Assembly: GCA_902728285.1 (NCBI GenBank)
Contig: CACVBU010000817.1
Location: 62,001 to 126,000, forward strand
DNA from: Clytia hemisphaerica
Lineage: Eukaryota > Cnidaria > Hydrozoa > Leptothecata > Clytiidae
Length of the DNA: 64,000 nucleotides
Reading direction: 5' to 3'
The first letter of the stretch is position 1, and each line of letters starts with the position of its first letter. Below the pieces are notes generated by a model that saw nothing but the letters and a program-made list of their open reading frames with translations, was not told where the DNA came from and did no database searches. Below, in pieces: positions 1 to 64,000 of the stretch. Position numbers and translations under genes: made by a program.

Positions 1-1090
1 AAAATGATAAAAATGGTGGGTAAAGAATTTGCAAAATTTGGCCATATTTTGCCTGAAAATTTCAAGAAGATGCACCGTGAGGGTCGATTTTCCGCCCAAA
101 ATTGCTCAAATTCTCCAAAATTTTCTCAGCTTTTTAAGGGTCCGATTTCAAAGGCCTACTTTTGGGCCGCACGTATGGTCGTTTTTGAATCGAGTGCCCC
201 CCCGGGTAGTTACCCTGTACACAGTGTTACTCGCGGCTGAGCAAGATCTCTGATCGGAGATTTTTGAAAGTGGTACTCTAAATGTTAGCACTACTCAATT
301 ATGGTAATTAAGTTTTTATGGCATAACGCAACGGTAACACAATTAAGTTCCCTGTATGTCCGCTAATTGGAGGGAGAATGATAAGTTTTTTGATCATTTC
401 ATCCAAAAGAAACTGTTCGCTAATTGGAGTGTCCCTTAATTGTGTCCACCTTTCGGAAACTTTTTTTATAAGGATTTGACTAGAAAATGGCCGAAAAATC
501 TCTTTTCTCATCAGAGGTATCCGCCTTTTTGAGTATCGCTATTTCTACTGTACTTGATTACTGCCTTGATTACCCAGCCCACTGAACATAAATTAAATCG
601 TGGATTAGTAAATATCCGCCATTTTCATTCAGAATTTTTTGAAAGGGACATCCGCGAAGAAGCTATTCATAGGTTCAAACTCTAGCTGACGTCACACAAT
701 GCTACGTCACAAGTATTTATGAAAAAGTATATCAAACGCTCGCGGTGCTTTAACACCTGTATCGTGCCTTTCAAAAAAAACACTGATCAAAGATTTTTGT
801 TTTCCAGGATTGAAAGTTTAATAAATAATAGACAGCTCCAGGCTTTTAAGCCTTACTCTTTAGGCTTTGCTATAGACCCCAAAAGTTCTTGCAAAAAGGA
901 AAAAGGAAAAAGGAAAAAACTCACTATACTGCCCTGAAGAAACTTTCCCCCTGTTATTGATTTTTGAAAGTTTTCGATCCAGAATTTATTCAATAAAAAC
1001 TCGACAAAATAATGAGGCATTTCAATTCCCAACTTTTGTATTTTTTAACCAAGTTATAAAATCTAACATTTGCATTTGATATTTTTTCAG
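1..1090. other. Gene-free stretch, probably upstream intron
   Basis: No exon with a recognisable coding pattern or signal peptide was found. The stretch ends in a pyrimidine tract plus AG immediately before the first propeptide exon at 1091, so it is most likely intron. Several overlapping short open frames occur near 4-250 but show no family pattern. Confidence 0.5.
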
Positions 1091-1185
1091 GTAAGCCGTC
1101 ATTTGCACAGACAGGTTATGAACTGGTTTACCCCGAAAGAATTCATAAGCATCGTTCGAAAAGAGATTTATCTACAAAACAAAAG
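1091..1185 (+). CDS. Exon 1 (visible): start of ADAM propeptide
   Basis: Begins phase 1 after TTTTTTCAG and ends before GTACGC. Encodes KPSFAQTGYELVYPERIHKH followed by RSKRDLS, the usual opening of a Pep_M12B propeptide (a beta strand ending in a Val-x-Pro-x-Arg-type motif). The RSKR is a possible secondary proprotein convertase site. Confidence 0.8.
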
Positions 1186-4100
1186 GTACGCTACACAGAG
1201 TATTCGGAGCTGAAATTGCCTAATATCTCGCTATTTCGTATTCTGGTCCGTTAATTACAAACCTATGTAAATTTCGGAAAGCCGATCAGCAAGAAAATTC
1301 GGAAACTTTAGACAAATTGTGATGCTATATGGTGATATAGTGGTCTAAAAAAAGTTTGCACAAATTTCACATTTTGACGTAGGGTGCTCTAATTGTGCTA
1401 TCGACTTCAAATTTCGCAAAGTGAATCTTTAACATATATGTCTCTCCTTAAAAATTCAGATTCAGAAAATAATTATGACCCATTTAAAAAGTTTTTAAGC
1501 TATTAAATTTCAGAATTGACTTGTTGAAGATTTTTCAAAATTGACTTGTACAAGATTTTTCAAAATTGACTTGTACAAGATTTTTCAAAATTGACTTGTT
1601 CAAGATTTTTCAAAATTGACTTTTTCAAGATTTTTCAGAATTGACTTGTACAAGATTTTTCAAAATTGACTTGTTCAAGATTTTTCAAAATTGACTTATT
1701 GTTCAAGATTTTTCAAAATTGACTTGTTCAAACATTAGCCTCATCAATTCACAAAGACTCACAAATCATCAACCTGTTTAGGGTTCTTTTTATTTTCTAC
1801 TTTTTTGGAACACCCGATATGTTTATACGTACCTCTCCAGTCTTGCATTGAGAATAAACCAAAAAAATACTCTAACTCGCTAACCTTACTGGAAGTTGAA
1901 TCGAATGTCATCACTTTACTTGTCGATGAAGTGAAAAACTTTACCCTAAGGGTAATACAGTTGACACTCTCTAATTCGATATTCAAGTGGAAGTGTATTT
2001 TAATCAAATGAAGGGAGCGTATTAAACAGTAAAGCGTAAATTTGAGAGCGGTAACTGTATAGGAAAATCTTTCAATCATGGACCCGTATACAGCATTTCT
2101 TTCCGTGTTCTGACCGTGTTCTGAACTCGCAATGATTTCTAAAACTAATATGACATTGTTTCTTCTCATATTTTTAGGAGGGCAATCATGACGAATTTGT
2201 TTCTTATCGTATTCCATCCATTGATAAATATATTGTTTTGGATTTGAAAAAACGAAAGTAAGTATTTCTGCAAACTCATCCCCGAGTAACCCAGGCTTTA
2301 CTATGTTACTGATGATTGCAACCCCGTACTCGTGTAACCCAGGCTTACTTACGTTACTGATGATTGCAACCCCGTACTCGTGTAACCCAGGCTTTATTTA
2401 CGTTACTGATGATTGCAACCCCGTACTCGTGTAACCCAGGCTTTATTTACGTTACTGATGATGCAACCCCGTACTCGTGTAACCCAGGCTTTATTTACGT
2501 TACTGATGATGGCAACCCCGTACTCGTGTAACCCAGGCTTTATTTACGTTACTGATGATTGCAACCCCGTACTCGTGTAACCCAGGCTTTATTACGTTAC
2601 TGATGATTTGCAACCCCGTACTCGTGTAACCCAGGCTTTATTTACGTTACTGATGATGCAACCCCGTACTCGTGTAACCCAGGCTTTATTTACGTTACTG
2701 ATGATTGCAACCCCGTACTCGTGTAACCCAGGCTTTATTTACGTTACTGATGATTGCAACCCCGTACTCGTGTAACCCAGGCTTACTTACGTTACTGATG
2801 ATTGCAACCCCGTACTCGTGTAACCCAGGCTTTATTTACGTTACTGATGATTGCAACCCCGTACTCGTGTAACCCAGGCTTTATTTACGTTACTGATGAT
2901 TGCAACCCCGTACTCGTGTAACCCAGGCTTTATTTACGTTACTGATGATTGCAACCCCGTACTCGTGTAACCCAGGCTTTATTTACGTTACTGATGATTG
3001 CAACCCGTACTCGTGTAACCCAGGCTTTATTTACGTTACTGATGATAGCAACCCCGTACTTGTGTAACCCAGGCTTTATTTACGTTACTGATGATTGCAA
3101 CCCCGTACTCGTGTAACCCAGGCTTTATTTACGTTACTGATGATTGCAACCCCCGTACTCGTGTAACCCAGGCTTTATTTACGTTACTGATGATTGCAAC
3201 CCCGTACTCGTGTAACCCAGGCTTTATTTACGTTACTGATGATTGCAACCTCGTACTCGTGTAACCCAGGCTTTATTTACGTTACTGATCGATGCCATAG
3301 AATATTATTAGACGTTGTCAGTAAGCTTAAAAAAAGTCATATGTAGTGAACGAGCTTGATGTCATAGTCTAGCTGTTTTTCTTTTGATTAATACTAAACA
3401 ATAAAGGTATTTTTAAATTTTCTCTCGAACATTTTTCCCTTCTTAAACACACAGTAAACGTAAGAAAGTCCAAAATGCCCACTTCCCCAAGGAGACGCAG
3501 GCAAAAACAGTTTCTCAAGACTAAATGGTGGATAGCAAAAAAAAAAAATGTCCGTAAATTAATATAATCTCGGTGAGATGAATTTGGAGGATTTTACTTT
3601 TTACTTTCACTGGACCCTCTCTGAATTTGTTGCTTTGAAAATGAAATGCAAATTTTAGATCCTTGTTTTCTTTCCAGGTCACATCTTACATCAGGCAATG
3701 TTAAAATCATAACACACGATGAAAAAGGTGCTCAGCAAGTTGAAGAAGTAAGTAAAAAGAAATTGGCTCTGAAATGATGAATTTCGAATGGTTCCAAACA
3801 ATTTTCTTCTCCAGAAATAAGACGTAGTGTTCGGTACGGCTCAAATGGAAACGGTTACGAAATACTGTGTGGAACACCAAAATTTGGAAAATCAAAAAGA
3901 AGACACTACAAAGCAAAGGAAACGCTTTAACATTTTCATCGGAACGGAACTACTCTGTGTTTTTGCTTCCAAATATTCCCGAAACTGATTCGAACAGTTC
4001 TTCTATTCTTAAGAAAAACCATTCCGAACCGAACGTTCGAACATGATCTAATTTATGAAAATAGCTTCGGGATACGAAAAAAACCCGGCCTAATATAACA

Positions 4101-7100
4101 AATATTCATTACGAAACTTCGTAAAAGTATAACTCAAAAATTAAAGGAAACCATCGAAGAAAACAGGCCGTTTATTAAAGTGGTCTCCTACCTTACATTT
4201 CCAGCTATCACCAGAGGACTGTCATTACGTTGGTCAAATCAGAGATGTGGAAGATTCACATGCTTTCATCAGCACTTGTCATGGTTTAACGTAAGTCAAA
4301 CTTATTCACCTATTAACTTTGAACGTTGTGATCGGCTTAAACATATACCCAGCTGTCACACAATGTTGTTTCAACGTTTATCTAACGTCATGTGGACGTT
4401 GTGAACATTATATAAATGTTGAAAAGACGTTGTCTGCCAGTTTGGTATCTACTTGGTTAGAAAACGCAATGCGCAATATTTTGGTCATGTGATCAATAGG
4501 TTATGGATAATTCAACTTGTAGAGATGTTTTCATAAAGGCTTTGTTGCCTGAAGAGACCTACCTAGAACCATGTTTGAGTTAAGGAGATATTCGATTTAT
4601 AGAGGTCGGAGAAAAGACTTTTCTTTACAAGGTTTCCAAGGGTTTTGCTTTGTTTTTGGTAGGCTGGTGAATGAAAAATTAACTCTGGCGATTTTTAGAT
4701 TCTAGGCCGGCGAATTCTTAGCAAGCGCAGTGTATTGATTAGCGTAAATATATACATGAAGCGGTGAGCAGAACTTTTCGAACGGCGAATTGTGATTTTT
4801 TTTCGTGCCTTGGACCGGTGAAATTCGCCGTTAATCGGGCCTAAATAAGACCTCTGCGTTTCGGATAAATTCTGTTTCAATACTTTCAGGGGTACTTTGG
4901 ATGATGGAGAAAATCGATATGATATTGTTCCTTATGTAAGTTGGAAACTTTCGTTACATTTTTCCATAAACCTTGAGCTCGTATTTTAGTTGTCATCGAT
5001 TGCGATCAAGTTTTTGCACTTTTTCGCGAAAATTAACGAAAACAATCAAGTTACACCCTAGATAAGAAATTGCATCATAGTACCCTTTTGTGTTCAACCA
5101 TTACGCTTTTTTGTCGACTAGTGCGATCTAAACATTATTACAATTTTAAAATCACATTAGTCAAATTTTCTGGAAAATCTTCCTTCTAGCAATCCCATGT
5201 TTTAAGCTCAATGGCTTTTTTTGTTGAATGCTAATACTTGACGATTGTGATTTTATATAAAACTTGTGATTGTTGTAATGATTCTCCTCGGTTTCAGGAT
5301 GACGAAGGCCAACATCGATTCACTCGAGTTAACGACCATCTCGACGAAATTTATAAATCACTCCAAATGTCGTCTTTCACCGGTAAGTGAGAAATATTTG
5401 TTATGAATTTTACTTTCTAACAAAGGGTCATCCAACGTCCGTAGAAAACTCATCTCCAAGCAGATTCTGGCTACTCTGGGCTGTCACGTAATACATTCTA
5501 AAGGCCTTTACTCCGTAAGGAAATATGACCATGTTCTCGAACTACTTTGATATTTCCATCCAGAATTGGGGTGATTGTTAAATGAGTTTTTGAGTTTATT
5601 GATTAGCGGTAATCATAAAAATAAGCAAAGCAAAAGTTTTTTAGATGTTTATCCCAATTTGAAGTACTCCCTTGTGTCTCGTTCAGAATCAAGAGTTGAT
5701 GACGCGCCAAAGATTCGAAAACGAAGAAGTACTTTCAATGGGAATGTCCCTGGATTGGTAAGAATAATGACTTGTATTGTTCATGTATTTAGTTGCCGAA
5801 AGGACCGGGTTTTCTATAAAAGTACCGAAGCAATGTTTTTTTCTTATTACAACATCCAAAATTGTTGAAGCCTTTGGATGTTCTTAACTTTCTGAGTTTT
5901 AAGCCTAAAGTGTTCTTAATACACCTTTTCAACCGTAGTCGCGCGATCAAACGGACAAAAAAATTCCCGTGCGGTAATTGGCGGCTACTGTCGAAAAGGT
6001 GTATACTTTAACCATCAAAGCCTTATTTAGCAGAAACAGAAATTGTCTGCACATTCAACTTATTCTACAACATTTTGATTCTGAGAAACAAGGTCCTTAA
6101 TCAAATAGACGATATTGGCTTAACGATTTGACCTCCGAAAATTGCCCACAATGCTTTGCGCGGAAAAAAATTCATGGTGAAATTTTTTCCGCACAAAGCA
6201 TTGTGGGGAATTCTCGGGGGTCAAATCTGAGTTTTCATGTAAAGCCGATATCGTCTATTCCGTTGTTTAATCGATAAATTATTTGTTATTTTTCAGAGAA
6301 CATTCGATCTTATAAATGTTGAACCGCAATACATTCCTTATTTAAAAACAAACAAGACAAGATATGTGGAGTTATTGGTCAGTGTCGGCAAGGGCGTGGT
6401 AAGTCAATACTTTGCTTCGCTTGTATAGCATACTAGACATAGATATCATATAAAACACTAGATAAAGCTACTACTGTATTTCACAAGCAACGGCAGGTGA
6501 AGCAAAATAATGCGCCATCTTTGAAAGTAGGTCACAGTTCGGTACCGGAAATTTGTTCAACCAAGCAAAAGAACCTGAATGGTGCGAGCGACAAGGCGAA
6601 AGATAGGGATTGATCGATCAAATTGCCGGTATGGAAGTATGGTCTACTTATTAAAGATGGTGGATGGACGGAGGGACGGAGTAGCTCTATCTAGTGTTTT
6701 ATACAAGATATCTGTGATGCTAGACGACTAAAGTTTAGACATAAATACTATATACTAAATACATAAAACTAAGGAAAAACAATAAAAGGAATAATGTAAC
6801 ATATACAACTGCTATTATCGCGTTGCAATTATCAAATTGTAACACCCATTATTGCATTACTTGGATTATGAACGACTCAAGTCTTAAGTTTCGCTTCTTT
6901 AAAAATCTTCCGAGAATAGAACAGTAGCATAGACAGGAGGGGTGCAAAATTTGTGTAGGAGAGCAGATTTTTATGACACAGTAATTATCTTTTTATAATA
7001 TGAATAGATAGTTATAAAAGTCTGCTCTCCTACAAAAATCTGCAGTGTATAGTTTACAGGCAGTATGACTCTTCTTTGCATAGGTATCTACCCAAATTCG

Positions 7101-10100
7101 ATTGCACCGATCTGTCTCTTTGATTGCTAAGCTTATTATTATTATTACAAAGGCATCAAGAACCATTATGGAGTCTATAGCATGACCCGGTGAGAGATTG
7201 AACCAATGACTTTTGCACTGTAGTCGAAGCAAATTTTTTTTCCGTGATCGGTTAGAAGAATCTTCCAAAGTTGGAAGAATATTCACTATTAAGGTTAGAA
7301 GAATCCTCGAATGTTAGAAAAATCTTTGGCTTTGGAAAATGGGCTTTTCCAGAATAAAACCGTATACCCCCTGTTGAGGAGGTCCATTTCCGTTCCAAGG
7401 GGGTAAGGTTTGGTATGTGGCGGAATTCCATAGGGAGATACAAAAATCTGTCAAAAAAAACTGAAATTCCATGGGGGTAGCCTTTTAAATCCTACTAAAA
7501 TTCAGAATTCTAGAGGGGTTTAAGCCTGAAATTGCCTGGAATTCCAGGGGGTTGCAGCATTTCCAGGCACAAAATGATGGAGCTCCTCAACAGGGGGTAT
7601 ACGGTTTTTTTTCTGGAAAAGCGCAATAACCGATCACGAAAAAAAATTTGCGTAGCCGAATGCCCTTATCATTTTGTTCTCCTTCATTTAGACTGAGACC
7701 TATGGAAACAATTATAGTTTGATTTTGGAGAGAATGCTTAACGCACTTGGTCAAGTCGATCTGGTAAGTAATGTATAAAAAAAAACTCGAAAAAATACTT
7801 TTTGTTCTGCTTACTGCCTGCCGTCGTTTTTTTATAAGTTTCCCATTTTCGCACTAAGATTCTTTTGCCACTTTACTAGCGGGAAAAAACTGGGACTTTG
7901 GGTAGTTGAAAAATGATCTTTGGAAAGTTAAGAAGTTAGGCAGTTAGGTAGTTTCGTGAGTAAACACAAGATCTTCGGTACCATTACAAACAAACCCTTT
8001 TCAATCTAATGCAGGCTATCCCGGGAAAAATAGCGGAAAGATTCTGGAAAAGTGACAAGAATCTTAGTGCGGAATGGAAAACTTAAAAAAAACGACGGTA
8101 TTTATAAGAATGAACCGGAATTTTGGTTATTTCCTCCTTTTTCGAAATTTGAAGTTCGGGCGAGAAAATCGCTTATTTCTCGTGGGCCATCTGCTTAATG
8201 CCATCGAATATTTCAATTGTGGGAATTTCCCTTTTTTTCTCTAATTTTACGACCATGATTTAGGCTAACCTTGACTGCCCTTATCGGCCAAAATTTAGTT
8301 GCCCCTAAGTGACTAAATTTTGGCTCCGTGACTAAAATTAGGGCCGACTAAAAATTTAGAAATGGCCAAAACTTGGTTATTAGTCGGCCCTTAGTGACTA
8401 AATTTTGACGAGGTGACTAAAATCAGGACCGACTAATAATCAAAGCCGACTAAAATTGAGGCCGAATAAGTTTTGGCCGATAAGGAACTGGTCAAAAAAA
8501 GTGTATCAAATATAATTTTTTTTCTCAGTCTTACCAAGCCATCAATATTCGATTAGTTTTGACCGCTCTGGAAATTCAAACAAAAGATCGTTTCCAACGT
8601 TCATCTAATGGTGGTGGAGAGTTATCGAATTATGCTACATATGTAATCAACACAATCAAGAAATTAGATTTTTATAAAGATATCTCTTTTGACCATGGTA
8701 TGTTTATGAGGTACGTTTTTCTTTTTGTAAGAACAAACTGTATAAAAACATAAGATTTCAATGGTTAAAATATTAAGAACAAGTTAAGTACATTCGAAGG
8801 CTTTGCTGACTCAAAAATGGCTAATTTTTTAAGAAAATGAACAAAAATATTCACAAAGTTGTGAAAATAAGATCACTTTAAGAACATTTTTACGCTTAAA
8901 AACCAAAAGTTAAGAACATGCTACCTCTTCAGAAATTTTGGATGTATCTTATAAAAGAACTCGTAACGGTGGCTGACAATTGAAATCATATATTCTTTTA
9001 TAAAGTCTTTAGTAAAAACCTTCCCACCCATGACGTTATAAATTTAAGACCATGTTCAGACGTTACGGTTCCGTTTCGTTTCGTTCTGTTCAGTTCCGAA
9101 ACGGTTCCGAAACAAGTGTGAACGTCAAAACTCGAAACGTCAAAAAAGAAGACGTTACAAAGCAAAACAGATTGAAACGGTTTCGCTCCACTTTTTTCAT
9201 CGGAACGGAATCGCTCCGTTTTCTTGCTTCGAAACGTTCCGAAACCAATATGTACACACTCGATCCGTAACGAAAACCATACCGGAACAAAACAGAACAG
9301 TAGCGTGTGAACTTGGTCTAAGGCCTAGCAAACGTGAATTGACGTCAAAAACGTTTGTTTTTGTTTTTAAAAAGTGACGTCAATGCTACGACTTCAAAAA
9401 TAGGCCCCTTGGGTTTTGACGTCAATACACGTTTGGTAGGCCTTAGATAGCGCTCCGCAACGCATACGTCATAATTATTACTTTTCACTTTTTTTGACAT
9501 TTGTACGAGTTGCAATCCCACAATTCAACGCGGCTCAATTAAAGATATGTGCAAGTTGTTATATATCTTTTGTCAAACGATACAATTAACGTGCAAAAGA
9601 GATTAACGCAAAGGTTGATGAAATTGGAACTCGTACAAATACATTGAGAGTAACGATTAAGTCAAAAATAAAATCAATTTTTAGATTCAGCGCGGTGCGC
9701 TATTTAGAACGCCATGTTCTCCCACTTCTGGCCTTTTCTGACAAAAATTGTTTCTGAAGTTATTAGGCCCGAAATAGTTTTTTTTAATCAAAAAACACCT
9801 TGTTTAGTTTCTCAAGTCCCTTCGCTTTGTTTAAGAATGCGTTCTATTCATAGATTTATACAACCCGAAGGGCTAGTGTCTAGGCTAATGTCGGGCTTTA
9901 AGCCATAGCAGGCAAAAAAAAGTGAATATTTTTATAAATCTATGGTTCTATTTTGCTTCTATACGGAAACAGATAGAGTCGATATTTTACGTGGATAGCC
10001 CAGTAATCTAGGACTTTTAGACAGTCTTTAGATTGTTTTCACGGGGTCCACGGCCAGCCGGCTCGGCTCGGCTATCTATGAACTGAACGGACCATTAGAA

Positions 10101-13100
10101 GGAGCGGGGATTCGAACTGCAAATCCCTGGTTTGAGACGCTGACGCCTTTGACCACTTGGCCATCGCTCCCCTAAGGAATCAAAGCTCTCAAAGGAATTT
10201 GATCTAATTACACTAACATGTTTTATATGTGGTATCAAAAAATATCCTTAAACCTATTTTGTCTTATCTTACAGTAAAACTGGGTGGAATGACGGCGTTG
10301 TTGGAATGGCGTACGTTGGAGGTGTTTGCAGCAGCTCTATACAATACTCCGTCAACTTGGTAAGTTAGTTATCTGATGTTCCGCCCACGATAAAGCTCTA
10401 AACAAAGACAGACAGATTTCCTATATCGGGGAAGAATGTTAGCCCGGGGGGGGGAGAAAGGTCCTATTCCGAAGAGTATACAATTTCCCCCAGAAAGCCT
10501 CTTCTACACTTTACAGATCATCTAAAGAATCACGCAATGTTTCGAACTCCAACCCTGACCCTAACTGATAAGATTGAAATAATCAAAAATCGAAAATATC
10601 AAAAAGGTCCAAAAGGAAGAATAAAAAAAGTCCACTTTTAGCCGTCCACAACCCCGACCGAAAAGTGACTGAACCACCCCTAACTACATGTGGTCTAAAA
10701 GAACGACAAATTACGCATGTGTGTTAAAGGAACATAACAGTACTTGCAAAATTTATAAACAAACTGTATGCAGCGGATACAAAATCAAAACAAATGTCAC
10801 ATGTCAAAATAAAAAATCAAACCAAATATAGCTAATTTTGATTGTTCAATTTTTTTACAAGTTTGTTTTGAACACGTGATTTTAATTGTTCTCTTTAATG
10901 ACACGTGGTTTGCGCAATGTTTACATTTTACTACTTTTATGTCCCTTTAATGCAGAAGTCTGATTTTTTAACTCTTCGGAATGGGACCTTTCTCTGACTG
11001 CGTATTATATCAAGTATGTTATGCAAAGCCTAGCCTAGCACGCTAGAAGACTAATTCAAACCGAAGTAAGACAGGCAAAAAATTATTGTTCATACAAACT
11101 GATTTTTTTCCATTACGATTATTGTTTTACAGTCTAGATTGAAAAACAAGCAAAACCAGACAATTTGATGAAATATGATAAGCAACAAAGTCCGAATATA
11201 AGCATCTTTCTGATCTTTTTATCAAAATCCAAGAAAAAAACAAGATGATGTGTCTAGGTTCGAGTCGAGTTATTGAGTAAGGTTTATATGGCATTGTTAA
11301 CTGAAGGGACCAGAAATAAACTTGTTCGAGTTAAGGTAACATTCGAGTTATAGAGGTTCTAGTTAAAGAGAACTCTCTGTATTATAAAACTACTGTATGG
11401 GCTCTTCCAGAAAATATTCGTACACCCGGGTAGCGAAAAATCAGCAAAATTTGCCTTGTCCGGGTGGTAAATTTGCTCTGTCCGGGGGTAATTTTGGTTG
11501 TCCGGGGGTCAACTGATTCTTGTCCGGGGGTAAAATCCGTTGTCCTGGGGCCAAAAGTCACTGTCCAGGGTAAATCACTGAAAGTTGCTATATTCTCCAC
11601 CCCTATATACACATGTTTTCTGGAAAAGAGCCCATTACGGGGATTATAAAGGACTCCAGACTATAAAAACCTTTGATTTCCTTACAGTGGTCGGCCAATG
11701 CGATCAGTGGACCAACAGTCATCCTTGGACACGAACTTGGACACAATCTCAACTTCCCACATGGTAAAATGATTAGTTTTAATAAATAAAACAGTCAGGA
11801 AGAAAAGACGCGTTTTTGCCAGAAGATTGTCACCAAAGTGACATGAAACTGCCATAGCAGAATAAAAAGGTGTCATGTCTTCCTGACTAACATCGCTCTA
11901 CTTATGTATCAAGCACAGTAAAAACCTTTTTTTTTACTATTGGGTGCTGCGACCGCAGTCGCAAGCGACCCAAAGGCTCCTCTTTCGATAGCTATCTACC
12001 CGAAAGTAGGGTAGGGCGCCACTCTTTCTCCCTGGATTGCTCCACTTACCCTCGATGCTTCTCTTAATTGCTGAGCATCAAGCAGATAGGCATCAAGTAC
12101 CCTTTTGGGAATCTTTAGTATGACCCGGCTGAGGGTTGAACCCACTGCACTAGGATCGCTCGAATACCTTACTATTGGGTGCTAATGGAGCTTGAAAAGT
12201 GGACCTTGTCAGATGTGAATGTTTGGTAAATCCCCTGACATAATATTTTACTCTGACAAAAGGCAAAAATAATTAAAACAAACAACGACAAATTGAAACT
12301 CTTACTAATTTCCACCCTGGAAATTGTACAAAATAACCAAAAAACACATCTTGAAAATTAGTAAGTTTGGGACCCTGCCAGATATTCTCAGAGTCTAAGA
12401 AAGATGACCCTGATTAGCTACACGTTATACTAGGCTAAAATAAGTTTGCCGATTTAAAATACCAAATTGCTAGACAATTCTATTAAGTTCTATTTCTCAA
12501 GCCAGTGTTCACGAGGACCTTTTTAAGCAGTGTGTTGGTATTTTTACCACGCTTTTTGCATTTGTTGTCTACGTCCCCGTAACAAATTTCACTATAACAC
12601 TATAACACTCCTTGACTATAACACTCCTCCTGTTTAACTTCTTTCCACAGATTCGGATCAATGCAAATGTTTGACACCAAGAGGATGTTTCATGGGTGGA
12701 TCAAAGTAAGTCCAAATATTGACATTTTATTACATTACCTTACAGTTCAACAAGGATATGTAACTGATTTTGACCTGCTTTTAACCAAGTTTCTTGTTTT
12801 AACTAGCTCTTTTCACAGATTTTCCGTAGAGACATGTGTCCAGATTTGAAGAGTAGTCTACGCCATGTTGTTTTCCGATTTACCTTAAAGCCGGTCTCCA
12901 CTTGCGCGCGCTTCAATCGCACTTTTTCGAGCAATGCTTCCACGCTATTGGTCAAAAGAAAAATGAAGCAATTCCATTGGCGCGATCTGACGTAACGGTT
13001 GAAAAAGTTGAAATGTGTTCAACTTTTTTTTCGAGTGCGCGCTACATGTTTATTACGTAATCTTTTTTCCAGCCAAAAAGTGCGATTTCAGCGTGCGCAA

Positions 13101-16100
13101 GTGGAGACCGGCCTTTAGGTTTCCGAACGTTCGCATTTCAAAACATTCGAATCGCGCTGTCGATTACCAAAAATTACTAGACTAGTCAGCTTTAAAACTG
13201 TTTGTACTTCCTTTCAAACACCCCTGTCTCACAGCCATGGTGGAACTTTTTTCCTCAGTGGGGATAAAAATTCCTATCGGGGATAAAAATTCTATTGTTC
13301 CAAGGTTAAAAAATCCAGTGGGGATGGTTTTGGAGTGCAATCTTTAAACATGAACTTTCGAATGGGGACGAAATTAAAGTCAATTTCCCAGTGGGCTGAA
13401 ATTACAGGGGTTTTTCCCATAGATTTATAAAGCCCGAAGGGCTAGATGTCGGGCTTTAAGCCATCGCAGACACAAAAAAAGTGAATATCGGACAAAATAT
13501 TGTTGCTATTGTTTTCGAAAACCCGCGAAGCTTCTGATTGGTCAATCGCTGAAATTCTATTGTAATATCACGTGACTTTGGTAGGATTTCCTACTTAACC
13601 ACGGCACACTTTTTAACAAAAGCTTTACATCTAGCCCTTCTGGCTTCATAATACTGCGCATGCGTAATTTTTAACCGGTAGTGGATATTTAACGGCTAGA
13701 ACCAAGTCAAATAATCCGGGAGGGGTGGACTCACTATTTCGGTCGGGGTTGTGGACGGCCAAATCCATTTTTTTGATTAGACGGGAATGTGACGTTCTTT
13801 AGTGACGTATTTGTCGCTTATTGGGTCACTACTAGTTAGGGTCAGGGTTGGACTCGAGAGTCACAACTGAGTGCCCTGGACCCATTTAGAGTCACTTTAG
13901 GGTCAATTGGACCCACTGACATAATTGAAAAACTTCGTTTTATTTAAAATTTTTCACTGTCTCTCATGGCTCGAAATAACGGTCGGACATCGGACATTGT
14001 CCGACCCAAATAGCTTCATGCCGACCTAAAAATCATTAATTTTAAGCTAAAGCATGCCTGATGGGACATTTTTTCCGACCCACTTGAAATGACAAAGTAG
14101 TCAGAAATCAGTGAGGGCGGCCAATAACGGCCCGATTCGCAACCGATCACTTTCCCTGTTTTTTAAACATTTGTTAGATCGAGCCGACCAGGGTTCAGCA
14201 ATTGTTCATTAAGTCGATTGGCTCAAAAAGAATTTGCTTGTATTGACAATGCTCCTAAAGCTGTAAGTTACATCACATTTAATTCTTTGACTTTTTAAAG
14301 CTCGTTCAAATTCGAAGTATTGTTTAATCAAATTTGTTCGAATTTCAATGTGTTCTAAAAGGGTTTCTCTGTTGAAAATAGCATATAACTAAACGTCACC
14401 CGCGTGTTTTACGCAAAACAATTCCACTCTATTCCACTTTATCTATCTACCTCTACATCTATCTCTATCTACCTGAAGGTAGGAGAGGGCGCTACTCTTT
14501 CTCCCTGGATTGCTCCACTTACCCTTGATCCTTCTCTTAATTGCTAAACAACAAGCAGGGAGGCATCAAATACCATTGTGAGAATCTTTGGTATGACCTG
14601 GGGGTTGAACCCACAACCTTGCGCACCGTAGCCGGATGCTCTACCACTGTACTACGGCTGTATTAGACGTATTATAAGCTATTCTACTTTAAAACTTCCA
14701 GTAACTCTTTGAATCACTTTTCTTCCCAGACAATGTTACGTCGATGTGGGAACGGTATCAAAGACCCTGGAGAAGAATGCGATTGTGGTACCGAGGAGGT
14801 TAGGATATGAAAGTACCACCAATAGGGTTTTTTATAATTTACGTCAGAAACGTCAAAAAAGCCTACACATCGATTCAACTTGATGACTCAAAGTCTTCAA
14901 ATATTTTCTGTTTGGACCTGCGCATAGTTTTTTGTTTTGCGGGTGAAATTTATGTCAATTAGGAACAGGCAGCTTGCTTGAGGTTTGCTTGAAAATCCCT
15001 AACTGGATTTTGCCGAATCTGTCTAAAACCACGTCATAATAGCACATGAATTGATTGTCGCTTCCAAAGTAACACAATTCTGTTTGCCAATTACTGCAGT
15101 GCCAATAAATTCGTCGTGCAACGATAGCCTACATGTATAAGTCTTTTAACAAGAACTTTTCAAATTTTGGGACAGAGATGAATAATTGAGACAGGGTGGA
15201 GGATTTTTTGTGAGCTTGAGACAGGGCTATGTTTCGTGGAGATATGGATTCGAGACATTGTATCACTGACAAATGCTTTAAGAGATGTACAGAGAGGGGT
15301 ATTAACAATTTTCCGTCTATTTTTCAGAATTGCAAGAAAAGCAATGATCATTGCTGTGAACCGAAATCGTGCAAATTGAAAGCGCACGTGCAGTGTAGTC
15401 ATTTCAATTACCCAGGATGCTGTTCGGAAACGTGTTATGTGAGTTATATTTATAAGTTGGTGTATTTTTTCACACTGGCCTTAATATATCCCTGCCATCT
15501 TTGATCGATGTTTTTTTTGAAGTGATGCCTGTAAAGAATCCATTGGATAGACTCACTCATTTCCGGCTCCGCTGACAGCCCGATGAATATACGCCAACCT
15601 GGCACTCAACGTTGGTACAACGTCCATCTAACGTTATATGAATGTTGAAAAAACGTTGTGTTCCAGCTGGGACTACTCACCTATTTCTCATATTTTTTTT
15701 CATGAACTTTAGTATCGTAAGGAGGGTACATTGTGTCGAAATGCTGATGGTAATTGTGACGTAGAAGAATATTGTACTGGTGATTCCCCTGCGGTAAGTC
15801 TGATGATTCCCCTGTGATAAGTCTGATGATCCCCTGTGGTAAGTTTGATGATTCCCCTGTGATAAGTCTGATGATCCCCTGTGGTAAGTTTGATGATTCC
15901 CCTGTGGTAAGTTTGATAATTTCCCTTGTGGTAAGTTTGATGATTCCCTGTGGTAAGTTTGATGATTCCCCTCTGATAAGTCTGATGATCCCCTGTGGTA
16001 AGTTTGATGATTCCCCTGTGATAAGTCTGATGATCCCCTGTGGTAAGTTTGATGATTCTCCTGCGGTAAGTTTGATGATTCCCCTGTGGTAAGTTTGATG

Positions 16101-19100
16101 ATTCCCCTGTGGTAAGTTTGATGATTCCCCTGTGGTAAGTTTGATGATTCCCCTGTGGTAAGTTTGATGATTCCCCTGTGGTAAGTTTGATGATTCCCCT
16201 GTGGTAAGTTTGATAATTTCCCTTGTGGTAAGTTTGATGATCCCCTGTGGTAAGTCTGATGATCCCCTGTGGTAAGTTTGATGATTCCCCTGTGATAAGT
16301 CTGATCCCCTGTGGTAAGTTTGATGATTCCCCTGTGATAAGTCTGATGATCCCCTGTGGTAAGTTTGATGATTCCCCTGTGATAAGTCTGATGATCCCCT
16401 GTGGTAAGTTTGATGATTCCCCTGTGGTAAGTTTGATAATTTCCCTTGTGGTAAGTTTGATGATCCCCTGTGGTAATTTTGATGATTCCCCTGTGGTAAG
16501 TTTGATGATTCCCCTGTGATAAGTCTGATCCCCTGTGATAAGTTTGATGATTCCCCTGTGATAAGTCTGATGATTCCCTGTGGTAAGTTTGATGATTCCC
16601 CTGTGGTAAGTTTGATGATTCCCCTGTGATAAGTCTGATGATTCCCTGTGGTAAGTTTGATGATTCCCCTGTGGTAAGTCTGATCCCCTGTGGTAAGTTT
16701 GATGATTTCCCCTGTGGTAAGTTTGATGATTTCCCCTGTGGTAAGTCTGATCCCCTGTGGTAAGTTTGATGATTTCCCCTGTGGTAAGTTTGGTTCCCTT
16801 GCGGTAAGTTTGGTTCCCCTGCGGTAAGTTTGATGATTCCCCTGTGGTAAGTTTGATGATTCCCCTGTGGTAAGTTTGATGATTCACGTGTTAAATGTTT
16901 AAACTTTATATTTACTTTAGTGTCCGGCCAATCGTTACATGAGAAATGGTATAAAGTGCGAAGAAAGTATCAAGGTAAAAACTAGACTAGTAAACTAGTC
17001 TGTTAATTAATGTTTAAACGGGTGTTTGCTAAAATAGGAGCTGCGTAGGAGAACAAGCAAAAGTTGGTGAGAGGCTTCCGCCTTGCCGCCGAAAAAATTT
17101 CTTCCTGCGCTTACCTAACTCCTACACTAACTTTTTCTACGTGACCGTTCCAGCCCGACTGGCGTGCCAGTCTAGGTAAAAACTAGTCTAGACATAATAG
17201 AAATAAAGCAAAACGTAATGGAGGGAACTAAATCCCGCAACAATAATTTCACTATCATATAACGCCTATACTACTGTATTAAAAAGAATCTGAAAAAGAC
17301 AACAGTCATATATGGAAAGTGAGAGGTAGTCCTAGGACTAAACTCCATTTAAAGAAATTTACGACTGAAGGAACATGATTATAAAAAGATAAGATCATAA
17401 GAAGATCGGGTTAGAAGCCCAGCGTGTGCTTAACTGGAAAAACTCTATAATAATTACACACATTACAAACGACTCCAGTCTAGGTAAAAACTATCCTATA
17501 TTTATTCACTTTAAGTGTACACTTTAGGTATGCGCTCTTGGTCCCATACGGTAACTACTATAAGCCCATTGATATCTTACATAAAACACTAGGTAGAGCT
17601 ACTCTATATTTCCCAAGCAACGGCAGGTGAAACAAAGTAATCTGCCATCTTTGCTGAAAGTAGGTCACAGTAGGTCACAGTTCGGTACCGGAAATTTGTT
17701 CAACCAAGCAAAAGAACCTGAATGGTCAGAGCGAAAGATAGGGATTGATCGATCAAATTGCCGGTATGGAACTATGGTCTACTTATCAAGATGACGGACT
17801 TTGAAGCAGTCTTTCAATTGTTTTCACGTGGTCGTCGGCCAGCTGGCTAGGCTATGTAATAACGAAGGGGTTTATCTAAAGAACGCATTACTAAAAATAG
17901 ACAAAAAGAACGACAAATTTCATAAAGAACGGCAAATGTCGCCATCCACAACGCCGACCGCAAGTGACTGCACCATCCGTACAGATTCATTCCTCTTTCT
18001 TCATTACGGGAATTAACTACATATAGTTTAAAGAATGAAAAATTACGCATGCGTGTTACAATTTTTTAGAGGGACAGACAAATATTCTACATCCCATATT
18101 TTTATTCTAGATGCTTTTCGGAACCAAATCGAGATATGGTGAAACAATCAATCAACTTTCACATCAAGTGATCGGTAGATATTTCAAAATTGAAACAAAA
18201 AAATGGGGTGCAGGAAACTGGGCTTGTTTGAGGATGGAAATGTATGGTTGTCATGCCAACAGAGGTCAGATTCAAACTTTTGGTTCACTTAAAGGTTTTG
18301 TTTTTACACAAGTGTTTCCGTTTCATATCAGACACATGTTTCATATCAGGACAGTGTCCCCCTATTGTTATATTATGCTGATATAATCATAAACTGTCTT
18401 TCTCTTCCTCTTTCTGACCGATCTTGCTCCACATCCGTATATCAAAAAGCTTGTAAATTAGAATTGATGAGTAAGCAAACAATATCACTCTAAATTAATC
18501 TCTGTTCGTTCGTTTAGTCAGTTTTTTTATAAGAACTAATCAATTTTAGACAAGGTTCGGTTGTGCTTATAGTTGGACTGAGCAGTGAAAAATGTCTTTT
18601 GCTACCTTTTGGGAACCACTCCCAGGGAAATTTATCTATTTACACTGTCATGAGAGTTCCACTTTTAAAACTAGGTAATCCGATACTTTTTCGGCCAAAA
18701 CTTAGTCAGGCCTAAGTGACTAAACTTTGGCTTTGTGACTAAAATTTGGACCGACTAAAAATTTGGGCCAAATTAAAAGTTTATAATTAAGCTTTCCTTA
18801 ACCAACTTTTTTAAATACCACACCATTACGTCCGCTACAATTCATTATTTCGACCGCTATTATTTATTATATATTAGTCGGCTCTTAGTGACTAAATTTT
18901 GACGAGGTGACTAAAATTAGGGCCGACTAATAATTAAGGTATATAAAATGTATCAAATTTTAAATATCTTCAGCCAATGTACCTACACCAATTTCAACGG
19001 TCGATTTATATTATCACAAACGAATGTGCGTCACACCAAAGATCGATACTGATGCAGAGTGTGCAAACATCCCCGATGGAACAAACTTAATATACAAGGA

Positions 19101-22100
19101 AATGCCGAGTAAGTGTAATAATGTGAAGTACCTTATCGGGAAAAATTTTCGTCACTTGGTCAAAATTTCGTCACTTTTATTCCCCGGCGAAGTTTTCCCC
19201 GATAAGGTAATAAAAGAACAATTAAAAGAAATACTGCACCGAAAATGAGAAAAGACAATGACCCTCTACGGCAATTAAGTTTGAAATTAGCCGTAGATAC
19301 TGGGTCTGTATACAGACAACTCTCAGAATGGAACATTCTTATCTTGTTCTTACCATGTTCTAATTTTCTTTCGTGTAATCTTCCCTGGCTAAACGTTCTT
19401 ATAATCTTGGCTCTAATAATTATTTCCGGTGTTTTGAAAAAGAAGGATGAAGGACAAGCGGAGACGTCCGGGGAAATGAGTGCTTCCTACTGTTTGGTTA
19501 GAAATCTATGGAAGAAGCTAAACGTTTTTTTAAAAGAACAAAGTATAATATGAGAACATAAGGCTTCGATGGCCAAAAAGTTAAGAACATCCCAAGACTT
19601 CAGAAGTTGTGAATGTTCTTATAAAAAAACAACGTGTAGCCTTTGTATTGATCCCGACCGGGATATCGTGTTTTTCAGGCTTTATTTACAAATAAACACC
19701 AGGGTACTGTCTGGCGTTAATAAGTAAGCATCGAAAAGTCGATAATACAAGAGGAATAAGGCCACATACCAAATATTTGCTCCAAGTTTTAGTTACAACT
19801 AGCACTTCCGGCGTCGTCCGAGACGACTCTTTTTCAAATTTTTAATAATAAAGAATGAAGCCGCAATTCTGCTCGCCCGAACTTTTATTTCTTAAAGACG
19901 TTGAAATATCCAATTTTAGATTTCGATTGTGACCACAAGCGAATGTTGTTCGACTATAACGCAGATGGATCATTGATTCATCATTGTAGTGGAAAACGAA
20001 TTTGTCTCGATCAAAATGGCTTTTTGCAAGTATCTTCTCAATGTGGTATCGAAGAATCCAAGTTTGAAAGAACAGAGGTAAAACTGTACTTACAGTTGAC
20101 GCTCTCTAATTCGATTTTCAAGGGGAATTCAAATTTCATCGAATACGGTAGCGTATCGAATAGTAGGAAGTCTCTCCAATTCGATAAATACAAAGCAAAT
20201 ATCGGATTATAGGGCTGAGAAAGTAAAGTATAGACGAGACTCGAGTTTGAGGCTAACATCTTCTTACCGTCTAAATCTGTCCCTGCAGACGCCATTTTTA
20301 CAGTCGAAGGCCTGTTTTTGTTTTAAATTTCGTTTTGGAAAATTTTAATTCGAACGTTCGAGCGAAAAAAAATTGCGAATTCAAAATCAACCATAAAGGC
20401 CTTTTTACACACCAGAAATCAAATTAGAGAGAAAAATCTTCAAGGGACTTAAAATTTTCATCAATAATGGGAGCTTATCGAAATATAGAATATCGAATAG
20501 TAGAGCGCCGTTTATGAGAGTTTAGGGGAGCTTATTGAAATTAGAGAGCGTCAGCTTCATTTTAAAATTATGTTTTGTTAAGTTACGTTAATTCAAAATT
20601 TTTTTGAAGCGAGCGTTCGATAAGCCTAAAAGGCCGCTCTCCACTTGCGCGCGCTGTGATTGCACCTTTTGGCTTCAATCCTTTTTTCTTGGAAAAAAGA
20701 TTACGTCATAAAAATGTAGCGCGCACCTGAAAAAAAAGTTGAACACATTTCAACTATTTCAACCGTTACGTCAGATCGCGCCAATGGAGTTGCTTCATTT
20801 TTCTTTTGACCAATAGCGTGGAAGCCTTGCACGCTTTGCGATCGCAGTGTGGACAAGCGAACGTTTTCTTCCATAATGGTGGGAATTGCGTAACTTAAAA
20901 CGTAATATGGAAAAACTCTAGAAATGAATAAGGTATCTGGTCTTTTTTTGGTTATTAATTCCGTAAAAAAATAAAATAACTGAAATAAAATACAATATTA
21001 CATACTGAATATCACCAATTTTTATTTCGACCTCAACCAACAGGCATTGTCGGTCAAACAGAACGGTAAATGTTGGCTCGCTGAAAGAAAATGGCCGTTC
21101 CCGAATAAAAGAATCACACTCTCCGACATGTGTGAGGATAAGACGAATTCCATAACTGTTCATCAATTTTATGAAACTGGTACGTAAATATCTCTTTATA
21201 GTATAAACTCTCGCTTATTTGAACTTCTATTACCTTGTCGGCCTTAATTTTTGTCGGCCTCAATTATTTGTCCGCCCTAATTTTAGTCACCTTGTCACAA
21301 TTTAGTCAATAAGGGCTGACTAATAATTAAGACCGACTAAAAATTTGGGCCATTTCTAAATTTACAGGCAGATGGAAAATAGGAGACAGCTTAAAATACT
21401 GAAAAATAAGGAAAGCTTAATTATAAACTTTTAATTTGACCCAAGTTTTTAGTCGGCCTTAATTTTAGTCGGCCAAATTTTTTAGTCGGCCCTAATTTTA
21501 GTCACCAAGCAAAACTTTAGTCACTTAGGGCCGACTAAGTTTTGGACGATACGGTATTCGAATCATTTATGAATTTTAACTAATTCTCAGTTTCCACTTT
21601 AAGAATAAACACTTTTAAAATACTTTCTATAATTCGAATCACTCTGTAATTCGAACAAATAAGATTTCTATTGAGAGTCTACTGTATTGCGGTAATTTTA
21701 CATGGATATTATTAGTTACACGATCTTCTAGAGGTGGGATACGGGATATATAGGGTCAGTAAAAACCGTATCGCTTAGTATTCACGATACGTAGTAGATA
21801 CGGTATATATCCTACATCCACGTGATGTCTTTTGACCAATGAAATCGCTAGATTTCTTACTGATGCGGGATATTTAAGACGATATCACATAGCTTAGTCG
21901 GTAGAACACTATTGTCATAGTATAACACGAAAGTCGTAAGTTCGAATTTCAATTCAGTCCCCAGTTTAATAGTTCGCTATCAAACTGAGGTCAGTGCGCA
22001 GATAAACTCCTTGGTACCGTAAGTTGGTTTAATGTCGACATCCATCTTCTAATTTCGACACCCTTCTTTAAAGATAGGAATGATAGCAGGGTCCGAATCG

Positions 22101-25100
22101 CTGATGGGAATTATTTTTGTTTGCTTAGCAAAGTATGCAAACAGAGTGGAAAAATTATTTTGTCTATCATTGGGTCCCAACCTTCCTATCATCCCTATCT
22201 TTAATGAAGGGTGTCGAAATTAGAAGAGGTATGTCGACATTAGACCAACTTTGGTACTTTACATGGATAACCCAGCCAAGTCTAGGACTTTGAGATCACG
22301 CCCAGATCACGGTCCACGCCCAGCCGGCTCACCTATCTATAATGGAGAATATGTTTTTAAATAAAAGGTTGTTCTTTTCTTGAAGAGTTACAAGTGCAAA
22401 ATTTACTTTGAAAAAACTACTTTGTCAGTTTTTCTTCGGTCGCTCGCTGTGTAAGCAAAAATGATGATAGTAGATACGTTAAATAATTCCTTTAACAACT
22501 GTGAAATAATTTATTTCTCGATTTTGGGTTTTCCCTCTTAAATTGCAAGATACCACAATGGTTTTTGCATTGGAAACTATCTTATTCATGATATAACTGG
22601 AAAATAGTTTACTTTCTCGATTTCGGGTTTTCCCTTTTAGATTGCATAATGCCACAATGGTTTTTGAATGGGAAACTACCTGACTCAGCATTTAACTGGA
22701 AAATAATTTACTTTCTCGATTTCGGGTTTTCCCTTTTAGATTGCAAAATGCCACAAGGATTTATGAATGGGAAATTACCTGACTCAGCATTTTCCGCAAG
22801 TTCTTTTGCTGTTGGCGATGAACCGTTCAAAGCAAGAATTGGCAATGCTGGGAAATGGTGTCCACACAAAGCAGGTACTATTCACTAGACTAGTCTGTAA
22901 ATTAATCATGTCAGAGGGCGGGAACATAAAGGCGGTAGGCGTTTGCTAAAATAGAAGCTGCAAATTGTGTCCAAAGAAAGCAGGTACTGTTTACTAGTCT
23001 AGCAAACTAGTCTGTTTGTTAATTAATCATGTCAGAGGGCGGGAACATAAAGGCGATGGGTTCTAGTTATAATATGAACTGCGTAGAAGAACGAGCAAAA
23101 GTTGGTGAGAGGCTGCTGATTAACAGCTTTCAGCCCTTGCCGCCGACAAAATTTCTTCTTACGCTTACCTAACTCCTACGCTCACTTTTCCTGCGCGTGA
23201 TAGCGTTCTAGCCCGACTGGCGTGCCAGTCTAACTGTTCACGCTTTTTTATAATAACAACCAAAGATTTGAAGTGTTCTTAACTTTTTGAGTTTTAAGTC
23301 TAAAAATTTTCTTAAAACAGCATTTGACTTTCCAGGTCTAGCGCAAATAGAAAAGGGGATGGAGTCTCTCGTTGCCGGCTCCGCCGAGAGTCACCAGCTG
23401 AAAATACAGTTAACTCCCAGTTGTTCGAACCTGCACTCATTCGAATAATTCGGTTATTCGAAGTGAGTTGGTGTTCCTCTTGAATCTGCTTACCCAACTC
23501 AGGCAAAAAAACTCTCAGTTATTCGAACTCTCAGTTATTTGAAGCTATTTATATCCCCCTTGGAGCCAATTATATTCGAATTTTTCTTATTGAGAGGCCG
23601 TCGAGTGAGAACATTGATTTTCTGCGATTAAAATACTTCTTCAAATAATCAAGTTGCAACTTCCATGGCTATTTACACTCTTCAAGCTATTTTTTCAAAA
23701 GCTCTATTCCTGTTTGGTTCAGAAAACCACAATGCCTCAATTACAAAGGTCCATTTGATCAGGGTTAAGTTGAATAACATGTCTTTTTCAGTTTTTTTTA
23801 ATAAGAACAAATTATATAAGAAGACTTTGATGGCTAAAATGTTAAGAACCAGATAAGAACATTGTTAGGCTTGAAATTCAAAAAGTTAAGAACATCTGAA
23901 GGCTTCAATAATTTTGGATGTTCTTATAAAAAAATGTGTATTAAGTTTTAAGTGAATTCTTATCCCTCCTGTATCTACTATATTTTGTCATAGGTATTGG
24001 CGGATGGTTGAAAATCGATTTAGGTAAACAAGTTAAAATTACAGCGATTGGAATTAGTTCTGGATCATATTGGAATTGGGTTACAGGCTACCATCTTTAT
24101 TCATCAGATGATGGTAAACATTGGACACCGTTCAAAGACTTAAGCGATCAAAATTCAAATGTAAGTGATATGAGTAATATACTAGACGATGCTATCGACC
24201 GTTAGAGGGGTCAGTAAACACGGGCAAATATTAGGTCGGTTTAAAAAGTGGCGGTATTAGAGTTTGGAACAAACACTGTAAACACCTCCGCCACTGCTCA
24301 CTCCGCCCCGGGCTAACAAACATTTTCAAATTAATCACCCTTTTTTAGTGATCTTGTGTAGACGATAGGATTCCCAGCTGGCACACAACGTTGTTTCAAC
24401 GTTTATCTAACGTTCACGACGTCCATATAACGTTAGATGAACGTTGAAATAACGTTGTGTAGACGATAGGATTGTCTAGTAATATACTAGAGTAGCTACT
24501 TCTGACTGAACTTTGCTTTTTGATGATTTTGATGACGCTGAGCCCAGTGAAGAAGACTAAAGGATATCGCCATCTTGTAATTTTTTCACTTTCGTTTTCA
24601 AAAAATTATAAAACGACAAAACAACGGAATAATTCCTAAACCCCATCAAAATTTATGAAACTATAATAAAAACAATACCTCCCACATTTGAAAAAAAAGG
24701 TCAATCGATCATGGTTTTCTGTTTGTTTTTCTTCAAAAAGTGACTAGATCTAGTGCTATGGATTTGCTGCCACCTCAAATTACACCGGGCCACTTATTAG
24801 CGCCATCCAGTCTATCAAAAAGCTATGTTGCCCCCGGGCTATGTGAGTAATAACTCAGATAATCTGTTAAAGGGATAGAAAAAGTGGGAATTATATGCGC
24901 AAAGATTCGAGAAGTATTTGCGTGCCGGAAATTAACAGCCGTATGATTGAGCACGAGAAAAAACAGCGACAGTAGAGTTTGAACAAACGGGCAATGCCAT
25001 TTTGGTAAAATAATGGTTTGTGCGGTGAATTCGTATAGTCTGACACTGTCAAACCCTGCCGGCTGTAAATTCTTTTTAGTGAAAAAACCTGTGAGAATTT

Positions 25101-28100
25101 TCTTCAGCTTTCACTATAGCACTAGTCTTAGTAGACTAAAACGTCATTAAACACATTTAAACATTTAAAAGAATACCCTTATTAAGAAGAACACGAGAGG
25201 TATTATTTATTCATTTGTTTATATACCACAAAACCTCGAACTTCAGTGCTTCAGTGCTTCAGTGATCGCCGAGTCGAGAGTATGAAGCGGCGTAAAACCA
25301 ATATAGCCTAACGATTATATCAGTGGAATTTTTCACCCCTTATCAATAAATAAGTCAAATTAAAGTAAGCTTAGATTGTATCTAATTAAAAAGTATTAAT
25401 CACGGGGGGTACACATAGACAAATAGAGGGTGTGGTTACTTGCCGCCCTTAGCGTTGCCTTTTTAGGCAATCGAAACAGATCATAAATTCAAATTCCAGC
25501 CTCTTAAGGGTTCTGAAGGAACTATGAAAAAGGAGAAAATATCAAATTTTGCCTTACTTAGCCACTAAATTTCTGAAAAATTCTGCTCAAAGTTCTCTAG
25601 TTCCCAAATTTTAAGATTTTTCCAAAAACTTTGACCCCAAATTTTCCAATTTTTCCAAAAACTTTGACCCCAAATTTTCCAATTTTTCAAAAGTCGGGCG
25701 GCTGTCGCCCATCATTCAACCTTGTACCAATAGACCTTTTCATAAATTACGTCGCGAACATCACCTACCGAGGCAAGTCTTGTCGGTGACGTAGTTTATG
25801 AAAAGGTCTATCCTGAATGTTTATAAAATGACCGTTCATTCATCTCGTAACCAGGTCAACAATAGCATGTGCTTCAATGGAGTATGTCAAAAAACGTTGA
25901 ACCACCAATGCCAATCTCTATGGAACGTTGATACCAAAAGCGCACCAAATGAATGCTGGGATAAGCTTAATACAGAAGCTAAAGGCTTTGGAACGTGTTC
26001 GCCAACAGCTAATACATCTTGTACGACAGAGAATGTCAAATGTGGACAGATACAATGTCAATCACCTGATGATAGACCGTATTATATTGACTATGGAACG
26101 CAATATAAGAAAATTGATAGCTCGTCTCATACATGCAGGTAATTCTACACGCTGTCCCAGTGATCCGGTGACGTTTTGAAATTAAGAATTAAGCGAGAAA
26201 TTGACAGCTCGGCTCATAAGTGCAGGTAATTTCACACCCCTGTCTAAGTGATGATGACATTTTGGAAATTCACCGGGTGGCTATGAAAAGAAAATTTCTT
26301 CGGGTCGTATTTTGAGATTTTAAGAACTCACTGGGATGAGAACTTTTTTTTAACTCAATTTTCACCGGGTTAGGGTAAAAGTTCACTTTTCTGGAATTCA
26401 TTAAGCTTACTCAATTTTAATTGGGTTGACCTAATCAATACGATTATTGACGGTGGTAAGACCATAAATTTCCCAGTTTTGTTGGCGTAGGAATTTTTAT
26501 TAATTTCAACAGGGGCTTTGTATTTATTTTCACCGGGTTTCCGCCGGGGAGGATCTAACCGGCTCACTGATGCATGGAGTAACTGTTGATTATTTTAACC
26601 TGTATCCAGGTAATAATTGGCTCTACCAGAAAATGTCCGTACATGGGAGGTGCTGGAGGATATAGTGTCCGGAGTTTAGTGAAAAATCTACAAAATTTGC
26701 CTTGTCCGGGGGGTAAACTTGCTCTGTTTGAGGGTAACTTTGCTCTGTTTAAGGGTCAACTGATCAACTGATACTTGTCCGGGGGGTTACACCTGCTGTC
26801 TGGGGGTAAATTTCCAAAAAATGTTATATCTTCCGCCCCCATATTCAATTCTTTTCTGGAAGAGCCCATTTCACCAATATGATACAGCCCAAGATTAGAG
26901 AAGAATCTCCTATATAAGATTTGAAGTCACTTTTCTTATATAAATAGCGCACGGCCGCTGCTCGATTTTGGAACAAACGCTTGCTTGAAAGTAACATCCA
27001 CCGCCAGAGTTAGAAAGATTTAAAACAAAACATAAGTGATGGATTCAATCTGTCGTCATCCGAAACACGGCTCGATTTTTCACTTTTATTTCTTGGGAAA
27101 GGTTGAAGATTTTCCTCTTGCCTTCGGCTTGAAAATCAATGAACTACAGTCACTTCAATATACACGTTTGTTTTTATAAGAACATCTAAAATTTTTGAAG
27201 TCTTAGGATGTTCTTTAGTTAGAATCCTAAAAATGTTCTTAACATGTTCTTATTTTCAGCTTTTTTTAAGTATTTTTCTCCTTTTTCTTAAGAAATCGGC
27301 CGTTTTCGAGTCTGCAAAGCCTTATGTTCTTAACTTGTTCTTAACATTTTTACCATCGAAGTTCTTAATAGTTTGTTCTTATAAAAAAAACGTGTAACAC
27401 AAGACCATTTTTTCTTAGTGCTGCGTCAATAACAGACAGTGAACAAGTTGGACTTGGAATGGTTCAAGATGGCACCAAATGCGGTGAAAACAAGGTATGG
27501 TATATATTAATTCAATACCTTATGTCTCTTACGAAAACACCTTAAATTAAGCCAGAACCGGCAACTTTTTAAAAGTGTTGCCATAGTTCGTCCCCCCTTT
27601 TCTTAAGAGGAATGACACCTTCTGAAAAAATGAAGAAGGCGGGGGGGGGTGGAGGGGTCAGAAATTTTCATGAAAAAAGGGGTAGCAAGAAAGGGGGAAC
27701 AGTTTAAGAAGGGGGGCTTACATAATATATTGTAGATTATTTTCAAGCACTGTTATGAAATTTGGTCTTCATGAAAGTAAGTTTTCTGTTAGAGTAGTCT
27801 GAGTCAAAAAGAAGATTATTTCGCTTTCTCTCTCTAAAGATATTTCACATATATTTGTTACTTATTTTTTTCCAAAAAATCCTTGGGGATAGACATTTTT
27901 AAAGGTTGAGAGATGCCAAGAGGGGGAGGATCAATCCCCTTCCCGCTTGCTTTAGCTTGAATTTCTTGTAGTAGTTTGCCACTACTTCTGGTAAAAGCAA
28001 GGGTGTTTCCGTAAAAACATTATGCAACGAATTCATGAATATTTACTAACTTGTATAAAACAATTATCAATCGGGAAGAAAGTTTCTCACGTTTATCGCT

Positions 28101-31100
28101 TCGTAGTACATTCTGTGCGCATTGTCTGTTTGATAAAAAAATTCCCGTACGGAGACCTCTGCGATGAAGTATGATTTATGAATAGTAACACTTCTCAACA
28201 ACACCCCATTACAACGCGTCGGTGACAACAGACCCTCTACGGCAATGAATTTTGAAATTAGCCGTAAATACTGGGTTTGTGTACAGACAAGGAAGAAAGT
28301 AGCTCACAAGCGAATTCAATTTCAGCATTCAGCCCGTAACATGTTTTTAGACGCTAGTTTAAGGTTTTATTTACCGCATTCTAGATTTTCACCAGCCTTC
28401 AAAATAATTTGTGCGTTTAAATAACGCCAAAAACTACAGATAAAGAATAAGGAGGTGGAGCTATAATTCTGTGCCGATGGGAGCAAATATGTTCGATTTT
28501 AACCCCCTAGTATGCCTTAAAATAGCCTTATTCAAATTGTACGGCACGTGATATGAAAAATCTCTCTTTAGGCGAGTGGACCATGGACTCACTGCCCTCG
28601 CCTCGCGTCTTGGGCTTAAGCCAACAAATCCTACCAAAGTTGTGCGGCCTTGAGCGGCTCGCCTGGTTTTTACGCAAATGACAGATTGAAACTAAAATTT
28701 ACCGCTAAATTTCGAAAAAAATATCAATCGTAAACAAAGGAATTGCTAGATTCAATCTGTCGTCAAAAAATACGGCGCATTTTTCAAGGCTTCACTTTTT
28801 CTTGCCTGAGAAAGGTTAGATATTTTACTCTAGCCCTTCGGGCTTTAAACTCAATGGTCATGACCCTGTGATTACTCGATATTCAACTTAACTTCCATTT
28901 CAGTTTTGTATGAACCAACAATGTAAAACAGCCAAAGATCATGGAATCAAAGAATGTTTTATAGTTGATGGTAAAGAATGTAATGGGAAAGGGGTATGTT
29001 CACTGACCTACAGTCAACTCTCTGTAATTCGAACTAAACATTGGTCCCTTTAAGTTGAACAGTTGGTTCGTGCAGTGTTTACATTTTACTACTTTTATGC
29101 CCCTTTAAAGGGTAAGTCTTCGAATTGTCTCTACTTAACAATAGGCAAAGTGCTATTTTTCCTTAGTAGCTGTGTTAGCTGCTTTACCATAAAACTTTAC
29201 CTCTTTTTAACGTATTCTAGGTTTGCAGAAATGGTGGTGTCTGTCAATGTGAAGGTCTTCTTAATCCATTGACTGGTTGTAAAACAGGTAAAGAAAATTA
29301 ATTATTCGTAATCACATACTCCCCTGTATCAGTGATTGGTTAATTTAAATGCTGGTGTAAATAGATTGGCAAGCGTCTTCTTTCCTTGGACACAGGAGCT
29401 CGGGGAATAGTGCTTATATAAAGAGTTCTTATAAAAAATAGAAATTACTGTGGGAGGGTAGTTTGGAAAAGCAGTATTCAGCGACGTAAGTAGTTTGCGA
29501 CCGCTGTCGAGGGCGACCCGAAGGCTCCCTTTTCGTATAGCTGTCTACCCGAAGGTAGGGGAGGGTGCCACCATTTCCCTGGATTTCTCCACATTCAGCA
29601 ACGTAGTGAGCCCATTGCAAGCGTAAGCTGTAGCGAAATACAACGACTAGGTTTACTAGTCGATTTTTTCTGGAAGAGCCCATTGCAATGTCTTCCACTG
29701 ACCCAACAATTGATTGATTGAAAGAAACCTATTGAGTGATTTTACGTCACTTACAACCAATCAGATATTGGGTCTGTAATGTAATGTCAGACATTGCAAT
29801 GGTGCATATCATGTTTTGCCCACTTTTTACCCACTCTAACAATTAGAAATGGTAAGGTAGAAAGTTGACCGTCTAAACTAAAGCTTAGGCTATTTTTAAA
29901 CCAATTGGTAAACACCGACTTTCTGCCCACTCTTATTCATAATAAACCACAGCGTCGTTTATTTTCTTCATTTCCTCCGATAGTTTACTTACTTTACTTT
30001 TTGCCATAGTCTATTCTCCCATCGATGGTGGTTTCAGCCAATGGAATGAATGGACCACGTGCACAAAAGGATGTGGCGGAGGAACACAGTCTCGGTACCG
30101 GCATTGTGATCAACCAACACCGAAACATGGCGGCAAAAGCTGTGGTGGTGATTTATTAGAATCAAGAAATTGCAATACTGATGCTTGTCCTCGTATGTAA
30201 AAATTTGATGGTTTATGCACAGTTTATGATCTCGAATTTAATTTTCAAGGACAATCCCATTTCTATTTTATTGAATATTGGAGCATACCACATTAAGGTT
30301 ATATATATATATAAAATTTACTGGAACGATAACTAACATTCAATCTTAATGTTTTGTTAAGTTACGTAACTCCCACCATTATGGAAACAAACGTTCGAAT
30401 CTGTGGCAAGGCGGTCCGTTACGCAAATCGAGCGTCTACTTCATTAATGGTTGAATTTACGTAATTTCAACAAAAAATGAAAAAGAGTTGAATGTCTCTC
30501 TTTTCCGATTGACACTTATAGAACAAGACACCCCCTTCGCACAGACCCACTGGGAACCCTTTCCACTCGAAAAAGTTGTCAGAAATATTTTCCCAGGTGG
30601 AAATTATCCTCCAATTTTTGTCCCCACTGAAAATAATCAAATAAACCAATCGTCACTGCAAAACATCATGCTATTTTTCACATCCCCACTGAATTTCCTG
30701 ACTTGAAAACAAAAGAATTGAAATCCCTAGCCATAAAAAATAGGGGAATATCAATTCCCATTGAGTTTCAGTCCGTATTTTTTACCCCTCACTGTATGAA
30801 AAAATTCTAACAGGTCTGTGAGAAGGGGGTGTAAGAAATTTATTTTTTAAATTTTTAGTTGGTCGATCATGCCTTGCTATCCAACTCATTCTACAGAAAG
30901 AGGAGCGTCCACTGTACGATGGGATATATCAAATAAAACCGATTGAAAGCCAACATTCGTTCCCAGTCTACTGTGATATGACGTCAGATGGTGGAGGCTG
31001 GACTCTACTCGTTTCATCACACATGAACAATTGGACAGAAGCTAATGTTGTTTTGCGGAATCCGCAGACCCCATCTTTGAGTCATGATTATTCAATATTG

Positions 31101-34100
31101 AAACGCGGAGATGCAATTAAAAGAAATTATTTGATTTCAGAACCCAATTTCGAATACAAGATTGAAGCACACACCAGAGGTATAATAAAAAAAGATAACA
31201 CCTCTATGTAACTGTAGGTCTGGAATTTTTCGTTGACTACAGTTCACGGCGATCTGTAATCGGATTTATCGGATTAAAAAATGCTCCATTTTGGTTGTGA
31301 AAAAAAAATTAATGAAGTTTAACGATAGGATTTTTCCTTTATCCGATACAGAACAATGAAACGGATATCCAGTGAAAATATCAGAGCTCTACTCCTTCCT
31401 GATCGGGAATTCTTCCAATTCTGATTTTGAGGGAGCTTACGCGGGATATGGCGGGATTTAGAGGGATCTAAAATCAAACATTTCCAGAATGTGTTCAAAT
31501 TCTACACATAAGGGTTTTATTATTCTTTTAGGAAACTGAACAGCACTTATTACAAAAATTGACTTTCGAATTCCCCGATTTTTAAACATTACTCTAAAGG
31601 TCGGAGTGGTTGAAGCTCTCTAATTCGATTTTCAAGGGGAGCTGGATGGGGAATAAGGGAGCGTGTCGAATGGTAGAGCGGCGTTTATGAGAGTTTTTTG
31701 CTGATTGTGGCTTTCAATATTATCGAATAATGGAGCGTATCGAATAGAAGATAACGTCGAATTAGAGAGTGTCAATTGTATTTAAAAAAATCCCGTGGAA
31801 TCCCAACCCCTTACCCAACTGTAGTTTTTCTCAGGTTATAATTTTTTATTTCTACCCCCGATTGCTGAAAATGTCCTACCGGATTTGTGAGAAGGAGGTG
31901 CTGTATTGCGAAATAACGTATATTTTCAGGACATTGGGGTGGTATATGGCGTGCACCTAACTCGTATTCCATAAGCTCATCAAACAGTTACCAAACTGAC
32001 GTCACTTTGTTAAAGAAATTCAATGATTGGCAATACCAGTCTCGCGGCCTACAAGAACGCTTACCATACCTCAATAAACAGCGATTAACGACAAGTTTCG
32101 GAGAATGGGGAAGCATCACAGGTAATATGTTCTTCTAATAGGCCATTTCACAGTCGCAAAGCGTAGTGGGTAATCAGGAATATTGCGCGCCAATGACGAC
32201 TTACTAATTGGTCCAAAGTTTTGAAAAACTTTAAAGATAATTGCGTCTATCCAACGGGAAACCGTTTTCAGGGCGCGCGACCAGTCCTGATTACCAATGA
32301 TCCATTTCGACTGTGAAATGGCATATGCTCTAAGGAAAAACGTTTCTAATAAATAGAGCTTGCTGAATACACCTATCAACACTATATCGGCGCGGTTGGC
32401 TATTGCGGGGAATGGTAATGAATTTGCTCTCGGCGCACATGATTTCTAGGCTGCCTCTGTCCAATACACTCTTCTCGAGATGCATGAATTTATTGTTGTC
32501 CTCGTTTTCAAACAGATTTCATTGCTATGAAATTATACATTTAAACCAATTTAAATTCCCAAAAGGAAAACATCAACTCTAAAACAAAATTACTTGAAAT
32601 TCAAAACGTCTCATGAGGTGTAAACAACACAATTATCATTGTGAATATATGTAATTTTATAGCAATGAAATCTGTTTGAAAACGAGGACAACAATAAATT
32701 TATGCATCTCGAGAAGAGTGTATTTTCGTCGTTTTTATCGTTGCCAGTCTCCTCAAAAGCTGACAACGTCGCTAAGGTTTGATAGGTATATTCAGTAAAT
32801 CCCTTTTCTAGGGAAGGCTTTCCTTTTCCAGAAAATACCTCTTTCGCTTTATTTTGATGAAGTCAGGATCCTCTGAGGAAAAAATCTCATTTGGAAGCTG
32901 CTCAACACACTCAGAAGATCTTTTGTCAGAAAATGTAGCCTTTCCCAAAATTTCGTACTCTTGTCTCCCGAAAATGACGGGGGGGGGGGGGGGTCCGAAT
33001 AAGCAGAGGGTAGGAAAATTTTCTAAATTCTAATAAGGGGGGGTTGGAATAAGAGGGGGGTAATTTGAAGACAGAATTTTTTTAAACTGGTATCAATTTC
33101 ATCAACAAAAAAGAAATTTTAACAAATGAACACGTAAAATAAGAATCAATACTAACAAAAAGGTAAACTTTAACAAGTTTAAGATCTATCTACACTGTAA
33201 TAAAATATTGAATTATTCGAATTTAATTAAAACGGGGTGGGGGGTCTTAATAAGAGCGGGGGTGGACCTTTTTGTGAGGGTATGCGCTGCTCATCTTCTA
33301 ACGAACTAAATTCCTATACGAAGTAGTACAGCAATGGTCTTCAAATCAGACTAAGTTAATGACTATAAGCTTGGAGTGTGAACCACAGACTTTTAAAAAC
33401 CACAGGTAGTCTACGGAGGGCACGAATACGTTAGTGGATACCAGACTAATTGGCTTAATATTGTACCGTACCCATAGCAACAAATCGAACCGATTGGTTG
33501 ATGAAACTTAAAATTATGATGTAATTGACTAAGATGAACCAATCAAAGCTGAGAAAAAAGCGTTGATTGTTAAGAGAGCTTTTGATTGTTATAGGTATAA
33601 GTACGGTATCCGTAAAATTTACCGGCTTAAGACTGCTAGCCAATGGATCCTATTCAAAGAAATCTTTCATTTTTTTTTTAGATAATGAACATGCAGTACT
33701 ACCAGCCAATTATATCTCTGGTGATCACATGATGGCTATGCCTGAACACGTCTGGTAAGTGATTTAGGTAAACCTCTAGTAAAACTAAACTGCAAAGTTA
33801 GAGACTACGACTACTGAGCGCAAGGTTGGTCAAACCCCATACTAGAGGCGTTTATAATACGTGTAATACAGTAGTATAGGCGTTATATGATAATACGATT
33901 ATTGTTACGGGATTTAGTTTGTATGAACTAAAATTGTTCCCTGCATTACTTTTTGATTTTTGCTACTATGTCTGAATTAGTCAAACCCTAATCGGGTCAT
34001 GCCAAAGACTTCGTTAAAATGGTACGTCATAGATGGTACTTGCTGTATTTTAGTTTAAGTTACATTAGAGTTGATATTTTACCTCGATATTTTACCTTGA

Positions 34101-37100
34101 TAGCCCCGCATTGTAAGACTCTTGTAGAAGTCTTCTGAGTTTTCACGGGGGTATGGATCAACTAATTATGAGCTGAAAATGAGGAGGGATTTCGAACAAG
34201 GAACCCCCGGACGCTGATGCCCGCGCCTTAAACCACAAAACCATCGCTCCTTTGGACCCAGATATCATGCTTGATAGTCTAACTTGATAGGCTGACCGCT
34301 CAGATTTTTGATCATCTCGCGACCAGTCTGACATGTTGTTTTCTATTTTATGCAATATTTTCGAAAGGTCTAATTTGAAAATATTTGAATCCCGCTGTTA
34401 TTGTGCAACATGTTAACAACAGAGTAATACAAGACTGCGGTCAGCTCTTAACTTAGACAAACTCCTATGTGAGAAGCCGAACCCAATCAAATAATTAGAT
34501 ATCAGTGGTTAGGCTTTTTGATAATAACCATCTCTATTTTATAGGTATTGGATGAGAGAAGGCAAATACGCCTATCCTGAATCATGTCTCCAAATCATGC
34601 ACCGTGGTTTCCAAGAAAAACAAACCTTCAAGAGTGGTCTCTATAAGATTAAAGTGAAAGAAGAAATTGTACAAACTTATTGTGATTTTGATCGTCATGG
34701 AGGGGGATGGACTCTAGTCACCAAGGTAAGAAAACTGTGTATCGTCGATTCCCCCCACACCCTTTTTGTAGTAATAATTTGATGATTATAAAGAATGACT
34801 TTCGCAGCAAATATAGCGTAAATGTAGAGCATCCAGCTACGGTGTTCAAGGTTGTGGGTTGGGTCCCAAGTCGGGTTATACCAAGGATTTCTAAAACGGT
34901 ATTTGATGCCTATCCGCTTGATGCTCATAAAGCTAAGATATGGATAGATAGGAGTGACGCCCCTTCCATCTTCGGGTAGGCAGATTTGAATTGCCCCTTC
35001 GAAGAAACTGCCATCAAAGGGATCAGAGGGGCGCAAAATTTGTGTTGGAGAGCAGATCTATTCATAATATTAAAAGATAATTACAGTGTAATAACAATCT
35101 ACTCTCCTACGCTACTGTAGGTGGAGATAATTTGGTGATCTTATCATTTAAATATCCATAGGTTTCATCATCGAATGGTTGGACGAAAGAAAACTCGATT
35201 CTGCGCAATAAAGACGATGCATCGAAGGATGATTTCTCCATTTTCAAATACATCGATGAATTGAAATTTAAAGATCCAGCTGAGGTAAATAAAACCTTCC
35301 CTAGTCTAAATCTTCCTAGCCCGTACCAAACTCTTCTTCGCACAGACCGACACACGGCAAGTTTTTTCAAAATATAAAAAACGCCCGTGGTTGGGTTGAT
35401 ACAGTCTAAATCTTCCTTGATACCGTGAAATTCTTATGAGTTTCGTGTCCATTGTATTAACAATTGTTTGTATCATGTTTTTGTTAGGGCAAAATTAGTA
35501 CCCAATCTTAACTACTTGACACTTAAATTGCTCGAAATTCATTACGAGGCTCGGCACTGTTCTCAAATTGTTCTCATTTTTTGGAGATTTTGAGTTCCGT
35601 ATAAAATTGTTCTTAATAAAAGTGTATTATAACAGCATTGAAAGAAATAATCACTAATGTTTCTGGTCAAAAGATTAGGTCTTTAAGATTGGATTATTAC
35701 AGAGTGAAGTTTTATATTTTCATGGCCTTCTACATTTTCCTCTATTTTCTTATTTATAAACCTTCTTATACTCAACTGCGCCTTTTTTTATTTCACAGGC
35801 AACGTTTGATTACATGGTTGAAGCTGACGGAACCGATACTAATGGTGGCATTTTTTCGTTACCGGCTGATTTTACACTTTTGAATTGCGCGCCAAAAGAC
35901 AAGAAACCGATTTTGAGAAAAAAGTTCGGTAATTGGGATGAAGGTGTCGAAAATTTTGCGAAAAACCCGATAACTGCTGGATCGAAGAACGGCATTTTTT
36001 TGTCGGCAAGTCGTTCAGATGTAAGCTGCTTTGAATTAAAGATATTCTCAATTTCGAACATAACCTCGTTTCCTGTCAGTAGCGTAGACAGCCCCAGGGG
36101 TGAAGAACGATCTGCTTAGGAGAGCAGATTTAAACGACAACGTACTTACCTATCAAGCATAATTACTATTTCGTTTAAATCTACTCTTCTAAGAAAATGT
36201 TCCTTAACCCCTGTCTCCGCTATTACCTGTGCTTTATCGGATTTTCGATGCTTATTGTTAGCACCCAAACCTCTAAAAATTTGGTCTGCAAAATGTTATG
36301 TCTCAAGGAGCCTGTTAGGGAAATAAAGAATGTCAGAACCACTGACCTTTATATACTTTATATATTTTAAACACTGCAATGGCTTCTTTACGGGTACCAA
36401 TTCAAAAAAAAACTTCGATCAAAAATGGTGGATATAGCTTGGTCCAGAGATATATGAAGGTCAGTGGTCAGAACAGTTGGAATTGATTGAAAAGGATAAG
36501 CCTGGATAAAGCAGAAGTTCTAAAAACTAACCCGGCTGACAAACAACGTTGTTTCAACGTTCATCTAACGTTATATGGACGTGGTGAATATTAGAAAAAC
36601 GTTGGAACGACGTTGTGTGCCAGCTGGGAACTTACTTGCTTTCAGAATACATTTTGCTGCCAGAAGAAGGGAGATGGATTATATATTGGCAGTTAAATTT
36701 AATTTTGTTACTCTCTTTTCAGGATTCTTCGGATGTGTTAGGAACCATCGTGTCTTCAGGCAATGGCAAATATCTATCAACACTTGTAAAGCCGAACGTT
36801 GTTAAAGTCTGGGTCCGAGAGGGTGGAAGGTTTGTAGATACGCATGTCTTGCATGCACTGCCCTTATACGGACGTGTATTGGTAGATCAAAGTGCTTTTT
36901 TACGTAAAAACCTTAAGAGTATTTCTAGATCTAGAGGTAGTTAATCTCTATGAGACTCCTAATAAATAATACAACTTTCTATCCTGGGATTAGGATTAGA
37001 GGATGATAGGTATGCGCGGTGAGTTAGACAAAATTTTTCTCAAAAGATCTTTTGAGAAGGATTTATAAAATGTCGGATGGGATGTTAATACAAACTAAAG

Positions 37101-40100
37101 GTTTGGAGACACGAGAAGTTTTTTTGTATCGGTTCAATGCAATATGCTCCATCCCACCAACACAAGAAAAACAGTGCGTGTCCCATAGTTTTTTTTTTTT
37201 CTTTTGTTTCATGAGACAAAAATTGAGGGAAATACCCAAAAGACTTGCTCCATTGTCCCAATGACAAAGGTGAGAGAACACATAAATGTTATTAAAATGA
37301 TTGTCGATTTCACTTTTATTGGTAGAAAGAAAAATGGGGTGGAGACAGGAGAAAGCCTTTCAGGTTGGTGGGATGGAGCATGTTGCCATTGCACCAACGC
37401 GAAAAAAACATCTCGTGCTCCCAAACCTTTAGTTTGTATTAACCCTAATCCCAGGATAGAAACTTGTATCATTTATTAGGAGTCTTGTAGAGATTAACTA
37501 CAATTATGGTATCCTGAGATCCGAAAGTCCTAAATTTAAGTCTTGTCTCATGCTAAAACTCAGACTTAAAACTCTACTTTCTAACTGTAGTTTAACACGC
37601 TAAAAAATCATTTGGTGTTTAAAATTTCGCCGGGAAATCCCCTTTGTCTCAAATGTTTTGTCCATTATTGTACCTTTAAAGATCTAGAAATACTCTTAGG
37701 TTTTTACGTAAAAAACACTTCGATTTACCAATACACCTTTTTTATGAGAACATCTAAAAATTTTGAAGCCATTGAGCCTAAAAATGTTCTTAAAATGGTC
37801 ACCATTTGAAAGTATTTTTGTGCCAAATTCTCTATGAAATCGGGTGGTTTTGAGTCTGTAAAGCCTTGATTATCTTAACTTCTTCTTAATATTTTGGCCA
37901 TTAAAGCTTTATGTTCTTGAATATAGTTTGTTCTTATAAGAAAACGTAAATCGTTGTAGTTGTTGGTGGATTACAACACACTAGCAATGTGGAGATGAAT
38001 TTCTCCCAATTCACCGTCTCTGACCAGTCAGTAGACAAGAATTCACTTCCAACTCTACCCAGTCGCAATTGAGTCCTCGGGTTCCACATATGGACCCGTA
38101 GCTCGATGGTGTAGAGCCAATACCCGCGAATGGCATGGTTGTGAGTTCGAGTCTCACCGGATCCGTTAGTTTATTCACTTCATTGTACATCGTTGACCTT
38201 TTTAGCCGGAGTTCGTGCAATGATATCAAGATCAGAGGCTATCACAAAGAAAAGACCGACTACAAAGATGGTTTCTACATGCTAAAAGACAATTTGAATG
38301 TTTATTGTGATATGGAAACCACCCCTAAAGAAGGATGGACTCTTTTAGTGTCTTCAAACAACAACGGATGGAGTGGAGACCAGGTTAGAATGAACCCTTA
38401 CAGTTCCTACTACCCTTTTCTCGCGCTAGATTCAAATTTATTTATTTTCAAGCTTCACTATCAAAGTTTGTTTCCATAAAATTTAAATTGAGAATATATA
38501 GAGAAATATAGTAATATCTCGTTGGTTAGATAATTTCGAGTGGCTTGATGTTAAAATTTTCTAAACGCTCAAATAATGAAGTCGAAAAATGAAGAAGAAT
38601 AAAACGATGAATTTTTATATTCTAAACAAAAAAATTTTATTCATGATATGCACCACTGGAGAGTCTTCTGAGAACTTTCCACCCAATACGTCACTTAAAC
38701 AATAGAAAAAGTGACGTATTTGGGTGGAACAAAAACAGAAAAGTTGCATAATTTCGTGAAGTCATTGCAGTCATTACTTTCTCCTATGTATTTTTCATAT
38801 ATCTTATGGGTCAAAAGTTATAACCCCTTGCAATGGGTCCATCTCTTTAAAGCATTTTTTAAGAAATTTATCGCTCATAAAGACCGTTCGATAAAGTTTT
38901 TGACTTTGGATCGAGCTCGAGCGTTTGTTTCCACAATCGTGAAGATTATAAACATGAAAAACTCGATGATACGACCTTTAGATAATATCTAAATACACCC
39001 CCTTCTCACAGACCCACTGGAACCCCTTCCCACTGGAAAAATTGGCCAAAATATCGTCCCCGGTGGAAATTGATCCTCCCATCACTGAAAATAATCAAAT
39101 AAACCAATCCTCACTACAAAATATTATGCCATTTTCCCATCCCTACTAAATTTTCTGACTTGAGAACAAAAGAATTTAAATCCCCAGCCATATGGGATAT
39201 ATAATATGGGAATATCAATCCCCATTGAGTTTCAGTCCGTTATTTTTATCCCCACTAGCTGAAAAAATCCTACCGGGTCTGTGAGAAGGGGTTGTCTAAA
39301 TTCATTGTATGCTTACTATTCCACCGTTTTTCAACTCTTTAGGTCTTGGAACGTAATATCAATCATCCTGGTTTACATATAGACTATTCCATCTTGGGAC
39401 GTGCCAATCAAATGAAATCTCTTTCAAAGAATAACACTTTCAAATATATGTTGGATGCAAAGAGACGTGGACATTGGGGTGGTATATGGTCCGCACCTAT
39501 TGGATATTCGTAAGTTGATTGATCCAGTTGGCACACAACGTTGTTTTAACGATTATCTAACGTTATATGGACGTTTTATCTGATGCTAACAGATAAAATT
39601 TGAAACAGCGTTGTGTGTCAGCTGCCTTAGCCCACACCATGTTCAGGGATGAAGTCCTCATTGGAATTGTAATTTATTGAAGCAATCTTTTCATAGGGAC
39701 GAATCTCCAGCGCGGTGACTCAAACTTTCTTTCCTTGCCTTCTGAACCCTACTCAAGCCTTAGAACACCCCCTAATCACTCATTTTTGCTATGCTTTCAC
39801 CGCCTTTACCCTGCCAAGCCTGTTTTTTGGATTTGCTAAGGGTTGCATTGAAGGGTTGAAGCGGGCTTAGCATGAAGGAAGAGCATCCAGCTTCAAAACC
39901 TTTGCGCCCCTAGCTTGCTAGCGAGCGCCCCATAGAATTCAGAAGCCAGCAAAATTATATAGTTACTACAATACAGTATGTTGCCTCCAAAACGTTGAAA
40001 TATGAAAATTTCTCTCAAATCCAGAGGAAAAGAAGTTTTAGCCCCCAAAACGTAGGTTTGCAACTTTAGCGATTTCACGAGATCTCTTTAAAGTTTGGAA

Positions 40101-43100
40101 ATGAAATTTAAAGGGTTTTGGGCATAAATTTGTTTGATAAAATCTCTACAGTACACTGGTTGTTAAAACGCAGGTTTTAGTTAAAATCTAATTATGGAGC
40201 CCAGTGGTAATAGGGGAGAAACTATGAACATAAGAGTTGTGTGTTGTGATGAGAGAAAGAACATTTGAAAAATTTAAATCACAAAATGAGTGAGAAACAA
40301 AGTAAAAAAGAGGTAAAGAAAACAGAAAGTACAAGAAAAGAAGGCTCTAGAAGAAGAGTCAGCTCTATGAATTAGTATATGGTAATATTCCTGAACTTTC
40401 TGATTGTCACCTTCATGATGGTAAGGCTTTTCGGCAGTCAGCGGTGTCTTCATGCATGTTACTCATCATCCACCTCCAATTTAATCGAAATTATTGTATA
40501 TGTACGTATAAGACTTGGGAAAAAAAAAAAGTGGGACGGGGGGCATATTCCAAAAAATGGGGGTGCCATTTTATAAAATTGAATTTGGCCCCAATGGTAT
40601 CGAAGGCTTTCAAGTAATCTATTAGGATGGATAAGGTAACTTCACCTTTCGGCCATTACGTTTTTGATATCATTCCTCAGTTTAATTAGTAAGGTTAGGG
40701 TGGAGTGTCGTTTACGAAATCCAGACTGAGTTTGATGGTAATTCAGTAGAGAAACAAACACTCGAAAATTTCAATGTCGAATCCAGATAAACTCCAGATT
40801 AGCTCTACAAGGAAGTATAAAACGTCCAAACTTTTTGAAGCCATCGGATGTTCTTAACTTTTTGAGCTTTCAGCCTAAAAATTTTATTAACATGTTCTTA
40901 TTTTCATCATTTTGTATCCATCTTCCTAAGAAAGTGGGTGTTTTAGAGTTTGTAAAGCCTTCAAATGTTCTTAACTTGTTCTTAATATTTTGGCCATCGA
41001 AGCCTCATGTTCTCATATAGTTTATTGGGAGTTTATTCTTATAAAAAAACGTGTATGATAAGTGGAATAATCATGTCATTCTTTAAATATTCTTATAAAA
41101 AATATGAAATCAAATTAATGCAAATAATACAAACCACAGAGAGATATCATATTCTTTTCAATGCAAAAAAAAAAAGATTATTTAAAAAACAAACAACACA
41201 GACAGTATACTTTATTGCAAGAAAGAGCATGACAACTTTTAAGATGATAATATTTTCTTGAAGAGAGAAAGACATCAAAAATGGATTCTGCTCATTGTGC
41301 TACCGATCCTTTACGTTTGAAACCAAATCAAAATGGTGACCAAATTCAAAAATTAAAAGAAGAAATGTCGAAAATGAAAGAAGATTACGAACGGAAAATT
41401 CTTGAATTACGAGCATCAAATTAAAGTGTTGGAGTTTGAGAAAACTTTGAGTGAAAAAGACAATATTATTCAAACAATGAAGCACCAACGCGAAATCGAG
41501 AAGCTCAAAATGGAGCAGAAAGAATTTGAGGTTAAATCGAAAATGACTGATAATGGCGACGAAAATGAAGTTGCAAGATTTCAAGAATGTGACAACAAGA
41601 TTACTCTAAACGATGCCAAACTTGCCATGATTGATGCAAAAGTTGTTGAAATCAACAACCAATCCGTTGAAAAAGATAACAAAATCATCCAATTGAAAAC
41701 CGAAATTGATGCCAAACTTGCCATGATTGACGCAAAAGTTGTTGAAATCAACAACCAATCCGTTGAAAAAGATAACAAAATCATTCAATTGAAAACCAAG
41801 ATTGATGGTTTTGAAAACAAACTTGCTGCAATGAAGGTAGAAATAATTCAAAAAATGGAAGCGAATAAGGATGACCTAGTTGCTATTCAAAGAAAGATTG
41901 GAACTTCTATTGATGAATTGCCAGAAATGGAGAGCCTCATTTGGGGTGCAGGAAAGTTTATGGAAGGGTTGGTAGTCAAGAAGTTGAACCCAGCCCCATC
42001 TTATAAGCAATGGTATGAACACATTTCGTCGTTTATGACGAATGGAAAATTGTATTATGATAATGCAAAATACTTTTTTTGTCGGAAAGAGATGGACCAA
42101 CGATTTGGCGAGATATTCTTTACATCAGAGAGGATAAAACGGGAAAGATGGTGGGGACATGTCTGTATTGTTGTTGATGAATTTCATAATGATCTTTGGA
42201 ATAAAGGGAAAGTATGGTTACTTCATCCAACCGATCAATCTAATATATTGGAGATTCTGAAAAACAGAACGGAAACAAATTATGATAGCTGGTATAGTGG
42301 AAAGGGAAATGTAGATGGCCATTTTTATTATGGCGATAAAGATTCTGTCATTGTTTTCGGTATGATAAAATAATGATTTGTTATAACTATAAGGTATGAA
42401 TTTCAAATATAAAGTTTCATTATCAAAAGAAATGCAGATTCACATGTAAAATCTTGTAAAACTGAAATCCTTTCTTTTAGCCATGGCCCTTCAGCGGAGT
42501 TTTTTCGAGGGGGCGCCAAAGAAACAGGGGCGACAAAATCAATAAATAAGCTAGGACAAAATTTCTTTATTCAAAACCTTTGCGCCCTTATAGCTTGCTC
42601 TTTAGCGTCCCATAAAATTCAGAAGCAGCAAAATTTTATAGTTACATACTGTATGCCAGCAGTATGTGGCCTTTTTTTGGGACAAGCTGGAGTTTTTACA
42701 AGCTCTCGTTTGATTTGGTTGGTCGTTAACCTGTAATAAAACAATTTTGTTACTTTTTCTAAAGAACGCGTCATCTCTACTACTTCAAATAACCAATTAG
42801 TGAAGTCTCTTGTAAAAACTCCAGCCCATCCCCTTTTTTTGCTGCGTGCAAAACTTTAACCTCTCTACTTTATTTCCCAAAAGTTCTTTTTCATAATTTT
42901 CAATTTCAACAATATCTTTCAATCGCTTAAAGATAAGTAACTTTTTTCCTAATGACCCCCAAAACGTAGGTTTGCAATTTTACCGATTTTCTCGAGAAAG
43001 AATATGAACACAAAATTTTGACCATAGTTTGGAAATTTGATTTAGAGGGTTTTGAGCATAAATTAGTTTGATAAAATTTTTACACATGGTTATCAAAACG

Positions 43101-46100
43101 CAGGTCTGGGCCCCCAAAACGTAGTTTTCGCTAAAATCTAATTATGAATCCCAGGGGACCATTCAAAAAGTACGTAAGCTGTGAGGATTTCGTCTATGAT
43201 GGAAGGTGGATTTTACAAAGCAAATAAGCACATATTCTTAAACTTTTGCTGAATTATGCAGAATTCTGAGATGGAAAAGCCACTTTATATACTTCCCAGC
43301 TGGGCTTTGTTGAGACGAAACTCTGTCTGAGAAGAAAGAAATCTTAACACTACAACCCATTATAAGTTTCTTTAACTTTGATTTTGTCTTGAAAGATATA
43401 TAATATCATGTGGGTCCTTTTGATGGTAAGGCTTTTCTGCGGTCGGCAGTGTCTTCTTCTACATGCATGAAAGTACTAGTTACTCCTCCACCTCCAATTT
43501 AATCGAAATTATTGCATAATGTATTAAAACACTTGGGAAAAAACACCATTCGAAAAAAATGGAGGAGGGGGCAATATTCCCAAAAATGGGGGCGCCATTT
43601 AAAAAAATTGACTTTGGCCCCTGCTGAAAGATTTTCTCACAACGCCATTGCAGCTACGTAGCGCAAGTTTATGGTTTCAATCCCCAGCTGGGTCATACCA
43701 AAGATTCCCTTAATACTATATGCTTGATTCCCAGCAACTAAAGAGTCGAATCAAGGGTAAATTGAGAAGTCAAGGGAAATGAGTTGCGCCCTCCCCTAAC
43801 CTCTGGTAGAAAACTAAAGAAAAGTGAGTCTTCGGGTCGCCCTCAACTGCGGTCGCAGACTAACTACTTGCTAGTTTACATTTCAAACAACTTATTAAGA
43901 TGGGAGGAAAGTGCCTACTGCACAAATTTCACTATCCACAACCCCGACCGAAAGTGACTGTACCACCCGGGGGGGGGGGGGGGGTATTAGGGTTGGCGAA
44001 TGAGGGGTATGTGCGGACGGGACCTCCAAAAACCGACCCTTAGAGAGACTGATTTTTGCTGAAAAGGTGACCCTTAGAGAGACTTTTTGAATTTTTTTTT
44101 TCGATTTTTGAAAAAAGTCATACCCTTAGAGAGACCATGGAGGTATAAAGAAACAGGAGAAGTATGCTATTGTAACCAAGCTCGCCCTACGATTAAAAAA
44201 GTTACGATGTATGCATGCTCATAATCTCATATATCGTGCATTTTTAATGAGCTCTTTTATCCATAGGTGAAATCCTATTGGCTCATTTAAGCTTTAGAAA
44301 TTAGATGAGACGAGATTCATTGTTTCTGACATCAGTGTAAGAAAATATTTGGACTAAAAAAAGGCCTGTAAACTTGGCAATCCTTCATCAAATGATAAGA
44401 TTTTTCGATCAATGTTTTCCTTAAGGTGAACTCTATTGCTTGATACTTTCCTCCAAAATTCTCCAGCGACTTTATGTCTACAGATTGAGTCTGAAATCGT
44501 GTGTGCTTATAAAGAACTTTTCATTTTCTGGCTTGAGAAAATATCTTTTCAAAACAAAATTGAACGGATAGCGAAATGGAACATAAACTTGCTTCGTGGA
44601 CGAATTTTTATCTAATTTTCGTATATTAAAAGGCGAGAATCTTCAATACTGATTATCAGAATGTTCATAGCAAACTTGAGTTCTACTAAAAAGTCTTATT
44701 TCATCGGGCGAGCTTAGAATTTCTTTTGATACATTTTATAAAAGAAATCAAAAGACTTTAACGACCAATTAATTACCGACACATTCAACTCCTGTTTTTC
44801 TTTATACCTCTATGGAGAGACTTACAATTTTTTTCGATTTTTGGAAAAAGTCATAATTTTTTCTCTGGAAATCAAAAAATTTCCTAAAAATCCTGAATTT
44901 TCCGACCCTTAGAGAGACAAATTTAAAACTTTCTGATTTTTCCAACCCTTAGAGAGACTTTAAAAGGTGAAAAAACCGACCCTTACCGTCCGCACATACC
45001 CATCATCCATTTTTGCATATTCATTCCTCTTTGTGTATTGTGTATAATAACGACTAACAGTTTATAAATACGCATGCGTTTTAACTTTGTTTTGAAAATG
45101 AAGCAATAAATACGAAGTAGACACTTTCTCTATACGATAAGCGTCCCTAGTGCAATGGTAGAGCATCCAGCTACGGTGCGTAAGGATGTTGGTTCGATCC
45201 CCCGCCGGGTCTTACCAAAGATTCTCAAAATAGTACTTGAGTGGCTCTGCTTGATGCTCAGCAACTAAAGAGACGGATTAAGGGTAAATTGAGAAATCAA
45301 CTAGACACTTTCTCCATATGATATTCTTTGTTTACAGATTCACACAAACATCCAGTGGTCTCGAAAACGTCAATATGATCCAACAATTCAGTGTCTGGGC
45401 ATATGAAGAAAACTGGTGGAGCAAACCAAGGAAACGTTTCCCCTATTTAGGACGACCAGAAAAATTTAAAGCTTTATTAACCACAGCCTCTTATGACCTT
45501 TATACCGAATGGGGAACCATTATTGCCAATACTTCAGATAACAAAATCCCAGCCAGATGGATTTATCCTGATATGACGAGTCCAGGATCGATTTGGTATT
45601 GGTTGAACGAAAATGATTGTAATTTAGATTATGGAAAAGGTAAAAGGCGTTTAATTTTAGTTGACAATTTCTCCTAATAAACACTATAATTTCTTACTAC
45701 AGTTTTTTAGAGCTGACTAGTCCGCTATTATGTTTTCAATTCTGGTCGTCAACAGCGCTGTTAACGTTTTGGAATCCGAATATTCTAAAATCTTATGTCA
45801 ATTACCGGGTGTCTCTGAAAAAACTACCCCCTGTTTGATTCAAAATTGCGAAAAAGTGAATAAATATATTAGCTTGATTTTTTCGAAATCATTTCGAGGA
45901 GGGTTTAACTTAAATTTTGGTATATCAAACTTTAAAATTGCTTCATTAGATCAAAAGTTATGACAAAAAGAGTAAACAAATTTCTTTCAAAAAGAGCGAA
46001 AAAAGACGAAAAAACAGGGTATCAAATCTTTTGTTAGAAAAAAAGACACTCAAACTTTTTCTTCGTCTCTTCTCCACTCAAATAGACTCGCTAAGCTTTG

Positions 46101-49100
46101 GAAACTTTTGGAAAAATTTTGATAAAAGTTTGCTGCCTGTTGAAACTTTATGCTCATTAATGAATCCAAAAGGAGCTCTAAATTGGCATTAAAAACCATT
46201 AAAAACGAATAATAAAACAAAAAAAGATGCACAGAGGAGCGAGTTCAAAAGTAAAACTTTACTGTTAATAAAGTACAGTGTTTTCTTGTCTAATTTGATA
46301 CCCTGTTTTTTCGTCTTTTTGTGCTCTTTTTGAAAACAATTTTTTTACTCTTTTTGTCTTAACTTTTGATCTAATGAAGCAATATTAAAGTTTGATATGC
46401 CAAAATTTAAGTTAAACCCTCCTCTAAACGATTTCGAAAAAATCAAGCTAATACATGTTTTCACTTTTTCGCAATTTTGAATCAAACAGGGGGAAGTTTT
46501 TTCAGAGACACCCGGTAGAAAATAACATTTTCGAAATCTGGACTCACTTCCCGGGGGGATGTCAGCCTCTAAAGCGTTTAAAGGAATCTGACAAGACGTA
46601 ATGCACCTGCAACGTGAAAAATTACTAAAATAAAGTAATTTGAGCACTAAATTCCTTGAAATTCTCCCACATGTAAACTTCTGCTCCCGAATTAATAGCG
46701 AGTTTATTTGTTTTGTTTATTTTATGAAGGAGTAACTAAATGATTGGAAAATTCTGTCTATTGTTCTTCAAAAATGAGGAGTGTAAAAACGATGATTTAC
46801 TGTAGCCTCAGTCGGTCAAGATTTAAGCAAATGAAATATTAAACCCCCCTGTGACCACAAAGAAACACAAACTAGAAATCCAGGACTTAGTTGTCATTCC
46901 CAGCCTTGCCTTTGTAATTTCAGTTTATGGCAATTTTCCTCCACTTGTTCCCCAGTGTTATTATAAGGATCCAATTTTGAAACCCTAATCCCTCATATTC
47001 ATGATATGCACCACTTTAATGTCTTCTGGCATTACATCATGGACCCAATAGCTGATTGGTTGTAAGTGACGTAAAATCCGCCGATTACGTCACTTTCAAC
47101 CAATCAATTGTTGGTTTCCTGGAAGTCATTGCAATGGTGCATATCTTGAATAGGAATACTTTCTGGACTTATCATTATCAGATTATTGCCCTTGTAATTT
47201 CAGTCGATGGTGGATTAACCTCCTGGTCAACTTGGTCAAAATGTTCAACTTTCTGCGGTCAAGGAACGCAAAGTAGAAATCGTCTTTGTATTAACCCGAT
47301 CCCCAAGTGCGGTGGTGATGATTGTGACGTCACAAAGACTACTGAAGAAACTCGACAATGTACTGGTTCATGTTATGGTAAAACTTTTTTTTGTTTTTTT
47401 TTGTGCTTTTTATGATTCTGGAAGAACATACAGTCAACTTTCCCCTATTTCGAACTTCAATCATTTGAATGTTTCTTTAAAAATTGAACTAAAACTTTGG
47501 TCCCCTCAGCTAAAAATTCTCTTTATAATTCGAATATTTTTCAAGGCTTTAAATGTTCTCAAACTGTTCTTATTGTAATATGACCCAGTTTATAAGAACA
47601 TCGAGGCTGAAATTCGTCAAAAAATTAAGAACATCGTAAGAACATGCCTAGCCTCAGTTTGGAAAAAAATGACAAGAAACTACAATTTTTTCCTCTTTTC
47701 GGCAGTGTTTACCGAACTTAGGCATGGATTTTCTAATTTTTTATCGAGAGTCAAATATTATCCAAATCTTTTTCTATTCGAAGAAAAGTTTCTAGTCCAT
47801 TGAAGATCAAGGCTTAAATGCTCTTAAACTGTTCTTATTGTAATATGAATTTAGAACATTTCATTCATTTCAAACCTTCAGTGTGGAAATGATGCAAAGT
47901 CGACACCAAATTATTATTTGTTAACACCGAGGTCTACGCCAAAAAAATGTTCCACTTGCGGAACAGCGATATTGCAGGGGGGGTTGGGGGCGCCCCAAAC
48001 AGGTTCAGGGCTTAGCCCTGGGATGTTTGATTTTTTCACCCATAAAAGTTGCTCACAAGCTTTATATTCTATTTACACTCTACGCCGTTATATGGTGGTC
48101 GAGGGAAAGGCGACGAGCGAGGTGGATGTGCTTTAAACCTAGTGCCATGAAATCGAGCGGTAGAATGGCGGTGCTTCTCTTGTCTTGAAAAGCTTTGACT
48201 TACGCCAATATCTTACTTAATATCTGCTTTTTACGCCAATACGCCAAAGGTAATTACGTTCGCGGGCAGAAACTTTCACATTTTTCGCGATTTTGATCCT
48301 TTTTCGCGAAAGTTTCTGCCAGGTAAGAAATTAAACTTTAAAAACGCAAAAGTTTTTTTTCGCGAAAAATAAACTTTCCTACTCAGTTTTGCACTATTTG
48401 ATAAATTTTTGTGTGTTTTATGAGTTTTTGTTAGCAAAAAAGGCAAATTTTATATGAATTCGCAAAAATTCTATCTGTGAAATTTCGCTTAAATTCGCTA
48501 AATTTCGTGACTTTTTGACTTCGCGAAACTTGCCGCCCGCAAAACTTTCTGCCCTTAAAGTACTGTCTCACGCGGAATATATTCGGCGTACTGTGCACCA
48601 TTTCCAGCCTGAGCCTTCATACGTCAAGATTTTCCGGGTAAAACTACAATGACTTTAAACCCCTGTGTGAAACGGTGTTAATGTTCTTGTTGTAGTCTTA
48701 GTCTTAAAATTGTTTTCTATTACTTTGTTCTTAGGTTTTTGCCATTACAGTCTCGTGTTCTTATAAAATTGTTCTTATAAAAAGACGTGTAATGCCCATT
48801 TGTTACCATACATTTAACTCTCTAGAATCGCAAATTGTCACCCATGACAATTCATTCTGTCTGGAGCCCGTCACGGGCGGTTGCAACCCACCCGATAACA
48901 CCAATATTCATTTCCGACCAAAATCAACAAAATGCAATGATGAAGAATCTAAATTCATTTTTGATCCCGACTCTGGCAAACTTGTGCACAAATGTAGTCA
49001 AAAGCCAGTTTGTGTCAAAGACGGTAATACAGGATATGGCACTAAACTGGTTGTCAGTTCGACGTGTCCGGAACCGAGTCCAACTTTAAGGCTGTCCAGG

Positions 49101-52100
49101 ACTTATTGTAAGTGAAACCAATGGTTTGGTTATTTGCAGATGATCTGGAGTTTTTATAAGATACTTTATTAATTGGTCATTAGAAGTTATAAAGATGACG
49201 CGTTCTTTAGAAAAAGTAACAAAATTGTTTTATTACTGGTCAACGACCAACCAAATCAAATAAGAGCTTGTAAAAACTCCATCTCATCCCAAACCTCAAA
49301 CGGGACCTCAAAGCATATTTCGTCGAGATATCCCAATTTGAAATATGTTTTTACACTGTTCTTACGTCCAAATTCTATTGTTTTCTTGTTAATTGTAAAA
49401 AAACAATTTTAGCTCGAATATCCCGACTTTGGAAAATAGCTAGGCAAAAATATCGCCTTTTTTCAAGACAAGGAGGTAATCAGATGGTTTGAGATATTTT
49501 TACCGCAGAAACCTTCTGTCGTCTTTAGGAAAAGTTACAAGTATTTGTGTCTAGCTATTTTCCAAATTTCAGGTTTCATAAATTTCCTAAAATGGATTTT
49601 TACAAGATTCTTACGTTAAAATTCTACGGTATTGTTCCTTTTTCCCTTACTAAAAGTAAGAAAACCTGGAACTTGAATATCTCAACTTTGAAAAATAAGG
49701 AAAGGAAAAATCTCGTTGATCTAAAAGCGTTGATATCTAATTACCATTTTCTATCAACTTGAAAATTTTTATCCATTCTCATTCCCTGTGTATCATCTGC
49801 TTTTTGATGCTTATTGATAGCGCGTAACAATATTCTGTGGGGAGTGTACGGGGTTTGCGATTTCCGAAATACTGAATAATTTTACTACAGTTTCCGAAAC
49901 TCCGTAAAAAATACTTGCAATTCCGATACCAATTTTCTTGGGTATTTTTTCTCGTTTTGACTAATCTTTCATCAAATTTGATTTTTTATGTATGAATTCC
50001 GAAAAAGGGGGATAAAAACTTCCGATACCGAAACAATTTCAGCATTTCGAAATACCGAAGAGATTTTGCCTGATTTCCGAAATTCCGAAGAAAAAAGGGT
50101 TGATTTCCGCAATTCCAAAATACCGTACGCCCCCACTATTCTATGGCGTGCCATGCAGCCTAGAACATACGATGACGAGGTTGCCTTTTATGGCTTGTGT
50201 TTCCTGACATTAAATTCTCTTTTTAGATGACACTGTACAATTTGGAGTTTTATGCCTTGATCCAACAGGCGGGCAAGCTGCAGACAAAGTTCAAGTTCTT
50301 ATTTGGAGTGTATGCACTTTACCTGGCAGAAGACTTCTCTTCCCTTCTATTGGTAAGTCACCTTCAAGTATTTTCACTTACAGTATAACTGATCAGCAGT
50401 GTTTCATCTGTCACATATTTTTTTCTATTAAATTTAAAGGAGAAAAAACCACCCACCTACCTACCTTACCTCTGATTACTAACTTTTACGACCAAAGTTG
50501 AGAAGGCAATTTTCGAAAGTTGAGATTTTGGCACCCCCCTTTTTAAAAGTCAAATACCTTTTGTTCAAAAAATGTTGGGTATTTTTTTGTCTGAAAACTG
50601 CTAATTCTAAGATGCGTAAAAGCAAGAGGGCGCTAAAATTAGTAATCAGAGGTGCCTTTTGCCGATGCCTCCTCAAAATATCGGCCTTTGGGTGGGGGGG
50701 AGGCAGTTGCCAGTTGGGCGGTTATTTTCTCCTTATGGATTGAATAGAAAATAATATGTGACTAATGCAAGATCATATGAAATATCATTACTATCATCGT
50801 TATGCATCAGATCCCACTGCTCGGACTAAAATGCCACTGACTCAAATGAATTTCCGTAATATTTCCACTATTTCTTCCGGGATAATCGGTATGAGTTCGA
50901 AAAAGGTTTTTCCTAAAGGTACAGAAATTCTTGTGTTTACCTAGGATAAACTGCTTAACCCTATTTATGACTTTATGACTTAGTAATAACTTTCCGTAAT
51001 ATTTCCGCTATTTTTCCCGAAATAACTGGTGTGAGATCGGAAAAGGTTTATATTTTCTAAAGGTACGGAAGTTCTTGTGTTTAACTAGGAAACTGCTTAA
51101 CCCAATTTTTGACTTTGTGACTTAATAACTTTCCGTAATATTTCCGCTATTTTTCCCGAAATAACCAGTATGAGATCGACAAAGGTTTATATTTTCTAAA
51201 GGTACGGAATTTCTTGTGTTTCCAAAGCTCATTTTTGAGCTACCCGGAGTCCTTTTTTTTAATCTGCTGAAAAAGTGGCAGTGAAATCTTAGTGCGGGAA
51301 GTGGAATCTCATGTAAAGGGACGGTAATGTCTTATTGTCATTTTTCTACTTTTTAGCAAAATGAAAAGTGACAGTCTCAAAATACGAATATTACTCCCTG
51401 GAAATGTTCGTCTATTCCCTAGCCTATATACTAAATGTCACCGCTTCTTTCTACGCTGTAACGTCTATTCCATGTTGCGACTTTTTCGAATGTTTTGAGC
51501 CCCCAGGTTTTCGGGCTCTAAACATTCGATTTTTTGACGTCACTTTAAACATTTGATGCTCCTGCAGTATCAAAAGAATCGAATTTGCGTCATAACACTT
51601 GAATATTGTCAAAATGGAACTCATTAAAAGAAACGGGGGATGAAAAATCCCGGTTTTTGGTGAGGGGCTCGCTATCTATTCCCCTGTATGGATATAAAAT
51701 GGAATGAACATTTACACGAATCCTTTGAAACCTTATTGGCCAAAGCTTAGTCGTTCCTAAGTGACTAAATTTTGGCTTGGTGACTAAAATTAGGGCCGAC
51801 TAAAAATTTGGACCAAATTAACTGTAAATAGAACCGCTTAGGCGGCCCTTAGTGACTAAATTTCGACAAGGTGACTAAAGCTAGGGCTAACTAATAATTA
51901 AGGCCGACTAAGTTTTGGCCGATAAGATACCTTATCGGGGAAAAAAATGTTGGGGGAAAGTGACGAAAATTTTGAGGGGGTGACGAAATTTTTCCCCGAC
52001 GAAAGAAAACCCCGACTAAATAAAAACTCCGACATTTTTTTCTCCGATAAGGTAGTTGATGTTTTTTTTTCTTCTACAACTTAGCAAAAGGGAAAGTGAA

Positions 52101-55039: not shown

Positions 55040-55213
55040 TTCTTCTTACTTTTTCGTAATTTTTTGTTAGACTTTGTACGGTAGAATGACAAACTTTTCT
55101 CATTTTACTGGATAAATATCCTTGGCGCATTTACGGGAACTTTCCATTGTTTTTCGAGGTCATACAGGCAAAAAAAAAATTCTGTTTCGTGAAAATGCGT
55201 AAACAACTCGCAT

Positions 55214-55353
55214 TTACCTTATCGGGGAAAACTTCGTCGGGGAAAAGTGACGAAGTTTTGGACAAGTGACGAAAATTTCCCCCGGCCTTCATGCGTTTAC
55301 CAACACCAGCAAGTGACGAATTTTTCCCCGACGAAGTTTTCCCCGATAAGGTA
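55214..55353. mobile_element. MITE, ACCTTATCGGGGAAAA family
   Basis: Ends TTACCTTATCGGGGAAAACT and AGTTTTCCCCGATAAGGTAT; interior GTGACGAAATTTT / AAAATTTCGTCAC-type palindromes. Lies in the putative 3' UTR. Confidence 0.9.
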
Positions 55354-55710
55354 TCTTGACACTGATTGCCTTGCAAATTAAGGTTGCTTATTTATGATTT
55401 ACTTATACCCAGCGTTTTAGTCCGTTTCCCGGTTGTAAAGTGGAAATAGGAACGTTTTGCAGGAAATGGGAAAATTACGCCATCCTTATTTTTTGTTACT
55501 TTCATAAAACTAATTTTTGTGCTGAACAGTATTTGTAACTTTTGTATATTTAGATTAGTGTGGTTTTATTACCCTTTATTTCAAACTGTATTTATATCAT
55601 GGTATTAAATTCATTTTAATTGGAAATTTCATTTTCGTTTATTTAACCCATTCCACTAATTTACAGACCAGCGAGTCATGTTTGCAATTGATATTTCCTC
55701 TTTTCATCTT

Positions 55711-55895
55711 ACACGTCCAAAATATTGGAGGCCTTCGGATGTTCTTAACTCTTTGAGTTTTAAGCCTAAAAATGTTCTTAACGTGTTCTTATTTTCACCA
55801 TTTTTTGAGCATTTTTGTCCATTTTCCTAAGAAATTGGGTGGCCATTAAAAAGCCTTATGTTGCTATATAGTTTGTAGATATGAAAAGACGTGTA
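55711..55895 (+). mobile_element. MITE, TTCTTATAAAAAAACGTGTA family
   Basis: TACACGTCCAAAATATTGGA to ATATGAAAAGACGTGTA with internal GCCTTCGGATGTTCTTAACT. Confidence 0.82.
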
Positions 55896-56273
55896 GACTA
55901 ATAGACCTTCTAATTTTGTTAGAGTAGGCAAAGGCAAACAGTTGACAGGCTAAAATCTTTGAAAAAGATTGAAATAATTTTAATGCCTTGATGTCAAAAG
56001 AGATTTCTAAATTTTCAGTTTCGACTTTTCGATATCGAAAATCTTGAAATATTTCATAAAAATCAATAATTTTACATCCATCGGGTCGTAAATTTAAGGG
56101 AAAACACAGATATGTTCATAGTTTTCCCCTATTACCACTGGGCTTAATAATTTGATTCTAACTACACATCCGTTTTGACTTTTAAATGGTTATAGCTGAT
56201 TTCCTTACCTAACTCGAGATATTTCATGCGCAAGTTCCACTTTTCGCCATACTTTGGTCAAAATTGGAGATGC

Positions 56274-56413
56274 CTTGGAGTTTTTACAAGATGCTTAACT
56301 GATTGGTTATTTTTAAACAATAGGGATGACGCGTTCTTTAGAAAAAGTAGAAAATCGTTTGTCTCAACATTTAACGACCAACAGAGTCATCAAAGAACTT
56401 GTAAAAACTCCAG
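56274..56413. mobile_element. MITE, CTGGAGTTTTTACAAG family
   Basis: CTTGGAGTTTTTACAAGATG and AAAGAACTTGTAAAAACTCC are inverted ends. Confidence 0.88.
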
Positions 56414-57150
56414 CTTGACCCCAAAATTGACCATAAATAGCATCTTCTGTGTGAACTATCTCGAGCTAGGTAATGAAATCGGCTATACCCGTTTAAAAGT
56501 CTTCTATATAGTTTTTCGAGAGCTTTCGAATGGTATACTTGATAATGTCTGAAAAATGAGTTTGAAATTTTCAAAAATTTCGCCCTTAGGGTTTTGCCTG
56601 GGGAAAAAAGAAATGTCCCAAAAAAGGGATGTTCCACCAGTGGGATTTTAGGGGAATTTTTCCTGAGGCATAACCATCCTATAGAGAAGGTCTGGAGAAA
56701 GTTTCAGCTAGATCTTATTGTTTTCCCGTAAATTATGCTATACGACCCCACTAATTATAAAGCTTTACGGACTCTGAAAGACTCAACTTCTTATATTCGA
56801 AAACGCGAAAAAAATTTCTGAGTAGATATATCAAGGAATATTTCTAATCTGAAACGTATCATTATCTATAAAAATTAATCTAGTTTTCTTTAAAGCCAAG
56901 TTGACAATTATCTAACTTGAGTTATGGAAAAAATGTCGAGCTTGCAAAAACATTGTTAGTTAGACAAACCATCAAAAGCGAAGTTAATTGATGTTCGAGC
57001 TTATCCAACTCCAATGTTCCATTCAGCCCTCTCGGACAATTAAAGATATTCCAGGAAAAAAGTTGAAAAAGATTTTCGATAATCATAGTCTACATAAGAG
57101 ACAGCTCTAGGCTGTGACGATATAACATATGACATATGACACTTGCGTTT

Positions 57151-57438
57151 TTAAGCTTTCACCCAGCAGTAAACGGTGCAGCGTATTTCGTTCGCCCGTC
57201 CAACGGCACCATTCACCCAGGCGTGAACGTGAGCCTTACGTGACGCTTGATCCCAACGTAACGTGGCTTTTCCATTCCCGTTACCAACATTCAACGTATT
57301 AGCGCTTTGGTCTTCTTGGTCAATGGACACGTGAATCGCGTTCTTCGGTACGTCGTACGTATAATCTTCTTTCTTACCGAAAGCAAAAAAGGGTCCTCTC
57401 AAATTGCCGGAACCGAGCTCGATTTTGTACGTTGCCAT
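57151..57438 (-). CDS. Short intronless ORF, unknown function
   Basis: Minus-strand open frame. The longest reading runs from an ATG at 57537, but the sequence from the internal ATG at 57438 looks like a compact 95-residue beta-rich protein: MATYKIELGSGNLRGPFFAF, VPKNAIHVSIDQEDQSANTL, LRWDQASRKAHVHAWVNGAV, ending RCTVYCWVKA. Codon use is GC-richer than its surroundings and there is no intron. I do not recognise the family. The upstream 33 codons are hydrophobic near the start and could encode a signal peptide, or the 57438 start could follow a 5' intron. Possible retrocopy, recent transfer or small lectin-like protein (inference only). Confidence 0.65.
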   Translation of the reverse strand: MATYKIELGSGNLRGPFFAFGKKEDYTYDVPKNAIHVSIDQEDQSANTLNVGNGNGKATLRWDQASRKAHVHAWVNGAVGRANEIRCTVYCWVKA

Positions 57439-57783
57439 AGCCTTATGTGGAGACCAACTTTGCGATTGTGTCTGTTGATGAAATTCAAAAACCAGCCAGA
57501 TGCAGATATGTACAAATGTAAAAAAGTCAAATGTCAAAGTTAACTCTTTACTTCTTTATAAGAGATTCAAAAAGTCATTTCATCAAGTAGTTGTGATAAC
57601 AAAGACGTCCTTATTATGACGTCACTGCAAGTTCCACAGGGAAATTCCCAATAAACAACAACAATGAGACTTTTCTGGAACGCTATAACTGTAAATCATC
57701 AACCACTGTAAACATAAAACATACATTGTTACTATGTTAAGTGGAGTGTGGTTGATTTGTGGAATTGAGAACAAAATTGACGA

Positions 57784-58112
57784 TATTATCGGTCAAAACT
57801 TAATCGGCCCTAAGTGACTAAATTTTGACTTGGTGACTAAAATTAGGGCCGACAAAGAATTTGGGCCAACTAAGATTTTGGCCGACTAAAAATTTGGGCC
57901 AAATTAAAAGTTTATAATTAATCTTTCCTTATTTTCCGGTATTTTAAGCTTTCTCCTATTTTTCATCTGCTTGTAAATTTGAAATAGAAATGGCCCACAT
58001 TTTTAGTCGGTCTTAATTATTAGTCGGCCCTTAGTGACTAAATTTTGACGAGAGGTGACTAATAATTAAGGCCGGCTAAAATTAAGGCGACTTAGTTTTG
58101 GCCGATAAGGTA
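57784..58112. mobile_element. MITE, CCTTATCGGCCAAAACTTAG family
   Basis: ATTATCGGTCAAAACTTAAT to CTTAGTTTTGGCCGATAAGG, the longest copy, with central TTTCCTTATTTTCCGGTATT. Confidence 0.85.
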
Positions 58113-59092
58113 TATTGCATAATGCCGCTGTATACAGTAGCGTGGCCAAGAGGGGCGCAAAATTTGTGTAGGAGAGCAGATTTTTATGAAACTGTAATAA
58201 TCTATTGCTAGGAGTCCTTACTTATGACTTTACTCTTTAAAGCTTTTTGCACTACCAAAGACTTATGACTGAAAATGGGTGAACCTTGGCCACAAAAAAA
58301 GGTGGGTGCACCACGAGAGCTTTTTTCATGGATTTTTGAACAGCCTACGACCTTTTGTCCATTATTGTACCTATATTAAGTATCCTAAAAACTTATTCGT
58401 TTGTTCCAGAATTTTATTTCCATAAATTTATGTAATGAAAAAAATTTAATTACAGTAATTCTAATTGTAAGATATTTGTATAATATAAAGGTATAAATTT
58501 TGATAAAACAAAGAACGACTTGAGTCTGAACAACTCGAGCCTCTATAACTCGAACAAGTCTTTTAATCCCTTTACCCATCTCCATAATCCGAAATTTCTA
58601 TAATTCGATTATTCGTGTGCGTTCGAGTTATAAAAATGTGTACATAATTTCATGACTAATTACCGTCACATTTTTCACAAGCTCGAATAACGGCTAGTTA
58701 AAAAACAAAGACAAGAAACTGTCTCAAGAAATATTTTAATTCCCTACCTGCTTATAAGAGGATTTTTAATTTCATGTAAAACGTCTCGTTAATGTTAGAA
58801 AAAAGGCATGAAAAATTACTAAAGTACAAAAACCGTTTGTTAAAATCTTAAGTAAAGTTAAAAGCTCTGACCATAGTAAATTCTTAAAATTTGCTATGTA
58901 TAAAAAATAAAAGGTCCATCTTAAAATTCCGTAACCAAACTTCTGAATACTGTCAGAGCCTTGGAAGTTATTTTTCACGCAAATGGAATTTTGCCATACT
59001 GATTGCGAACCTGAGCAGTTTCAATTTACCCAAAAAATTTAACTTCCCAGCCAACATACCATCGCGTAGATGGTTTCAACAATACGCCTATT

Positions 59093-59311
59093 TGGCTTTT
59101 CCAGAAAGAATTCATATATCGGGTAGATGGTATAACATTTTTAAGCATTAGTTGACCCCCTGGACAATCAAAATTACCCTCAAACAGAGCAAAATTACCC
59201 TTAATCAGAGCAAGTTTACCCCCCGGACAAGGCAAATTTTGTGATTTTTCACTATCCCCCGGACGCTATATCCTCCACCCCCATGTACGGACATTTTCTG
59301 GAAGAGCCCAT
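59093..59311. mobile_element. MITE, GGGCTCTTCCAGAAAA family
   Basis: GGCTTTTCCAGAAAGAATTC and CATTTTCTGGAAGAGCCCAT, interior CCCGGACAAGGCAAATTTTG, reversed relative to 26618-26869. Confidence 0.87.
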
Positions 59312-59564
59312 TAGACAGGACCATTCATCCTCTGTAAAGAGAAACCATTTATCAAACTTTCCAAAAAATGTCACTTTTGAAGCACGAATATGCAATAATG
59401 AGCCATACACCAGTTCCAACTGCAGCTTGTGTTAACAACTCGTCATGTTGTCCGTTATTATTGAAATCAAACGGAAAATAACCGGACAGTATCTCATGAC
59501 CGCAATACAACATGATAGCATTCATTCCTATAACAAACAAAAACAATGATATTGATTGCTACAG

Positions 59565-59826
59565 TACTGTCGTTTTTATAGGATTTCCATTTCCGCACTT
59601 TGATTCTCACTTTTCCGGAATCTTTCCGCTATTTTCCCCGGGATAACCAGCATGAGATTGGAAAGGGTTTGTTTCTAAAGGTACGGAAAATCTTGTGTTT
59701 GCCATTAAACTGCTTAACTTTCCGAAGCATATTTTTCACCTACCCAGAGTCCTGGTCTTTTTTCCGCTAGAAAAGTGGCAAGGGAATTTTAGTGCCGAAA
59801 TGGGAAACTTATAAAAAACGACGGTA
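59565..59826. mobile_element. MITE, GTCGTTTTTATAAGTTTCCC family
   Basis: CTGTCGTTTTTATAGGATTT and AACTTATAAAAAACGACGGT; interior colinear with 7822-8100. Confidence 0.85.
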
Positions 59827-60716
59827 TAAGGCGAGTAACATCGTCGACTAAAAAATTAATAAATTTTATTGAAGAACTGTCCCTATAATAGAGGCAAAAA
59901 GGTGAAAAGTGATCCTAAGAGTGACGACTTTGGAGGGCGATAACCTTCGCAAATATCTTATGTATTAAATATTTTGCCAACTTTTTAGTAGCCAATTTTA
60001 GCCTACTATACTACTCAAGAGACTCTGAAAAGGGAGTTTGATCCTTGGCTACAAAACCCTTGCCAAAAGATTGTAGACTTTTCAAAAATGAATGAAATTG
60101 GTCTAACTTTTTTACTTAATCCAATGTTGCTTTATTTTGATTTAGAGAGTTTGGCTGACACCTTCGGAAATTAGGCCAGCTAAGCATTGGGTGTTTTTTT
60201 TTGCAAATCTATAGACCTATAGACCTTATTTTGTTCAGTGCTAAAGGTTCAAAAATAAAGCTTTGATATCTAATCGCACGATGAGTTATTTTTCCTTAAG
60301 TATTTAGCGCGTCTTTAAATAGAGCATTAAACGTTGATTGCATCCTGTAGAGAGCAATTAATCGTTAATCACACTCTTCGGTGCAGCGTCAATGTTTACA
60401 AAATCTATAAACAACAATAAAAGAAAGACATAAAGAGAAGAGAAAAAATATAAAACTTTCAGTGTAATTTCTGCGGGAATTTCTGTAATTATTCTAACTG
60501 GGAAAAAGTTGTGAAACCCATTACTAGTATTGTGCCATTAGCTCGTAATCACGTAATAACTCTATCCATTCTATCATGTGATTACATATACTAATTACCA
60601 TTTTCTATCAACTTGCAAATAATTTTCCATTCTCATTCCCTGTGTATCATCTGCTTTTTGATGCTTATTGATAGCGCATAACAATATTCTATGGCCTTTT
60701 GTTCCAAGTGAGAAAA

Positions 60717-60880
60717 TTCAGCGGGGATTGGAAAATTAGCACAATATTTTGCAGTGAGGATTGGTTTATTTGATTAATATCAGTGGGTACAAAAATGGGA
60801 GGATAATTTTCCACCGGGTACGATATTTTGGCTAATTTTTCCAGTGGGAAGGGCTCCCAGTGGGTCTGTGAGAAGGGGCT
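60717..60880 (-). mobile_element. MITE, CCCCTTCTCACAGACCC family, copy-2-specific insertion
   Basis: Reverse copy: AGCGGGGATTGGAAAATTAG to GTGGGTCTGTGAGAAGGGG. Not present at the same place in copy 1. Confidence 0.82.
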
Positions 60881-60947
60881 GCCTTTATGCTTGTGTTTCC
60901 TGACCACGCAGGCCGGATTATCAATTGCCATTGATTTCCCTTTTTAG

Positions 60948-61073
60948 ATGACACTGTACAATTCGGAAACAAGTGCCTTGATCCAACAGGTGGGCAAGCT
61001 GCAGATAAGGTTCAAGTTCTCATTTGGACCGTATGCACTTTACCTGACAGAAGACTTCTCTTCCCTTCTATTG
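60948..61073 (+). CDS. Exon 36': duplicate of exon 36
   Basis: Same length (126) and phases as exon 36. Encodes DTVQFGNKCLDPTGGQAADK; FGNKC replaces FGVLC, nearer to the repeat consensus. Phase-compatible with exon 35, so it could act as an alternative 3' part; may equally be a decaying duplicate. Confidence 0.85.
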
Positions 61074-62081
61074 GTAAGTCACCTTCAAGTATTTTCGCTT
61101 ACAGCATAACTGATCAGCAGCATTGCATCTGTCACATATTATTTTCTATTAAATTTAAAGGAGAAAAAACCACCCACCTACCTACCTTACCTCTTATTAC
61201 TAATTTAGGCAGTTGCCAGTTGAGCGGTTATTTTCTCCTTTTAAATTGAATACGTAGAAAATAATATGTGACTATAATGCATGAATCATATGAAATATCA
61301 TTACTATCATCGTTATGCATCAGATCCCACTGCTCGGACTAAAATCCCACTGACTCAAATGCATTTCCGTAATATTTCCGCTATTTCTCCCGGGATAATC
61401 GGTATGAGATCGGAAAAGGTTTTTCCTAAAGGTACAGAAATTCTTGTGTTTACCTAGGAAACTGCTAAACCCTATTTATGACTTTATGACTTAGTAATAA
61501 CTTTCCGTAATATTTCCGCTATTTTTCCCGGGATAACCAGTATGAGATCGAAGAAGGTTTTTTCTAAAGTTACGGAAATTCTTGTGTTTCCGAAGCTCAT
61601 TTTTGAGCTACCAGGAGTCTTGGTCTTTTCCCGCTGAAAAAGTGGCAGTGAAATCTTAGTGCGTGAAGTGAAATCTCATGTAAAGGGACGATACGTCTTG
61701 TTGTCGTATTTCTACTTCTTAGCAAAATGAAAAGCGACAGTCTCAATACGAATATTGCTCCCTGGAAATGTTCGTCTATTCCCTAGCCTATACTAAACGT
61801 CACGGCTTTTTTCTACGCTGTAACGTCTATTTCATTTTGCGACTTTTTCGAATTTTTTGACCCAGGTTTTTGGGCTTTCGATTTTTTGATGTCACTTAAA
61901 ACATTTGAAGCTCCTTCAGTATCAAAAGAATCGAATCTGCGTCAAAACACTTGAATATCTTCAAAGTGGAACTCACTATAAAAGAAACGGGATGAAAAAT
62001 CCCGGTTCTTGGTGAGGGGCTCGCTATCTATTACCCTGTATGGATATAAAATGGAATGAACATCTACACGAATCCTTTGAA

Positions 62082-62258
62082 ACCTTATCGGCCAAAACTT
62101 GGTCGGCCCTAAAAAATTTGGGCCAAATTAACTGTAAATAGAACCGCTTAGGCGGCCCTTAGAAGTGACTAGATTTTGACGAGGTGACTAAAATTAGGGT
62201 GGACTAATAATTAAGGCCGACTAAAATTAAGGCCGACTAAGTTTTGGCCGATAAGGTA
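62082..62258. mobile_element. MITE, CCTTATCGGCCAAAACTTAG family
   Basis: ACCTTATCGGCCAAAACTTG to GACTAAGTTTTGGCCGATAA. Orthologous to 51731-51930 but with an internal deletion. Confidence 0.85.
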
Positions 62259-62292
62259 GTTGATATTTTATCGTCATATTTCTACTTCTTAG

Positions 62293-62478
62293 CAAAAGGG
62301 AAAGTGAAAGTTTCAAAATTTGAGTTTACCACTACAACAATGCAAGATGTTTTCGATCACCCGAGCTATCCTAATTCACCAACAAGAACAGGACGAATCG
62401 ATAATCTGGATTTGACCAAAAACATAGGAAGCAACTATGCTGCACGTCTTCAAACATATTTTCTCGCTCCCGAATCAG
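62293..62478 (+). CDS. Exon 37': duplicate PA14 exon
   Basis: 186 bases, same phases as exon 37. Differences are few: KFEF for KYDF, IGSNYAAR for IGGNYAAR, YFLAPESG for YFVAPQSG. Frame and splice sites intact. Confidence 0.9.
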
Positions 62479-62487
62479 GTAATAACA

Positions 62488-62690
62488 GCCCCTCTCTCAC
62501 AGACCCGGTAAGATTTTTTCAGCATGTGGAAATTATAATAGTCTGAAGCTCGATAAGCTCGATGGGTATTGATATTCCTTGTTTTTGTGAGTGGAGATTT
62601 GAATTTCATTTTTTTAAGTCAGAAAATTCAGTGGGGATTGAAAAATAGCACAATACACGCAGTGAGGATTTATTTATTTATAATTTACCA
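62488..62690 (-). mobile_element. MITE fragment, CCCCTTCTCACAGACCC family
   Basis: CTCTCACAGACCCGGTAAGA onward, orthologous to 52281-52480. Confidence 0.78.
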
Positions 62691-63054
62691 CTTAAGTAAG
62701 TACTAGGTTTACAGGATTATGGGGGATATGCTGCTCGGCTTTCGACCCTCGAACCCTTAGCAGGACTAAAAAGAAAGACAAATTAGAAAGTTTTGTGAAT
62801 TTTACGACCCTTATTGGGACTAATTTGACCAAATTTTGATGTTTTTAGGAGCAAAAATTAAAAAAAGAAGTTTTTCTTGATTTTTGACCCTTAATTTGAC
62901 TGACATTTGATTTTCTGATTTTTCCAACTCCTTTTAGGGACTTGAGCAGGTTCAGTCTATGGAAAAGCTATAAGTTGTCACCGAGCTTACTAAGACAGGG
63001 GTGTTGATGTTCACTATGATTAATTAATTGTTTTTAAACTTTTTTTTCCACAAG

Positions 63055-63181
63055 GAAATTTTGATTTCGTTGCATCTTGTGACGATGAATGTGAAGTGTT
63101 CCTTTCCACTGATGATAAAGAATCCAATAAGCAGAAAATCATCTCTGTATCCGATTATACAAATTACCAACAGTGGGATAA
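63055..63181 (+). CDS. Exon 38': duplicate PA14 exon
   Basis: 127 bases, same phases as exon 38; the only clear amino-acid change is YTNYQQW for YTSYQQW, with several silent changes. This favours constraint, or recent origin. Confidence 0.92.
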
Positions 63182-63221
63182 GTAAGATTTTATGATCTTG
63201 TTGTTTTTTTTTTGTATGGTA

Positions 63222-63450
63222 AGACCATGTTCACACGTTACTGTTCCGTTTCGTTACGGATCGAATGTGTTCATATTGGTTTTGGAACGTTTTGGAGCAA
63301 GAAAACGAAGCAGTTCTGTTCCGATGAAAAAAGTAGAGCGAAACCGTTTCAATCTTTTGCTTTATAACGTCTCGAATTTTAACGTGCACACTTGTTTCGG
63401 AACCGTTTCGGAACGGAACGGAACGGAACTGTAACGTCTGAACATGGTCT
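63222..63450. mobile_element. MITE, AGACCATGTTCAGACGTTAC family
   Basis: AAGACCATGTTCACACGTTA to GTAACGTCTGAACATGGTCT; orthologous to 53784-54036. Confidence 0.9.
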
Positions 63451-64000
63451 CAGTCACATTCATCCAGACTAACCCTTCAACTGCCGATGTCGGCATGAGT
63501 ACTTTGCATTTCCTTGCTGCGGCTTTTTTCGAAGTTTATTGAAAGTTCAATTTTGAACTAGATTTCATTAAATAAGCACAGTTGAATAATTAAAATATAT
63601 TTCAAAGATGTTTTTCCTCAGGCATTTTAAGGCATGTCCAAATTTTCTGTAATTTTTAAACACCAATAGCACTCGCCAAGAGGTGTTTATTAATACCTTT
63701 TTAGAAGCGCATTAGGGTGTAGAATATGAAAAGTGCTGTTCAATAATTGTTTTGCTTGCCTAAATAAAGATATATGAATAAATATTGCAAAAAATGTAAA
63801 AATGCTGACGTCAGTAAAACTTATTTTTTGAATAACTTTTGATAAACGGGGGATGGGGGATGGGGAATAATTGTCGGGAGGGGGCGAAAATGTACCTCTG
63901 GAAACCCCATATTATATACTAATTATATACTAAAACCGGGCTTTTAGAGCAATTATCTTTAGAAAGCTGAAAATATTTTCAAAATAAATAAATTAATAAA

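Follow-up and report, generated by a model that had tools for sequence, protein, structure and literature searches.

Why should a discoidin domain stand in a gene with its two halves in reverse order? The question is raised by six exons of Clytia hemisphaerica that lie in the window, i.e. the whole stretch of 64,000 nucleotides analysed here. A sequence-only reading had described them as a stop-free cassette of 885 bases, with the C-half of the domain first and the N-half last. We consider it probable that, taken jointly, the six exons belong to one ADAM-type protease, encode an F5/8C domain permuted across a trefoil module, originated out of register and provide an exosite.

The cassette and its host gene

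All six exons are on the forward strand. c1 (18111-18264) encodes the C-half of an F5/8C (discoidin) domain, c2 (18974-19108), c3 (19920-20077) and c4 (21044-21179) encode parts 1, 2 and 3 of a beta-trefoil module, and c5 (22740-22874) and c6 (23994-24160, ending in phase 0) encode the first and second parts of the N-half. The discoidin exons are assigned by exon borders and profile match, and the trefoil exons by exon borders and fold search. Each exon is preceded by AG and followed by GT, and their lengths total 885 nt without a stop. The outer borders of the cassette are in phase 0 at both ends, and the discoidin halves are about 143 residues apart in the chain. Searched in its actual order, the cassette gives two separate PF00754 matches (60.7 bits; cut-off, 28.2); with the halves put in natural order, there is a single match over positions 3-127 of 127 (70.7 bits). 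The natural-order cassette also aligns through the join with the C1 and C2 domains of factor V, one of the two alignments having a gap of one residue. The GT-AG exons and PF00754 thus confirm the cassette as it had been described. Tandem duplications are found in and around c5.

The same reading did not recognise the flanking exons, namely: 16921-16974 (c0, ending in phase 0) and 25855-26138 (d, starting in phase 0). Both are ADAM exons, and the cassette is therefore an insert in a protease. The host gene model has 38 exons in one frame on the forward strand (6297-55039), and its 1828 residues are identical to the final 1828 of the Clytia hemisphaerica protein A0A7M6DPA1. Its exons from 6297 to 12705 occur letter for letter inside protein P0004. 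Earlier exons lie further upstream of 6297.

The reprolysin (M12B) catalytic exons (6297-6398, 7692-7763, 8529-8710, 10275-10359, 11688-11763 and 12651-12705) are placed by the gene model and Pfam PF01421, and the last two carry the zinc-site sequence HELGHNLNFPHD. They are followed by the end of the catalytic domain and the disintegrin (14178-14262, 14730-14798, 15328-15438 and 15713-15793, with c0 as the last exon of the group; gene model and PF00200). Beyond the cassette, d encodes the ADAM cysteine-rich domain (PF08516), and 27419-27494, 28904-28993 and 29221-29287 encode its end and a stretch that is EGF-like by eye, without a Pfam match. A first TSP1 (30010-30192; gene model and Pfam) precedes the fibrinogen-C-like exons, namely: 30859-31179, 31930-32121, 33682-33754, 34545-34725, 35162-35284, 35799-36020, 36723-36829, 38206-38383, 39343-39509 and 45338-45639. 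These form three stretches by alignment with P0002, one of which is scored by PF00147. The gene model ends with a second TSP1 (47204-47377), a second trefoil-like module (48826-49107 and 50227-50352) and PA14-like exons (52085-52270, 53620-53746 and 54871-55039, the last with the stop); PA14 in P0004 scores 21.2 bits, below the cut-off of 24.

Thus, the annotated protein runs from propeptide, reprolysin and disintegrin through discoidin C-half, trefoil module and discoidin N-half to the ADAM cysteine-rich domain, TSP1, fibrinogen-like and further domains. It shares with ADAM/M12B proteases the propeptide, the reprolysin domain (PF01421, E 3.9e-27) with HExGHNxxxxH, the disintegrin and ADAM_CR domains and the order of these parts, and differs from them in the insert at ADAM_CR profile position 7/8 and in its C-terminal TSP1, fibrinogen-like and PA14-like parts. 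It also differs at the zinc site. The usual motif has a Gly that is kept in only 3 of 8 long proteins and is replaced by Asn or Asp in the other five, so catalysis is uncertain; the zinc ligands of HExGHNxxxxH are present in all eight. By hydropathy, a crude test, no transmembrane segment was found in the eight proteins (the top 19-residue Kyte-Doolittle mean beyond the first 45 residues is 1.46), and the host is therefore described as a secreted ADAM-type protease, unlike membrane ADAMs.

These eight proteins (P0004 to P0011, all predicted or annotated) comprise the window's own, one that is nearly the product of the paralogue on contig C236, and six others, with Hydractinia and Hydra among the sources. 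The swapped order is present in all of them, and it is repeated with the same outer phases at two paralogous Clytia loci (C236 and C128). It is thus not a matter of chance and, judged from these sequences, looks like a real, old rearrangement rather than a sequencing mistake. In every protein, the two halves complement each other to a single F5/8C domain, with a profile gap of 2-6 positions in seven and of 14 in Hydra P0011, the weakest case (PF00754 score of 28.8 vs. the cut-off of 28.2). The Hydra copy is degenerate: it scores 51.6 bits, and its natural-order match reaches only 138 of 148. In a tree of nine cassettes, 4 of 6 inner branches are starred and the Hydra row is very long. Like the PF00754 domains of coagulation factor V (C1/C2), the cassette has both halves, a score above the Pfam cut-off and a Cys near each natural end, this pair being invariant across the 8 rows; in contrast to ordinary F5/8C domains, its order is swapped and its natural ends are linked through a trefoil.

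Discoidin and half-domain profiles were run in six frames over both strands of the 64 kb window and of two 40 kb neighbourhoods. Each of the three Clytia loci yielded a single C-half and a single N-half, the latter in two exons, and no extra half was found at i-E 0.5 or better; at that threshold, the missed halves flanking the cassette that the sequence-only reading had envisaged are absent. The sole additional half-profile match is a 19-residue scrap, a duplicated start of c5.

The cut site and the origin of the swapped order

The domain is cut at a phase-0 intron site, and the same intron is found in many, but not all, ordinary-order discoidins of the Clytia genome. The borders of these ordinary modules are in phase 1, and many of the modules contain a phase-0 intron, while at least four (the middle one on C658, two on C450 and one on C808) lie in a single exon without it. 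For one anchor on C455 there is a further AG candidate that is out of phase, and C254 and C589 are apparently near-duplicates.

Given where the cut falls, the cassette probably arose by exon shuffling out of register. The captured segment would have started at the phase-0 intron of one discoidin, spanned a trefoil with phase 1-1 borders and stopped at the corresponding intron of the neighbouring discoidin; this 0-0 segment would then have landed in the ADAM gene, with a phase-0 exon end on either side. That the permutation came directly from exon shuffling in this way, out of two 1-1 discoidins and a 1-1 trefoil, is a proposal to which we give slightly less than an even chance. In a single event, the protease would then have gained a folded domain in permuted form, which we likewise put at just under even. 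It is likewise close to an even call that the intron record is still legible in Clytia, even though the arrangement is common to Hydractinia and Hydra.

Discoidin and trefoil were found together at none of 23 fetched Clytia loci (stretches of 3-10 kb around the best-scoring candidates only, some overlapping), 20 of which gave a discoidin match, two a trefoil match and one neither; nor was a gene with the two adjacent in ordinary order seen there. One of the 20, on C460, had a weak match that extended over the query's trefoil portion. The earlier suggestion that the cassette is one register of a former tandem array is compatible with the intron phases, but no surviving parent was found at these loci.

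The permutation may instead have been stepwise inside the ADAM gene, with a whole discoidin-trefoil-discoidin inserted and the outermost two half-domains lost later; we regard this as possible, though on balance rather improbable. Duplication is the classical model of circular permutation in the text available from PMC3320104, and tandem discoidins are common: there are several on C658 and 13 pieces in P0012 of Oculina, one of double length that was dropped from the discoidin profile. However, remnants of the outer halves are seen neither at the three Clytia loci nor in the eight proteins. Moreover, the two outer borders both coincide with the site of the internal phase-0 intron, a position that a single step of out-of-register capture accounts for.

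Predicted fold and the remaining alternatives

On the pLDDT and pTM of AlphaFold models, the two halves are predicted to pack as one domain. The C-half is confident only when the N-half is present, though splitting may lower the confidence of any domain. Of five cassette models, two are poorer (67.0 and 60.0). The module between the halves is predicted to be a beta-trefoil, and a fold search gave a beta-trefoil match. The trefoil filled the lists and no F5/8C structure was among the matches listed (50 in one search), so this is uninformative on the discoidin part; a viral library gave two matches under E 0.001, both lectin-like. The trefoil profile had no match up to E 10 among PDB sequences, and Ricin_B_lectin (PF00652) does not match the window sequence and reaches 28.0 in P0009 (cut-off, 29). 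Among known systems, MytiLec-type and R-type beta-trefoil lectins come closest to the window's trefoil, a putative sugar-binding-type module which differs from them in having no Pfam match.

In the predicted arrangement, the halves would come together across the intervening trefoil to form a single circularly permuted F5/8C domain. Its new ends would lie side by side and plug into the beginning of the cysteine-rich region, and the trefoil would tie the old ends beside the conserved Cys pair. The cassette may serve as an adhesion and glycan-binding exosite that anchors the secreted protease to matrix or cell surface. A permuted discoidin with a lectin-like linker, as first proposed from the DNA, is supported by the annotated protein, its homologues, the complementarity of the HMM matches, the Cys pair and the predicted fold.

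The distance of about 143 residues, and a model that covers only a single chain, would also suit halves that belong to a domain-swapped pair of molecules or act as separate half-modules. We think this unlikely in view of the C-half's loss of confidence without the N-half, the invariant Cys pair and the single domain obtained in natural order, although none of these strictly tells intramolecular from intermolecular pairing.

Optional use of the cassette, with a main product that skips it through a c0-d join, is similarly improbable. Such a join would keep the frame, and the joined sequence matches ADAM_CR over profile positions 1-100 of 115. Our homologue searches were baited with the cassette and would under-see cassette-less forms. 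The full-length model as protein query found the long homologues, the cassette-only query found one fragment, and an 852-aa model matched only P0002 and Aplysia ADAM22, proteins of 2000 residues being outside its search range. Against skipping, all eight long proteins include the cassette, its DNA shows constraint, and the contigs of P0006 (6368 bp), P0009 (5709 bp) and P0010 (6886 bp) barely exceed the coding sequence, as transcripts would. As regards ADAM genes that lack the cassette, 4 of 10 places (C545 twice, C693 and C577) match ADAM_CR starting at profile position 1 and continuing over the site of the insert, and therefore look uninterrupted there; the C577 place has an internal stop.

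A back-splice from 24160 to 18111, giving a circular RNA whose open frame never ends and whose halves are in natural order, had been proposed because the exons form a phase-closed ring. Frame and phase do permit it, and c6 continues into c1 in frame, but every in-frame 0-0 cassette has this property, which is therefore no evidence in itself. With the linear joins c0-c1 and c6-d present in the annotated protein, and the flanking introns lacking a significant inverted match to each other (best E 0.8), we consider the circle very improbable. Finally, an assembly error or local misordering, also raised earlier, and to which the duplications in and around c5 might point, is rejected with near certainty since the identical order recurs on C236, on C128 and in the proteins of other species.

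Precedents and implications

By analogy, the closest precedent for the permuted insert is swaposin, the plant-specific insert of plant aspartic proteases. It too is a small, circularly permuted domain inserted in a protease, explained through a tandem array of repeats in the text available from PMC3320104. There, a saposin helical fold sits in an aspartic protease, whereas here a discoidin beta-sandwich sits in a zinc metalloprotease, a whole trefoil module bridges the former ends, and an intron common to many ordinary copies marks the cut. We found no description of a permuted discoidin domain in the literature searched, which includes the text available from PMC3320104, PMC8260672, PMC7824862, PMC3482391 and PMC8195603, and no paper under four identifiers of these proteins.

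How natural circular permutations come about is a matter of debate, according to the same text of PMC3320104. Here, the cut coincides with an intron kept by many unpermuted relatives in the same genome, which makes the route testable. The cassette would also mean that a very common adhesion domain can be cut and can accommodate a module of 143 residues between its natural ends, and it provides a natural example for nested-domain design.

Discoidin halves and host protease gene

The six exons proposed by the sequence-only reading (c1 to c6, 18111-24160) are present at their proposed coordinates, with GT-AG borders, a total length of 885 nt and no stop, and the discoidin halves they encode are indeed swapped. 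In DNA order, i.e. C-half (c1), trefoil module (c2-c4) and N-half (c5-c6), F5/8C profile matches to the cassette fall into two partial stretches (60.7 bits summed). When the halves are put back in natural order, there is a single stretch covering profile positions 3-127 of 127 (70.7 bits). The circular RNA suggested by the exon ring is without support in this analysis, and the ring's endless open frame needs no separate explanation.

The exons at 16921-16974 (c0) and 25855-26138 (d), which had been attached to the cassette, do flank it but are identified here as parts of its host: joined together, they match one ADAM cysteine-rich domain (ADAM_CR; PF08516, E 2.8e-17), and the cassette is inserted at ADAM_CR profile position 7/8. 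Comparison of the window with paralogous loci revealed further exons around c0 and d, encoding catalytic, disintegrin, TSP1 and fibrinogen-like parts. The host gene model was built in two stages, of 22 and later 38 exons, with one continuous frame, GT-AG borders and a stop at 55039. Its 1828-residue product is exactly the final 1828 residues of P0004 (UniRef A0A7M6DPA1, Clytia hemisphaerica), the window's own protein, which was found only once the 38-exon model had been built. The annotated P0004 already has the halves in swapped order. Its propeptide, reprolysin, disintegrin, F5/8C, ADAM_CR, TSP1 (two stretches) and fibrinogen C domains score above the Pfam cut-offs. For fibrinogen C, one stretch is found by Pfam score versus three by alignment; PA14 falls below the cut-off (21.2 vs 24), and the EGF-like stretch is our reading of the sequence.

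Several other features were identified in and near the gene. The c5 acceptor and exon start occur in three tandem 99-base copies (22497-22792), the middle one of which retains 19 N-half residues as a decoy exon start, and the c5 3′ end is duplicated together with its donor (22853-22934 and 22962-23055). One repeat is present in copies at 16981-17174 and 22993-23232, each starting soon past a donor: that of c0 and that of the duplicated c5 end, respectively. Satellite arrays are found at 2286-3289 (49-base unit, ~20 copies) and at 15781-16885 (23-base unit, ~49 copies), the latter ending shortly before c0. The host protein carries a second trefoil-like module copy (48826-50352) between TSP1 and the PA14-like part, and a further trefoil-like exon and PA14-like exons downstream of the stop (60935-63192) are apparently a partial tandem duplication. 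A host intron contains an intronless 331-codon frame (41378-42370) that matches DUF4846 weakly, with a score below the cut-off, and a 134-codon frame on the minus strand downstream of the gene (57151-57555) has no Pfam matches.

Conservation of the swapped order

Paralogues on two other Clytia contigs, C236 and C128, keep the cassette's exons in this order between those for disintegrin and ADAM_CR, although the short c0 exon was not located at C128. Their cassettes (891 and 882 nt, respectively; 64% and 42% identical to that of the window) are open, with phase 0 outer borders; the C128 c4 acceptor as chosen is possibly three bases late, which leaves the frame unaffected. For the window's cassette vs. 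that of C236, dN/dS = 0.27/2.52, with dS close to saturation. In the C128 paralogue (1329446-1321574, minus strand), c2 and c3 are fused in one exon and the c5/c6 intron is shifted; thus, introns drift while the swapped order persists.

A protein search with the full-length model found ten proteins, among which cassette-free proteins would be under-represented since the bait included the cassette. Eight of them (P0004-P0011; 1854-2255 aa, each with a Met start) show disintegrin, C-half, trefoil, N-half and ADAM_CR in this order: the window's own protein, P0005, which matches C236 at 293 of 297 cassette residues, and six others. The sources of P0006, P0009 and P0010 are probably transcripts, because these contigs (6368, 5709 and 6886 bp, respectively) scarcely exceed the coding lengths. 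As for the remaining two, P0002 is truncated at its start and shows the trefoil end, N-half and ADAM_CR, and P0012 is a coral (Oculina) discoidin array without ADAM domains. Among named species, the swapped order occurs in proteins of Clytia, Hydractinia symbiolongicarpus and Hydra vulgaris.

With a discoidin profile made from 12 Oculina units, from which P0004-P0011 were left out, all eight proteins give two partial domains in actual order and one domain, with a higher bit score, in natural order. The N-half alone matches up to profile position 98-102 of 148, and the C-half alone from 104-108 in seven proteins and from 117 in Hydra, whose natural-order match reaches only 138 of 148 (51.6 bits). 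A Cys by each natural end (cassette residues 47 and 196) is invariant across the eight; the corresponding pair in factor V C domains is disulphide-linked.

Intron phases and origin

The junction phases from c0-c1 through c6-d are 0, 1, 1, 0, 1, 1, 0. Therefore, the trefoil is a 1-1 module flanked by two discoidin borders, inside a cassette that is as a whole a 0-0 segment, out of register by part of a domain. For comparison, seven C-half anchors were picked by us from BLAST rows in ordinary-order discoidins (contigs C254, C589, C294, C455 and C658). A phase-0 acceptor opens the C-half within 1-2 codons of the c1 start position at all seven, two of these contigs (C254 and C589) resembling near copies of each other and one anchor on C455 also having a second, out-of-phase AG candidate. 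By reading of the flanks by eye, phase 1 is the end phase of all seven C-half exons and the start phase of five N-halves. The inner intron is absent from at least four single-exon discoidins (C658 middle, C450 twice and C808). Such an out-of-register 0-0 cassette would result from capture of a segment that ran from the internal intron of one discoidin to that of the next. No parental gene was found, as none of the 23 other loci scanned contains discoidin and trefoil together.

Circular permutation is itself an established phenomenon, and the present case closely parallels that of swaposin in plant aspartic proteases (PMC3320104). In the parts of the literature searched, no account of a discoidin domain in permuted form was found.

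Zinc motif and probable function

The motif HExGHNxxxxH, which carries three zinc ligands, is found in all eight homologues. The M12B zinc motif usually also has a Gly; this residue is present only in P0009-P0011, with Asn or Asp in P0004-P0008, including the window's gene. Beyond the first 45 residues, no transmembrane-like segment is seen in the eight proteins. Because of this, and of its TSP1, fibrinogen-like, trefoil and PA14-like parts, the host product is most plausibly a secreted protease, which its additional domains may anchor to matrix, to the cell surface or to glycans. The new ends of the permuted domain are adjacent by construction, which suits insertion into a loop. The permuted domain lies at the beginning of a region that aids substrate recognition in ADAMs.
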